Of a DNA stretch of 52,255 nucleotides, positions 1 to 52,255 are shown one piece after another (position 1 is the stretch's first letter; every line of letters begins with the position of its first letter). The translations under genes were made by a program, and so were the position numbers. Below the pieces are notes generated by a model that worked only from the letters and a program-made list of their open reading frames with translations, had not been told where the DNA came from and ran no database searches. This stretch comes from a virus: positions 1 through 52,255 of IMG/VR virus record IMGVR_UViG_3300025099_000030. One strand, given 5' to 3'.

Positions 1-1
1 C

Positions 2-100
2 TCTGAAAAACGTAAGGCTGTGGCTGAAAAGAAACGTGTAGGTATGGGTAAACGTACATCGCAGATAAGAAGAAAGAAAACAAAACGTAAAAAGAAATAA
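2..100 (+). CDS. C-terminal end of a basic protein (5' end outside window)
   Basis: An open frame enters from the left edge and ends at a TAA at 98-100. The visible 32 residues are almost all lysine and arginine, for example GKRTSQIRRKKTKRKKK at the C-terminus. Such a tail suggests nucleic-acid binding, but no family can be named from this fragment. It begins a run of small basic genes on the same strand; the next gene starts two bases after the stop. Confidence 0.6.
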   Translation, partial: SEKRKAVAEKKRVGMGKRTSQIRRKKTKRKKK

Positions 101-102
101 TC

Positions 103-237
103 ATGGGTAAAAAAGGAACAACAGTAATGCCGGGTGTTTATAAAATGCTTAAAGGCAGAACTGAATCATCGAAACTATTGGGTCTAAAGAAAAAGTCTCC
201 AGCTAAAAGAATGAGCTATGGCTCAAATAAATATTAA
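103..237 (+). CDS. Small basic protein, 44 residues
   Basis: ATG at 103 opens a 44-codon frame ending in TAA at 235-237. The product is lysine-rich (MGKKGTTVMPGVYKMLKG at the start, KKKSPAKRMSYGSNKY at the end) and has no membrane segment. It lies 2 bases after the preceding stop and 3 bases before the next start, which fits an operon of small proteins. The MPGVYK segment resembles the MPGVGRNSYK start of the next gene, so the two may be related. Function is unknown; a virion DNA-associated role is a guess from composition and neighbours. Confidence 0.55.
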   Translation: MGKKGTTVMPGVYKMLKGRTESSKLLGLKKKSPAKRMSYGSNKY

Positions 238-240
238 GCT

Positions 241-528
241 ATGCCAGGTGTAGGAAGAAATAGCTATAAGGCAGCAATGCAAAAAGCTAAAGAATTAGGG
301 GCTAAAAAAGCAGCCGCCACTAAAAGAATGACTGGTGGTGGATATGGAATTACTAGATTAAACAGCGATAGGCCCTCAGACTCTATGCCTTCACAAGCGC
401 TGAATAGATTTAATTATGGTTTTCCTAGAATGAGTAGAAATTTTATGGAAGCAATAGAACAAGACCCAGACGCTAATGCTAGTATTAAAAAAGCAGTGGC
501 AAAGGAAAGAGCAAAGCTAGATGAATAG
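241..528 (+). CDS. Small basic hypothetical protein, 95 residues
   Basis: The frame starts at ATG 241, three bases after the previous stop. The N-terminal third is rich in alanine and lysine (KAAMQKAKELGAKKAAATKR) and could be helical; a glycine-rich turn (TGGGYG) follows; the C-terminal part is mixed and charged. There is no signal peptide and no catalytic motif I recognise. It belongs to the cluster of small, mostly basic genes upstream of the chaperonin. I do not recognise a family; association with the virion is inferred from gene context only. Confidence 0.65.
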   Translation: MPGVGRNSYKAAMQKAKELGAKKAAATKRMTGGGYGITRLNSDRPSDSMPSQALNRFNYGFPRMSRNFMEAIEQDPDANASIKKAVAKERAKLDE

Positions 529-547
529 TATACTGCTTTAAAAAAAA

Positions 548-733
548 ATGAAACAGTTGCTTGCTACCTTATTGTTAATTTTAAGCTACTCCTGCGGTTC
601 TATAAAAGGCCAGGCGTATATAGATATTAACGAAAACGTTGATTACGAAAGAAACGAAGATCTTAGATATAGAACACGTTTTAAGGTAGGCTATAAAATA
701 TACTTAGGAGATAAACACGCAATTAAAAAATAA
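548..733 (+). CDS. Short exported protein with a lipoprotein-like signal
   Basis: The 61-residue product starts with a lysine, a hydrophobic stretch (LLATLLLILSY) and a cysteine in SYSCGS at about residue 16. This resembles a lipoprotein signal peptide, although the residue before the SC pair is tyrosine rather than the usual small residue. The rest is short, polar and rich in charged residues and tyrosine (NEDLRYRTRFKVGYKIYLGD). It could be an outer-membrane lipoprotein, possibly a spanin-like or envelope-modifying protein, but it does not adjoin the lysis genes. Its last base is the first base of the next ATG (TAATG), so translation is probably coupled. Confidence 0.6.
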   Translation: MKQLLATLLLILSYSCGSIKGQAYIDINENVDYERNEDLRYRTRFKVGYKIYLGDKHAIKK

Positions 734-1053
734 TGACTTATACTTGGAATAACAAAACAGTAGACACGTATCCTACACTGGGTAGTAATGCAGACGTTAT
801 ATTTAACGTGCATTGGAAACTTACAGGAACAGATGACAGCGACAATACTGGCAGCGTTTATGGAACGCAATCACTAGAGACTTCTGACCTTTCAGACTTT
901 ACCTCCTTTGCAGATATTACAGAGGAGCAGGTTAATGGCTGGGTAGAAGCAGCAATAGGGGAAGAAGAAGTAGCCGGGCTAAAGGCTAATATAGATTCTC
1001 AAATTGAAGAAAAAATAAATCCCAAAGTAGTTACAAAGACTATTGGAGAATAA
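733..1053 (+). CDS. Conserved small phage protein (TW...VHW...TEEQV.GWV type)
   Basis: The 106-residue product has a pattern I associate with a family of small proteins common in tailed phages: a TYTW start, a beta-rich middle with DVIFNVHWKLTGTD, then the helical segment ITEEQVNGWVEAAIGEEEV and a tail ending in NPKVVTKT. Family members usually sit near structural genes, but their role is unknown. The start ATG overlaps the stop of the preceding exported protein. No signal peptide or membrane segment is seen. Confidence 0.7.
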   Translation: MTYTWNNKTVDTYPTLGSNADVIFNVHWKLTGTDDSDNTGSVYGTQSLETSDLSDFTSFADITEEQVNGWVEAAIGEEEVAGLKANIDSQIEEKINPKVVTKTIGE

Positions 1054-1082
1054 ATAATTATTAACATTTAAATAAAAACAAA

Positions 1083-1316
1083 ATGGCAAAAAAAGAAAAG
1101 ACAGCTATTACAATTGATGACAAAGAGTATTTCTACGAAGATTTATCAAAAGAACAGCAAATAATTGTTAATCACATTTCAGACTTGCAGCGCAAGATTA
1201 GTTCAAGTGAGTTTAACTTACAGCAGTTAAGCTTTGGTAAAGATGCTTTTGTTGACGCTTTAAAAAAAGCGCTAGAAGAAGAGCAAAATAAAGAAGAAGA
1301 AGAAGCACACAATTAA
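1083..1316 (+). CDS. Small acidic coiled-coil phage protein (DUF6447-like)
   Basis: The 77-residue product begins MAKKEKTAITIDDKEYFYED and continues as a helical region with heptad-like hydrophobics (SDLQRKISSSEFNLQQL), ending in a strongly acidic tail. This ITIDDKEY plus coiled-coil layout matches a small phage family I know as DUF6447, of unknown function. The family name is from memory and was not searched. The ATG follows an A-rich leader typical of Bacteroidota genes. Confidence 0.65.
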   Translation: MAKKEKTAITIDDKEYFYEDLSKEQQIIVNHISDLQRKISSSEFNLQQLSFGKDAFVDALKKALEEEQNKEEEEAHN

Positions 1317-1327
1317 AAAATAATATT

Positions 1328-1414
1328 ATGTCAGAAGAAAAAAAAGAAGTAGCAAAAAAAGAAAAAGTACAAAAGCCTAAGCCGGCACCAAAACCTTATG
1401 TAGACATAAGATAA
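1328..1414 (+). CDS. Lysine/proline-rich micro-protein, 28 residues
   Basis: ATG at 1328 opens 28 codons ending in TAA at 1412-1414. The product is lysine, glutamate and proline rich (MSEEKKEVAKKEKVQKPK start, ending PYVDIR). It is probably unstructured. The last base of its stop is the first base of the next ATG (TAATG), and an A-rich leader precedes its own start, which supports real translation. It could also act mainly as a leader that couples translation to the next gene. Confidence 0.5.
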   Translation: MSEEKKEVAKKEKVQKPKPAPKPYVDIR

Positions 1415-1653
1415 TGCCACAAAAATTATCTCCTGCGGCCCGCAAAAGAAAAGCGGCTCGTGACCTTGCATATGCTAAAACTCCCCGGCGTCGAGCGATG
1501 AAGGCGGAGAATCAAAGAAAAAGACGCAGTGCACTCAAAAGGGGATTGAACATACAAGGTAAAGACTATGACCACAATAAAAAGAAGTTTGTACCAGTTA
1601 AAACAAACAGAGGAGGTTATGGTAAAGGTACTAAAAAATACAATACAAAATGA
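1414..1653 (+). CDS. Small basic protein, possible degenerate HNH-type DNA-binding protein
   Basis: The 79-residue product is very basic, with an arginine/lysine-rich helix (KLSPAARKRKAARDLAYAK) and a C-terminal KDYDHNKKKFVPVKTNRGGYG segment. Small phage proteins with this arrangement and a D-H pair followed by a glycine and asparagine resemble reduced HNH proteins. Here the pattern is incomplete, so nuclease activity is doubtful and DNA binding is the safer reading. It overlaps the preceding micro-gene by 1 base and the next gene by 4 bases. Confidence 0.6.
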   Translation: MPQKLSPAARKRKAARDLAYAKTPRRRAMKAENQRKRRSALKRGLNIQGKDYDHNKKKFVPVKTNRGGYGKGTKKYNTK

Positions 1654-2027
1654 GCACAACACCTATTACAACTAGAGTCAAAGCTAGTTCTAAATCTAGC
1701 TCTTGCACTTGTGGGTGCGGTGAATGTGGCCCGCTTACAAGAAGAAAGTCAAACGCACCTTCAAGAAAAAAATCTAAGGGTTACTATGCTAAAGTAAAAA
1801 AGGGCAGAGGGTCTGGTTCTAAAGCAGGAGGCGGGATGACCGCAAAAGGAGTAGCTAAATACAGAAAAGATAATCCAGGGTCAAAGCTTAAAACAGCTGT
1901 GACAACTTCACCCTCAAAACTAAAAAGAGGAAGTAAAGCCTGGAAGCGTAGAAAATCATTTTGTGCCAGATCGAGAAGCTGGAAGTCAGAGCGTGGTAAA
2001 GCAGCACGCCGTAAATGGAACTGCTAA
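1650..2027 (+). CDS. Basic cysteine-containing virus protein (DUF5872/DUF6321-like)
   Basis: The 125-residue protein contains MTAKGVAKYRKDNPGSKLKT, then a KLKRGSKAWKRRKSFCARS block and a C-terminal ARRKWNC. These are the hallmarks of a small basic protein family found in many phages and large viruses, which I recall as DUF5872/DUF6321; function is unknown. It additionally has an N-terminal cysteine cluster (SSSCTCGCGECGP, about residues 18-28) that could bind a metal or form disulfides. The high lysine/arginine content suggests DNA binding in the virion. The start overlaps the previous stop by 4 bases (ATGA). Confidence 0.75.
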   Translation: MSTTPITTRVKASSKSSSCTCGCGECGPLTRRKSNAPSRKKSKGYYAKVKKGRGSGSKAGGGMTAKGVAKYRKDNPGSKLKTAVTTSPSKLKRGSKAWKRRKSFCARSRSWKSERGKAARRKWNC

Positions 2028-2056
2028 TATAACTTATATCAATCAAATTAAATTAA

Positions 2057-3655
2057 ATGGCAATACAATTCGGATCGCCTAAAGTAGTTAAAGAGCTTAG
2101 CTTCAGTACAGATGCTAAGCAAAAACTAATAGACGGCATTAATAAACTAGCAAAAGCAGTGGGTAGTACACTCGGCGCATCAGGAAGAACAGTAGTTCTT
2201 GAAGATGACTTTGGCAACCCACACGTCACTAAAGACGGGGTTACTGTAGCAAACTACATTAATTTAGAAGACTCAGTAGAAAACCTAGGTGTTACTATGC
2301 TTAAGCAAGCTTCTCGCCAAACTGCGTCTAAAGCAGGTGATGGCACAACAACCTCAACAGTATTAGCGCAAGCTATAATTCACAACTACTTTAATCAAAA
2401 GGGAGAAGAATATTCTTTTAGAGATATTAAAAATGGTATTTCAGCTTTTGCAAAGCATACTATAAAAGAATTAGAAAAAAGAAGTGTTCCCGTTGATGAT
2501 AAAAGATTAAACCAAGTTTCTAGAATATCAGCCAATAATGACACTGAGCTTGGTGACTTTATAGCGGAAGCATTTAAATCCGCGGGAGATAACGGAGTAG
2601 TTACAATGGAAACATCTCCTAGCAACGAAACGTACATAGATGTAGTAGATGGAACACATATTAATGCTACATCAAAAAGTATACACTTCTATACTAATAG
2701 AGAAAAAGAAGTAAGTGAACTGGATAAACCATTAGTATTCTTATGTGCATCCGAGGTAAACAATATTAGAAGAATACAAACAATACTTGAGCATGCGATC
2801 AAGTCCAACAGGTCGTTATTGCTTATTGCCCCTTGCGAACAGCAGGTAGTGTCAGCTTTAGCAATGAATCACGTAAAGGGCAATATTAAGTGTAATATCA
2901 TAGATCCTCCGTCGTTTGGGCTGAAGCGTAAGGACATACTAGATGATATTGCCCTTCTAACGGGTGCAACTGTTATTGATGAGAACTTAGGTGACTCACT
3001 GGATAACATCACCCCAGAAGTGTTAGGACAGGCCGATAAGGCTATCATAGATAATGACGGTACTACTCTTGCTATAAAAGAAGTATCACAAGAAGTTACA
3101 GAACGCGTAGATTATTTAAAAGCGCAGTTAGATGAAGAAGAGCACCATGTAATGCGCCCTCATATTGAAAACAGATTGGCAATATTGTCAGGCGGAGTTT
3201 CTATAGTATATGTAGGCGGCGATACAGATGTTGAAGTTTCAGAAAAGAAAGATAGAGTTGACGATGCTATACACGCCGTTAGAGCCGCAAAGAAGGAAGG
3301 CATACTTCCAGGTGGGGGTTCAGCACTAGTGCATACGGCAAACTCTGACTGGCAAATGAAACTTAACCCCGGTGAGCTTAAAGGTGTAAGTATATTGAAA
3401 CAATCTTTATACGCACCTTTTTTACTTATACTTAGTAATGCAGGACTAGATTCTACAAAGTATACTGAGCTAGGCAAATGGGGAAGTGGGGTAGACGTTA
3501 TAGATGGCAAAATCAAAGACATGCGCAAAGCAGGTATTATTGATCCTCTTCTTGTAACCAAGTCGGCACTTCAAAATGCTATATCTGTAGCTACTACTAT
3601 TCTTTCAACTGATTGTGTAATTTCAAATGTAAGAGAAGGTGAAAGCAATAGGTAG
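2057..3655 (+). CDS. groEL: Phage-encoded group I chaperonin (GroEL/Cpn60)
   Basis: The 532-residue protein aligns by eye with GroEL over its full length. The equatorial domain keeps the ATP-site motifs VTKDGVTVA (D60, equivalent to D52 of E. coli) and AGDGTTTSTVLAQAI (D95, equivalent to D87). VDDAIHAVRAAKKEGILPGGG carries D403, equivalent to catalytic D398. The apical domain lies at about residues 195-375. The usual substrate-binding RGYLSPYF segment is replaced by a different sequence around NATSKSIHFYTN. The C-terminus follows IDPLLVTKSALQNAISVA but lacks the GGM-repeat tail. It should form a ring that folds proteins using ATP; likely clients are large phage structural proteins. It precedes a co-chaperonin gene with a 17-base overlap, the reverse of the bacterial groES-groEL order. 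All catalytic aspartates are present, so it is probably active. Confidence 0.95.
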   Translation: MAIQFGSPKVVKELSFSTDAKQKLIDGINKLAKAVGSTLGASGRTVVLEDDFGNPHVTKDGVTVANYINLEDSVENLGVTMLKQASRQTASKAGDGTTTSTVLAQAIIHNYFNQKGEEYSFRDIKNGISAFAKHTIKELEKRSVPVDDKRLNQVSRISANNDTELGDFIAEAFKSAGDNGVVTMETSPSNETYIDVVDGTHINATSKSIHFYTNREKEVSELDKPLVFLCASEVNNIRRIQTILEHAIKSNRSLLLIAPCEQQVVSALAMNHVKGNIKCNIIDPPSFGLKRKDILDDIALLTGATVIDENLGDSLDNITPEVLGQADKAIIDNDGTTLAIKEVSQEVTERVDYLKAQLDEEEHHVMRPHIENRLAILSGGVSIVYVGGDTDVEVSEKKDRVDDAIHAVRAAKKEGILPGGGSALVHTANSDWQMKLNPGELKGVSILKQSLYAPFLLILSNAGLDSTKYTELGKWGSGVDVIDGKIKDMRKAGIIDPLLVTKSALQNAISVATTILSTDCVISNVREGESNR

Positions 3656-3899
3656 ATACATTATTATCTCTGAGATAAAAGAAGATATAAAGAAAACAGA
3701 CGGTGGGCTGCTACTTGCAGAAAACCACCGCGAAGATATAAGATACCGTACTGCAGATGTTATTTCTGTAGGAACAACGGTAGAGGGTGTAAATATAGAT
3801 GACAAAATATATTATGACAGGCATGCTGGACATAATATAGAAATTGGTAAAGATATTTATAAAGTTATACAAGAGCAAGATGTTATAATAGTATTGTAA
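3639..3899 (+). CDS. groES: Small co-chaperonin, GroES-like
   Basis: The 86-residue product has the GroES layout: an N-terminal strand (AIGRYIIISEI), a mobile-loop region with DGGLLLAEN (residues 21-29, matching the AGGIVL segment that docks on GroEL), a strand TADVISVGTTV, and a C-terminal half with DDKIYY and a final DVIIVL strand. It is slightly shorter than E. coli GroES (97 residues). The gene overlaps the end of groEL by 17 bases and is followed by a TAATG junction, so it is almost certainly co-translated. It should cap the phage chaperonin, the host GroEL, or both. Confidence 0.85.
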   Translation: MKAIGRYIIISEIKEDIKKTDGGLLLAENHREDIRYRTADVISVGTTVEGVNIDDKIYYDRHAGHNIEIGKDIYKVIQEQDVIIVL

Positions 3900-4345
3900 T
3901 GGACAGAAGCGATTTTTTAGAGCGAGGCGAACTAAAAGTTGACTTTCTTAAATATTACAGGCTTGTGTCTCGCTGGGCTTGTAAAGAAAACAATATATCA
4001 ATATCAGATTTAGAATTGTTATTTTATTTAGATCCTATTAAATACTTTACTATAAAAGACTTTCAAAATGGCACAATGTATTATCATTGGGACAGGCAAC
4101 GTTTTTACAGGTTGCAAAGAGAAGATTGGATTGAAAAGATACATAAAGGTAATGGTCGCTTGGGTGATCATAATAAGTACAAGGTGTCTTTTAAAGGCAA
4201 GAGACTTATTAATAGAATTTACAAAATATTAATAAGTGAAGAAGATATGCCTTTATCCGCCAAACGAGGGTTTGGAAAGCGTGAGAGTTATGTAGATAAA
4301 GTATATGCAAACGCAATAGATAAATTTAACAAAGATAAATTATAA
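3899..4345 (+). CDS. Winged-helix-like protein of unknown function
   Basis: The 148-residue product is mostly helical and basic. A segment from about residue 17 (YYRLVSRWACKENNISISDL) through LELLFYLDPIKYFTIKDF and YHWDRQRFYRLQREDWIEKI to KYKVSFKGKRLINRIYKIL resembles a MarR-like winged helix: two helices, a recognition helix and a beta wing ending in KYKVSFKGK. I recall similar proteins in aquatic Bacteroidota phages, always uncharacterised. It starts within the stop codon of groES and ends immediately before the tail-fibre ATG. It may be a regulator of late genes or a virion DNA-binding protein; the sequence does not decide. Confidence 0.6.
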   Translation: MDRSDFLERGELKVDFLKYYRLVSRWACKENNISISDLELLFYLDPIKYFTIKDFQNGTMYYHWDRQRFYRLQREDWIEKIHKGNGRLGDHNKYKVSFKGKRLINRIYKILISEEDMPLSAKRGFGKRESYVDKVYANAIDKFNKDKL

Positions 4346-7300
4346 ATGGCTAGAATATCCCAGTACGATCAGGACGGCACTTTAAACAAGCTAGACAAGG
4401 TACTCGGCACTGACAGTACTACTGGTGCTACTAAAAATTACAGTATTGAGTCTATGATAGGCCTTGTCAACAGCGATGATCTCGTTGATGTTTTTGACGG
4501 GGTATCTTATGCTTTTAAAGATTATGCGGCCGGATCAACAACACCAAAAGGTATTATAAACCTTAATGCGGGAGCTGCTTCTAATGCTGCTTTTAGTGCT
4601 ATCAATCAAATATATATATCTGTATTAGACAAGCAAGGTAACTCTATAGCAAATTATTTAGACGACACTCTAAATGGTCAAATTAGAATAGTACAAAAAT
4701 CTAATATTGATGTATACGGTGTTTTTGAAGTTACCGCTATTACTAACCATGATAGCGCAGCTTATAAAAAGTTAACTGTTACACCGAAAATCAATAATGG
4801 TAATATAACAGTAAATGGAGAATATTTTATTTCAAACTTTTCTGCTGTATTTGATCAAGACTTTTCTGATGATTCTGTAACAGAATTTGGTGATGTAACA
4901 AACGCAGGGTCTGGACAGATTATAACCAGTGCTGAAAGAACTAGTTTAAATAACTTTACAGCTAATGGGCTTTTGCACGCAGACGTTGTAAATACCGTAA
5001 CTTCTACCGCTACAAATGTACCATTGTCGGCTGCCCAAGGAAAAGTATTAAAAGATTTAATTGATACTATAAATGCGCTTTTAACAAGTGACAATACAGA
5101 TTTAGACTCACTTCAAGAGGTTGTAGATTTTATAGAAGCAAATAAAAGTACTTTAGATAGTTTAAGCATAAGCAACATCGCCGGCCTCCAAGCAGCTTTA
5201 GACGCTAAACAAGCTACAGAAACAGGTAAAGGATTATCAGCTAATGATTTTACTGCAGCTTTACTTACTAAATTAAACGGAATAGCCGCGCAAGCGGAAG
5301 TTAATGTAAACGCTAACTGGAATGAAACAAATTCTAATAGTGATGCATTTATTCAAAATAAGCCAACTGACTTAACAACTTTATCAGCGCATGGCGTAAC
5401 CGAGCTTTCAGATATAACATCCGCTGGATCAGGTAGTATTATATCTTCAGCAGAAAGAACAAAATTAACTGGTATAGAAACCTCTGCAGACGTAACAGAC
5501 ACTACAAACGTTACAGCCGCAGGCGCTCTAATGGATTCAGAAGTGACTAACTTGTCACAGGTAAAGGCGTTTGATACTACTGATTATGCTACAGCCGCGC
5601 AAGGAGCTAAAGCCGATAGCGCACAACAACCCCCTTCTGAGGGTGCTTTTGTGGACGGCGATAAAACAAAACTAGACAATACAATTAGCAGCACAGGCTC
5701 CGGCGTAGCTAACAAAATAGTTATTTGGTCAGGAGCAAGTACATTAACCCAAGATACTAACCTACATTGGGACACTTCTAACGACAGGCTAGGAATAGGG
5801 ACTACTAGCCCTTCACATATACTTACTTTGGAGAGTGCAAGTAGCCCCGCTTTAAAAATAAAAGACACTACACAGGGAACTACTTTATTGGCATTTAGCC
5901 AAGATGCTAACTCGCATATAGGTACTTTTAGTAACCATCCGTTGGTTTTTGACACTAATAGTGCTGAACGAATGCGCATAAACTCCTCAGGCGACGTAGG
6001 GATAGGTACTGATAGCCCACAAGCTAAGTTGGATGTAGTTGTTAGCGATGTAAGTGTGAGTCCTAATGGAAATAGTTCAGCTGTGTTTAGGAGAAATGGT
6101 GATAATTATATATCATTATTAAGCAGCACAGCGGGAGAAGGCGGAGTATTGTTTGGAAATTCAGGTGATGCTGCTGACGGTTGGTTAGCATATAAAAATG
6201 GTTCAGGTAATCAATATATAACAATAGGGACTGCTAACTCCGAAAAAATGCGCATAGACTCCGCAGGTAAAGTTGGGATTGGTCACTCAGTATTATATCA
6301 CAAATTTAGTGTAAATGGTAATATTGATATTAGAGGTGGAAATGGCAGTTTTTTAACATTTAATAATGGCGACGCTAAAATTATTGCAAACAATAACGGC
6401 GCTGGTAGAGATTTATCATTTGAAACCTACAATGGCTCATCTTCCGCAGAAAGAATGCGTATAACCGCTGGTGGCGAGGTAGGAATAGGCACTACTAGCC
6501 CAGATGCTAAATTAGACATTCAAGGCGATGGTGCAGATTTTTTCTTACAATCAGCCGACTTTAAAATAGCTAGAATACAGCCAAGAGGTACTGGGGCAAA
6601 TTTAGATAAAGGATTGTTTTCTTTATTTGATGGTTCAGCAGAAAACGTTAGAATTGACACTGAAGGAAATTCTTGGTTAAACGGGGGTAATGTGGGCATA
6701 GGACATACAAGTCCCACCGCTCCCCTTGATGTCCGCAGGTCAGACGCTAGTGGTAGAGTAGCTGAATTTCACAATAATGTTGGCTATGGTATTAATATTG
6801 ATGTGGAGAGTGACGGGGGTGTTAACACTATTGGCACAGCAACTAACCAAGCGTTAGCCTTTGTAACAAATGGGGGCTCAAATGAAAGAATGCGCATTGA
6901 TGTAGCAGGCAACGTAGGCATTGGGACTTCTAGTCCTACTTCTGTTGGGGGTGGAGCAAAATTAACTGTTTTGCAAGGCGCAGATGGAAATATTGTGTTT
7001 GCAAGAGGAGGCTCTACAAGGCAAGTTCAATTAGGAACAACTTCTACTACTGGGTATATAAATGCAGATAACGCTTCTGGTGGATTAACATTTAATGTAA
7101 ATACCACCGAAAGAATGAGGTTAAATACCTCAGGTAATTTAGGCATAGGGACTAGTAGTCCCTCCGAAAAATTAACTGTATCTGGAAATGGAAACTTTAC
7201 TGGAAAACTTGCGGTTGGCTCTACAGCATCTCACTCCACATATGAATTTTACAACCAGGATAGAGCTTATTTCAATGGTGCGGTAATTGTTGATGATACT

Positions 7301-9943
7301 TTTACACAAACTGGTGGTGGCGCTTCTACTTTTTCAGGAAATATATCTGTATCAGGTACTTCGTTTCTTGACGGCCTTGTAACAATAGATCATAATCTAA
7401 ATATACAAGCCAGTGGAGTGCTTAAAATGAGTGGCACTGAAGTTATATCAGCAGCAAGACATATTAGCGCAACAACAGGAAGTTTTTCAGGTAATATTAG
7501 TACATCGGGTGTTGTTCTCTTTAATGACAATCAAGGTATTAATTTTGGCAATAGCAATGCAAAAATTTACGGTTCAAGTGCTGATGGTATAAAGTTTAAT
7601 GGTAGCGGGTCTGAAAAGATGCGTTTAACTCAAGCGGGCAATTTAGGAATAGGGACTACGAGTCCTACGAGTAAACTTAGTATAGAAGGTAATATAACAT
7701 CCTCGGGCCATAGGTCAATAAAACATAGTGATGTTGCTCAGGACATAGTGGTTAAAGTCGTAACTAAAACTGTAGCTCATCCAGAATATGGAAATGGGAG
7801 CTCTTCAGGCTATACTATAGATGCGATTGAGGGGGCATATTTAGAATTTACACCTGGTAATACATATAAGTTTGATCAATCAGATAGTTCTAATGCTAAT
7901 CATCCTCTTAGATTTTATGAAGATGCTGCTAAAACAACAGCCTATACAACAGGCGTAACTACAAGTGGTACTCCTGGAAGCTCAGGTGCATATACACAAA
8001 TTATACCTACAACCTCCACACCCCCTGTATTGTTTTATCAGTGCAGTGCTCACGCACTTATGGGCAGCTATGTTAAATTTGGTACAGGTACTGTTGGTGA
8101 TACATATTCTATAGATGTTACACAAGACGGTAATAATGTAGATTTAAAATTAGATGCCGCAAGTGGTGCAGACTCTACTGTACAGCTTACAGCAGGCTCT
8201 AATATAACACTTACGAGAAACGATGCGCAACAAGTTACTATTGCAGCTTCTGGGGGCGGTGTAACAATACAAGAAGAAGGTAGTTCGCTTTCTACAGCGG
8301 CTACAACTCTAAACTTTACGGGGAGTGCTGTTACAGCTTCTGGGAATGGTGCTGTTAAAACTATTAATGTAACAGGTAGTGGTAGTAGCGGGAGTACTGT
8401 TACTATAGAAAAAAATGTATATACGGGAGATGGTTCAGATCTTACATTTGATACAACAACAGCCATTGTTAATGAAAACAACGTACAGGTATATATCGAC
8501 GGTGTTTACCAATCTAAAGATACCTACACAACCAGCGGCAGCACTGTAACCTTTGGGTCAGGTAATGCTCCTGCAAACGGAACATCTGTAGAGCTGATAC
8601 ACATGGTTTCTGTAGATGCAGTAATTGCAAGAGATAGTTTTACTGGCAACGGCTCGACTACAGCATATGTGCTTTCTAAAGGTATTTCAAACGAAAACGC
8701 TACGCAAGTATATTTAGATGGTGTTTACCAAAGTAAAAATAACTATTCAACTTCTGGCAGTACATTAACGTTCTCCACCGCACCACCGAACGGTACTGCT
8801 ATAGAGGTTGTTCATATAAAAGCAAGTGTAGATTCAAGTACGCAGTGGCAATCTTCTATTAAAACAGCAGATTTTACTGCTTCAGCCGGGGAAGGATATT
8901 TTGTTAACACAACGTCAGGAGGAGTTACTGTAACTTTGCCTTCTAGCCCAGCACTAGGAGATACAGTTACAATTTCAGATTACGGTGGTAGCTCAGCAAC
9001 TAATAATATAGTGTTTACTTCTTCTAATAATATACAAGGAGCGTCGGCTAATAAAATATTAAATAAAAATAATAGTTCAGTAGAGCTTGTTTATTCTGAT
9101 TCAACAAAAGGGTGGGTTACTGCTTCAGACTCAAATGATGCGCTGTCCGCTATTCCTTTAACAGTTCACTATTTAGTTGTAGCAGGTGGAGGCGGAACTT
9201 CAACCGATAGTCCAGGTGGTGGCGGGGCCGGGGGTCTTAGGACGTCATGGGCAGGAGGATCGGGCGGTGGCGGTGCTTCCGAATCTCCCTTGTCTTTATC
9301 AGTTGCTACAAATTATTCAGTAGCTGTAGGAGGCGGTGGTGGTGCGGCAGCAAATGGAACAAATTCTACTTTTTCTACAATTACTTCTATAGGTGGTGGA
9401 AAAGGTGGTGGTGCAACAGCTGGAAGTTATCCGGGATCTGTAGGAGGTTCTGGAGGTGGTGGAGCTGGGGGCTCTTATGGTGCCGCTGGAGGAGCTGGAA
9501 CAGCTAACCAAGGATTTGCAGGAGGTACATCAGGAGCTGCTGGTTCTGGTGCAACCTATCCCGGTGGTGGTGGTGGTGGTGCTAGTGCTGTTGGTGCTAG
9601 TGCGTCCAATGGAGGGCCCGGTGGTAATGGTGGGGCAGGAAAATCTGTTTCTATAACAGGAAGTGCAGTAACATATGCTGGTGGTGGTGGTGGAACATCT
9701 GCATCAGTTCAAGGTTCAGGTGGCGCTGGCGGTGGTGGAGCTGGTGGGTCTGGGGCTAATAATGGTACCAATAATACTGGTGGTGGAGGTGGTGGTACTT
9801 CCGCATCAGGTGGTAGCGGGGTAGTAATACTTAGATATCCAAATGCCTTTACAATAAGTGGTTTGTCAGGAACAACAACTACGTCTGGAACTGATAAAAT
9901 AACAACATTTACAACCGGTTCAGGAAATATACAATTTAACTAA
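4346..9943 (+). CDS. Giant modular tail fibre / adhesin
   Basis: The 1865-residue protein has a phage fibre architecture. Residues 1-200 form an N-terminal region (MARISQYDQDGTLNKLDKVL) likely to attach to the tail. Coiled-coil-like fibre segments follow (SAERTSLNNF, LTKLNGIAAQAEVN). Residues about 482-1110 hold eight spaced copies of a GIGTTSP-type motif, most preceded by ERMRI. Residues about 1130-1250 form a cupredoxin-like segment with H1186, C1233, H1236 and M1239. About 1350-1495 contains two copies of a QVYLDGVYQSK beta module. The last 250 residues are polyglycine-rich, like adhesin tips in other phages. There is no signal peptide. It likely recognises the host surface. The gene follows the chaperonin operon directly, so it is a plausible folding client. 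Confidence 0.88.
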   Translation: MARISQYDQDGTLNKLDKVLGTDSTTGATKNYSIESMIGLVNSDDLVDVFDGVSYAFKDYAAGSTTPKGIINLNAGAASNAAFSAINQIYISVLDKQGNSIANYLDDTLNGQIRIVQKSNIDVYGVFEVTAITNHDSAAYKKLTVTPKINNGNITVNGEYFISNFSAVFDQDFSDDSVTEFGDVTNAGSGQIITSAERTSLNNFTANGLLHADVVNTVTSTATNVPLSAAQGKVLKDLIDTINALLTSDNTDLDSLQEVVDFIEANKSTLDSLSISNIAGLQAALDAKQATETGKGLSANDFTAALLTKLNGIAAQAEVNVNANWNETNSNSDAFIQNKPTDLTTLSAHGVTELSDITSAGSGSIISSAERTKLTGIETSADVTDTTNVTAAGALMDSEVTNLSQVKAFDTTDYATAAQGAKADSAQQPPSEGAFVDGDKTKLDNTISSTGSGVANKIVIWSGASTLTQDTNLHWDTSNDRLGIGTTSPSHILTLESASSPALKIKDTTQGTTLLAFSQDANSHIGTFSNHPLVFDTNSAERMRINSSGDVGIGTDSPQAKLDVVVSDVSVSPNGNSSAVFRRNGDNYISLLSSTAGEGGVLFGNSGDAADGWLAYKNGSGNQYITIGTANSEKMRIDSAGKVGIGHSVLYHKFSVNGNIDIRGGNGSFLTFNNGDAKIIANNNGAGRDLSFETYNGSSSAERMRITAGGEVGIGTTSPDAKLDIQGDGADFFLQSADFKIARIQPRGTGANLDKGLFSLFDGSAENVRIDTEGNSWLNGGNVGIGHTSPTAPLDVRRSDASGRVAEFHNNVGYGINIDVESDGGVNTIGTATNQALAFVTNGGSNERMRIDVAGNVGIGTSSPTSVGGGAKLTVLQGADGNIVFARGGSTRQVQLGTTSTTGYINADNASGGLTFNVNTTERMRLNTSGNLGIGTSSPSEKLTVSGNGNFTGKLAVGSTASHSTYEFYNQDRAYFNGAVIVDDTFTQTGGGASTFSGNISVSGTSFLDGLVTIDHNLNIQASGVLKMSGTEVISAARHISATTGSFSGNISTSGVVLFNDNQGINFGNSNAKIYGSSADGIKFNGSGSEKMRLTQAGNLGIGTTSPTSKLSIEGNITSSGHRSIKHSDVAQDIVVKVVTKTVAHPEYGNGSSSGYTIDAIEGAYLEFTPGNTYKFDQSDSSNANHPLRFYEDAAKTTAYTTGVTTSGTPGSSGAYTQIIPTTSTPPVLFYQCSAHALMGSYVKFGTGTVGDTYSIDVTQDGNNVDLKLDAASGADSTVQLTAGSNITLTRNDAQQVTIAASGGGVTIQEEGSSLSTAATTLNFTGSAVTASGNGAVKTINVTGSGSSGSTVTIEKNVYTGDGSDLTFDTTTAIVNENNVQVYIDGVYQSKDTYTTSGSTVTFGSGNAPANGTSVELIHMVSVDAVIARDSFTGNGSTTAYVLSKGISNENATQVYLDGVYQSKNNYSTSGSTLTFSTAPPNGTAIEVVHIKASVDSSTQWQSSIKTADFTASAGEGYFVNTTSGGVTVTLPSSPALGDTVTISDYGGSSATNNIVFTSSNNIQGASANKILNKNNSSVELVYSDSTKGWVTASDSNDALSAIPLTVHYLVVAGGGGTSTDSPGGGGAGGLRTSWAGGSGGGGASESPLSLSVATNYSVAVGGGGGAAANGTNSTFSTITSIGGGKGGGATAGSYPGSVGGSGGGGAGGSYGAAGGAGTANQGFAGGTSGAAGSGATYPGGGGGGASAVGASASNGGPGGNGGAGKSVSITGSAVTYAGGGGGTSASVQGSGGAGGGGAGGSGANNGTNNTGGGGGGTSASGGSGVVILRYPNAFTISGLSGTTTTSGTDKITTFTTGSGNIQFN
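5792..7666 (+). repeat. Array of GIGTTSP/ERMRI repeats within the tail fibre
   Basis: Eight imperfect copies start near 5792, 6000, 6275, 6482, 6693, 6916, 7142 and 7646. Each encodes GIGTTSP or a variant (GIGTDSP, GIGHTSP, GIGTSSP); the third is degenerate (GIGHSV). Most are preceded by an ERMRI or EKMRI segment. Spacing varies from about 200 to 500 bases. Such units are typical of fibre shafts in aquatic phages and are good substrates for recombination that changes fibre length. Confidence 0.85.
8395..8830 (+). repeat. Two tandem beta modules in the tail fibre
   Basis: Two consecutive units of about 210-220 bases encode similar modules. Each has a TGDGSD or TGNGST start, a QVYIDGVYQSK or QVYLDGVYQSK core, then YTTSGSTVTF or YSTSGSTLTF, and a NGT(S/A)(V/I)E(L/V)(I/V)H(M/I) end. 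They lie between the cupredoxin-like segment and the glycine-rich tip. Similar modules are known from cyanophage fibres. Confidence 0.8.
9172..9835 (+). repeat. Glycine-rich low-complexity adhesin tip region
   Basis: This stretch is dominated by GGT, GGA and GGC codons and encodes runs such as GGGGGGTSASGGSG. It begins after HYLVVAGGGG and ends before VVILRYPN. That frame (YLVVAGGGG ... VILRY) is typical of glycine-rich phage adhesin tips, where polyglycine helices form a sandwich and loops between them contact the receptor. Confidence 0.8.
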
Positions 9944-9946
9944 AAT

Positions 9947-10318
9947 ATGGCACATTACGCTTTTTTAAATATGCAAAACGTTGTTACCGAAGTAATAACA
10001 GGTAAAGATGAAACAGAAGGCCCCACAAATTGGGAAATACATTATGGTAATCTACGTGAACAAATTTGTAAAAGAACATCTTATAATACAAGTGCGGGAG
10101 AGCATAGACGGGGTGGTATACCATTTAGAAAAAACTATGCGGGCATCGGTTATACTTATGATGTTGCAAAAGATGCTTTTATACCTCCCCAGCCTTTTGC
10201 TAGTTGGACATTAAATAAAGATAAGTGTATATGGGATGCCCCAGTGGAGTATCCATCAGATAGCAAACTATATAAATGGAATGAAGACACCATATCTTGG
10301 GACGAAATAACAAAATAA
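9947..10318 (+). CDS. Conserved fibre-region protein (RKNYAGIGYTYD type)
   Basis: The 123-residue product starts MAHYAFLNMQNVVTEVITG and contains GIPFRKNYAGIGYTYDVAKD, followed by AFIPPQPFASWTLNKDKCIWDAPV and a final WNEDTISWDEI. This pattern is widespread in marine cyano- and heterotroph phages, where the gene lies beside tail fibres. The beta-rich sequence with many aromatics suggests a virion surface or fibre accessory protein. Its function is not established. It begins four bases after the fibre stop. Confidence 0.75.
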   Translation: MAHYAFLNMQNVVTEVITGKDETEGPTNWEIHYGNLREQICKRTSYNTSAGEHRRGGIPFRKNYAGIGYTYDVAKDAFIPPQPFASWTLNKDKCIWDAPVEYPSDSKLYKWNEDTISWDEITK

Positions 10319-10331
10319 AATATCATAAAAA

Positions 10332-10712
10332 ATGGCTCTAACAAAAGTAACACATGCTGTATTAGAGAACAGATACACAGCAAAAGCAACGAGCACCGCA
10401 ACCGGTAGCCAGAATTTGGATGCATCAACAGCAACAACTTTTATGCTCACAGGCAACGTTGCAACTGCAACGCTTACTATTCAAAATATGAAATTGGGTC
10501 AAGTAATTGATATTGTTCTTTCTGGCACCTTAAGTAGTGCGGTAATTACTCTTGCTACTAATTTTTCAAGTGCTACAATTAGTAAAGTAGGGAGTACATC
10601 ATTAGACCAATCCGCAACAAATTTCATTCAAGTGGTTTGTGTTGATGATACTGATAATGCAGCAATATTACTATATTCAATTAACACGTACGCGACAGAT
10701 ACAACTCCTTAA
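10332..10712 (+). CDS. Small beta-rich fibre accessory protein
   Basis: The 126-residue product is rich in threonine, serine and alanine, with alternating hydrophobic patterns (TATLTIQNMKLGQVIDIVLS, AVITLATNFSSATISK) typical of beta-structured fibre or surface proteins. There is no signal peptide despite the beta-rich makeup. An A-rich leader precedes the ATG, and the next gene starts two bases after its stop. I do not recognise a family; the assignment to the fibre module rests on composition and position. Confidence 0.6.
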   Translation: MALTKVTHAVLENRYTAKATSTATGSQNLDASTATTFMLTGNVATATLTIQNMKLGQVIDIVLSGTLSSAVITLATNFSSATISKVGSTSLDQSATNFIQVVCVDDTDNAAILLYSINTYATDTTP

Positions 10713-10714
10713 TT

Positions 10715-11200
10715 ATGAAAGCAAGAGAACACAACGGAAATATTACAACCTACAATAGCTTACCCGAAACTTGGAATGGCTCAGATGGTCACATAATGAA
10801 TTTTAGAAATGCATCAACGGAGGTTGTTGAGGCGGAGGGTTTTTTTGATGTTCAAAATCCCGATGGTTATGATGGCAGGATTCACGATTTAACTGACTTA
10901 ACTTTTGATTCTGAAGATAATGTTTTTGTTTACTCCAAGGAGGATAAAACTTGGTCTGAAACTTTAGCGGAATTAAAAGCGAGTAAAATTACATCTTTGA
11001 AATCAATATACAATTCAGAACTTTCAAAAACTGATTGGATCATTGTAAGGGATTCAGAACTTGGCAACACAACCGAACAATCTGTAAAGGATTCAAGGGC
11101 GGCATTAAGAACTGAATGTGCAACTAAAGAAGCTGAAATAAATGCCCTAACCTCAAAAGCAAACGTAATTACTTACCAACTACCTAATTTAAATGTATGA
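10715..11200 (+). CDS. Tail-fibre assembly-like protein
   Basis: The 161-residue product has an N-terminal half with LPETWNGSDG and VVEAEGFFDVQNPDGYD, then a C-terminal helical part containing LSKTDWIIVRDSELGN and VKDSRAALRTECATKEAEI. The TDW...RD.E.G...R..LR pattern is characteristic of small phage proteins found next to fibres, often annotated as tail fibre assembly or chaperone proteins. It sits between fibre genes and overlaps the next start by 4 bases. The role as fibre chaperone is inferred. Confidence 0.65.
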   Translation: MKAREHNGNITTYNSLPETWNGSDGHIMNFRNASTEVVEAEGFFDVQNPDGYDGRIHDLTDLTFDSEDNVFVYSKEDKTWSETLAELKASKITSLKSIYNSELSKTDWIIVRDSELGNTTEQSVKDSRAALRTECATKEAEINALTSKANVITYQLPNLNV

Positions 11201-12240
11201 GTTTAGGCAGAAGATTAATTTCAACAGGAGCACCTGAAGTATCGCTTTTTAAAACTATACTATACGCAGGGGATAATAGCACATCAAATGTTCAAACAGG
11301 GGTAGGATTTCAACCTGATTTAGTGTGGGTTAAACAAAGAACTGATGGTTCTGACCACGTTTTGTTTGATGTTGTTAGAGGCGCAGGTGCAGGTAAGAGT
11401 TTAAGTGCAAATGCTACATATTCCGAAGGCCTATATGATGCAGGATATGGTTTTGTAAAATCTTTTGATGCAAATGGATTTACAGTATCAGCAGGAACTT
11501 CAAGTCCTAATTCTGCAGCGTACACAAACAAATCAGGTGATAATTATGTGGCTTGGAATTTTAAGGCAGGTGGTTCTGTTTCAGCAGGAAACAATACAGT
11601 TGGCGATATAACAAGTACAGTTAGTGCCAACCAAGATGGTGGTTTTTCAATAGTACGTTACACTGGGACATCAGGTTATACAGACACAGTAGGACACGGT
11701 CTTTTATCACCACCTGAAATTATTATACAAAAAAACATTAATCAACCCGGAGGTGCGGTAGGTTGGTATGTACATACAAATTTGATTGATGGAAGTAATG
11801 ATTATTTAGTTTTAAATTCAACTGCGGCAAAAGGTGACAATTCACATAATTTTGCATTTAACTCCACAACTTTTACAGATTGGGGTTGGTCCGGTTACGA
11901 TATGATAAACTACTGTTTCCATTCTGTGAGTGGAGTGAGTAAGATGGGCAAATATACCGGGGCAACATCGGGAGTGACTGAAAATGTAGGTTTTGCGCCA
12001 TCTATGGTAATGATAAAAAACGCTACGCAAAGTGACTATTGGGGAATATTTGATAATAAAAGACCGAGCGGAACAGGTAACAGGAGTTATTTGTATCCAA
12101 ATTCAGCCGATGATGAAGATGTTTATAGTGGGAGTTTGTCTGGGGTAACTTTAACCACAACAGGATTTGCCATAAACAATACAAATAGTCATATGGTTAA
12201 TCAAAATGGAGAAACCTATTTATATATGGCATTTAAATAA
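11197..12240 (+). CDS. Receptor-binding-like tail protein (DUF7483-like)
   Basis: The 347-residue protein consists of repeated beta motifs: VQTGVGFQPDLVWVKQRTDG with HVLFDVVRGAGAGKSL, then GDNYVAWNFKAGG, and a second half with ENVGFAPSMVMIKNATQSDY and YLYMAFK. Proteins with GFQPDLVWVK and YVAWNF motifs occur at the end of fibre gene clusters in many marine phages and are thought to be fibre or spike components. The name DUF7483 is from memory. The two halves look like diverged copies of one module, followed by the lysis cassette. Confidence 0.75.
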   Translation: MSLGRRLISTGAPEVSLFKTILYAGDNSTSNVQTGVGFQPDLVWVKQRTDGSDHVLFDVVRGAGAGKSLSANATYSEGLYDAGYGFVKSFDANGFTVSAGTSSPNSAAYTNKSGDNYVAWNFKAGGSVSAGNNTVGDITSTVSANQDGGFSIVRYTGTSGYTDTVGHGLLSPPEIIIQKNINQPGGAVGWYVHTNLIDGSNDYLVLNSTAAKGDNSHNFAFNSTTFTDWGWSGYDMINYCFHSVSGVSKMGKYTGATSGVTENVGFAPSMVMIKNATQSDYWGIFDNKRPSGTGNRSYLYPNSADDEDVYSGSLSGVTLTTTGFAINNTNSHMVNQNGETYLYMAFK

Positions 12241-12248
12241 AATTAAAT

Positions 12249-12662
12249 ATGGCTAAAAAACGTTTTAAAGATACCGGCGTTGGGAAATTCTTATTAGAAA
12301 AAATTCCTAACGTCGTTGGCGCGATTGCGGGTGATACACCAGTTGGTTCAGTAATACAAGCTATTATTGGAGGATCTGATATGTCAGAGGCCGATAAAAA
12401 AATTGCACTTAAAAAATTAGATATTGAAAGAGCAGAAATAGACGGCACGACTAAGCGCTGGGTTGCAGATGCAACTTCGGGTTCTTGGCTTGCTGCTAAT
12501 GTTCGGCCTTTAACTTTAGTATTTCTTACCGTCAGCTATGTAGCTGGATGGTATATGGGGTATCCACTAGATTCAATTACAGGGTTACTTACTATTGTTA
12601 TTGGCGGTTATTTCGGCTCGCGAGGTGTAGAAAAAGTATTTGGGAACAGTAAACACAAATAA
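12249..12662 (+). CDS. Holin-like membrane protein (GTA-holin/3TM type)
   Basis: The 137-residue product has an amphipathic N-terminal half (FLLEKIPNVVGAIAGDTPVG, then a charged helix KKIALKKLDIERAEID) and two hydrophobic segments near the C-terminus: RPLTLVFLTVSYVAGWYMGY (about 84-103) and SITGLLTIVIGGYFGSRGVE (about 107-126). The RPLTL ... GGYFG.RG.EK pattern matches the GTA-type 3TM holin family. Its place directly before an endopeptidase supports a role in making inner-membrane lesions at lysis. The stop overlaps the next ATG (TAATG). Confidence 0.8.
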   Translation: MAKKRFKDTGVGKFLLEKIPNVVGAIAGDTPVGSVIQAIIGGSDMSEADKKIALKKLDIERAEIDGTTKRWVADATSGSWLAANVRPLTLVFLTVSYVAGWYMGYPLDSITGLLTIVIGGYFGSRGVEKVFGNSKHK

Positions 12663-12820
12663 TGAATGATTTAAAGATTTACGGCATAAACGTCGGAGCG
12701 GTAGCCTTTTCGGCTATACCAAACATTAACCCCACTTTGCAGACCATAGTATTGGTTATGACAATAATATACACTGGGATGAATATTTATATAAAATTAA
12801 AAGATAGAAATAAAAAATGA
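12662..12820 (+). CDS. 52-residue membrane protein in the lysis cassette
   Basis: ATG at 12662 overlaps the holin stop, and the TGA at 12818-12820 overlaps the endolysin ATG at 12817. The product has a hydrophobic stretch from about residue 11 to 20 (VGAVAFSAIP) and a stronger one (LQTIVLVMTIIYTGMNIYI, about 26-44), followed by a charged tail KLKDRNKK. The double overlap strongly supports translation. In this position it could be an antiholin, a second holin or a membrane component of lysis control; the sequence alone cannot tell. Confidence 0.7.
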   Translation: MNDLKIYGINVGAVAFSAIPNINPTLQTIVLVMTIIYTGMNIYIKLKDRNKK

Positions 12821-13161
12821 AATACTTTGAAGAATCTGAATTTAACGGTTTTGAAATGATGGATGAAAAGCTTCTTTCAATGTTAGATAATTTAAGAGAA
12901 GCATACGGCTACCCAATTAAATTGACATCAACTTATAGAAGTCCTGACCACCCTATAGAAGCCAAGAAATCTAAACCAGGCGAGCATGCTTATGGTGCGG
13001 CTGTTGATATTGCGTGTGTGGGTGGCGAAGCAACTTTTAAATTAGTTAAAGCTGCCATTGAAGTAGGATTCACTCGTATAGGTATTTCAAGAAAAAGTAA
13101 TTTTGTACACGTGGGTATCGGCTATCCAGACGCGCCCGATACAACTATATGGACATACTAA
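12817..13161 (+). CDS. M15-family D-Ala-D-Ala carboxypeptidase-like endolysin
   Basis: The 114-residue enzyme has the peptidase M15 zinc motifs: STYRSPDHP, then GEHAYGAAVDIAC with H57 and D64, and FVHVGIG with H98. These three residues bind zinc in the family, which cleaves peptidoglycan peptide bonds; short M15_3-type proteins serve as phage endolysins. There is no signal peptide, so release depends on the holin encoded just upstream. It overlaps the preceding 52-residue membrane protein gene by 4 bases (ATGA). Confidence 0.88.
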   Translation: MKYFEESEFNGFEMMDEKLLSMLDNLREAYGYPIKLTSTYRSPDHPIEAKKSKPGEHAYGAAVDIACVGGEATFKLVKAAIEVGFTRIGISRKSNFVHVGIGYPDAPDTTIWTY

Positions 13162-13171
13162 AATAAATTAA

Positions 13172-13390
13172 ATGAAATTAATTAGAAAAATAAGCGTAGG
13201 CCAAGATTATAAAAACGAAGCTATGCATTACTCGGTAGGCCAAGAGGTTTACGGTGGGCACACGATATGTGATATTATTGAAGAAGAAGGTTCTTATCAA
13301 ATATATATTGAAAAGAAAGGATCGCAGTTGCCGTGGAAACATTTTAATAAGAATATGGCTGTGTCTATAGAATACAATTTAGATTATTAA
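13172..13390 (+). CDS. Small hypothetical protein, 72 residues
   Basis: The product begins MKLIRKISVGQDYKNEAMHY and shows alternating strands (GQEVYGGHTICDIIEEE, SYQIYIEKK), suggesting a compact beta fold. It has no export signal. The leader AAATAAATTAA directly before the ATG is typical of this genome. The next gene begins immediately after its stop. I do not recognise the family. Position between the endolysin and the second co-chaperonin suggests cotranscription with late genes. Confidence 0.6.
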   Translation: MKLIRKISVGQDYKNEAMHYSVGQEVYGGHTICDIIEEEGSYQIYIEKKGSQLPWKHFNKNMAVSIEYNLDY

Positions 13391-13978
13391 ATGAAGTCAT
13401 TATACAATTATATTATATCAACAAATGACAGATACAATAATAAAACATCTGTCGGTGGTAAAGAGCTTATATTAAATACTGAAATAACAGAAAGAGATTA
13501 CCAGTTTGTAAATCGAATTGGTATAGTAATAAGCACACCTATAAATATTAAAACCCCCATAAAGAAAGGTGATCAAGTTATAATACATCACAATGTATTT
13601 AGAAGATGGTACGATGTTAAAGGCAATGAAAGAAACTCAGGCAGTTACATAGATGAAGATAGATACTCAGTATCACCTGATCAGCTATTCGCATATAACC
13701 AAAATGGCAAATGGCATTGTTTAAATATGTATTGTTTTGTAGAACCTTTAGAAAACGAAAACATATGGAGCACCGAGAGCGAACAAAAACTTTTAGGAGT
13801 GCTTACATATACTAACGACTATTTAAGCTCGTTAGGATTGTCCTGTGGGGATATTGTGGGCTTTACGCCAGAATCTGAGTATGAATTTAACATAGATGAT
13901 AAAAAATTATATAGAATTTTATCAACGGAAATAACTATCAACTATGGACATAAAAAAGAAACGCAAACTTATTCTTGA
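13391..13978 (+). CDS. Second co-chaperonin-like protein with 1.5 GroES folds
   Basis: The 195-residue product can be read as two GroES-like parts. Residues 1-101 show an N-terminal strand (SLYNYIIST), a mobile-loop-like NKTSVGGKELILN (17-29), a strand NRIGIVISTP, the signature KKGDQVIIHHN (58-68), and a closing SPDQLFAY. Residues 130-186 repeat the second half: LLGVLTYTND, SCGDIVGFTP (151-160), KKLYRILSTEITI. The GD.V segment and the closing strand match the KVGDIVIF ... ESDILAIV pattern of GroES. The second part lacks its own mobile loop. The insert RRWYDVKGNERNSGSYIDE could be an enlarged loop, as in phage T4 gp31. It probably acts with GroEL in head assembly, as it lies just upstream of the packaging and capsid genes. 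The fold assignment is by eye. Confidence 0.65.
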   Translation: MKSLYNYIISTNDRYNNKTSVGGKELILNTEITERDYQFVNRIGIVISTPINIKTPIKKGDQVIIHHNVFRRWYDVKGNERNSGSYIDEDRYSVSPDQLFAYNQNGKWHCLNMYCFVEPLENENIWSTESEQKLLGVLTYTNDYLSSLGLSCGDIVGFTPESEYEFNIDDKKLYRILSTEITINYGHKKETQTYS

Positions 13979-14204
13979 TGCTGCTGAAAATTCAATTGAT
14001 GAATTAATAAAAGTGATGAATAAGAGAATGGATCCAGACGAGCTAGATCCTGAAAAAGTAAAAATATCAGCCTCAGCTTACAGGCTTGCAATGGAAGATG
14101 CTATTGCCCTTTTACAAAGAGTAGAAGAAATAAATGAAATGATGAACGAATCACCTAAGACTGCTAAAGATAGTTTTTATGGTGTAGAAAATAGAGTTAA
14201 GTAA
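13944..14204 (+). CDS. Putative small terminase subunit
   Basis: The 86-residue protein is helical and charged: KKRKLILDAAENSIDELIKV, PEKVKISASAYRLAMEDAIA, LLQRVEEINEMM. It overlaps the preceding gene by 35 bases and its stop overlaps the TerL start (TAATG). The position immediately before the large terminase and the helical makeup fit a small terminase, which binds DNA and recruits TerL. No helix-turn-helix is obvious, so the call rests mainly on gene order. Confidence 0.55.
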   Translation: MDIKKKRKLILDAAENSIDELIKVMNKRMDPDELDPEKVKISASAYRLAMEDAIALLQRVEEINEMMNESPKTAKDSFYGVENRVK

Positions 14205-16441
14205 TGTATAAACAAAATCTATATGCTATACACTCTGCACATTTATCTACTAAAAATGTAAAAAGAAACAATAAGCTAAAAAATTACAAGTACGGTTATA
14301 ATGACGATCTTGACTGCGTAGTGATAAGCAAAGATGGAACTATAGGTGAAATTTTTGAAGTACAAGGATTGCGTATTGCACTTCCTGCAATACCAAAAGA
14401 GGTATATTCAAATAGCGAAAAACCTGAAGATCAAGTTTTTAAGCAAACCTTAAAACCTGCTACGCTATCAAAAATTAAATCAATACATGATTTTCAATTA
14501 TATCCAGATGACATTAAAGAAAAGTATTACGAATATATTAATTCAGAGTTTGATTATCGCAGTGATGGTTACTGGTTTATGTGCAACGGCACAACAACCT
14601 ATATTACAGGAGCGCACTATATGTACCTCAACTGGACAAAAATTGATGTTGGTGCACCAGAGTTCAGACAATCAAACAAAATATTCTTTTATTTTTGGGA
14701 AGCTTGCAAAGCGGATTACAGATGTTATGGAATGTGCTACCTCAAAAATAGACGGAGTGGATTCTCCTTTATGGCAAGCGCAGAAACAGTTAATCAAGCT
14801 ACAATATCAAAAGATGCAAGATTTGGGGTATTATCAAAAAGCGGAGGTGACGCAAAAAAAATGTTTACCGACAAGATTGTACCTATATCGATCAACTACC
14901 CATTCTTCTTTAAACCAATACAAGATGGTATGGAAAGACCTAAAACAGAACTTTCCTATAAAATACCGTCTAAAAGGCTTACAAGAAATTCACTCAAAGC
15001 AACCGATCAAAACGAAGTACAGGTTGGGGAAGGATTGGACACTACAATTGACTGGAAAAACACGGGAGACAACTCATATGACGGTGAAAAACTAAAACTA
15101 TTAGTTCACGATGAATCCGGTAAATGGGAAAAACCTGATAATATATTAAACAACTGGCGTGTTACTAAAACCTGTTTAAGGCTAGGCGCTAAAGTTGTTG
15201 GCAAATGCATGATGGGGTCTACATCAAACGCTCTAGATAAAGGTGGTAATAACTTTAAAAAATTATACAATGATTCAAAAGTTGAAAACCGAAATCGCAA
15301 TGGGCAGACTGCTAGTGGACTATACTCTTTGTTCATACCTATGGAGTGGAACTATGAAGGATTCATCAACAAATATGGATTTCCTGTATTCGATCATCCA
15401 GAAAAACCGATCGAAGGAATTGATGGGGAGCTTATCAGACATGGAGTCATCGATCATTGGGAGAATGAAGCAGATGGACTCAAAGGGAATAATGATGCTT
15501 TAAATGAATTTTATAGGCAATTTCCAAGAAGTGAAAAGCACGCGTTTAGAGATGAAATAGAAAAGTCTTTATTCAATCTAAATAAAATATACGAACAAAT
15601 AGATTTCAACGAAGAAATGACAATGAAGGGTTATGTAACCCGCGGTTCATTTAGCTGGAAAAATGGTGTTAAAGATTCTACAGTAGAATTTTACCCAAAC
15701 AAAACAGGTAGATTTAAATTATCCTGGATTCCGCCTGTTGAAATGCAAAACAATATAATAGTAAAAAACGGTATTAAATACCCAGGCAATAAAGATTTAG
15801 GTGCTTTTGGTTGTGATAGCTATGATATTAGCGGAACTACTGATGGTAGCGGGTCTAATGGTGCTCTTCATGGGCTTACTACATTTAGTATGCTTTCAGA
15901 TGTACCGTCTAGCCAATTCTTTTTAGAATATGTTGCTAGGCCACAAACAGCTGAAATATTTTTTGAAGATGTACTTATGGCAATGATATTTTACGGTATG
16001 CCTATACTTGCTGAAAATAACAAACCTAGATTATTATATCATATTAAAAGAAGGGGCTATAGAGGTTTTTCTATGAATAGACCAGATAGATCCCGCAGAA
16101 AACTATCTATAACAGAAAAAGAATTAGGTGGTATACCTAATACTTCAGAAGATATAAGACAAGCTCATGCAGCCGCAATCGAAAGCTATATTGAAACCCA
16201 TGTTGGGTTAGCGGAAAATGGCGATTATGGCAAAATGTACTTTCAAAGAACATTAGAAGACTGGGCTAAATTTGATATTAATAAAAGAACAAAGTTTGAT
16301 GCATCTATAAGTTCAGGCCTTGCTATAATGGCATGCCAAAGACACTTGTATGCATCTAAAACAACTAGAGAAGTTAAGAAAATAGACTTTGGGTTTTCAA
16401 AATATAATAACCAAGGTTCAAAAAGTCAAATAATACAATAA
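14204..16441 (+). CDS. terL: Terminase large subunit
   Basis: The 745-residue protein has a packaging ATPase domain. MCYLKNRRSGFSFM (residues 177-190) is a variant Walker A loop. LLVHDE (residues 299-304) is Walker B with the catalytic glutamate E304. A C-terminal RNase H-like nuclease region starts at AFGCDSYDISGTTDG, with D538 a probable metal ligand. It cuts concatemeric DNA and pumps it through the portal. A putative TerS precedes it and the portal follows 3 bases after its stop. The length is somewhat above the usual 500-700 residues; the first 120 residues form an extra N-terminal region. Confidence 0.92.
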   Translation: MYKQNLYAIHSAHLSTKNVKRNNKLKNYKYGYNDDLDCVVISKDGTIGEIFEVQGLRIALPAIPKEVYSNSEKPEDQVFKQTLKPATLSKIKSIHDFQLYPDDIKEKYYEYINSEFDYRSDGYWFMCNGTTTYITGAHYMYLNWTKIDVGAPEFRQSNKIFFYFWEACKADYRCYGMCYLKNRRSGFSFMASAETVNQATISKDARFGVLSKSGGDAKKMFTDKIVPISINYPFFFKPIQDGMERPKTELSYKIPSKRLTRNSLKATDQNEVQVGEGLDTTIDWKNTGDNSYDGEKLKLLVHDESGKWEKPDNILNNWRVTKTCLRLGAKVVGKCMMGSTSNALDKGGNNFKKLYNDSKVENRNRNGQTASGLYSLFIPMEWNYEGFINKYGFPVFDHPEKPIEGIDGELIRHGVIDHWENEADGLKGNNDALNEFYRQFPRSEKHAFRDEIEKSLFNLNKIYEQIDFNEEMTMKGYVTRGSFSWKNGVKDSTVEFYPNKTGRFKLSWIPPVEMQNNIIVKNGIKYPGNKDLGAFGCDSYDISGTTDGSGSNGALHGLTTFSMLSDVPSSQFFLEYVARPQTAEIFFEDVLMAMIFYGMPILAENNKPRLLYHIKRRGYRGFSMNRPDRSRRKLSITEKELGGIPNTSEDIRQAHAAAIESYIETHVGLAENGDYGKMYFQRTLEDWAKFDINKRTKFDASISSGLAIMACQRHLYASKTTREVKKIDFGFSKYNNQGSKSQIIQ

Positions 16442-16444
16442 AAA

Positions 16445-18805
16445 ATGGCAGAAGCTACAGGACAAGTTACCCAATTTCCCAGCCAATCGGTTGACGATGC
16501 TACTAAAGCTAGCAAAGACTACGGAATGGAAGTGGCGCGTGGTATACAAAACGAATGGTTTAGAAAATCATCTGGCACAGGAAGATTCGTACAAAATCAA
16601 CGAGACTTTCATAAACTAAGATTATATGCTAGAGGTGAGCAATCTGTTCAGAAATATAAAGATGAATTTTCTGTAAATGGAGATTTATCTTATCTTAATC
16701 TTGACTGGAAACCAGTACCAATTATACCTAAGTTTGTAGATATAGTTGTTAACGGTATGCAAGATAGATTGTTTACAGTTAAAGCTTTTGCACAAGACCC
16801 TACATCTGTTAAGGAAAGAACTAATTTTGTAGAAATGATGCTTGAGGATATGAATACTCAAGAGTTAATTACACAAATAGATGAAACTTTAGGTGTTGAT
16901 GTAAGAAATGTAAAGCAAGAAGACTTACCGTCTAATAAAGAGGAGTTAGAGCTTCACATGCAAATAGGTTATAAACAATCTATTGAATTAGCCCACGAGC
17001 AAGCTATTGACAATACTTTTAAACGGAATGCCTATCACGAAATAAAAAAGAGGTGTGATTACGATCAAACTGTTTTAGGCATTGCAGCTGCCAAGCATAC
17101 ATTTAATAATACAGACGGTATAAAATTAGAATATGTTGACCCATCAAATTTAATATATTCATACACCGAAGATCCTAATTTTGATGATGTATATTATTTT
17201 GGCGAAGTTAAACAAATTAAATCTAATGAGCTTAAAAAACAATTTCCAGAATTAACAGATGAAGAGTTTGAAGACATTATAAAAAAATCGTCTAATTATA
17301 ATAATTATGACTATGTAGATAATGATTCAAATGATGCATTTGATACAAATACATTGACCGTACTATATTTTAATTGGAAAACTTGGGAACAAAGTGTATA
17401 CAAAATAAAAGAAACATCTACTGGGGCTAAAAAAGCTATAAAGAAAGATGATAAGTTTAACCCTCCTAAAGATCAAAGAACTAGATTTGAAAAAGTAGCT
17501 CAGGCTATGGAAACTATATACGAAGGTGTATTAGTATTAGGTTCTAACAAACTTTTAAAGTGGCAAAAAGCTACTAATATGGTTAGGCCCGATTCTAACA
17601 TTAACAAAGTAATGATGAATTATATTGTTAGTGCTCCTAGAATGTACAAGGGTAAAATTGAAAGCTTAGTTAGTAGAATGGTTACTTACGCTGATTTAAT
17701 ACAGCTTACGCACTTAAAGCTACAACAAGTAATACAAAGAATGACACCATCCGGTGTTTATTTAGACGCTGATGGATTAGCTGAAATAGATTTAGGCAAC
17801 GGCACAAATTATAATCCGCAAGAAGCTTTAAATTTATACTTCCAAACAGGATCAGTTATAGGTAGATCTATGACAGTCGATGGTGATATGAATCCTGGCA
17901 AAGTACCAATACAGGAACTACCTGGTGGAGGAGGACAACAAAGCCAAGCATTAATACAAGCATATAATTATTATTTGCAAATGCTTCGTGATGTTACCGG
18001 ATTAAACGAGGCAAGAGATGGATCTGATCCAGACCCATACGCTTTAGTAGGCGTACAAAAATTAGCTGCTGCAAATTCTAATACAGCAACTAGGCATATA
18101 TTACATAGTTCTTTATATATTACAAGCACTTTAGCAGAAGCTATATCTGTAAGAATAAAAGACGTGTTAGCATATCATCCGCAAAGAGACGCGATGATTG
18201 GAGGTATTGGAAGATTTAGCGTAGGTGCTTTAAAAGAAATGGATAATTTACATATGCATGACTTTGGTATTTTCTTAGAGCTAGACCCGGACGAAGACGA
18301 AAAACAACTTGTAGAAAATAACATACAAGTAGCATTGTCAAGAGATCAAATACATCTTGAAGATATAATTGATATAAGACAAATAAAAAATATAAAGCTA
18401 GCTAATCAACTACTAAAATATAGAAGAACTAAAAAAGAAGCTACAGACCAGTTAAAAGCGGAAAGAAATATTGCGGCACAATCGCAAGCTAACGCTAAAG
18501 CTGCTCAAGCCGCTGAAATGGCTAAGGCCCAAGCTGAAAATATGAAAGTTGAAGCTAAAGGCAAACTAGCTCAGTTGCAATCTCAGCTTGACATTCAAAA
18601 ATTAGATTCAGAGGCGCAAACAAAGCGTGAGCTAATGCAATACGAATTTGATTTAAATATGAAGCTTAAAGGAATGGAACTTGATGCAAAAAAACAAATA
18701 GAATTACAAAAGCCAGTATCAAATCCTGAACCTAAAAAAGCTTTTGAGTCTAGTGGCAACGATGTTTTAGGTGGAATAGATCTTAGTAGATTTGAACCTA
18801 AATAA
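16445..18805 (+). CDS. Portal protein
   Basis: The 786-residue protein follows TerL, the usual portal position. An N-terminal segment resembles portal proteins (LNLDWKPVPIIPKFVDIVVN, GMQDRLFTVKAFAQDP). The middle has a QQSQALIQAYNYYLQMLRDV helix, and DVTGLNEARDGSDPDPYALV resembles portal stem/wing helices. The final 150 residues are an alanine/lysine/glutamine-rich coiled coil (AAQAAEMAKAQAENMKVEAK), like the barrel of large podovirus portals. It should form the dodecameric channel at one capsid vertex. No protease or other fused domain is seen. Confidence 0.88.
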   Translation: MAEATGQVTQFPSQSVDDATKASKDYGMEVARGIQNEWFRKSSGTGRFVQNQRDFHKLRLYARGEQSVQKYKDEFSVNGDLSYLNLDWKPVPIIPKFVDIVVNGMQDRLFTVKAFAQDPTSVKERTNFVEMMLEDMNTQELITQIDETLGVDVRNVKQEDLPSNKEELELHMQIGYKQSIELAHEQAIDNTFKRNAYHEIKKRCDYDQTVLGIAAAKHTFNNTDGIKLEYVDPSNLIYSYTEDPNFDDVYYFGEVKQIKSNELKKQFPELTDEEFEDIIKKSSNYNNYDYVDNDSNDAFDTNTLTVLYFNWKTWEQSVYKIKETSTGAKKAIKKDDKFNPPKDQRTRFEKVAQAMETIYEGVLVLGSNKLLKWQKATNMVRPDSNINKVMMNYIVSAPRMYKGKIESLVSRMVTYADLIQLTHLKLQQVIQRMTPSGVYLDADGLAEIDLGNGTNYNPQEALNLYFQTGSVIGRSMTVDGDMNPGKVPIQELPGGGGQQSQALIQAYNYYLQMLRDVTGLNEARDGSDPDPYALVGVQKLAAANSNTATRHILHSSLYITSTLAEAISVRIKDVLAYHPQRDAMIGGIGRFSVGALKEMDNLHMHDFGIFLELDPDEDEKQLVENNIQVALSRDQIHLEDIIDIRQIKNIKLANQLLKYRRTKKEATDQLKAERNIAAQSQANAKAAQAAEMAKAQAENMKVEAKGKLAQLQSQLDIQKLDSEAQTKRELMQYEFDLNMKLKGMELDAKKQIELQKPVSNPEPKKAFESSGNDVLGGIDLSRFEPK

Positions 18806-18836
18806 AAAATTATTAATTATTATATATTATTAAATT

Positions 18837-20063
18837 ATGGCAGAATGGAAAATTAAAGGTGCTGCTGAAGACGTTGAACAAAAGTCAGCACAAGAACAAG
18901 AACAAGCTGTTTTAGATAAAGCAGTTGAAGAAGGTAAGATTGAACCTGAAGCCGCGGGCAAAGAGGTTGATGAAGTACCAAAGATTAACTTAGACGAATT
19001 AAACAAAGAAGAAAATGCCGTTCAAGAGCGAGAAGCAGAGGAGGTTCCTGTGGAAGATGCACCCGGAGATAGCAAAGAAGTGGAGCAAAAAGTACAAGAA
19101 CAAACCGAAGCCAAAGAAACAGAAGAGCAAGACTCGCCGCTCGAGCTCATCAAAGACGAAGAAGAAGCGGTAGAAACCAACCAACCTAAAGTAGACGAAA
19201 GAGCTGCTCAAGTAAACGAACAACCAAAACCTGCAGAACCCGAAGTTGTACTTCCGGAGAATGTAGACAAGCTTGTTAAGTTTATGGAAGAAACGGGTGG
19301 TAGTGTTGAAGACTTTGTTTTATTAAATAGAGATCTATCAAAATATAACGATGGCGATCTATTGCGAGAATATTATAAACAATCTAAACCTTGGGACACA
19401 CAAGAAATTTCTGAATATATGGAAGATAATTTTTCATATAGTGAAGAAGAAGATGAACCAAGAGAAATACGCTCTAAGAAAAGAGCGTTTAAAGAAGAGT
19501 TATTTAATGCTAAAAAGTTTTTGGAAGGAAACAAAGAGAAATATTATGCTGATCTCAAGTTGAAGAAGCAAACAGATATTCCTCAGGAGTACCAAGAAGC
19601 TTTAGAGTATTACAATACATATCAACAGAACACTGAATCAAGCAAACAACTTACTGAAAGTTTTTTACAAAAAACAGATAGTGTGTTTAGTCAAGATTTT
19701 AAAGGGTTTGATTTCCAAGTTGGAAACAATAAATACCGTTATAAAGTCAACAATGTTAATGACACAAAAACACAGCAATCTGATATAAATAATTTTGTAA
19801 AAGAATTTTTAGGTGACGATGGCCAAATTAATGACGCTAAAGGTTACCATAAAGCATTGTTTACTGCAAGAAATGCAGATAAGCTAGCTGAACATTTTTA
19901 TGAGCAAGGCCGTGCCGATGCTCTACGGCAATCCGCTAAGGAGGCTAAAAATATAAATATGGATCCAAGGCAAGAGGGTGTTATTAAAACAGCTTCAGGC
20001 CAAAAGTTTAAGGTTGTTTCTGGTGATTCTAGTTCTAAACTAAGAATGAAACTAAGACAATAA
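18837..20063 (+). CDS. Capsid scaffold protein
   Basis: The 408-residue protein is strongly acidic and low in complexity over its first 140 residues (EEVPVEDAPGDSKEVEQK) and predicted to be helical. The C-terminus is basic and ends SSSKLRMKLRQ, a usual scaffold feature for capsid binding. It sits between portal and major capsid protein, the standard scaffold site. No serine protease motif is visible, so it appears to be a scaffold without protease. The preceding 31-base gap is almost pure A/T. Confidence 0.8.
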   Translation: MAEWKIKGAAEDVEQKSAQEQEQAVLDKAVEEGKIEPEAAGKEVDEVPKINLDELNKEENAVQEREAEEVPVEDAPGDSKEVEQKVQEQTEAKETEEQDSPLELIKDEEEAVETNQPKVDERAAQVNEQPKPAEPEVVLPENVDKLVKFMEETGGSVEDFVLLNRDLSKYNDGDLLREYYKQSKPWDTQEISEYMEDNFSYSEEEDEPREIRSKKRAFKEELFNAKKFLEGNKEKYYADLKLKKQTDIPQEYQEALEYYNTYQQNTESSKQLTESFLQKTDSVFSQDFKGFDFQVGNNKYRYKVNNVNDTKTQQSDINNFVKEFLGDDGQINDAKGYHKALFTARNADKLAEHFYEQGRADALRQSAKEAKNINMDPRQEGVIKTASGQKFKVVSGDSSSKLRMKLRQ

Positions 20064-20080
20064 CTTAAAAATTTATTACA

Positions 20081-21532
20081 ATGGCTATTACAACTGGCAT
20101 TGAACACTTAACCCCCTCGGCAACTAAGGGGTCATTATTTCAAGGTAATTATATTACCGATTTCGATTTTACAAAACAATTTTTACCTGATGTATACGAA
20201 AAAGAAGCTGAGATTTACGGAAATCGCTCTATCTCTTCTTTTCTACGTATGGTATCAGCTGAAATGCCATCCACTTCTGATGAAATCAGATGGGTTGAGC
20301 AAGGAAGACTACACACCCGTTATACCAATGTAGTTATTGGTAGTGCTAGCGGTACTGGTGAGTCTGTATTTACAGTTACTTTCGCTGCTAAGCCTGATGG
20401 TACTGCTTATGCTGCTGGAGATGCTCCTGCTATTAGAGCTGGGCAAACTATTATGGTACAAGGACTAACCGGGGCAGGAGCGGCTACAGGACCTGTTGTA
20501 AAAGGAGTTGTTACCGTTGCTGGAGCTGCTGCTTCTGGCGACACCGGAACTTTTACTGCTGTTGCTTATACAGCTGCTAACTGGACAGGTGTTACTGGAG
20601 CTAGCGGGTATGCTAAAGCAAACGTGCTAGTATATGGATCTGAATTTGCTAAAGGAACCGACGGAATGGTTGGCTCCCTAGATTCTGACTACAGCTCTTA
20701 CACTAACAAGCCTATTATCCTAAAAGATAACTACGCTATCAACGGATCTGACACTGCTCAGATTGGTTGGATTGAAGTTACTTCTGAAAATGGCGCTTCT
20801 GGTTACCTATGGTACCTAAAGTCTGAGCATGAAACCAGACTAAGATTTGAAGATTACCTAGAAATGTCTATGGTAGAAGCAGTTAAGAAAACTGGCTCTG
20901 CTGGTTCAGCTGCTGCTAATTATAGCGGTTCTGAAGGTTTCTTTGCTGCTCTTGAAGCAAGAGGTAATGTATACACAGATCTTTCTACAGATCTAGCATC
21001 TAACATGACCGGCTTTGATAACATTCTTAAGCAACTAGACAAGAATGGAGCTATTGAAGAAAACATGATCTACAGCAACAGAGCTTTATCTCTAGCTATT
21101 GATGATGCGCTAGCCGCTAAAAATTCTTATGGATCAGGTGGTACTTCTTATGGAGTATTTAACAATTCTGAGGATATGGCATTAAATCTAGGATTTTCTG
21201 GATTCAGAAGAGGTTCTTATGACTTCTACAAAACTGACTGGAAATATCTAAATGATTTTGCTACTAGAGGTGGTTTCGGTGATGTTGAAGGAGCTATTAT
21301 TCCTGCAGGTACATCTACTGTATACGACCAAGATTTAGGTAAAAACATCAAGCGACCATTTTTACACGTACGTTATCGTTCTTCTGAAACTGATGACAGA
21401 AAAATGAAAACTTGGATTACTGGATCAGTTGGAGGTGCATATACTTCTAGCTTGGACGAAATGAGAGTTAACTTCTTATCTGAAAGATGTTTAATTACTC
21501 AAGGAGCCAACAACTTCTTCTTATTGAAGTAG
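20081..21532 (+). CDS. Major capsid protein
   Basis: The 483-residue protein lies directly after the scaffold and is followed by a hairpin terminator. It has an N-terminal arm, a strand/helix region EMPSTSDEIRWVEQGRLH, an inserted beta-rich section of about residues 85-210 rich in glycine, alanine and threonine, and a C-terminal part with RPFLHVRYRSSETDDRKMKT and LSERCLITQGANNFFLLK. This fits an HK97-like fold with a surface insertion, as in capsid proteins of crAss-like and related phages. Leucine codons are unusual: CTA is used 16 of 31 times, while neighbouring genes mostly use TTA. This suggests selection for high expression. Confidence 0.9.
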   Translation: MAITTGIEHLTPSATKGSLFQGNYITDFDFTKQFLPDVYEKEAEIYGNRSISSFLRMVSAEMPSTSDEIRWVEQGRLHTRYTNVVIGSASGTGESVFTVTFAAKPDGTAYAAGDAPAIRAGQTIMVQGLTGAGAATGPVVKGVVTVAGAAASGDTGTFTAVAYTAANWTGVTGASGYAKANVLVYGSEFAKGTDGMVGSLDSDYSSYTNKPIILKDNYAINGSDTAQIGWIEVTSENGASGYLWYLKSEHETRLRFEDYLEMSMVEAVKKTGSAGSAAANYSGSEGFFAALEARGNVYTDLSTDLASNMTGFDNILKQLDKNGAIEENMIYSNRALSLAIDDALAAKNSYGSGGTSYGVFNNSEDMALNLGFSGFRRGSYDFYKTDWKYLNDFATRGGFGDVEGAIIPAGTSTVYDQDLGKNIKRPFLHVRYRSSETDDRKMKTWITGSVGGAYTSSLDEMRVNFLSERCLITQGANNFFLLK

Positions 21533-21541
21533 TAAATTAAT

Positions 21542-21576
21542 ATAGCGGAGGGTGGTTACGGCCACCCTTTAGCTAT
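21542..21576 (+). terminator. Hairpin terminator after the major capsid gene
   Basis: A 7-base stem AGGGTGG/CCACCCT (21549-21555 with 21562-21568) has a 6-base loop and is followed by TT. An outer ATAGC/GCTAT pairing (21542-21546 with 21572-21576) extends it. It begins 10 bases after the capsid stop codon. With only a short T run it may be a partial terminator or an mRNA-stabilising end. Confidence 0.7.
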
Positions 21577-21595
21577 TATCTTATTAAATTATATT

Positions 21596-22321
21596 ATGAA
21601 AAATTGGGAAATTAAAGATAGAACTTATATTCTTAAAAACGGTATGTCACCGTTGACATACAAAATTAAAAGCACGGGCATGCTGTGGTTTGATGAAGCT
21701 AAAGGTATTAATAGAGAAATACGGTATGCAGAAAATCAAAAGTCATTATTTGTTGATGAACAAGATGGTTTTGCCCAACTTAAACATATAGTATTTCAAG
21801 ATGGCGCGATTGTAGTGCCTAAATCACAACCTTTACTACAACAATTATTATCATTATATCATCCAGATAGATTAAACTTATGGGAAGAAATTGACAATGT
21901 AAAAGAAGCTGTTGATGATATAAGTATTATAGAGTTAGAGTTAGAAGCATTAAAATTAGTACAAGAGCTTGATGTTGAGCATCTTGAAGCTATACTTAGA
22001 ACTGAAATTGGTTCTGATGTAACAACAATGTCTTCTAAAGAAATAAAAAGAGACTGTTATTTGTTTGCTAAAAGCGATCCAGAACTATTTATTGAGGTAG
22101 CAAAAGACGAAGATATTAAGCTTCGTAACTTAGCTAATAGATGTGTAGAAGCTGGTATTGTTAAACTAACAGATGATAATACAGTATTCAAATGGAGCAC
22201 AAATGGTAAGAAAATTATGACTGTACCATTTGATGAACATCCATACGCAGCGTTTGCGCGATTCTTAAAAACAGATGAAGGCGTAGACGTTATGAAAGCT
22301 ATTGAAAAGAAACTTTCATAA
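21596..22321 (+). CDS. Conserved virion-region protein (VPFDEHPY type)
   Basis: The 241-residue product begins MKNWEIKDRTYILKNGMSPL and contains WFDEAKGINREIRYAENQ, an IVFQDGAIVVPKSQPLLQQL segment, a long acidic helix region, and ends KKIMTVPFDEHPYAAFARFL. I recall proteins of this pattern encoded just after capsid genes in aquatic phages of Bacteroidota and others; they are uncharacterised. A head completion or minor capsid role is inferred from position. It is flanked on both sides by hairpins, so it may be expressed at its own level. Confidence 0.6.
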   Translation: MKNWEIKDRTYILKNGMSPLTYKIKSTGMLWFDEAKGINREIRYAENQKSLFVDEQDGFAQLKHIVFQDGAIVVPKSQPLLQQLLSLYHPDRLNLWEEIDNVKEAVDDISIIELELEALKLVQELDVEHLEAILRTEIGSDVTTMSSKEIKRDCYLFAKSDPELFIEVAKDEDIKLRNLANRCVEAGIVKLTDDNTVFKWSTNGKKIMTVPFDEHPYAAFARFLKTDEGVDVMKAIEKKLS

Positions 22322-22328
22322 AATACCA

Positions 22329-22356
22329 GGTTATAGTTATTCGGTTAACTATAACC
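22329..22356 (+). terminator. 11-bp perfect hairpin between late genes
   Basis: GGTTATAGTTA (22329-22339) pairs perfectly with TAACTATAACC (22346-22356) around the loop TTCGGT. It starts 8 bases after the stop of the preceding gene. There is no T tract after it, so it may be a processing or mRNA-stability element rather than a classical terminator. Confidence 0.6.
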
Positions 22357-22377
22357 ATCTAATAAATAAAAATAATA

Positions 22378-23082
22378 ATGGTAAGCATAGACAACGTTTA
22401 TAAAACAGTATTAAACATACTTAATAAAGAAAATAGAGGTTATATTACGCCAGCTGAAATTAATTCGCTTGCTAACCAGGCTCAAAATGAAATTTTTGAA
22501 GGTTATTTTTCTTTAAGGAACTATGTTGTTTCTAATGACTCAGATTACTCAGATATTAGAAAAAATGTAGAAGAAAAAATAGCTTTGTTTGAAAACGAAG
22601 AAACAATAAGCGCTGGAACATTTTCTAATGCTGCAGGTAATACTACTTCAAGCTACTATGCTTATCCTTCTAACTTTTTCAGGCTAGGTACTGTATCTAC
22701 AAATGCTATACACGCAAGTGAAGTGTCAAGCCAAAAAATATTATATCTAAATAGATCGCCGCTTACTAAACCTACAGTAAATAACCCTGTATACGTTAGA
22801 CATGAGGGTGGTGTAGTTATGTACCCAACGGCTGGAATAACTAGTATAGATATAAATTATATAAGAAAACCTGCTGAAGTAAAATGGGTTGGAGGTACTA
22901 CAGCCGGCCAAGTGGTTGCTAATCTTAGCGCTTCTAATTATCAAAATTTTGAGCTGCACGCATCCGAAGAGCACGAACTAGTAGTTAAAATATTATCTTA
23001 TGCGGGAGTAATTATAAGAGCTGCAGATATAACTCAAGCTGCGGCAGCAAAAGAACAACAAATAATACAATCTGAACGATAA
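22378..23082 (+). CDS. Neck / head-tail adaptor protein
   Basis: The 234-residue protein begins MVSIDNVYKTVLNILNKENR, followed by YITPAEINSLANQAQNEIFE, a middle beta region with YYAYPSNFFRLGT and INYIRKPAEVKW, and a C-terminal helix FELHASEEHELVVKILSYAG. This layout (N-terminal helices, a YP..F.RL strand, then I.YI.KP) is shared by neck or tail-tubular-A-like adaptors in Bacteroidota phages. Position after capsid genes and a one-base overlap with a second neck gene (TAATG) support this. Exact ring identity cannot be assigned from sequence. Confidence 0.68.
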   Translation: MVSIDNVYKTVLNILNKENRGYITPAEINSLANQAQNEIFEGYFSLRNYVVSNDSDYSDIRKNVEEKIALFENEETISAGTFSNAAGNTTSSYYAYPSNFFRLGTVSTNAIHASEVSSQKILYLNRSPLTKPTVNNPVYVRHEGGVVMYPTAGITSIDINYIRKPAEVKWVGGTTAGQVVANLSASNYQNFELHASEEHELVVKILSYAGVIIRAADITQAAAAKEQQIIQSER

Positions 23083-24026
23083 TGGCAGAATCAAGAAAAA
23101 TATATACTAGTCAACAATATTACGCAAACTTTGAGGGTGACGCTGGTAATACTCCTGCTAATTTTAAAGGTTTAGGTTATTATAGTAGAACTAGTTTAGA
23201 GGATATTATAAATAATTTTATTGTTGCATATATTGGCGAAGATAAAGCTCTTGCTAAAGTTCCTCGCTATGAAGTAGATTTCTGGGCGCAAAGAGGTATG
23301 CAAGAATTTAGTTATGATATTTTGCATAGTGAAAAAAGTGTAGAAATAGAATTAGGATCAACTTTGCAGTTTCCATTGCCGCAAGATTATGTAAATTATG
23401 TTAAGGTTTCGCAGGTGGGTGAAGATGGTAAAAAAGATATTTTACTACCATCAAGAAAAGTAGATAATCCGCTAGCTCCTTTGCAGGATGGGGACCATGA
23501 TTTTTTATATGACAGTAACGGTGAACTTCAGGTTGCAGCTAAATCAACTGCAATTACTAGATTTCAAGATCCTAATAACCCAGCTAATAGAACAAGGTCT
23601 TTAGAAGATAATTATAACTATGATGATGATGATTTTCCTTATCTTAATAAAAGATACGGAAGTAATCCTGAAGATATGTCAGGAGCTGGTACATTTTTTA
23701 TAGATAACGAGGCGGGTGTAATATTTTTTGATAGTACCTTTAGTGGGAGACCTGACAACCTAATCATTTTAGACTATATTTCTGATGGTATTGCAGATAA
23801 TGGAGACTTATCTAAGGTATATGTTCCAAAGCTTGCTGAGGATGCTTTATATGCTTACATGTTATATAATTTATCAAAGCTAAGACCATCAACAGTACAG
23901 TTAGCACCTTTATATAAAAAAGAAGCTAGCTCTAAAATGAGAAATGCAAAAATAAGACTTTCAAATTATAAGCTAGAAGAAATGGCTCAAGTACTACGAG
24001 GCAAAGCTAAATGGATTAAACATTAA
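23082..24026 (+). CDS. Second neck / ring protein
   Basis: The 314-residue protein contains TSLEDIINNFIVAYIGEDKA, VPRYEVDFWAQRGMQEFSYD, LQFPLPQDYVNYVKVSQVGE and, near the end, KLAEDALYAYMLYNLSKLRP with a basic C-terminal helix. The FPLP.DYV.Y.K strand and the terminal helix pair are common in neck/tail-tubular adaptors of short-tailed phages. It follows the first neck gene with a one-base overlap. It is likely to form one of the rings between portal and tail. Confidence 0.68.
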   Translation: MAESRKIYTSQQYYANFEGDAGNTPANFKGLGYYSRTSLEDIINNFIVAYIGEDKALAKVPRYEVDFWAQRGMQEFSYDILHSEKSVEIELGSTLQFPLPQDYVNYVKVSQVGEDGKKDILLPSRKVDNPLAPLQDGDHDFLYDSNGELQVAAKSTAITRFQDPNNPANRTRSLEDNYNYDDDDFPYLNKRYGSNPEDMSGAGTFFIDNEAGVIFFDSTFSGRPDNLIILDYISDGIADNGDLSKVYVPKLAEDALYAYMLYNLSKLRPSTVQLAPLYKKEASSKMRNAKIRLSNYKLEEMAQVLRGKAKWIKH

Positions 24027-24036
24027 ATAAAATTAA
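24024..24036 (+). promoter_or_regulatory. A-rich Bacteroidota-type translation leader
   Basis: The 13 bases TAAATAAAATTAA sit directly before ATG 24037, and no GGAG-like Shine-Dalgarno site is present. Nearly the same sequence precedes ATG 2057, 12249 and 13172. Bacteroidota genes generally lack Shine-Dalgarno sites and favour A-rich leaders, so this supports the host assignment. Confidence 0.7.
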
Positions 24037-25776
24037 ATGGCAGAAAGCAAAAGAACGTTTCAGTCCGCTAAAATGGACAGAGACGCAGATGAAAGAATAC
24101 TAAGACCTGGCGAATATAGAGATGCTTTAAATATTAGTGTAGATTTTTCAGAAGACGGCAATGTTGGAGCCATTGAAAATTTGAAGGGTAATGAGCTTAT
24201 AGCTAATCAAAATATATATGGATTATCTTCTACAACTAATCCAAATGCTAAGGTAGTCGGGTCTTATGCCCACCCTGAAGAAAAAAAAATATATTATTTT
24301 GTTACAGGGGATAAAGCTGATGGAATTTTTGAATATGATGTTCAAAATAACTCAGTAAGTACAGTACTAATAGACTCTAGGCAAAATATTAAAGAAGACC
24401 TTTCTTCTTTAACTTTTCAAAAAGCTAATGTTTCGGCTATTGTGAAACAAAATGGAACAATTATTCCTACAGCCTTAATTGGTGAATTAGCTGTTGACAC
24501 AGCTAATTTTACACCAAATACAACGGGCTCCGCAATATCTAGAAAAATTTCTATTAGAGTTAGAGTTCCTAATAATTATGAAAATGCAGGCAGATATGTT
24601 TCAGGTGTAGTTACCGCATCTCAACCAAGTATTACAGTACCTGAAGTTTTTGCTAATGACGCAACTAAAATATCCGAAACTACTGCTCAATTAAATGGGG
24701 GGCTAACAAATAATAGCGTAAATGTTACTGCAATAGGTTTTTACTATGGCTACAATACAGGAGGCACTGCTTTGACTTTATCAGAATTACAAAGTGGCGG
24801 AACAGGCGTTACAAGATTTACTTCTACAGTGTCGCCAGTAAAAAGTGATTTTAATACTACAGCCACTTCTTTAGTTAATAATAAACTAATTAGCTTTGTT
24901 GCTTTTGCTACAAACAGTGTAGGAACAAGCACTAGTGCGATAAAAACTTTTACAACGAAAGTAAGCCCACCTATAAATAGAATAAGCGGCTCAGAGTATG
25001 TTGTTGTGCCTGTTATTGATGATGATAATGCAAATGCAACTATTGACGAAATTAATGATAGAAATGTAGGGTACGGGTCTTATTTTAAAGATTCAGGCTA
25101 TGCGTTTTTAAATATATCAGCGCCTTCATCAGATGGCCTTGAAGCAAATAAAACTGATATTGACGGATTACAAAATGCCGTTGCAGGTCAACCAGTTACT
25201 TCTTCTTTTTCTTCTAGTCCTTCAGGCATACAGTTTAGAGCCGGGACAGGCCCAGGAATTTTGGGAAGAGCTACTATACATTTAGATAATATGGCAGCTA
25301 ATACAACATATGAAATTACTATTCCAAATATTGGTAACATAGCTTCTAAAGTGGTGCGTGTAAATAATGGAAATCCTTCGGGCACATATCATACTTCAAC
25401 ATTAAATTTAAATTTAAGCGGAGTGTTTGTTGCTAAAGCAAGCCTTGGCTCGGCATATAGATATAATGTTTCACCCGCCCCCTCAGCTTCTTATGTGTTA
25501 GGCCCAGTTTCTTCAGGTGAAAAAGCTCAATGCATAATACCTTTAAATAACGTAAACACTACCTTTACAGTAGACGCCGCACAGGCATTTGTTAGCGCTT
25601 TTGACCCTACAAAATTAGCCGTAACAGTTTCTGGAAAAACTGAGGGTGTAGATTATAACTACTACATTGAAAATACATCAATGGCTATATTTGGCAATGT
25701 ACCAGGCATAATATTTGAGGGAACACCTTCTTTACTAGGAACAACCCCAACAGTTAATATAACATATACACCATAA
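24037..25776 (+). CDS. Tail stabilisation protein, first part (with FN3-like domain)
   Basis: The 579-residue product begins with RTFQSAKMDRDADERILRPG, EYRDALNISV, VGAIENLKGNELIANQN and KVVGSYAHPEEKKIYYFVTG. These motifs normally open the long tail/stabilisation protein of Bacteroidota phages. After about residue 130 the sequence departs and carries a Bacteroidota-type fibronectin-III-like domain (TTAQLNGGLT, AIGFYYGYNTGG, SFVAFATNSVGTSTSAIKTF; about 210-310) and further beta-rich regions. The continuation of the family lies in the genes at 26026 and 29869, so the ancestral protein appears divided. It probably forms a part of the tail barrel. The stop overlaps the next ATG (TAATG). Confidence 0.7.
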   Translation: MAESKRTFQSAKMDRDADERILRPGEYRDALNISVDFSEDGNVGAIENLKGNELIANQNIYGLSSTTNPNAKVVGSYAHPEEKKIYYFVTGDKADGIFEYDVQNNSVSTVLIDSRQNIKEDLSSLTFQKANVSAIVKQNGTIIPTALIGELAVDTANFTPNTTGSAISRKISIRVRVPNNYENAGRYVSGVVTASQPSITVPEVFANDATKISETTAQLNGGLTNNSVNVTAIGFYYGYNTGGTALTLSELQSGGTGVTRFTSTVSPVKSDFNTTATSLVNNKLISFVAFATNSVGTSTSAIKTFTTKVSPPINRISGSEYVVVPVIDDDNANATIDEINDRNVGYGSYFKDSGYAFLNISAPSSDGLEANKTDIDGLQNAVAGQPVTSSFSSSPSGIQFRAGTGPGILGRATIHLDNMAANTTYEITIPNIGNIASKVVRVNNGNPSGTYHTSTLNLNLSGVFVAKASLGSAYRYNVSPAPSASYVLGPVSSGEKAQCIIPLNNVNTTFTVDAAQAFVSAFDPTKLAVTVSGKTEGVDYNYYIENTSMAIFGNVPGIIFEGTPSLLGTTPTVNITYTP

Positions 25777-26024
25777 TGGCACAATTTCAAATAGCACCAG
25801 CAACAGAAACATCTGCAACAGTATCATTTACTACAGCCACTGGCATAAGAATAGATTCTATAGACAATAAATATAGTATGAATGTTAACTTTGAAGAAAA
25901 TCAGGTTATACCATCAGGGGAAACTCTTTTTGTAGAAACAGAATTTGCACCAAAAAATTTAGAGGTAATTGATGGTGTTAGGCAAAATGACGGTTATGTT
26001 ACCGTAGAATATACAGAAATATAA
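25776..26024 (+). CDS. Small beta-rich protein between tail-protein parts
   Basis: The 82-residue product has alternating strands (TSATVSFTTATGIRIDSIDN, YSMNVNFEENQVIPSGETLF, GYVTVEYTEI). It begins in the stop codon of the first tail-protein part, and its stop is one base before the next start. No signal peptide is present. It may be a small tail decoration protein or a spacer domain separated from the larger proteins. I do not recognise a family. Confidence 0.6.
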   Translation: MAQFQIAPATETSATVSFTTATGIRIDSIDNKYSMNVNFEENQVIPSGETLFVETEFAPKNLEVIDGVRQNDGYVTVEYTEI

Positions 26025-26025
26025 T

Positions 26026-29000
26026 ATGGCAAGTAATATATTAAATTTTAGTCCAGATAGACTCATTACTGGGATAAACATAATCGATGGTATGTTATTT
26101 TTTACAGATAACAAAAACGAACCTAAAAAAATAAACATTGAAAAGTTTAAAGGCAATTTAGTAGATCCCCAGTCTGGCGAAATCATAGAGGTATCTCATA
26201 ACAAAACTACCAAAATATATGGCAGAGATTTTAAAGAAAGAGATATTACTGTGTTAAAAGAACATCCGGTGGAAACATTAAGCCCTTTACTAACAGAAAG
26301 TGCTGATTTAGAGCCTAATGAGGTGCCTAGTTATACTACTTATAATCCAGATCCATTGCCAGGCTCAACAGAAGGCGGCGCTTCAAGCGAAATCGTAAAT
26401 TCTGTATTAAGTAGCGGACTAAAAATAACAAATAAAACAGACCCAGCTTCTTCTTCAATTGACAATGTTTTTCTTCGCGCTATGTATTCCGGAACAAATG
26501 ATTTAGTGGACCACGGATTTATTTGGTCACAAGATTATTCAACTGCTGGAGATTTAATTGCAAATGGAACAATAATTTCTTTAGGAGCTAATAAACAAGA
26601 AAGTACTCTTACCGACTACGGAACTTTTTTTAATTCAGAGATTTTAGCAACAGAGCTAAATGCAGCTAAAGAAATTATTTACTTTTTACCATATGGCCAA
26701 CAAAGAGATCTTGATGGCAAAGTATATACTTACGTAGGGCAATCTAATAAAATAGAAGTTCAAGAGTTTAAAATTTTAACAGGTGCTAATGCTATAAATA
26801 CGTCTAAATCAATAACTTCTCTAATAGTAAACGCAAATCAACGGGCAGGGTCGGGTGAATCTATAGGTTTAGATAGATTAGCTGTTGACTTTAATGCGAG
26901 TTATGATGATGATGGAGTTTGGGCTGAAGATGTTGGTTTCTATATAAGCAAAGGGTATGCATTAAGCACTGATACTGTAACATTAGAAGAACTAATAGAT
27001 AGCGCTAATTATGATTCTAAAGTATCTATTGAAAATATTAATTTAGAATTGCCGGCAGACCTTAGAGGTAAATTAGCGCTCAGTTCTAAATATTTTACAG
27101 GAAATGGCGCTTATTCTTTTGAACAAGGTTTAAATTATTTTTATGTTGCTTACATAAAAGCAAGTAATGGCATAACTTATTATTCATCAAACTCATTTTC
27201 AAGTGGCTCAACTTCTCCTAGTTTAACCGAAAATGTAATAACAAAAATCGAAATTACTCCAAGTCAAAATGGAGAAGGGGTAAAACCCCAAGTAAAAAAT
27301 ATAACAGGCGTAAGTATTAACGCCTCTCCGTCTTCTGCAGAAATAAAAGGTGAAATATTATTTCCTTCTATAACAAATGCAAGAACTGGTTTTATAACTG
27401 AGTATGGTTTTTATTTTTCTAAAAAGCTATCAAATTACCAACAATTTATAACTGCTTTTTCTGGCGGTGTTCAAGCGAATGGGTCGCCTGTAGATTCTGG
27501 GTTTCCTGATACTTATAAAGTAGCGGTAGAATCAAATGCTAATGGTGTCTCTAATGTTGATATTAATGATTCTTTGTTCTCATACAATGTAGGCAATAAA
27601 CTAACCTTAGAAGATGGAGAAATTGTATATTTTATGGCATATGCAGTTTCTAGCTTAGGAGCAGAAGGGGTAGCAACAGAAAAAGGCATAACAATTTATC
27701 CAGAGGTTGCTAGGGTAGCAGCGGGAACAGGAGAAGACGGGCTAGAACCCTCTATAAGTATATTAAAGTCTGATTATAGTATAACTAGTTCAGATATACG
27801 GGGGCCAGTAGCTTTTAATATAACATATAGAATAGACTATGTCCCGCCGGGTAGATCAGTGGAAAGCTCAGGCGTTTACTTAGCGATACCTTTAGGAGCA
27901 GGTATAAATGCTGTTACGGCTAAAGAAGGCTTTAAATCACGTAAAGTGATAAAAGAAAATCCATCTATGCACACACAGGCTAAGAATTTTACTTTTACAG
28001 CAACTTCAAGCAGCGTAGACCACGAAAATGTTGGTGACTACAATGCTACAGTAATACCTCCATCTCATAGCACGCTAGATATAGAAGCGTACAAGCAGGC
28101 AGGAGGTAATTATTTATATGGCTATTCTTTATTTGCTTACATGTATTTAGATAATGGAGAAGAACATTTTAGTAATATTGTTTCTGGCCCTAATGCACAT
28201 AAATTTGTTTTTGATAGTTCTAAAATTTCTGGAAATGAGGGGGCTCCTACTATAAATACATATAATAATGATTTGCGAGCTATAGATAAAGCTTCAATAA
28301 GAAATAACACATTTAAGCTTTTAGGTGCAATTGGTAGTGATGGGAAGGTAACTACGCCCCACGCCGCTAATGAAGTTGGATTTTATATAAGTACAGTACA
28401 GCCAAATTTTAGTACTGGATATGGAGGTTTTGTGTCGTTTGAAGAAGCTATGTCTACTTGGGTTGCAGATTCAAATACTGTAAAGCTGCAGTTAACAGGT
28501 TCTGCAATAACGGCTGCAAGAACGCATTCAACCACCGGGGGTACGCTTACCTTTCAAGATTTTGAATTAGTAGTAAATGCTACAAACTTTCCGCGTCTTA
28601 ATACAGATACTGCTCCAACAACATATTATTATAGAGCGTTCTGTACACCATCAACGCAAACTGATACAAGCCTTAATAAAACAAAATTTGGAGGACAATT
28701 TGAAGTTACTACTATACCTGGAAGTCAATCGCAAAATACTAATCCAGTAGTAACAACAGATAGTTACGAAGCTTTGGACGGATTTAGTTTTAGTTTAAGG
28801 GGCACAGCTAAACCAACAGAAAATACTTATACTATAAAAACTAAAAAGTTTTATTATAAAGATTCTAGTCATTTTCCATCAAACCCAACAGCGGCGCAAA
28901 TAATAACCGAGCTTCAAGACCCTACAGGAAGAAACTCAGTTACCGCAACAGGAGATGATTCTTTTTCTGCTAGTGTTAATCTTTCAAATGTAGACTACTA

Positions 29001-29850
29001 TTTTGTAGCTGCGGTTACAACAGAATTAAATGGTACTGAAAGTTCAGAAGTTTTTGCTTCTAGGGGCGTAAAAATACCAAATTCTAATTCCGTTGTTACT
29101 GCCGAGCCTTCTGTATCAATAAGAACTTTAAATATCCTACAGGGCAACCCTCCTACGCTAGGGGCTAAAATTACAGCTGGAGAATCAACAATTTCTAGCA
29201 GAGGATTTTATTGGATTGGCAAGCAAGGAACTAATAGTTTAGCAAAACCTAGCACAGGCGCAGCTCTGAAAGCTGCTGCAACGTCAGTTCCTTCTGGGCA
29301 AGTTGGCGGAACTATTTCTAGTAGTAGTACAAATCAACATTTTTATGAAGCTTTTAGCAATTTTAAATCAGATTACACCTATTACTTTTCAGCTTTTGCA
29401 ATAAATAGCAAAGGGGAAACAATAACACCGCCAAGAACTATCCCAATAATACAGGCTAACAAACCAAAAACGTTAAAGGCTACGCCTACATTCGTATCAT
29501 TTGATAGCAAGGGAACTAGAGGTGCCAGTGGTACAATGCAAACTATATCAGTGCAAACTACACCGGTTGCCAATGCTTGGAGCTGGAAAGTTACAAACTT
29601 CAAAGGAACGTATGAAGCGCCTAATGTGGTTAGAGAAACATCGGGTGGGGTCGATAAACTATTAATAAAAGGTTTTCCATTAAACTCAACAAATAATACA
29701 GAAGCTAAATTAACTATAACTCATAAAGAGGATGCTTCAATAAAAACAGAAATTATAATAAAACAAGACGGTAAATACAATGATAATTTTCACTATACGG
29801 AAGATCCAAATGATTATAGCGATTATCAACCAATAGGATTTTATTACTAA
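26026..29850 (+). CDS. Tail stabilisation protein, second part, with FN3-like repeats and BACON-like domain
   Basis: The 1274-residue product opens with LITGINIIDGMLFFTDNKNE and PKKINIEKFKG, then RDITVLKEHP. These are motifs that in related phages follow the first part within one polypeptide. The body then contains five spaced fibronectin-III-like units with a GFxxS core: HGFIWSQDY (about 163), VGFYISKGY (about 303), YGFYFSKKL (about 458), VGFYISTVQ (about 783) and RGFYWIGKQ (about 1060). A C-terminal region (about 1145-1251) resembles a BACON domain: VSFDSKGTRG, TISVQTTPVANAWSWKVTNF, then AKLTITHKED and TEIIIKQDG. BACON domains bind carbohydrate or mucin in some Bacteroidota proteins, so surface adhesion is plausible. 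No signal peptide is seen. Confidence 0.7.
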   Translation: MASNILNFSPDRLITGINIIDGMLFFTDNKNEPKKINIEKFKGNLVDPQSGEIIEVSHNKTTKIYGRDFKERDITVLKEHPVETLSPLLTESADLEPNEVPSYTTYNPDPLPGSTEGGASSEIVNSVLSSGLKITNKTDPASSSIDNVFLRAMYSGTNDLVDHGFIWSQDYSTAGDLIANGTIISLGANKQESTLTDYGTFFNSEILATELNAAKEIIYFLPYGQQRDLDGKVYTYVGQSNKIEVQEFKILTGANAINTSKSITSLIVNANQRAGSGESIGLDRLAVDFNASYDDDGVWAEDVGFYISKGYALSTDTVTLEELIDSANYDSKVSIENINLELPADLRGKLALSSKYFTGNGAYSFEQGLNYFYVAYIKASNGITYYSSNSFSSGSTSPSLTENVITKIEITPSQNGEGVKPQVKNITGVSINASPSSAEIKGEILFPSITNARTGFITEYGFYFSKKLSNYQQFITAFSGGVQANGSPVDSGFPDTYKVAVESNANGVSNVDINDSLFSYNVGNKLTLEDGEIVYFMAYAVSSLGAEGVATEKGITIYPEVARVAAGTGEDGLEPSISILKSDYSITSSDIRGPVAFNITYRIDYVPPGRSVESSGVYLAIPLGAGINAVTAKEGFKSRKVIKENPSMHTQAKNFTFTATSSSVDHENVGDYNATVIPPSHSTLDIEAYKQAGGNYLYGYSLFAYMYLDNGEEHFSNIVSGPNAHKFVFDSSKISGNEGAPTINTYNNDLRAIDKASIRNNTFKLLGAIGSDGKVTTPHAANEVGFYISTVQPNFSTGYGGFVSFEEAMSTWVADSNTVKLQLTGSAITAARTHSTTGGTLTFQDFELVVNATNFPRLNTDTAPTTYYYRAFCTPSTQTDTSLNKTKFGGQFEVTTIPGSQSQNTNPVVTTDSYEALDGFSFSLRGTAKPTENTYTIKTKKFYYKDSSHFPSNPTAAQIITELQDPTGRNSVTATGDDSFSASVNLSNVDYYFVAAVTTELNGTESSEVFASRGVKIPNSNSVVTAEPSVSIRTLNILQGNPPTLGAKITAGESTISSRGFYWIGKQGTNSLAKPSTGAALKAAATSVPSGQVGGTISSSSTNQHFYEAFSNFKSDYTYYFSAFAINSKGETITPPRTIPIIQANKPKTLKATPTFVSFDSKGTRGASGTMQTISVQTTPVANAWSWKVTNFKGTYEAPNVVRETSGGVDKLLIKGFPLNSTNNTEAKLTITHKEDASIKTEIIIKQDGKYNDNFHYTEDPNDYSDYQPIGFYY

Positions 29851-29868
29851 TTGTTTAAAATATAAATA

Positions 29869-32800
29869 ATGGCAGAAAAAAAATTACCATTTGAAAAAAT
29901 TTTTCCGTATTTAAGTTATAGATGGAGATATGACGATGGCGAGTATTCTCCTTACGCTCCTTTTACCGAAGTTTTGTTTATACCAGAAAATGAAAGTAGC
30001 GATCAAGAAAAATACGAAAATGGTTTTAATGTATTTATGACTAATGATACTGAAAAAATTACAATTAGTCAATTACCAATAGGTGGTCCTGATGTAGTTT
30101 CTGTAGATATTTTATATACAGAATCTATTTCTTCTACAATTTATATTTTAAAAACATTGAACATCCCTTTAGATCAAAGAGGGAAAAACTATCTTAATGA
30201 TATAACAATATCCGAAAGATCAATTGGTACTGCTTTACCTAACTCTCAATTAAATAGGCATTTTGATAGTGTGCCTAGATTCGCTAAAGCACAAGAAAGT
30301 ACATCTAATAGAATAATTTACGGTAATTATGTGTCAAAATATAATCAAGAAGAGCTGGATATAAATGGAATGCAAGGTCCTATACAAATTCAACCTTTTG
30401 TAGAAGTTATACCAGGTAAAACATCGGGTAGATCCGTAAAAACAAATAGAGATTATGGAATAGGCGTAGTTTACATAGACAAATTTGGAAGACAAGGGGG
30501 GCTACTTGTTGATAAAGCTAAACCGGGTGATACTTCGGGTGGTTCATCAATAAAAACAAATTTTACATATAATAACCTTATTTCATTAGGTGCGTGTATA
30601 AAATCTAAACCGCCGTCTTGGGCTAAGTATTACAGGTATTTTGTTAAAGATACTTCTGCTGACTTTCATAATCTTACCGCTTATAATACATATAATGATG
30701 TTTCGTCTGGAGGAGAAACTCCTAATGTTTATTTACAGTTTAAGTCTACAGATAGAAATAAACTAACCGAAGAAACTTTTTTAATACCAAAAAGACATAA
30801 TCATTTAACCGGAGGTAACGTAATTTTTAATGAGTCTTCTAAAATACCTATATTGGCTATTGAAAATGAAGCACCTGATGTTGTTAAAGCGCAGCTAACA
30901 GGAAGAATTACTAGTAATTTTCATAAAATTGATTACCAAAGTGCTAATTTAGTTGTAAGCGAAACAAATAACACGGTTAGCGCTCTTAGCGTTGGCCAAA
31001 CTGTTATTTACATGAAATTTGCTACTAATGAGTATACAAAAACATTTTCAAAAATAGAAGAATATTTCGCGGCAAATAACAATACAACTAAATTTAACGA
31101 AATAGGCACTCCTCCAGCTACTGTAGATTGCACAGCATTTCCTGAAAGAATGGCAATACAATTTAGAAGAGTTGGAACTGCAGGAACTTCTATAGGCGGC
31201 GGTTATAGTAATACTCTATCTACCAAAAAACTTTTAATTGACAGTATACAATTATTAACATCATCTGGAGTAAATAATGTATTAAAAATAACTGTATCAA
31301 ATAGAATAGATGATAATAATGAAATAACTGCAGGAACAGGTGTTGATATAGCCGGAATTGATTTAAACCCTACTGAAACTACTGAAGGTAGTCAAATTTT
31401 AGTTGATGCGGAATCTGCTGTGTTTTTTAGAAGAAGCTTAAGTGACGACGCTTTAGATAAAATTAAAGGTTCGTTTTTTGTAAAAGTACCTAGAGCACCT
31501 ATTACCTTAACTGCTAATAATAGAATTAATACTAGATCATTACCTGTTGGGCAAAGTGAGTTTGATGAAGACGGAAATGTTGAAAGTTTAAGATATATAG
31601 ATTTTGAAACTGAACCAGGTGATGATTCTAATTTAGATCTTTATTGGGAAACATCAAAAACCTTTACAATTAGCGAAGACCACGGAAATGATAATATAAT
31701 ACCTTGGTCAAATTGTATTGCAAGTACAGAGGAAGATTCAAGTGAAATTTATTTAGAGTCTACTAGAATATTAGATAAATTTAATTCAACTCAATTAGTA
31801 AAAAGTATTAGAGTAAATACGCCTGATATAAATTATGCTGAAGAAAAATTAAGCACAGGCTTAATATTTTCAGGTTTGTATAATTCAAGAACAGGTATAA
31901 ATGAATTAAATCAATTTAGTTTAGCTGATGGTATAACAAAAAACTTAGAGCCAAATTATGGTGGTATTCAAAAGCTATTTGCTTTAGATACAAACTTAAT
32001 TGCGCTGGCTGAAGATAAAGTATTCAAAATATTAGCAGACAAAGACGCTTTATTTAATGCTGATGAGGGCGTAAACGTTACAGCCACTAATTTAGTATTA
32101 GGGCAAGCAATGTCTTATCAAGGTGATTATGGTATAAGCACTCATCCAGAGTCGTTTGCATTTTTTAATAACAATGCTTATTTTACAGATGCTAAAAGAG
32201 GCGTGGTATTGCAATTATCACCTGCTAATGGACAAATATTTCCAATTAGCTCAATAGGAATGTCAAACTTTTTTAGGGACAGATTAGGTGCTTTAAACGC
32301 AGGTGCAAAGCTCATAGGGGCTCATAACGGATATAAAAAGCAATATCTAATATCAATACAAGGGTATAATCAAAATGATGCTTCTATTGGCTCTGAAGCA
32401 ATTCCTAATGAAACATCGGAAATAACATTAGCGTATAGTCCAAGAGCTAAAGGCTGGACATCAAGATTTAGTTTTATACCAGAATCTGGTGTAACATTAA
32501 ATAGTAAATTTTATACATTTAAAAGCGGTAAAGTATATTTACATAATTCTAATACAGCTGCTAGAAATAATTTTTATGGCGTACAGTATAACTCTGAGGT
32601 GCAAGTGATATTTAATGATAACCCAACTTTTATTTCAGATTGGCTATCTATTAACTATGAAGGCAGCGAAGGCTGGGAAGCTGTAGAAATAATTGGCGAC
32701 CAAGATTCACAATTTGGAATTACTAATGTAAGAATATTAGATTCTGAAGATTCTGGCTTTTTAGGTTGGTTCTTAAAAGAAGGTAAATATAGAGGCGCTA

Positions 32801-33006
32801 TTGTAGGCACGCAACCTGTATATATAATTAATCCTGGAGGATCGGTTGGGGCAGACGGGCTTTGGCCCCTTATACAAGATGGTTCAAATACACAAGATAT
32901 ATCTGGTACTAAAGGATTTTTCCAAAAAACTAGATTTAGAAACTCTGGCACTACAACAAAAGAATTGTTTGCTGTAAGCTCAGAATATTATATAAGTCAA
33001 ACTTAA
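29869..33006 (+). CDS. Tail stabilisation protein, third part (crAss-like family)
   Basis: The 1045-residue product starts LPFEKIFPYLSYRWRYDDGE followed by YSPYAPFTEVLFIPE and VSVDILYTESISSTIY, then NRDYGIGVVYIDKFGRQGG (about 193-211) and SWAKYYRYFVKD. This series is typical of stabilisation-type tail proteins of crAss-like and related phages. The C-terminal third has beta-propeller-like repeats (GGIQKLFALDTNLIALAEDK, HPESFAFFNNNAYFTDAKRG, ITLAYSPRAKGWTSRFSF). It likely forms the core of the short tail next to the neck. In related phages these motifs follow those of the preceding genes in one protein, so this is the third section of a divided protein. Confidence 0.75.
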   Translation: MAEKKLPFEKIFPYLSYRWRYDDGEYSPYAPFTEVLFIPENESSDQEKYENGFNVFMTNDTEKITISQLPIGGPDVVSVDILYTESISSTIYILKTLNIPLDQRGKNYLNDITISERSIGTALPNSQLNRHFDSVPRFAKAQESTSNRIIYGNYVSKYNQEELDINGMQGPIQIQPFVEVIPGKTSGRSVKTNRDYGIGVVYIDKFGRQGGLLVDKAKPGDTSGGSSIKTNFTYNNLISLGACIKSKPPSWAKYYRYFVKDTSADFHNLTAYNTYNDVSSGGETPNVYLQFKSTDRNKLTEETFLIPKRHNHLTGGNVIFNESSKIPILAIENEAPDVVKAQLTGRITSNFHKIDYQSANLVVSETNNTVSALSVGQTVIYMKFATNEYTKTFSKIEEYFAANNNTTKFNEIGTPPATVDCTAFPERMAIQFRRVGTAGTSIGGGYSNTLSTKKLLIDSIQLLTSSGVNNVLKITVSNRIDDNNEITAGTGVDIAGIDLNPTETTEGSQILVDAESAVFFRRSLSDDALDKIKGSFFVKVPRAPITLTANNRINTRSLPVGQSEFDEDGNVESLRYIDFETEPGDDSNLDLYWETSKTFTISEDHGNDNIIPWSNCIASTEEDSSEIYLESTRILDKFNSTQLVKSIRVNTPDINYAEEKLSTGLIFSGLYNSRTGINELNQFSLADGITKNLEPNYGGIQKLFALDTNLIALAEDKVFKILADKDALFNADEGVNVTATNLVLGQAMSYQGDYGISTHPESFAFFNNNAYFTDAKRGVVLQLSPANGQIFPISSIGMSNFFRDRLGALNAGAKLIGAHNGYKKQYLISIQGYNQNDASIGSEAIPNETSEITLAYSPRAKGWTSRFSFIPESGVTLNSKFYTFKSGKVYLHNSNTAARNNFYGVQYNSEVQVIFNDNPTFISDWLSINYEGSEGWEAVEIIGDQDSQFGITNVRILDSEDSGFLGWFLKEGKYRGAIVGTQPVYIINPGGSVGADGLWPLIQDGSNTQDISGTKGFFQKTRFRNSGTTTKELFAVSSEYYISQT

Positions 33007-33022
33007 AATAAATAAATAAAAT

Positions 33023-33691
33023 ATGGCATTACCAATAATGGGTATAATCGGTGGCGCAACACAAATTGCAGGCTCTTTGATTGGCGGCGGGGCCAGGCGT
33101 AGGGAAGCTAGAGCTGCGGCTGCGGAATTTTCCGCTCAAAAACAGGCACTGCAAGACTTTCAATTTACTAATGAATTTGCTGGTTTAGAAAACGTTTTTG
33201 AAGATGCAACCGTTAATCAACAAGCCGCTCAATTTCAGGGACAACAAACTGATGCGGCGTTAGCACAAGCTTTACAAGCCGCTACTGTTTCTGGTGGAGC
33301 TCCAGGCGGAGCGCAGGCTATAGCACAAGCTGCTTTGCAATCTAAAGCTGGCATATCTGCTGATATTGCAAGACAAGAACAAGGTAATCAAGCTAGAAGA
33401 ATGCAACAAGAAGCAAGGCTTCAGCAAATGGAAGCAACAGGTGCTGCAGCATTGCAACAACAACAATATGGCCAACAGCAACAATTGTTAAATTTAGCAT
33501 CTGCTAGAAAAGTTGCTGCTGATCAAGCAAGAGCGGAAGCTACAGCCGGGTTAGTTGGTGGTATCGGTAGTTTAGCTGGTGGTATTGGAACTGCTGCTTT
33601 TGCCCCAGGTAGCTTTACAGACAATTTGACTAAAAACATCGGGGGAGTGCCTGAAACAGGGGCCCAAACAGTAATCAAAATTGTTAAGTGA
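33023..33691 (+). CDS. Internal virion protein, T7 gp14-like
   Basis: The 222-residue product has a hydrophobic glycine-rich N-terminus (LPIMGIIGGATQIAGSLIGG), a long glutamine/alanine-rich helical middle (QARRMQQEARLQQMEATGAA) and a hydrophobic glycine-rich stretch near the C-terminus (AGLVGGIGSLAGGIGTAAFA). This is the profile of small ejection proteins such as T7 gp14 that insert in the host envelope at infection. The two larger proteins that follow match the usual gp14-gp15-gp16 order. The start of the next gene overlaps its stop by 4 bases. Confidence 0.7.
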   Translation: MALPIMGIIGGATQIAGSLIGGGARRREARAAAAEFSAQKQALQDFQFTNEFAGLENVFEDATVNQQAAQFQGQQTDAALAQALQAATVSGGAPGGAQAIAQAALQSKAGISADIARQEQGNQARRMQQEARLQQMEATGAAALQQQQYGQQQQLLNLASARKVAADQARAEATAGLVGGIGSLAGGIGTAAFAPGSFTDNLTKNIGGVPETGAQTVIKIVK

Positions 33692-35673
33692 TGAGAGACT
33701 TATTAAAATACGGACTGATAGCATCAGCGGGGCAGCCTAGAAGCTTAACAGGTGAAGCTTTAATCGGATTAGGTGCTTTGCTTTCTCAAATGGATTTTAA
33801 GTTAAGCAAAGATGAAGAAAAATCTGATGATATTGAAATAACAGATGAGCCAACTGAAGAGTATTTAAAATATAAAATATTCGGGGATGTTGATCAAAAA
33901 GCTGAGGATAAAAAAGTTCAGAAAAAGTATGATGATGCAATGGCTTTTGATCCTAATTCAGTTCAAGTTGAAGATCCATTTCAATATGATAAAAGCGATT
34001 TTGGCATTATGACACCCCCAGAACAAGTTGTTCAAGATTCAAATAACGATGGAAGCGAAGATACATTTATTAATTTAGAAGAAATTAAGCAGGAGGCACG
34101 CGATAGAGTTATTAAAGATACCACAGGTAGAGGTACATCTTCAATATCAAGCATGGGTTTAAATACAGAAAGCCAAAAATTTGATGAATTTTTACAACGA
34201 CTTGATAGCTCAGATAAAAAAAATTTTGATGCTCAAAGCGTAATGGATATTATCAATCAACAAGCTTTAATTGATAAAACATTTGGTAAAAAAACTAGCA
34301 CTTTTAATAGGCTAAAACCAGAGGTGTTACAAATATTAGACAGTGCAAGATATAAAAACAAAGGTAAAGACGATACACCTTTGCACAGGGTTGCTCATAT
34401 TACTAATTCACCATACCTTAGAACAGACGATGTTGACTACAGGCAAATGCGCCAAGCTACTGCACCTGGTTATACAGGCGAAATAGGTAAAGCTGCTATT
34501 GAAGGTTATAATTTAGTTATTGATAAATATAACTACGATCAAGCTGTTAAAGCAGATTATGAAGAAGAAATAGAAGACCAAATGGGCTCTTTAAATGTAG
34601 AGGCTGACTTTTTAACTGATCAAGCTAGACAAGACTATTTAGAGCTTTCAATGGGCAAAAAGAAAAAATTAAATGAAGCTTTTAATTCTTATGCCAATGG
34701 TGATATAAGTAAATTAGATTACGAAAATGTAAAAGCTAGTTTAGTTTCAGAATTACAATCTGCTGCTGCTACACGTACTAATATAACTAATTCAATAAAA
34801 GATTTTATTGAAAACAAAGGTACCATTGACACAGAAGCATCTGACCCTGAAATGTTAGATTTTCTTATGACTGGTGAAAAAAGTCCGGAAAGAATATCTA
34901 TAAAAAACATTGATGGTGTTGATTACGTTACAGGAACAACAAGAGGTGGTAGAGGTTTTCAAATACCTACATCGAAAATAGCAAATGGAACTGCTGGTTT
35001 TAGAGTTGTTAAAAAAGCTAGCTTAGCGCCTGTAATATCAGGAGCATTGAAAAATATTAATGCTTACACCTCTACTGTAAAAACAGATTTAGGTTTTGGA
35101 GTTTCAACACCTAATCCTGAAAAAGCAAGAAATATTGGTATTGCGAGTATAAGAACTAATTTAGGTTCAAACGAAGCTGATCTAAGATCTATAATGTCTC
35201 AAATATACGGTGTTAATCATACAGCTTATCAAAACTTTTTAGGTAGTGATCCTACCGCTAATAAAAGTGCAATGCTAGATGATGCTGCTGAATATTTATA
35301 TGATACGCAGGTAGCTGAAAAGTATTTTCCTATGACTAAAACTACTAAGTTTACAACAGAAAGAACAGGTAGTACAACGGCTGGGGAAAGAAAAATAGCT
35401 AAGATAAAAGCAGACTTAGATAAGTTACCACCATTATCTAGTACCACTCTTTCTAATTACGCTTCACAGTTAGATAAAAAAATATACGAATTGAAAGAAG
35501 ATCCTAAAACAGGTAGCTTTTATATAAATGATTTTAAAAATAAAAGAAGAATAAACCTACCATCAGACCCAATTGAGGCAAAAACTGAAATAGCAGGCTA
35601 CGCTGGGGTTACAGGCTATCAAAGCGGACGAACGCAAAATGCAGAAAACTTTAGAACTCAATATAAATACTAA
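33688..35673 (+). CDS. Internal virion protein (ejection protein)
   Basis: The 661-residue product is charged and mostly helical with no transmembrane segment beyond a weak N-terminal one (LIASAGQPRSLTGEALIGLG). It contains an acidic N-terminal part and a region with LNEAFNSYANGDISKLDYEN. Position between a gp14-like protein and a giant ejection protein suggests a gp15-like role in the ejectosome. No enzyme motif was found. It overlaps the previous gene by 4 bases and ends at the start of the next (TAATG). Confidence 0.6.
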   Translation: MMRDLLKYGLIASAGQPRSLTGEALIGLGALLSQMDFKLSKDEEKSDDIEITDEPTEEYLKYKIFGDVDQKAEDKKVQKKYDDAMAFDPNSVQVEDPFQYDKSDFGIMTPPEQVVQDSNNDGSEDTFINLEEIKQEARDRVIKDTTGRGTSSISSMGLNTESQKFDEFLQRLDSSDKKNFDAQSVMDIINQQALIDKTFGKKTSTFNRLKPEVLQILDSARYKNKGKDDTPLHRVAHITNSPYLRTDDVDYRQMRQATAPGYTGEIGKAAIEGYNLVIDKYNYDQAVKADYEEEIEDQMGSLNVEADFLTDQARQDYLELSMGKKKKLNEAFNSYANGDISKLDYENVKASLVSELQSAAATRTNITNSIKDFIENKGTIDTEASDPEMLDFLMTGEKSPERISIKNIDGVDYVTGTTRGGRGFQIPTSKIANGTAGFRVVKKASLAPVISGALKNINAYTSTVKTDLGFGVSTPNPEKARNIGIASIRTNLGSNEADLRSIMSQIYGVNHTAYQNFLGSDPTANKSAMLDDAAEYLYDTQVAEKYFPMTKTTKFTTERTGSTTAGERKIAKIKADLDKLPPLSSTTLSNYASQLDKKIYELKEDPKTGSFYINDFKNKRRINLPSDPIEAKTEIAGYAGVTGYQSGRTQNAENFRTQYKY

Positions 35674-38600
35674 TGCAACAACTTACAGAAGAACAAAGAC
35701 AAAAACTAGACGGTATTGTTCAGCAAATGATCAATAACAGTGAGTCAGAAGCTAATATACAATTTGTTGTGAATGATTTTAAATCTAAATATACGGGAAA
35801 GACGGATGCCACTGCGGGGGAGACTGCGACTGTAGTGGCAGATCAACCAAGCGAATTGGGTTTGCAGTCGGAAAATGGTTTATCGGAGCAACAAGTAGAG
35901 CCTGAGGTTCCAACGTGGCTTGAAGAAACTTTTGGTCAAGATACTTTTGGTGTAGATTTTGCTAGCGATATGTATCGTGCTGTAAAATCAGGATGGAGAC
36001 AATCAAGTGCTGCTGGTGAAATAGCAGATGTTTTTGCAGGCGATGTTTCAGATGAAAAATTAAATGTATATAGAGATAGTATAAAATATATACAAGATAC
36101 AGCTCAGTCTGAAGAAATGCAGAATTACCAGCGCAACGTTCAAAAATATAAAGATGAAGGTGACGGCGGTTTTTTAGCAGGTTTAAAAGCTTTTGTAAAA
36201 AATCCTTCCATAGGGCCTGAAGTTATGTTATCTTCACTATCTCAAATGGTGGGTACTGCTGCGGAAGGCGGTGCGGTATCAGGATTAGTAGCCGGAGGCG
36301 CTGCCACTGGAGCTGCTGTTGGCGCTCCTACTGGTATAGGCGCTGTAGCGGGTGCTGTAGCTGGTGCTCAAGGTTCCGCTATGATGGCTATGGAATCATT
36401 GAATACTTTTAGCGAACTTCTACAGGAAAAGGTAAAAGACAATAACGGTAACTTTGATAACAATGAAGATCTTCGTAAAGTTTTAAACGATGAAGATCAA
36501 ATGAGTGATTTATACCGCAAAGCTATAGGTAGAGGTGTTGCTATTGGCGCAATAGAAGCTCTTTCTGGGGGTATTGCAGGTAAAGTAGGTGCAGTAGCCG
36601 GAAAAGGATTAGGTAAGCTTAAAAAGGCTGGTAGACTAGCCGGCGCAGTAGGCGTTGAAGCTGTGGGCGGGTCTTTAGGTGAAACAGCGGGTATGTTAGC
36701 GGCAGACCAAGAATTAGCTGGTGAAGAAATATTTTTAGAAGGTATAGCTGGTACAGCAATGGCTCCTGTATCTATTGCAGCTCAAACATTTACTGGTAAT
36801 CCACAATATGTAGTAAACGGTAAAAAAACTAAGCAAAACGAAGGCAAAGCAATTATAAAAGATATGGTTGCTAATTCTACAGATGAAGAATTTGCTGGTA
36901 TGCGCGTTAAAGTTAAAAACGATGACAAGCTAGCAGAAGAAGTTCAGAATCGACGTAGAAAAATAATAACAGAAAACAAAGAGGCTGTAAAGAAAAAAAT
37001 TCAGCCTGAAGTTGATTCTGATTTAAAAGCTAAACTTAAATTAAAGCTTAAAAAATCAAAAGCTCAATTAAAAGAAGTGCGAGAAACCGATGGCGATGCC
37101 GCGGCAGAAGCATTTGAAATTCAAATTGATAAATTAGAAAAACAACTTAAGAAAGTTGATGACTATATAGATTTTCAACTTGATGAGCTTAATGAAGATG
37201 AAATGCTAGATCTTATGAATATGGATGATGATATTTCATTATATCAATCTATATTAAATGATCCTAGCTCTTCTGAAACAGCTAAAGAGGCCGCCAAGCA
37301 ACAGCTTGAGGTTCTTAAGTCAGCGCAGCTTTTAACAGTAGCTAATACAGATTCTGCTGATATGGCTAACCCTGAGGGGCCTCAAAAGAAAAAAAATATT
37401 GATCTTTCTAAAAAAACACAAGAAGCATACGAAAAAAAAGGTAAAAATTCTTGGGGTGAGGTTTCTGAATTACAACAGGGGCTAATTAGGTCAATAGCAA
37501 CTTCATTCTGGTCTAAAATAGCACCAGACAAAAGAGTGGGTACTTATGACGATTTTGTAGCCGCTTTAACAACAGGCAAAGGTGGCTTAAGAGATTTAGT
37601 TAGAACATATGATCCGTCAACAGGTGTACCGCTTGCGGCATACTTAGCCAACAAAAAATCAGGATTACGAGTAAGAGCAAACAGACTTGTAAAAGGACTC
37701 GTCAAACAAGACATCGATAAAGATTTAGATAGTAAAGAGGCGTTGTCTCAATACTCAGAAGGAATTGATATTGATAAAATGGATTTAGGTCCCGAGTTTT
37801 TACACCAAAAATTAGGTTTAGGTAAAGAACTTGGCGATTTAACTAACGATGTAGAAGTTGGTTTACAAAAAACAATAGTAGAATTAGAAAAATTAGGCGA
37901 AGTTACTCAAAAGAAAAGACAAGCTGAAGCTGAAAAAGCTTTTAATTCTATATTTACAAATAAATACGATAAAGCTATTAAAAAGTTTATTGGTAGTAAT
38001 ACTAAAAACAACGATAGCTTTAGCAAATTTATAAATAATAATTTTGAAACATTAAAAACAATTGCTTTAGGCAATATTGATTTTCAAAAAGGTAAGGGTA
38101 TTTCAAAACATTGGAATAAATATCCACCGAGTAAACAAGACTTTTTAGATTATTATGAGGCTAAGAATGAACAAGCGTCAACTAGAAATGATAGAAAAAA
38201 TAAACTTGTAAAAGCAATTGAAGCACAGCTTGCCGCAGATGCTAGAAAATCTTATTTTGAGTCAAGACAAGCGGAACAAGAAGCTTTTAACATTGAACAA
38301 CAAATATCATTTCAACAAGCGCCGCAGGAAGTTAAAAAAATTAGAATATTTGACTTTGATGATACATTAGCTAAAAGTAATTCACAAGTGCTATACACGC
38401 TACCTGATGGGACTACTGGAAAGCTAAACGCAACTGAATATGCTAAAAGAGACCAAGAGCTAAAAGATAAAGGAGCTACGTTTGACTTTTCTGAATTTAG
38501 CAAAGTTATAGACGGTAAGAAGGGGCCTTTGTTTGAAGTAGCGCAAAAAATAAATGCCGCTAGAGGTAATGAAGATTTATTTGTTCTAACAGCTAGACCT

Positions 38601-41600
38601 GCAGATTCAGCTGGTCCAATACAAGAATTTTTAAAATTAGCTGGACTAGATTTTAGGAAAGAAAATATTATTGGTTTAGGTGACGGAACTGCGCAGGCTA
38701 AAGCTGATTGGGTGCAAGGCAAAATAAATGAAGGTTATAACGACTTTTATTTTGCAGACGACGCTATTAAGAATGTAGATGCTGTTAAAAATGCACTCGA
38801 CAATGCTGATGTTAAAGGTAAAGTACAGCAGGCTAAGGCGTATCAAGAGGCTGTTGAAGAGATAACTGCCGGAAGTGTTGAAGTTATGCCTGAAGCGCCA
38901 CAAGGAGACTTAGAAGGTCAATTAGACGACTTTAGAGATTTAGCTGAAACTTTAGGATTAGGAAGATTAGAGAGAACCAGCAATGAAATAAGAAAAAAAG
39001 TGCACGAAGGGTTAATGAATTTAGCCAAACAAGGGCGTTTATCTCTAGAGGCATTAGACTGGTTTAAAATGGGGTCAAGGGGGCGTAAAAAAGTTGATGG
39101 GCAAAGAGTTGATATGCCTGCGGGTGGTGGAATTTATTTTAACCAAACAGATCCTACGTATATAGATTTAAAAAACGCTATAATAGCGTCTAATGCTAAA
39201 CCTAATACTAAAATAAAACCATTAGCTGTTACACCAGAAGCTACTACAAAAGGTACTAAAGCATATACAGAAAATCAAAAAAGACAGGCGCAAAATGATA
39301 AAGCTTTTTCTGAATTTATTGGTTTTATTGACGAAATTATGCAAGAAGACGTACTATTAGCGGCTATTTTAATACATGATGCATCCGCAGCTACTGACGG
39401 CATAATAAAAGTTGTTGCTCCTCTGCGATATACAACTAAAAATTTAGAATTTGGCACTGAGGGGACAAAGTACGGTTCGGATTACAAGAAAAATGCCGTA
39501 AGAAACTGGAGAGATGAGCACACTATGACTGCTAGCACCGTTGCTAATTACATTGGTATTGCGGCTAAAAAGGCAAAAAACGGCGCTCGAAGTATATTGC
39601 CTTTAATTAAAAAACAATATTTTAGAACTTTACTTTCTTTAAAATATGACGAAATAGTTGAAAAAGGGGGATTTGCATCTACCATGCAAAAAACTTTTCG
39701 TTTAATTTATTCTAATACACTTGGTCGCTATTTCAATGATAGTACAAATTCTATAATGGGAGGGATGGATCCCACTAATTTAGTTAACATAGAAACAGGG
39801 CAAACAGTTGCAGAAGAGTTTGGCTTTAAAGAAAGAAGTGGTGTTTTATTAAATTTAGAATTAACAGAACAATTTAAAGATAAAACTCCAGATAAAATAC
39901 AATCTAAAATTGAGCTGCAAGAAGACAGTATACCGGATCCTGAATTATCAGGAAATGAAAGAGTAGAGGCTTTATCTGATTTATTGCAATCTGCTTATGG
40001 TACAAATGTATTTAAAACGAAAGACGAAGCTATTGAATATTTAGTAGGGCTTGGGGTTTCAAAACAAAAAGCAGAAGGGTACACTAATCAGAAAGGATTT
40101 AGACTTCCCGGAGCAATATTCATTAATGAAGAAAAAGCTGGTGTTGACACTGCAATGCATGAGTTTACTCACGAATGGGCGGATTTAGTAAATGACAAAG
40201 ATCCAGATTTATTCAATGCAATATATGATAAGCTAAGGGCTCATCCAAGATTTGAATCTGCTATAAAAAGAATGGCTGACTCAGATATATATTCTCTATA
40301 TGAGGTTGATTCATTCAAATACAAGAATGAAGTAATGGCTCATATATTAGGTGAAGAAGGTAAGTCGCTTTACGAATTATTTGAAGGTGATACTGAGGCA
40401 AAAACATTAATTGATAAATTCTTTGATTATGTTAGAGAAGCTTTAGGGTTTGATCCAACAATTAAAAACTTTGCTGATTTAACTGTGGAAGAAGTTACTA
40501 AGCTGGCTGTAAAGGATATATTAGAAGGTAATCCTGCAGCAAACTTTGACAAATTGCAAAACGTTGCTGAAGGTAAATCTTGGTTTCAAAAATCTGAAGC
40601 TAGTATTAGTAAAAGCGCTAAAGCAAAATCTGATCCTATAGTAAGAGCTTTAAATAAATTAAAGTTATCATATAGAGAAAATAAAAATTTAGCACAAGCT
40701 ATAAATGACGCATATACCGAAGTAGAAGGTATGATGGAGTTCATAGACTTTGTTAGGCTTATATCTAAAAATACTAAAGAAGTTCCTGCTGGTAAATCAA
40801 AAATGTTACTCATAGGAAAAGCTGAACTTATTAAAGCCGATAAGATTGCTCAAGAAAGCGCTAAAAAACAAGCTGAGGACAAAGTAAATGAAGAGCAGGC
40901 TTCTAAGCTGCAGTCTATGTTTAGAAGAATAATTTACCAAGCAAAGGGTGAAGGTGCTAAGGCATCAAGATGGTTTATTCCACCTAATGCTGAAGATTTT
41001 AAAGGTTTGCTATACGCATTCTTACCCAAAGGTCAATTAGGCGTTGATGCACGCAAATGGATGGAAAAGAATTTGCTAAAACCATATTCAAATGGTATTG
41101 CTACTCTTGACACTGAAATACTTCATAAGTCTAAAGCTTGGACTGATATGTCTAAAGGTTTTAACTTTGAAGAAAAAGTTGGTGGTACACCATATACTTT
41201 AGGTGATGCTATTAAAGTTTACAATGCACTTAAAGAAGGTGTTGATCCAGGTATTGCTAAGAAAAAACATTTAGATGCGCTTATACACGCTGTAGAAAGT
41301 AATTCTGAAGTATTAGACTTGGCCAACGAAGTTGCTGAATCATTCCCGATTAAACTTGAATCAGGTTGGCAAACAAGAGCGTTTGCTAAAGAGATTTATG
41401 ATTCTATTAATAATGGTGCACGTAAAAGACATCTTGAAACATTTAGTAATAATGTTGATGCTGTATTTACAGACGCAACACTTGATTTAATTGCAGACCA
41501 ATACGGTGAAAAATATAGACAAGCAATAGTATCTACGCTACGTAGAATGAAAAGCGGTAGAAATAGAGTGTCTACTGATGCTAATGCAAATGTTTATATG

Positions 41601-43148
41601 AACTGGTTAAATAGAGCAGTTGGAACAACAATGTTCTTAAATACTCGTTCTGCTGTATTGCAGTTACTATCTACATTAAACTTTATAGGTAAGCCTGGTA
41701 ATAATATATTCCAAGCTACTGCAGCATTTGCAAATCAAAAGCAATGGAAGGCAGACTATAATAAACTATGGAATAGTGATTATTTAGCTAATAGGCGAGA
41801 TGGCGCCAAGTTCGATGTATTAGCAGATGAAATTGCAGAAGGACCACAAGGATTAAATAAAATACTTAAGTTTGGTTTCTTGCCAACAAGATATGCGGAT
41901 AGCTTTGCTATTGCTCTTGGAGGTGCTGCATACTATAGAAATAGAGTTAACATGCTAATGAAGGAAGGAATGAGTGAGGCCGATGCCGAAGCTCAGGCTA
42001 TGATTGATTGGAGAGCTACTGCTGAAGAATCTCAGCAATCTTCTGATCCATCTAAAATTTCTGAAATACAAGCATCGTCAATTGGTAAAATAATATATGC
42101 TTTTGCTAACACACCGTTTCAGTATGCAAGGATAACAAAAAGAAAGTTACAAGATATTTCGTCTGGTAGATCTGCAGCGGCTGGTACTATGAGAACAGAT
42201 ATGCAATCTATATTGTATTATTCTGTTGGCCAAGCTATAATGTTTAATGCATTGCAAAGCGGCTTAGTAGCTTTACTTAATTCTAATGATGAAGAAGACG
42301 AAGAGTTAAAAGATGAAAAATATGCATTAATGTTAGAGCGTACTTTAACTTCTTTTGCTAAGTCTACAGGTAATCCCGGCGCTGTTGCATCAACTTTATA
42401 TGCAATGATGAAAGAAGGTTATATGCAGCAGACTGGTAAGAAAAGACCCGACGCTAATGCCTTCGCTATAACAGCTACATCTATATCTCCACCTTTGAAT
42501 TCTAAGATTAGAGATTTAGCCGGCGCTTATAGAGCTTTTAATAAAATAGAAGAGGGTGATACATTTACGCCTTCTTTAGATAATGAGGCTTTAACTATGG
42601 CAGGTGAAGTTGCATCATTTGGCGGTGTACCTTTGGATAGAGTAATAAGGAAAGCAAGACATTTAGCAGCAATTAAAAATGAAGAAGCCGAGTTATGGCA
42701 GAAGATTTGGATGCTTGCTGGGTGGAGTAGTTGGGAGCTTGGTGTTAAGGAAAGTAAAGACACTGAGTTTAAAGCTATAGATTTTAAAGATGTAGATTTT
42801 AAAGAAGTAGAGTTTAAAGAGTCTGCATTTAAAAAGTTAGAAGAAGGCATAGCCGGAAGAGCAAACAAAGATGGCACTATAGAGATAGACCCCAACCTAT
42901 CTCCTGTTGAACGTGAAAAAACTATTGCCCACGAAAAACAACACATAAAAGACATGAAAGCTGGTAAGCTAAATTATGACGATAATTATGTATATTGGAA
43001 CAATAGCAAGCACGAGCGTAAAAATGGCAAGATTATTTATAAAGGGAAATCTTATATAGAGGGCCATCCTAGTTTACCTTGGGAAAAGAAGGCATATAAT
43101 GCTGAACCGAGTACCAAAGATATTAAGCGTAAAAAATTATATGCTTAA
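35673..43148 (+). CDS. Giant multidomain ejection/polyvalent protein (HAD-like, two zincin motifs)
   Basis: The 2491-residue protein is the last gene of the late block. Residues about 190-245 and 286-340 are glycine/alanine-rich hydrophobic helices that could insert in membrane. About 446-510 is charged coiled coil. About 625-676 includes GLRDLVRTYDPSTGVPLAAY, which recalls sigma region 2. About 890-1045 is a HAD-like domain with IFDFDDTLA (D894, D896), VLTARP and YFADDAIKNV. HEFTH at 1496-1500 is a zinc-peptidase motif. About 1750-2200 resembles conserved C-terminal regions of phage polyvalent proteins. Short FK-repeats follow at about 2365-2388, and a second zincin HEKQH lies at 2420-2424. 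It occupies the T7 gp16 position but is nearly twice its length. It is probably packaged in the head, ejected into the host, and may act on host proteins or cell wall. Confidence 0.7.
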   Translation: MQQLTEEQRQKLDGIVQQMINNSESEANIQFVVNDFKSKYTGKTDATAGETATVVADQPSELGLQSENGLSEQQVEPEVPTWLEETFGQDTFGVDFASDMYRAVKSGWRQSSAAGEIADVFAGDVSDEKLNVYRDSIKYIQDTAQSEEMQNYQRNVQKYKDEGDGGFLAGLKAFVKNPSIGPEVMLSSLSQMVGTAAEGGAVSGLVAGGAATGAAVGAPTGIGAVAGAVAGAQGSAMMAMESLNTFSELLQEKVKDNNGNFDNNEDLRKVLNDEDQMSDLYRKAIGRGVAIGAIEALSGGIAGKVGAVAGKGLGKLKKAGRLAGAVGVEAVGGSLGETAGMLAADQELAGEEIFLEGIAGTAMAPVSIAAQTFTGNPQYVVNGKKTKQNEGKAIIKDMVANSTDEEFAGMRVKVKNDDKLAEEVQNRRRKIITENKEAVKKKIQPEVDSDLKAKLKLKLKKSKAQLKEVRETDGDAAAEAFEIQIDKLEKQLKKVDDYIDFQLDELNEDEMLDLMNMDDDISLYQSILNDPSSSETAKEAAKQQLEVLKSAQLLTVANTDSADMANPEGPQKKKNIDLSKKTQEAYEKKGKNSWGEVSELQQGLIRSIATSFWSKIAPDKRVGTYDDFVAALTTGKGGLRDLVRTYDPSTGVPLAAYLANKKSGLRVRANRLVKGLVKQDIDKDLDSKEALSQYSEGIDIDKMDLGPEFLHQKLGLGKELGDLTNDVEVGLQKTIVELEKLGEVTQKKRQAEAEKAFNSIFTNKYDKAIKKFIGSNTKNNDSFSKFINNNFETLKTIALGNIDFQKGKGISKHWNKYPPSKQDFLDYYEAKNEQASTRNDRKNKLVKAIEAQLAADARKSYFESRQAEQEAFNIEQQISFQQAPQEVKKIRIFDFDDTLAKSNSQVLYTLPDGTTGKLNATEYAKRDQELKDKGATFDFSEFSKVIDGKKGPLFEVAQKINAARGNEDLFVLTARPADSAGPIQEFLKLAGLDFRKENIIGLGDGTAQAKADWVQGKINEGYNDFYFADDAIKNVDAVKNALDNADVKGKVQQAKAYQEAVEEITAGSVEVMPEAPQGDLEGQLDDFRDLAETLGLGRLERTSNEIRKKVHEGLMNLAKQGRLSLEALDWFKMGSRGRKKVDGQRVDMPAGGGIYFNQTDPTYIDLKNAIIASNAKPNTKIKPLAVTPEATTKGTKAYTENQKRQAQNDKAFSEFIGFIDEIMQEDVLLAAILIHDASAATDGIIKVVAPLRYTTKNLEFGTEGTKYGSDYKKNAVRNWRDEHTMTASTVANYIGIAAKKAKNGARSILPLIKKQYFRTLLSLKYDEIVEKGGFASTMQKTFRLIYSNTLGRYFNDSTNSIMGGMDPTNLVNIETGQTVAEEFGFKERSGVLLNLELTEQFKDKTPDKIQSKIELQEDSIPDPELSGNERVEALSDLLQSAYGTNVFKTKDEAIEYLVGLGVSKQKAEGYTNQKGFRLPGAIFINEEKAGVDTAMHEFTHEWADLVNDKDPDLFNAIYDKLRAHPRFESAIKRMADSDIYSLYEVDSFKYKNEVMAHILGEEGKSLYELFEGDTEAKTLIDKFFDYVREALGFDPTIKNFADLTVEEVTKLAVKDILEGNPAANFDKLQNVAEGKSWFQKSEASISKSAKAKSDPIVRALNKLKLSYRENKNLAQAINDAYTEVEGMMEFIDFVRLISKNTKEVPAGKSKMLLIGKAELIKADKIAQESAKKQAEDKVNEEQASKLQSMFRRIIYQAKGEGAKASRWFIPPNAEDFKGLLYAFLPKGQLGVDARKWMEKNLLKPYSNGIATLDTEILHKSKAWTDMSKGFNFEEKVGGTPYTLGDAIKVYNALKEGVDPGIAKKKHLDALIHAVESNSEVLDLANEVAESFPIKLESGWQTRAFAKEIYDSINNGARKRHLETFSNNVDAVFTDATLDLIADQYGEKYRQAIVSTLRRMKSGRNRVSTDANANVYMNWLNRAVGTTMFLNTRSAVLQLLSTLNFIGKPGNNIFQATAAFANQKQWKADYNKLWNSDYLANRRDGAKFDVLADEIAEGPQGLNKILKFGFLPTRYADSFAIALGGAAYYRNRVNMLMKEGMSEADAEAQAMIDWRATAEESQQSSDPSKISEIQASSIGKIIYAFANTPFQYARITKRKLQDISSGRSAAAGTMRTDMQSILYYSVGQAIMFNALQSGLVALLNSNDEEDEELKDEKYALMLERTLTSFAKSTGNPGAVASTLYAMMKEGYMQQTGKKRPDANAFAITATSISPPLNSKIRDLAGAYRAFNKIEEGDTFTPSLDNEALTMAGEVASFGGVPLDRVIRKARHLAAIKNEEAELWQKIWMLAGWSSWELGVKESKDTEFKAIDFKDVDFKEVEFKESAFKKLEEGIAGRANKDGTIEIDPNLSPVEREKTIAHEKQHIKDMKAGKLNYDDNYVYWNNSKHERKNGKIIYKGKSYIEGHPSLPWEKKAYNAEPSTKDIKRKKLYA
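42766..42840 (+). repeat. Short in-frame FK repeats near the end of the giant ejection gene
   Basis: Five near-tandem 15-base units encode EFKAI, DFKDV, DFKEV, EFKES and AFKKL. Each has a TTTAAA core. They resemble pentapeptide-like repeats and join the polyvalent region to the C-terminal zincin motif, probably as a linker. Confidence 0.75.
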
Positions 43149-43156
43149 ATAAAAAT

Positions 43157-43188
43157 AGGGGATGATACCAATTACGGCGTCATCCCCT
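43157..43188. terminator. Bidirectional terminator between convergent gene blocks
   Basis: AGGGGATGA (43157-43165) pairs with TCATCCCCT (43180-43188) as a 9-base perfect stem. It is followed by TTT on the plus strand. Reading the minus strand, the stem is followed by a T-rich run. The hairpin lies between the stop of the last plus-strand gene (43148) and the stop of the first minus-strand gene (43197), so it should end transcription from both sides. Confidence 0.85.
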
Positions 43189-43196
43189 TTAATTAT

Positions 43197-43385
43197 TTAA
43201 AATATTAAACCAATACCAAAACCAACGATAGGTCCGACAATAGCCCATATTTCTAAGAACCTAATTCTTTCAAGTTCTTTCTGCGTAAACACATTATCTT
43301 GCGTGTCTAAAATTAAATTAGCAGCTTTAGCTTTAGCTTCTAATAATTCTTTTTCTAACTTTTGTACTTTTTGTTTTAAAGTCAT
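43197..43385 (-). CDS. Small single-pass membrane protein
   Basis: The 62-residue product has a charged coiled-coil-like N-terminal half (KQKVQKLEKELLEAKAKAAN) and a hydrophobic C-terminus (IWAIVGPIVGFGIGLIF) forming one membrane segment. It is the last gene of the minus-strand block, 15 bases downstream of nrdA. I do not recognise a family. It may be a membrane anchor or a superinfection or lysis modulator; nothing in the sequence decides. Confidence 0.6.
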   Translation of the reverse strand: MTLKQKVQKLEKELLEAKAKAANLILDTQDNVFTQKELERIRFLEIWAIVGPIVGFGIGLIF

Positions 43386-43400
43386 AATATATAATTTAAA

Positions 43401-45143
43401 TTATCCATCGCAGCTTAAACAATCAGGATCCATAGCTGCTGCCGCTATATCTCCTCTTAATACAGATTCTGTACGTGTATAATACAAAGTTTTAATACCT
43501 CTTTTCCATGCTTCAATATGCACCTGGTTTAACCACCTAGGCGGTGCTTCTGATGGGAACGCAAGGTTTAAACTTACAGACTGGTCTATATAGTCTTGTC
43601 TTATACCTGCCTGCTTAACTAATTCCAGTTGATTTATTTCTTTAAATGTTTTAAATACATTGATTACTGGCTCTCCCCCTTCTTGGTTAAGTCTTCCTCC
43701 GTGATCGTAATACCATCCGTTAAGTTGTTTAATTCCTTGAACGGATCCACCATCTTCCAAAATTTTATCCCAAGTTTCTTTATTATTGATTCCAACTTTT
43801 CTTAATACTTTTTCTAATTCCTTATTTCTTCTAATAAATGTTCCCTTAGCACTTTGCTCGGTAAACACATTCGCAGCCCAAGGCTCAATGCCTGGTGAAA
43901 CATTGCCTGCAAGTTTTGAATTCGATACAGTTGGTGCAATAGCTCTTAAATGGGTATTACGGAAGCCTGTACCGGCACACCATAGCGGTTCGCCATAAGT
44001 TTCAGCTAATGCTCTTGACGCTCTTTCTGTTTCAATTTTTATTTTTGAAAATATTTCTCTCGTTTTAAATTGAGCTAGTAAGCCTTCAAATGCAATTCCA
44101 TTCTTCTGCAATAAACTATGCCAACCTAAAACCCCTAGGCCCAAGGCTCTGCCCTTTACAGCTGATCTCACAGAATTCTCGAACCCCCTCATGTTCTTCG
44201 CTCTCTGAATGAATTCTTCCAGGACACCGTCCAGGAACCAAGTAGCATCGTACACCAGATTTGTATTTTTCCATTCGTCGTATTTTTCTAAGTTAAGAGA
44301 TGATAAGCAACAAACAAAGCTATGTGATTCATCTGTATGTAATACTATTTCGCTACAGATGTTCGTCATATGTACTTTTAAGCTATTTTTCTTATATGCT
44401 TCTGGATTAGCTTTATTCGTGTTGCCTTTAAAAAGGATATATGGTTCACCAGTTGCTTTACGCTTTTGGAGTAGCTTTGCCCATCTTTGCCGAGCGTCTT
44501 GATCTCCCGCTTCAAGTCTTCGCATAAACTTATCGCCAACGACAGCACACTGGTGTAGGTTAAGAGATTGTCTATTGACGTCTCCTTTAGGTTCCCTAAT
44601 TTCAATCCAATCGAGGAAGTCATCGTGTTCAATATTAATATTAACTGATGCAGCTCCTCTTCTAACGCTACCTTGGTTGGTTGCGAGTATAGTTGAGTCG
44701 TAGATTTTGCAAAAAGGGACAACGCCGTCTGAAGTTCCATTACCTGTTATTTTAGCACCGGCAGGACGAATCATATTAATTCCGATACCAACACCCCCAC
44801 CGTGTTTTGCTAGTAACATCATTTCTAAATTTTTACCACCAATGTCTTGTATGCTGTCAGCAACATCAATGCCAAAACAACTGATAGGTAAACCTCTGTC
44901 TGTACCTGTATTAGACAGCACAGGAGACGCTAAACATAACCAACCCTGCCATATATACTCAAAAAACTTTTCGGCTAGTTCTGGCTTGTATAAACGCTTA
45001 GCTACTGCGTTGCAGACTCTCCAGTAGGCATCTTTGGGGGATTCTCCGTTAACCAAATATCCCCCGGATATAGTCTTTTTGTAAACTTCGGTATCTCCCC
45101 AGGTCGGGTAGTCTTCACCTTTTTTCCATTCATTATTCCACAT
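43401..45143 (-). CDS. nrdA: Class I ribonucleotide reductase, large subunit
   Basis: The 580-residue enzyme reduces ribonucleotides to deoxyribonucleotides. Active-site residues are visible: C89 in GLPISCF, N261/C263/E265 in NICSE, C278 in the FVCCLSSLNL segment, the electron-transfer tyrosines Y554-Y555 in LYYTRTES, and the C-terminal CLSC pair (C575, C578). It is shorter than E. coli NrdA (761 residues) and lacks the N-terminal ATP cone, so it should not be inhibited by dATP through that site. The small subunit is encoded upstream, separated by two envelope-type genes. The ATG overlaps the stop of the preceding membrane protein (TAATG). Confidence 0.95.
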   Translation of the reverse strand: MWNNEWKKGEDYPTWGDTEVYKKTISGGYLVNGESPKDAYWRVCNAVAKRLYKPELAEKFFEYIWQGWLCLASPVLSNTGTDRGLPISCFGIDVADSIQDIGGKNLEMMLLAKHGGGVGIGINMIRPAGAKITGNGTSDGVVPFCKIYDSTILATNQGSVRRGAASVNINIEHDDFLDWIEIREPKGDVNRQSLNLHQCAVVGDKFMRRLEAGDQDARQRWAKLLQKRKATGEPYILFKGNTNKANPEAYKKNSLKVHMTNICSEIVLHTDESHSFVCCLSSLNLEKYDEWKNTNLVYDATWFLDGVLEEFIQRAKNMRGFENSVRSAVKGRALGLGVLGWHSLLQKNGIAFEGLLAQFKTREIFSKIKIETERASRALAETYGEPLWCAGTGFRNTHLRAIAPTVSNSKLAGNVSPGIEPWAANVFTEQSAKGTFIRRNKELEKVLRKVGINNKETWDKILEDGGSVQGIKQLNGWYYDHGGRLNQEGGEPVINVFKTFKEINQLELVKQAGIRQDYIDQSVSLNLAFPSEAPPRWLNQVHIEAWKRGIKTLYYTRTESVLRGDIAAAAMDPDCLSCDG

Positions 45144-45415
45144 TATAAATTGTATAAATAAATTAAATAACCTAACACTAGGTTTATATTAATAATAACT
45201 AAATTCCATTGTTTAGCAATCCAAACCTGTGGCGTTAATAATAATCCACCAGTTATATACGTAAACGCACCAAGATTGCCATAGCCAAGTAAATAAGGTG
45301 ACAACATTATAAACGCAGACCCCATGTAGCCTAGTCTAGAAGATAATCTTTCAGCGGGAGACAGCTTACGTTCTTTGACCAAAGATTTAAGCCATTGTCT
45401 TTTTACTGAATTCAT
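45143..45415 (-). CDS. Multi-pass small membrane protein (PQ-motif-like)
   Basis: From ATG at 45415 the product has 90 residues. After a basic N-terminus (MNSVKRQWLKSLVKERK) there are about three hydrophobic segments: MGSAFIMLSPYLLGYG, GAFTYITGGLLLTPQVWIAK and VIININLVLGYLIYLYNL. The TPQVW element recalls the PQ motif of half-transporters such as SemiSWEET, but the match is weak. The ATG overlaps the preceding stop by 3 bases (ATGA). An in-frame TTG at 45436 would add 7 residues but is less likely. The position between nrdB and nrdA is odd for a membrane protein; function is unknown. Confidence 0.6.
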   Translation of the reverse strand: MNSVKRQWLKSLVKERKLSPAERLSSRLGYMGSAFIMLSPYLLGYGNLGAFTYITGGLLLTPQVWIAKQWNLVIININLVLGYLIYLYNL

Positions 45416-45732
45416 CTTAGCCTTTGGAATAGCCAAGCTGTAGAAGACCTAGGCTTGCAAACCACCATAGTCTCAAAGCCTAAATAATAACAGAGTTTAT
45501 AATCATCTAAAGTATCATTTCTAATAACTCTTATTTCTTTATTAACTACCTTAATGGTGCCTTTAGCTAAAATTTGTTTTGCTCTATTAGTAAAAATATA
45601 TCGTTCAAAAGAATTATCCTCTTTTATATCAACATATTCATTTGTTCCGCTAACCCATAAACCATGCACAGATGTGTTTTGCGCAAACGTATAGGTACTC
45701 ATCATTAATAATATTCCAAATAAGTATTTCAT
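45412..45732 (-). CDS. Secreted or periplasmic small protein
   Basis: The 106-residue product has a clear signal peptide (MKYLFGILLMMSTYTFA) with probable cleavage after TFA. The mature part is beta-rich: HGLWVSGTNEYVDIKEDNSF, ERYIFTNRAK, KGTIKVVNKEIRVIRND. This resembles small lipocalin-like periplasmic proteins. It sits directly downstream of nrdB in the same operon, although it acts outside the cytoplasm. It may alter the host envelope during infection. No known family is recognised. Confidence 0.65.
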   Translation of the reverse strand: MKYLFGILLMMSTYTFAQNTSVHGLWVSGTNEYVDIKEDNSFERYIFTNRAKQILAKGTIKVVNKEIRVIRNDTLDDYKLCYYLGFETMVVCKPRSSTAWLFQRLR

Positions 45733-45748
45733 TTAATTTTATTTTTAA

Positions 45749-46717
45749 TTACCAAATATCTTCAAAATCTTCTCCTTCGTTTGCTTTAGAATAATCTGTT
45801 GGCCTAACAGCAAAAAAATCAGTATGGGTATGACCGCCAGTAAGATGGTAGAACCAATCGAGATTTGCTGCCCCGTCTTCGTCAAATGCAAAGTATTGCC
45901 CGAGGTCGAAGTAACCAAGTTCTTGCAATTTTTCATTGAGGCGCTTTCTAATGAATTGTTTAAGATCATAGGCTTTAAGGTTTTCAATGTCTCCGAGTTC
46001 AAACATTTTATCAATATACTTTTCTTCTGCTTTAAGCATTGCTTTTGCTGCTGTAATAACATCATCTCTGCATTCTTCTAATAAGTTAGGCATTTCTTCA
46101 CACATATGATTAAACAGCCTACACCCCATTTTACTGTGTAGAGATTCGTCTCTTACAGACCACTTCATCTGTTGCCCAATACCTTTTAATAAATTTCTTA
46201 ATTGAAAAGAATATAATACAGCAAAAGCAGAATATAAACTAACTCCTTCAGCAAAAGCAGAAAAAATAGCCAGCGATTTTCCAATACCAACTGGATCAGA
46301 TCCTTCATAAGCAACGAGGTTTTCAAATCTATCCATTGTTGCTTCATCTTGTAAAAATGCTTCAAAGTTTTCTAATCCTAAAGTTTCATTTAAATAGCTG
46401 TATGCTACAGCGTGTATTGTTTCTTGGCTACCAAACATCATGGCCATTTGCTGTATTTCGTGTTTAGGAAACCAACCAACAACCTTTTGTGTCCAATAAT
46501 CAGATACTGCACATTCTGTTTGTGCGAAACCTAAAAGTATATTACCGACTAAGTTTTTTTCTTCTTTATTTAGTCTCTCATTCCAGTCTTTAACATCACC
46601 AGACATAGGTATTTCAGTATGTAACCAAAAAGCTTGCGCTTGTTTCAACCAACCCTCGGTATAATAATCAGGGTATTCAAAAGGTTTATATGCTATACGC
46701 GGTTCAAATAACCCCAT
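45749..46717 (-). CDS. nrdB: Class I ribonucleotide reductase, small (radical-generating) subunit
   Basis: The 322-residue protein carries the di-iron ligands of NrdB: E68 (31 residues before E99, as D84 is before E115 in E. coli), E99 and H102 in ETIHAVAY, E157 in FAEGVS, and E191 and H194 in DESLH. The radical tyrosine Y106 lies four residues after H102, matching Y122 of E. coli. It is therefore a tyrosyl-radical class I enzyme. Length is close to the family norm. It pairs with the NrdA encoded about 600 bases downstream. A 69-residue gene ends one base upstream of its start. Confidence 0.95.
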   Translation of the reverse strand: MGLFEPRIAYKPFEYPDYYTEGWLKQAQAFWLHTEIPMSGDVKDWNERLNKEEKNLVGNILLGFAQTECAVSDYWTQKVVGWFPKHEIQQMAMMFGSQETIHAVAYSYLNETLGLENFEAFLQDEATMDRFENLVAYEGSDPVGIGKSLAIFSAFAEGVSLYSAFAVLYSFQLRNLLKGIGQQMKWSVRDESLHSKMGCRLFNHMCEEMPNLLEECRDDVITAAKAMLKAEEKYIDKMFELGDIENLKAYDLKQFIRKRLNEKLQELGYFDLGQYFAFDEDGAANLDWFYHLTGGHTHTDFFAVRPTDYSKANEGEDFEDIW

Positions 46718-46927
46718 TTATATTTCTAGTTTTTTATCGTTTTCGTTTTGTTTTGCTTTTTCTTTTAACTGCTCAACTATTTCATCATAATTTGGAAGCT
46801 GCTGTATAAAAGCATATACACCGGATATACGCTCATCAAGCATCCGCATTTCCATAATTATTTGTTCTGATACAGCTTTTAGCTGGCCAACCTTACCGGC
46901 CAACTCAGCTCTTGTTGGTGTGCTCAT
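46718..46927 (-). CDS. Small coiled-coil protein
   Basis: The 69-residue product is helical (ELAGKVGQLKAVSEQIIMEM, then LDERISGVYAFIQQLPNYDE) and ends in a charged tail. Heptad-like hydrophobics suggest a short coiled coil. Its stop directly abuts the nrdB start, and its ATG overlaps the preceding stop by 4 bases. No family is recognised; it may be an oligomerising accessory protein. Confidence 0.6.
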   Translation of the reverse strand: MSTPTRAELAGKVGQLKAVSEQIIMEMRMLDERISGVYAFIQQLPNYDEIVEQLKEKAKQNENDKKLEI

Positions 46928-47073
46928 AATGCGTCTTTACTTAATATTAAAGGGCTCTCATCTTTATTAGTTTGTATTTCAAAATGTGTTTCCCTTTCGG
47001 TTATAATAATTTTTTTATTTTTAAATCTTTTAGGATATTTTTTTAATAAGTATTCTTGCCAATTATTCATCAT
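46924..47073 (-). CDS. Small hypothetical protein, 49 residues
   Basis: Two adjacent ATG codons (47073 and 47070) open a frame of 49 or 48 residues: MMNNWQEYLLKKYPKRFKNK then a strand KIIITERETHFEI and a polar end. The TGA stop overlaps the next ATG (ATGA), and its own start overlaps the 3' end of the preceding small gene. That tight packing supports real translation. Function is unknown. Confidence 0.55.
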   Translation of the reverse strand: MMNNWQEYLLKKYPKRFKNKKIIITERETHFEIQTNKDESPLILSKDAL

Positions 47074-47200
47074 ATACTGTTAAACATAATTCTACAAAAG
47101 GTAAATATATTACATGTTCGTTATACTTGTCATTAATATAACTTCTTACTCCGATAACTACACCGGGATATAATCCTAAACTAAGTTCCCACGGTTTCAT
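47063..47200 (-). CDS. Small hypothetical protein, 45 residues
   Basis: ATG at 47200 opens 45 codons: MKPWELSLGLYPGVVIGVRS, then YINDKYNEHVIYLPFVELCL. Alternating hydrophobics suggest a small beta fold. The stop codon lies inside the start region of the next gene, an 11-base overlap. The A-rich leader before the ATG is typical. I recall similar tiny proteins in aquatic phages but cannot name a family. Confidence 0.55.
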   Translation of the reverse strand: MKPWELSLGLYPGVVIGVRSYINDKYNEHVIYLPFVELCLTVYDE

Positions 47201-47211
47201 TTAAATAATAA

Positions 47212-47481
47212 TTAAGCATTTTCATGTGATGACCTATTCTTTCTAAATAATGATTCTTCAACGTAAAATCCGTGTCGTCTTGCGATTTCGTCAATTGCTC
47301 TTGAGTTAACTCGCTTGCTGTATTTTGCATACTTTTTAATATCTTTTTCTAATTTTCGCCTTTTGTAATGTAATGACGCTAATTTTTTCTGTTTTCTTTT
47401 ATTAACTGAATCGTCCGGTCTACTTCCTTCTGATTTTGCGGTTTGTAAAGTGTCTTTCCAATATTGTTTTTTGTCAGCCAT
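47212..47481 (-). CDS. Basic helical protein overlapping a nuclease gene
   Basis: The 89-residue product is lysine/arginine-rich and helical (KRKQKKLASLHYKRRKLEKD, AIDEIARRHGFYVEESLF). It has only one methionine, so no shorter start is available, and it overlaps the upstream nuclease gene by 103 bases in another frame. It may bind nucleic acid. No family is recognised. It is separated from the next small gene by 11 bases. Confidence 0.6.
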   Translation of the reverse strand: MADKKQYWKDTLQTAKSEGSRPDDSVNKRKQKKLASLHYKRRKLEKDIKKYAKYSKRVNSRAIDEIARRHGFYVEESLFRKNRSSHENA

Positions 47482-47828
47482 AATTTAAAAAGTTTCCAAC
47501 GTAAAGGGAAAGATTCATTAGCTCTCCCTTTGCATTCTATGATGTAGTCTTTTCCAGTAAAGTCAGGCGTATATTTAATGCCCAATACTTTTTTGCTCCC
47601 TCGGTTAGTGTAATCACCTTTTCCGTTTGCTTGTTTTTCGTAAGATTCATTTGTAAAATTAAAACTTTCGATAAGCTGGAAAACTTCACCTTCATAATAT
47701 TCAAATAGTTTTTCTTTTTTTAAAGCCATATAAGTGTAGCGCTCAAGGCCGGAAGCAAAGTTAATGCCATCATATGTAATTTTCTTTGCTGTTACAGGCC
47801 CACGCTTTTTACTTTTCTTTCGTCTCAT
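47379..47828 (-). CDS. PD-(D/E)XK nuclease, T7 endonuclease I / DUF1064-like
   Basis: The 149-residue protein starts with a basic segment (MRRKKSKKRGPVTAKK) and carries a nuclease pattern: ASGLERYTYMALKKE, IKYTPDFTGKDYIIECKGRA with the D...ECK active site, then a basic helix FPLRWKLFKLW and a final KEVDRTIQLIKE. This is the layout of small restriction-fold nucleases in phages, which resolve DNA junctions during replication and recombination. Position beside replication genes fits. The C-terminal 34 codons overlap the next gene. Confidence 0.75.
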   Translation of the reverse strand: MRRKKSKKRGPVTAKKITYDGINFASGLERYTYMALKKEKLFEYYEGEVFQLIESFNFTNESYEKQANGKGDYTNRGSKKVLGIKYTPDFTGKDYIIECKGRANESFPLRWKLFKLWLTKNNIGKTLYKPQNQKEVDRTIQLIKENRKN

Positions 47829-48141
47829 TAGTATGATTAGTTGTCCATGTTTTATTTATATTGTAGCCTAATTGATCGGGTGGCCCAGGATCTGGATAAG
47901 CAGAAACAAGTTCAGCATCTACTTCCCAGTCTTTAATGTAACACTCTTCAATCTCTTCACGTAATGACATACGGGCTTTTTCAATATAGTTTACGGCATC
48001 CATAAGTTCTTCTTGTAAATGGTTGAGCCAAGTATCTAGTGGCTGGTCATCATCAAAAAGAGTAACACCATACTTTTTAAAACCTACGTCAGATCGCTTT
48101 TGAATCTTACTTACTACTTGTTGTATAATTTTATCACGCAT
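47809..48141 (-). CDS. MazG-like nucleotide pyrophosphohydrolase
   Basis: The 110-residue product contains KIQKRSDVGFKKYGVTLFDD, followed by LDTWLNHLQEELMDAVNYIE. The KYG.TL ... HL.EELMDA..YIE pattern is typical of small all-alpha NTP pyrophosphohydrolases of the MazG superfamily in phages. The EE..D residues probably bind magnesium. The C-terminal 45 residues are proline-rich and polar. It overlaps the fused MazG gene upstream by 8 bases and the nuclease downstream by 20 bases. It may clean or adjust nucleotide pools. Confidence 0.65.
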   Translation of the reverse strand: MRDKIIQQVVSKIQKRSDVGFKKYGVTLFDDDQPLDTWLNHLQEELMDAVNYIEKARMSLREEIEECYIKDWEVDAELVSAYPDPGPPDQLGYNINKTWTTNHTNETKEK

Positions 48142-48916
48142 CTTTTACAAATGTTCCGTTAATCATTCTACCAGTTCTATTAGATATTTCATCATAAGCA
48201 GACTTAATGCAAATTTCAATATCGGTACCGACAAGGTGGGCAAGATTAGTAAGAACAACAACGCTATCACCAATAGCATCAATAATATCTGCCTTATCAT
48301 CTTTAAGTATAGCTTGGGATAATTCTCCTGATTCTTCATATAATTTAATTAATTGTGTTTTAGCATCGCCTTTATCATATATTCCGCGCCTATTAGCCCA
48401 GTTCCTTATATCTTCAAATATATTATCAGAAGTTACTGATGATTGTTTTTGGAACTCACCTGCTTCAGCCATGGCTTTATTATAAATATAACAGGTGTTA
48501 GGACCAAATTGACTATTATGTACATTAGATATAACCCAATCAATTTTATCAGTCGAATCAAGTTTAAACGTTCCATATTGCGTTTTAATTTCTAAATCTG
48601 CTAAAAACCTTGCATCTAATTCTTTGGATGATATTTTAAATGTAGTTGTAGTCGGAGATGAGCTGTGTTTATTCATAGTCTTTTTAAATAAATCTTTATA
48701 AGGTTTTCTATCTACTTTATACCCCAAATCTTTTTGTAACTCTTGCTCAACCCTTGAAGCCTCAGCTACGTTGTCAGTCTCAAAAAGTATTTCATACTCG
48801 CCAGGCTTATAACCTTGAGCTTCAATAATACGTCTTTGAATACTTGTAGTACACCCAATTTTAACACCAGGTATGTGGTAAATTTTATATTTACCTTTGC
48901 TTAGTTTTGTATGCAT
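48134..48916 (-). CDS. GIY-YIG-like / MazG fusion protein
   Basis: The 260-residue protein has two parts. Residues 1-75 resemble a GIY-YIG or T5orf172-like domain: KYKIYHIPGVKIGCTTSIQR with R28/R29, then YKPGEYEILFETDN and ASRVEQELQKDLGYKVD. The usual G-Y...Y-G is reduced to KIYHI...VKIG. The C-terminal 80 residues form a MazG-like domain: YEESGELSQAILKDDKADII followed by DAIGDSVVVLTNLAHLVGTD; the EE..E and D..D residues bind magnesium in the family. A region of unknown function (80-175) lies between them. It may hydrolyse nucleotide triphosphates and cut or bind DNA, but activity of the first domain is uncertain. Confidence 0.7.
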   Translation of the reverse strand: MHTKLSKGKYKIYHIPGVKIGCTTSIQRRIIEAQGYKPGEYEILFETDNVAEASRVEQELQKDLGYKVDRKPYKDLFKKTMNKHSSSPTTTTFKISSKELDARFLADLEIKTQYGTFKLDSTDKIDWVISNVHNSQFGPNTCYIYNKAMAEAGEFQKQSSVTSDNIFEDIRNWANRRGIYDKGDAKTQLIKLYEESGELSQAILKDDKADIIDAIGDSVVVLTNLAHLVGTDIEICIKSAYDEISNRTGRMINGTFVKDA

Positions 48917-49007
48917 CTTGTATTGATTTAATTATATTTAAGCTTTTTTCACTAAGGAACTTGCCCATGTAATTATTTTTTTGAAACCAGTATTTATACT
49001 CCAACAT
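48891..49007 (-). CDS. Micro-protein, 38 residues, between thyA and the GIY-YIG/MazG gene
   Basis: ATG at 49007 lies inside the thyA end (14-base overlap) and the TAA at 48891-48893 lies inside the next gene (26-base overlap). The product begins MLEYKYWFQKNNYMGKFLSE and ends in a helical segment IIKSIQDAYKTKQR. It fills what would otherwise be a 77-base gap between genes. An alternative start at 48968 would give 25 residues. Tight packing supports it, but the frame is short. Confidence 0.45.
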   Translation of the reverse strand: MLEYKYWFQKNNYMGKFLSEKSLNIIKSIQDAYKTKQR

Positions 49008-49824
49008 TGAGTTTTGCCTTAATTGCTTCATGTGGGTTATAGTTTACTAAATGAATCATTTTATGTGTTGGTATTCTTATAAAGTTTCCCGCCCCTTCTT
49101 CAATAGATAATCCAAAGTCAATTCCCACACGAGGAAGTTTCCTAAAATCACGGGATAATTGCTGCTTAGCTTGTTCGACATGGTTATTATAAAGATGACA
49201 ATCACCGAGTGAAGCAGTAAGGCGCCCAGGTTTATAACCCGCTCCTTTTGCCAACATAGATAATAATAAGCCATACATGGCAAAATCATAAGGCAGACCA
49301 AGAAAGACGTCAGCAGATCGTTGGGTCCAAAGTAAATCAAGTTTTCCATCATTTATATATATTTGAATGCTATAATGACAAGGAGGCAATGCCATATCAT
49401 CCATATCATTGGGATTCCATAAGCTTGCCACGATGCGCCTAGATGTTGGTTCTTGTTTAATTTGCTTGAGAATTTTTTCAAGTTGATCAACACCATTAAA
49501 GTCCCTAAGCTGCTTCCCATAAACAGGGCCAAGCGTACCATCTGTTCTACCTGACCGCTTATAATCAGGATCCCAGTAAGTGACGCCGTAATCGCGCAAG
49601 TAAGCAATGTCAGTGCGTCCTTGTAATATCCATAATAATTCTGTAACTGCATGGTTGAAATATATTTTTTTTGTTGTTAATAGAGGAAACCCTGCTGCCA
49701 TGTCATGTCTAAGCATTCTTCCAAAGACAGATTGCGTCCCAGTGCCTGTTCTATCATCTTTTTGTGCTCCACCGTGGAGTATTCCTGATAATAATCCTCT
49801 ATATTCATCTTGTACGTTTATCAT
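48994..49824 (-). CDS. thyA: Thymidylate synthase, ThyA type
   Basis: The enzyme methylates dUMP to dTMP using methylene-tetrahydrofolate. Motifs are DRTGTGTQSVFG, FPLLTTKKIYFN, the catalytic cysteine in LPPCHYSIQIYIN, RSADVFLGLPYDFAMYGLLL and GDCHLYNNHVEQ. Starting at ATG 49824 (MINVQDEYRGLLSG) gives 276 residues, close to the usual ThyA length. An upstream in-frame start at 49875 would add a hydrophobic stretch unlike the family and overlap the neighbour further. It overlaps the preceding gene by 20 bases. It complements the ribonucleotide reductase in making dTTP. Confidence 0.95.
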   Translation of the reverse strand: MINVQDEYRGLLSGILHGGAQKDDRTGTGTQSVFGRMLRHDMAAGFPLLTTKKIYFNHAVTELLWILQGRTDIAYLRDYGVTYWDPDYKRSGRTDGTLGPVYGKQLRDFNGVDQLEKILKQIKQEPTSRRIVASLWNPNDMDDMALPPCHYSIQIYINDGKLDLLWTQRSADVFLGLPYDFAMYGLLLSMLAKGAGYKPGRLTASLGDCHLYNNHVEQAKQQLSRDFRKLPRVGIDFGLSIEEGAGNFIRIPTHKMIHLVNYNPHEAIKAKLNVGV

Positions 49825-50071
49825 AATAATATTTACACATTTCATAATAACTAGGCCATATAGTGTTTTTATCATATATATGAGGCGCTATATTTATTTT
49901 TTCACCTTTTATATATGGTCCAACATTTATACCTATTTTCCATTTTCCAATTTCGCCGTTAATACCTAGCGGTGATATTCTAATATTGTTTCTTATACAA
50001 TAATTAGAAGCTTTAGTCTCTTCGGGCGTTGGGTGATACTTAGGCATCCAATTTTCTTTTTTCTTTGCCAT
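49805..50071 (-). CDS. Small hypothetical protein, 88 residues
   Basis: From ATG 50071, which overlaps the primase-helicase stop (TAATG), the product begins MAKKKENWMPKYHPTPEETK. A beta region (IRISPLGINGEIGKWKIGIN) is followed by aromatic and charged residues ending KYYYDKRTR. A start nine bases upstream is possible but would lie inside the primase gene. Similar small proteins occur in replication modules of other phages, but I know no function. The stop lies 20 bases inside thyA. Confidence 0.6.
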   Translation of the reverse strand: MAKKKENWMPKYHPTPEETKASNYCIRNNIRISPLGINGEIGKWKIGINVGPYIKGEKINIAPHIYDKNTIWPSYYEMCKYYYDKRTR

Positions 50072-51774
50072 TAGTCCCAAGGCATTGTTTCATTGCTGAA
50101 AGTAGTTAAAGGTATATAATCACCAGAAGCATGATTCCATTTAAAATGTGCCTCCGCTTGATTTTCCCCTAAGTTTTGAAATTTTACTTTAAGTACTTTA
50201 ACTTTCACAGAATTATTAGTATAGTCTCTATGCACTAACAAACCGTGATAAGATGCGTCATACCATTCACCGCCACCTTTAATATTATACATGGTTGGCT
50301 CATCAATAGTACCATCATCTTTTTTGTACATTTTAGTTGGGTGTGCAACAACAACTACTAAGACATCATATTTTTTAGCAAAAGCTTCTATCCTAGCTAA
50401 GTATTCCATTGTTGCGTCTGGTATAGACATATCAGCAGCACCTTTCATTTTAACTTTATTATAGGGATCAATAACTAAACACTTTATACCTTTTCTTTTA
50501 ACAAGCTCTGCTCCCTTTTTCAAAACAGTATCTAAGTCATATCGCTCTGCTTCTATAAAGTAAAAATTATCATTTACAATTTCAAAGCAAGCATTCCACT
50601 TCTCAGTACCTAAATCGGATTCTTTAGGCATCCATCCGCCAATCTTTCTAATTAGCTTATGTGCGTGTAAAAATGTAGGCTTATTTTCTGGTGACGCAAA
50701 TGCTGTTTTCCAACCATATTTTAATTGGTAACCCACAGCCATTCGATCAACAAAATCAGACTTGCCAGAGCTAGGCACTCCTGTAACGGTGATGAATTGC
50801 CCTGTATAAGTACTGAATATGCTATCAAAGTTATCAAGACCGATTTGATACCCAGGTTTAAAACCTTCATAAATAAATTCTTCAAGTTCTTCATTTATAT
50901 CTCCTACTGTTACAACGTTCTCTAAAGGAACGGGTTGTGCATTATGTATAGCATCGCGAAGAGCGTTCCTGCCATTAGCAATAATAAAGTCATTAGCGTC
51001 CTTATACTCTCCGAAACTTGCCAACCAGCATATTTCCGCCCCAAAGCGACGTATAAGCTCTTGTTGTAAGTTTTGACCAGCTTCATCAGAATCTGTAGCG
51101 AGTATGATCTTTGACTTATCATCAAAGTACTCAATGCAGTTGTCAAGATAATCAAGGTTAAGCCTGTTAAGTGTAGCACCGTTTGGTACGGAAACCACGT
51201 TATGTATACCAGCTTCATAAACACTAAGAGCGTCCATTTCACCTTCCACAATAACACACCAGTCATGCCCAACAATATTGTCAAGATTATAGAATACTTT
51301 TTCTGCATCTTTAACAAGTTTAAAATTTTTCCTACCATCTCTATATTTTATATTTATTAATTCGTTATTTATAAAATAATTAAATTGAATAGTATTTTCA
51401 TTCTTACCTGTTTGAGGCATCCATTCACCCCCTTCGGACACTTTTAAGCGATTGAGGGTAGATTGTGATATGTTTCTACCCTCGAACCATTTAATAGCTT
51501 TGTCAGACAACTCAGTAATATTTTTCCTCTCAGGTCTAACATAAACCTTATCGCTTCCACCTTTGCGTTTAAAGGTGTGCAGTTGAAATACTTCATCGCA
51601 ATTCATACAAGTGCCGAGACCACGTTCCCAATCATACATAGCGCATTTAGCTTTACGATTTTCAGGTTTCCTATCATGTGAGCATTTAGGGCATATACCT
51701 TCCTTCTTGCCAACTTCAAGGTCATATTGATTGAACTGGTCAATCGTAAATCCATTGATCTCTGTTGTATTCAT
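50071..51774 (-). CDS. T7 gp4-type primase-helicase
   Basis: The 567-residue protein has an N-terminal zinc-binding primase part (C28 and C31 in CPKC, C56 and C59 in CMNC), a TOPRIM core (VIVEGEMD with E177, E179 and D181; IILATDSD with D228 and D230), and a C-terminal DnaB-like helicase (Walker A GVPSSGKS at 332-339, Walker B CLVIDPYN). The protein unwinds DNA at the fork and makes primers. The size matches T7 gp4 (566 residues). A single-stranded DNA-binding protein lies just upstream. A DNA polymerase is not in the window and is likely encoded beyond the right edge. Confidence 0.93.
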   Translation of the reverse strand: MNTTEINGFTIDQFNQYDLEVGKKEGICPKCSHDRKPENRKAKCAMYDWERGLGTCMNCDEVFQLHTFKRKGGSDKVYVRPERKNITELSDKAIKWFEGRNISQSTLNRLKVSEGGEWMPQTGKNENTIQFNYFINNELINIKYRDGRKNFKLVKDAEKVFYNLDNIVGHDWCVIVEGEMDALSVYEAGIHNVVSVPNGATLNRLNLDYLDNCIEYFDDKSKIILATDSDEAGQNLQQELIRRFGAEICWLASFGEYKDANDFIIANGRNALRDAIHNAQPVPLENVVTVGDINEELEEFIYEGFKPGYQIGLDNFDSIFSTYTGQFITVTGVPSSGKSDFVDRMAVGYQLKYGWKTAFASPENKPTFLHAHKLIRKIGGWMPKESDLGTEKWNACFEIVNDNFYFIEAERYDLDTVLKKGAELVKRKGIKCLVIDPYNKVKMKGAADMSIPDATMEYLARIEAFAKKYDVLVVVVAHPTKMYKKDDGTIDEPTMYNIKGGGEWYDASYHGLLVHRDYTNNSVKVKVLKVKFQNLGENQAEAHFKWNHASGDYIPLTTFSNETMPWD

Positions 51775-51843
51775 TTAATCTTCAATTAAAGTTACTTCGC
51801 CGTCTTCGTCGTATTCGACGTACAAATAATCTTCTTCGTGCAT
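51775..51843 (-). CDS. Acidic micro-protein, 22 residues, between ssb and primase-helicase
   Basis: ATG at 51843 overlaps the ssb stop (TAATG), and the TAA at 51775-51777 abuts the primase ATG at 51774. The peptide begins MHEEDYLYVEYDEDGEV and ends LIED, so about half its residues are acidic. The double junction with neighbours suggests it is translated. It may be a DNA-mimic-like or regulatory peptide, or simply a translational coupler. Confidence 0.5.
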   Translation of the reverse strand: MHEEDYLYVEYDEDGEVTLIED

Positions 51844-52163
51844 TAGAAAGGTAGATCAGGTTCTGCAGCAGCAGGTGCTTGAGCTTGCATAGATGCTTGT
51901 TGAGGTGTACCCTCTCTGGCGGCTGTTGCAACATTTTCACCATTAGTCCAAACTACTTTAACATTACCGAGATATTGCTTTTGCATTTTAGCATCTCTTT
52001 CTTCTTTAGTCTGTTCTGTCATAATATAACCAGAGTCACCATATTGACCAGGCTCATCATTTAAAACAATACTTACAGGATAATACTTACCTTTTTTACC
52101 TTCATAAATTTTTGACTTATCAATTTTAGTTAAGTCAATGTTTGCTGAAATAATACTTGCCAT
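51843..52163 (-). CDS. ssb: Single-stranded DNA-binding protein
   Basis: The 106-residue protein has an OB-fold-like body: ASIISANIDLTKIDKSKIYE, KYYPVSIVLND, SGYIMTEQTKEERDAKMQKQ, YLGNVKVVWTNG. It has an alanine/glutamine-rich linker and an acidic tip ending in EPDLPF, the C-terminal motif by which SSB proteins contact replication partners. It protects single strands at the fork and is encoded with the primase-helicase. The start overlaps the stop of the next upstream gene (TAATG). Confidence 0.85.
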   Translation of the reverse strand: MASIISANIDLTKIDKSKIYEGKKGKYYPVSIVLNDEPGQYGDSGYIMTEQTKEERDAKMQKQYLGNVKVVWTNGENVATAAREGTPQQASMQAQAPAAAEPDLPF

Positions 52164-52255
52164 TAGTATGTAGCTAATTGATTAAACATTCTTCTAAGCT
52201 GGTCTTTATTAGCGCCAGTAACTCTACGCAGATTGTCTACCGCTTTTACATGGTT
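52163..52255 (-). CDS. C-terminal end of an unidentified gene (5' end outside window)
   Basis: A minus-strand frame enters from the right edge and ends at TAA 52163-52165. The last 30 residues read HVKAVDNLRRVTGANKDQLR then RMFNQLATY. They look helical and charged. The stop overlaps the ssb start. It is too short to name, but its place suggests another replication protein. Confidence 0.6.
   Translation of the reverse strand, partial: NHVKAVDNLRRVTGANKDQLRRMFNQLATY

Follow-up and report, generated by a model that had tools for sequence, protein, structure and literature searches.

The 52,255-base IMG/VR virus record analysed here (the window) belongs to a marine tailed phage and encodes a GroEL, a GroES whose gene overlaps that of GroEL and, at a distance from both, a second co-chaperonin-like protein (ES2) that is predicted to combine two Cpn10 folds in a single chain. 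We consider it quite probable that these three proteins make up a chaperonin system dedicated to the phage, in which GroEL works with a mixed lid of GroES and ES2 on virion proteins during infection of a flavobacterium-like host. GroEL would form the ATP-driven folding chamber, the overlapping groES would supply a conventional Cpn10 lid subunit, and the distant ES2 gene beside the terminase would supply a Cpn20-like subunit with two Cpn10 folds per chain. Together, GroES and ES2 might close the chamber with a mixed seven-domain lid, for example of three ES2 and one GroES, to which each ES2 would contribute one mobile loop per two domains. The genes concerned are the following.

Positions 2057-3655, plus strand: groEL, a group I chaperonin of 532 amino acids with an ATG start
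Positions 3639-3899, plus strand: groES, a single-domain Cpn10 of 86 amino acids with a GTG start
Positions 3899-4345, plus strand: orf148, 148 amino acids, function not assigned (phrog_17028, 2e-11)
Positions 13391-13978, plus strand: ES2, 195 amino acids, predicted tandem GroES fold, Cpn20-like (phrog_13932 'co-chaperonin GroES', 5.7e-25)
Positions 14204-16441, plus strand: terminase large subunit (TerL; phrog_6681, 1e-162), the fixed neighbour of ES2

The groEL product matches the Pfam family Cpn60_TCP1 (PF00118) over domain positions 1-488 of 490 with an E-value of 1.5e-59, and its PHROG match (phrog_5725, 5e-132) is labelled phage GroEL. Its score of 459 bits is below the NCBIfam equivalog cut-off of TIGR02348 (582), while two GroEL subfamily cut-offs are exceeded. 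D52, D87 and D398 of E. coli GroEL align with D60, D95 and D403 of the window, and the original prediction of a complete Cpn60 with its catalytic aspartates was thus confirmed by both the domain match and the alignment. These three residues together with K51, T89-T91 and D495 (E. coli numbering) are conserved without exception, both in the window and in all 18 GroELs that make up the phage clade described below; as far as the alignment tells, the ATP site is intact. An AlphaFold2 model of the protein (pLDDT 79) matches structures of the GroEL-GroES complex with Z-scores of about 42. The gene evolves under purifying selection (dN/dS 0.05-0.10), and a search for a second GroEL across the window's own genome found this single copy.

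The groES product matches the Cpn10 family (PF00166; E-value 1.6e-10, over 2-85) and is labelled phage GroES in PHROGs. Its mobile loop reads GGLLL, and 41 of 49 distinct viral GroES homologues have one or two glycines followed by three hydrophobic residues in this loop. Purifying selection on groES is strong (dN/dS again 0.05-0.10), and groES is directly linked to groEL in every viral relative with room for it. The ORF coordinates bear out the predicted overlap of 17 bases between the two genes. The gene order had been described as the reverse of that in bacterial operons. The reversal is real: groEL precedes groES at 65 viral loci among the relatives, and in the bacteria with the closest GroELs groES comes first at 80 of 80 loci. 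Among phages the order is not exceptional, being shared by the cultured elemo phages and by MW202828, an environmental podovirus; it is thus a trait of the lineage and not peculiar to one contig. The phages phi38:1 and immuto have groES before groEL, and a GroES adjoining GroEL was not found in several Vibrio phages, JM-2012 and EL. In virioplankton, Marine and co-workers (2017) reportedly found a connection between the order of the two genes and the phylogeny of GroEL.

ES2 had escaped the earlier reading of the sequence. Neither Pfam nor NCBIfam contains a match to the window ES2, and its sequence profile found no Cpn10 among PDB chains. Because this profile search came back empty, the proposed fold rests on the predicted structure, on Pfam matches of relatives and on the profile of the second domain. 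AlphaFold2 applied to 19 ES2 homologues yielded a mostly beta model in two parts (pLDDT 74), in which the loop at residues 29-39, the mobile-loop region, is poorly resolved and partly below pLDDT 50. Among 350,542 PDB chains searched with Foldseek, Cpn20 of Chlamydomonas (7ekq_R) was the top match of this model (E-value 1.7e-5), followed by Chaperonin 23 and then by single Cpn10s, and VIA-align superposed ES2 and Cpn20 over 160 residues (Z 10.4, rmsd 4.2). Taken by halves, residues 1-106 match human Hsp10 (Z 7.8) and residues 104-187 several Cpn10s (Z about 7). When compared with a GroES profile by hhalign, domain 2 (approximately residues 107-187) reached a probability of 95% and domain 1 (approximately residues 1-106) only one of 19%, and the second domain of the ES2 homologues in phi19:3 and phi38:1 passed the Pfam cut-off for Cpn10 (PF00166). 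The presence of two Cpn10 folds is thus well supported for domain 2 by profile and relatives, and supported for domain 1 by structure prediction.

The two predicted domains differ in their loops. A hydrophobic tripeptide of the mobile-loop type was sought in each half, as in Cpn20, and was found in domain 1 of ES2 only, where the mobile-loop-like LILN of the window belongs to a motif, L-[IVL]-[LVI]-N, conserved across the group alignment of 136 sequences. Domain 2 has a shortened loop, the compared stretch being 19 residues long in 122 of the 136. ES2 of phi19:3 shows the opposite arrangement, with the mobile-loop-like SLIYIPEDNKE in domain 2 and not in domain 1; in either arrangement there is apparently one mobile loop per two domains. 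ES2 is under purifying selection like groEL and groES (dN/dS 0.05-0.18 across all three genes). One otherwise close relative (G017, locus L106) has its ES2 split by an in-frame stop or a frameshift, perhaps an assembly error. Our claim is that ES2 works like Cpn20, not that it should be classed as a Cpn20.

The genomic position of ES2 is invariable: TerL follows directly in all 163 loci with room for it. Among 22 viral records bearing ES2, GroEL is present in all 13 records of 49 kb or more, and the six that lack GroEL are all shorter than 45 kb, which we read as records cut before the groEL region. GroEL, a single Cpn10 and ES2 also occur together in phi38:1, elemo and MW202828, which are complete or near-complete phages, while all three are absent from Gundel_1. 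The complete genome of phi19:3 encodes a single Cpn10 and ES2, and GroEL is absent. Because phi19:3 has both co-chaperonins without GroEL, the two co-chaperonins represent the wider association, to which GroEL belongs in some lineages. Genes resembling 10-kDa chaperonins lie shortly upstream of the terminase also in two crAss-like phages, namely a 'putative 10kDa chaperonin' in cr111_1 (L302:5816-6226) and a 10-kDa-chaperonin-like gene in cr108_1 (L209:6998-7378), both at a position similar to that of ES2.

Small terminase genes often sit just before TerL, which is exactly where ES2 is always found. GroEL and the single GroES might thus be an ordinary, self-sufficient pair, and ES2 might be a descendant of GroES that has taken up a new task in packaging or in building the head, acting for example as a small terminase subunit or a head-assembly factor would, with no role in capping. 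The strongly conserved motifs of ES2 that are foreign to GroES, such as HHNVFRR, and the phage phi19:3, which keeps ES2 without a phage GroEL, would fit such a change of function. We nevertheless regard it as unlikely, as the hydrophobic mobile-loop-like motif of domain 1 is retained group-wide, even the GroEL-less phi19:3 retains such a motif in domain 2, and every long ES2 contig of the window's group encodes GroEL.

The genome of phi19:3 would also agree with ES2 serving the GroEL of the host, leaving the phage GroEL to the phage GroES only. There is precedent in the co-chaperonins of T4 and RB49, both of which use host GroEL (PMC9598537). For the window's group this seems improbable, because ES2 and phage GroEL always occur together there, and because the apical surface of the phage GroEL has diverged from the host type, which would require two different lids, each fitted to its own chamber.

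We favour a lid shared by GroES and ES2 on the phage GroEL, by analogy with chloroplasts, where Cpn10 and the tandem Cpn20 combine into hetero-oligomeric lids that cover a seven-fold chamber (PMC5780408). By the same analogy ES2 would bind the phage GroEL; that the lid fits is an assumption, as this GroEL differs from that of E. coli at the positions contacting GroES. A further, more tentative suggestion, which we hold with some doubt, is that a lid of two types of subunit, single and tandem Cpn10, arose on a phage GroEL apparently independently of chloroplasts, and that mobile loops on roughly half of its domains create an asymmetric cage tuned to the capsid protein or another virion protein.

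The clients of the system would be proteins of the phage's own virion, above all the capsid protein and further head or tail proteins encoded in the late cluster nearby. In T4, the co-chaperonin gp31 acts in head assembly. As ES2 opens the cluster of terminase, portal and capsid genes, we favour, with T4 gp31 in mind, head proteins, and the ES2 gene is at least as suggestive of a role in head assembly as of one in folding the fibre. The original prediction had placed a giant fibre of 1865 amino acids directly beyond groES and proposed it as a client. Neither suggestion was borne out, as orf148 lies between groES and the fibre, and conservation of the neighbouring genes does not support a special role of the fibre: of 53 relatives with room for it, 30 have a gene of at least 500 amino acids within 3 kb after groES, and the fibre as such can be recognised in 23. 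In cultured relatives, groEL and groES are located away from the structural genes or opposite to them. The fibre is thus a possible client, but not the favoured one. The usual gene after groES is orf148, which follows in most relatives, and a GroEL-GroES-orf148 cassette seems to be conserved among them. Elsewhere in the window, positions 35673-43148 encode a protein of 2491 amino acids in which PHROGs point to a polynucleotide-kinase-like segment at residues 876-1052 and, at residues 2365-2450, to a C-terminus resembling a metalloprotease, and the minus strand (43401-46717 and 48134-51774) encodes ribonucleotide reductase subunits, a MazG-like pyrophosphatase, thymidylate synthase and a primase/helicase.

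The apical segment of GroEL had been noted as unlike that of bacteria, and this was substantiated by six substitutions in the alignment with bacterial GroEL (Y199S, Y203H, L234Q, L259V, V263A and V264M). In all 18 GroELs of the phage clade L234 is replaced by Q and V264 by M, and in 16 of them Y203 is replaced by H and V263 by A; F204 and L237 are retained. The altered positions are substrate- and GroES-binding sites in E. coli GroEL, and their pattern across the clade is one of conserved change and not of decay, in keeping with a narrower set of clients or with a lid adapted to this surface. The GGM tail is missing from the window GroEL, as predicted, and was also not found in any of 14 other phage GroELs examined, likely later acquisitions included; its absence appears to be general to the phage GroELs examined.

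Throughout the phage clade the inter-ring contact R452 and the intersubunit residue R197 are lost, and ring pairing and allostery may differ from E. coli. A group I chaperonin would be expected to form a double-ring 14-mer with ATP-dependent folding; with both arginines lost, this GroEL might behave as a single ring. The OBP chaperonin without the R197-E386 pair and the AR9 chaperonin with it are both single rings (PMC9598537), and for this reason sequence alone cannot settle the number of rings. Both also need no co-chaperonin (PMC9598537), and the window GroEL could be imagined as a chaperonin of this phiEL/OBP/AR9 type, working without a lid and possibly as a single ring, next to a vestigial groES. 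We consider this very improbable in view of the constant linkage of groES to groEL in relatives with room for it and the low dN/dS given above; in addition, phiEL is remote from the window in the tree, and a search next to its GroEL gene revealed no GroES.

In a tree of 78 GroELs, whose deeper joins are unsure owing to long branches, the window GroEL falls into a set of 18 sequences from phages only (SH-aLRT 99) outside all sampled bacteria, with elemo, MW202828 and phi38:1 nearby. One of the outcomes named as refuting the original prediction, a recent acquisition from the host with loss of ATPase residues, was checked for and did not appear, the clade being phage-only and the residues intact. 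A recent capture of a host groESL operon is rejected by the tree and can practically be dismissed: some phage GroELs do look captured (that of DAC19 branches with Paludibacter of the Bacteroidota, and those of four Vibrio phages group with gammaproteobacteria, the pattern that later captures should give), but the window GroEL has only phage sequences in its clade, shares about 40% identity with any of the bacterial GroELs found and has a gene order opposite to that of the bacterial loci. According to the tree the phage-only clade is old, and the groEL/groES pair is ancestral in the window's phage group. Very short phage records that match GroEL, such as OR848861.1 (3,360 bases) and OR851569.1 (1,667 bases), are probably bacterial DNA, so that 279 is somewhat too high a figure for the phage records with a GroEL. 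Homologues of the window TerL in the phage collection come only from phages of Flavobacterium, Cellulophaga, Tenacibaculum and Maribacter and from one environmental podovirus; the host is therefore likely flavobacterium-like. In the work of Nishimura et al. 2017 (PMC5332604), a GroEL related to that of Cellulophaga phages occurs in 36 viral genomes from the sea, all assigned to phages of Bacteroidetes.

Phage-encoded pairs of GroEL and GroES are thus already known in kind, and it is the proposed set of two lid proteins including a tandem co-chaperonin that is unusual. As cited in PMC7185714, Marine et al. 2017 reported virioplankton phages carrying both GroEL and GroES, and the marine viral genomes of Nishimura et al. 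2017 very likely belong to the same marine Bacteroidetes phage group as the window; in the accessible part of that article we found no discussion of the tandem co-chaperonin. Nor did we find a tandem GroES or a Cpn20-like phage protein described in the open-access literature, and databases annotate the tandem co-chaperonin only as GroES or cpn10. Among cultured phages, the Flavobacterium elemo podophages (Elemovirus) share with the window the groEL-then-groES order, a similar order of structural genes and a second 'co-chaperonin GroES' (gp30) directly before TerL, like ES2. Their GroEL, however, is only 40.5% identical to that of the window, and their cassette lies on the strand opposite the structural genes and without an adjoining giant fibre. 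The Cellulophaga phages phi38:1 and phi40:1 (Callevirus) likewise encode GroEL, a single Cpn10 and a tandem ES2 before TerL, but with groES first, one gene in between, a location near DNA polymerase genes and a GroEL 34% identical to that of the window.

Outside this group, the closest counterpart of ES2 is Chlamydomonas Cpn20 (7ekq chain R), which carries two head-to-tail Cpn10 folds in a chain of about 195 residues and works beside a single-domain Cpn10, as we predict for ES2. The two are 13% identical over the aligned residues, and a recognisable hydrophobic mobile-loop motif is present in only one of the two ES2 domains. T4 gp31 is a phage co-chaperonin with a GroES fold like ES2, but it is a single domain, uses the host GroEL and matches one half of ES2 only (Z 6.5). 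The giant phages EL, OBP and AR9 encode GroEL homologues as well, which are distant in sequence from the window GroEL and are reported to work without a co-chaperonin (PMC9598537), whereas the window has a linked groES under selection. The phage group of the window, with genomes of approximately 50-75 kb, would thus keep a complete chaperonin set including a predicted Cpn20-like shape. To our knowledge, this co-chaperonin shape is otherwise known only from chloroplasts and apicoplasts, and the phage chaperonins studied biochemically come from giant phages and were reported to be lid-free. The cultured phages elemo, phi38:1 and the GroEL-less phi19:3 could serve as models both for how lid subunits with an even number of domains fit a seven-fold chamber and for which proteins of the virion depend on a folding machine of the phage's own.
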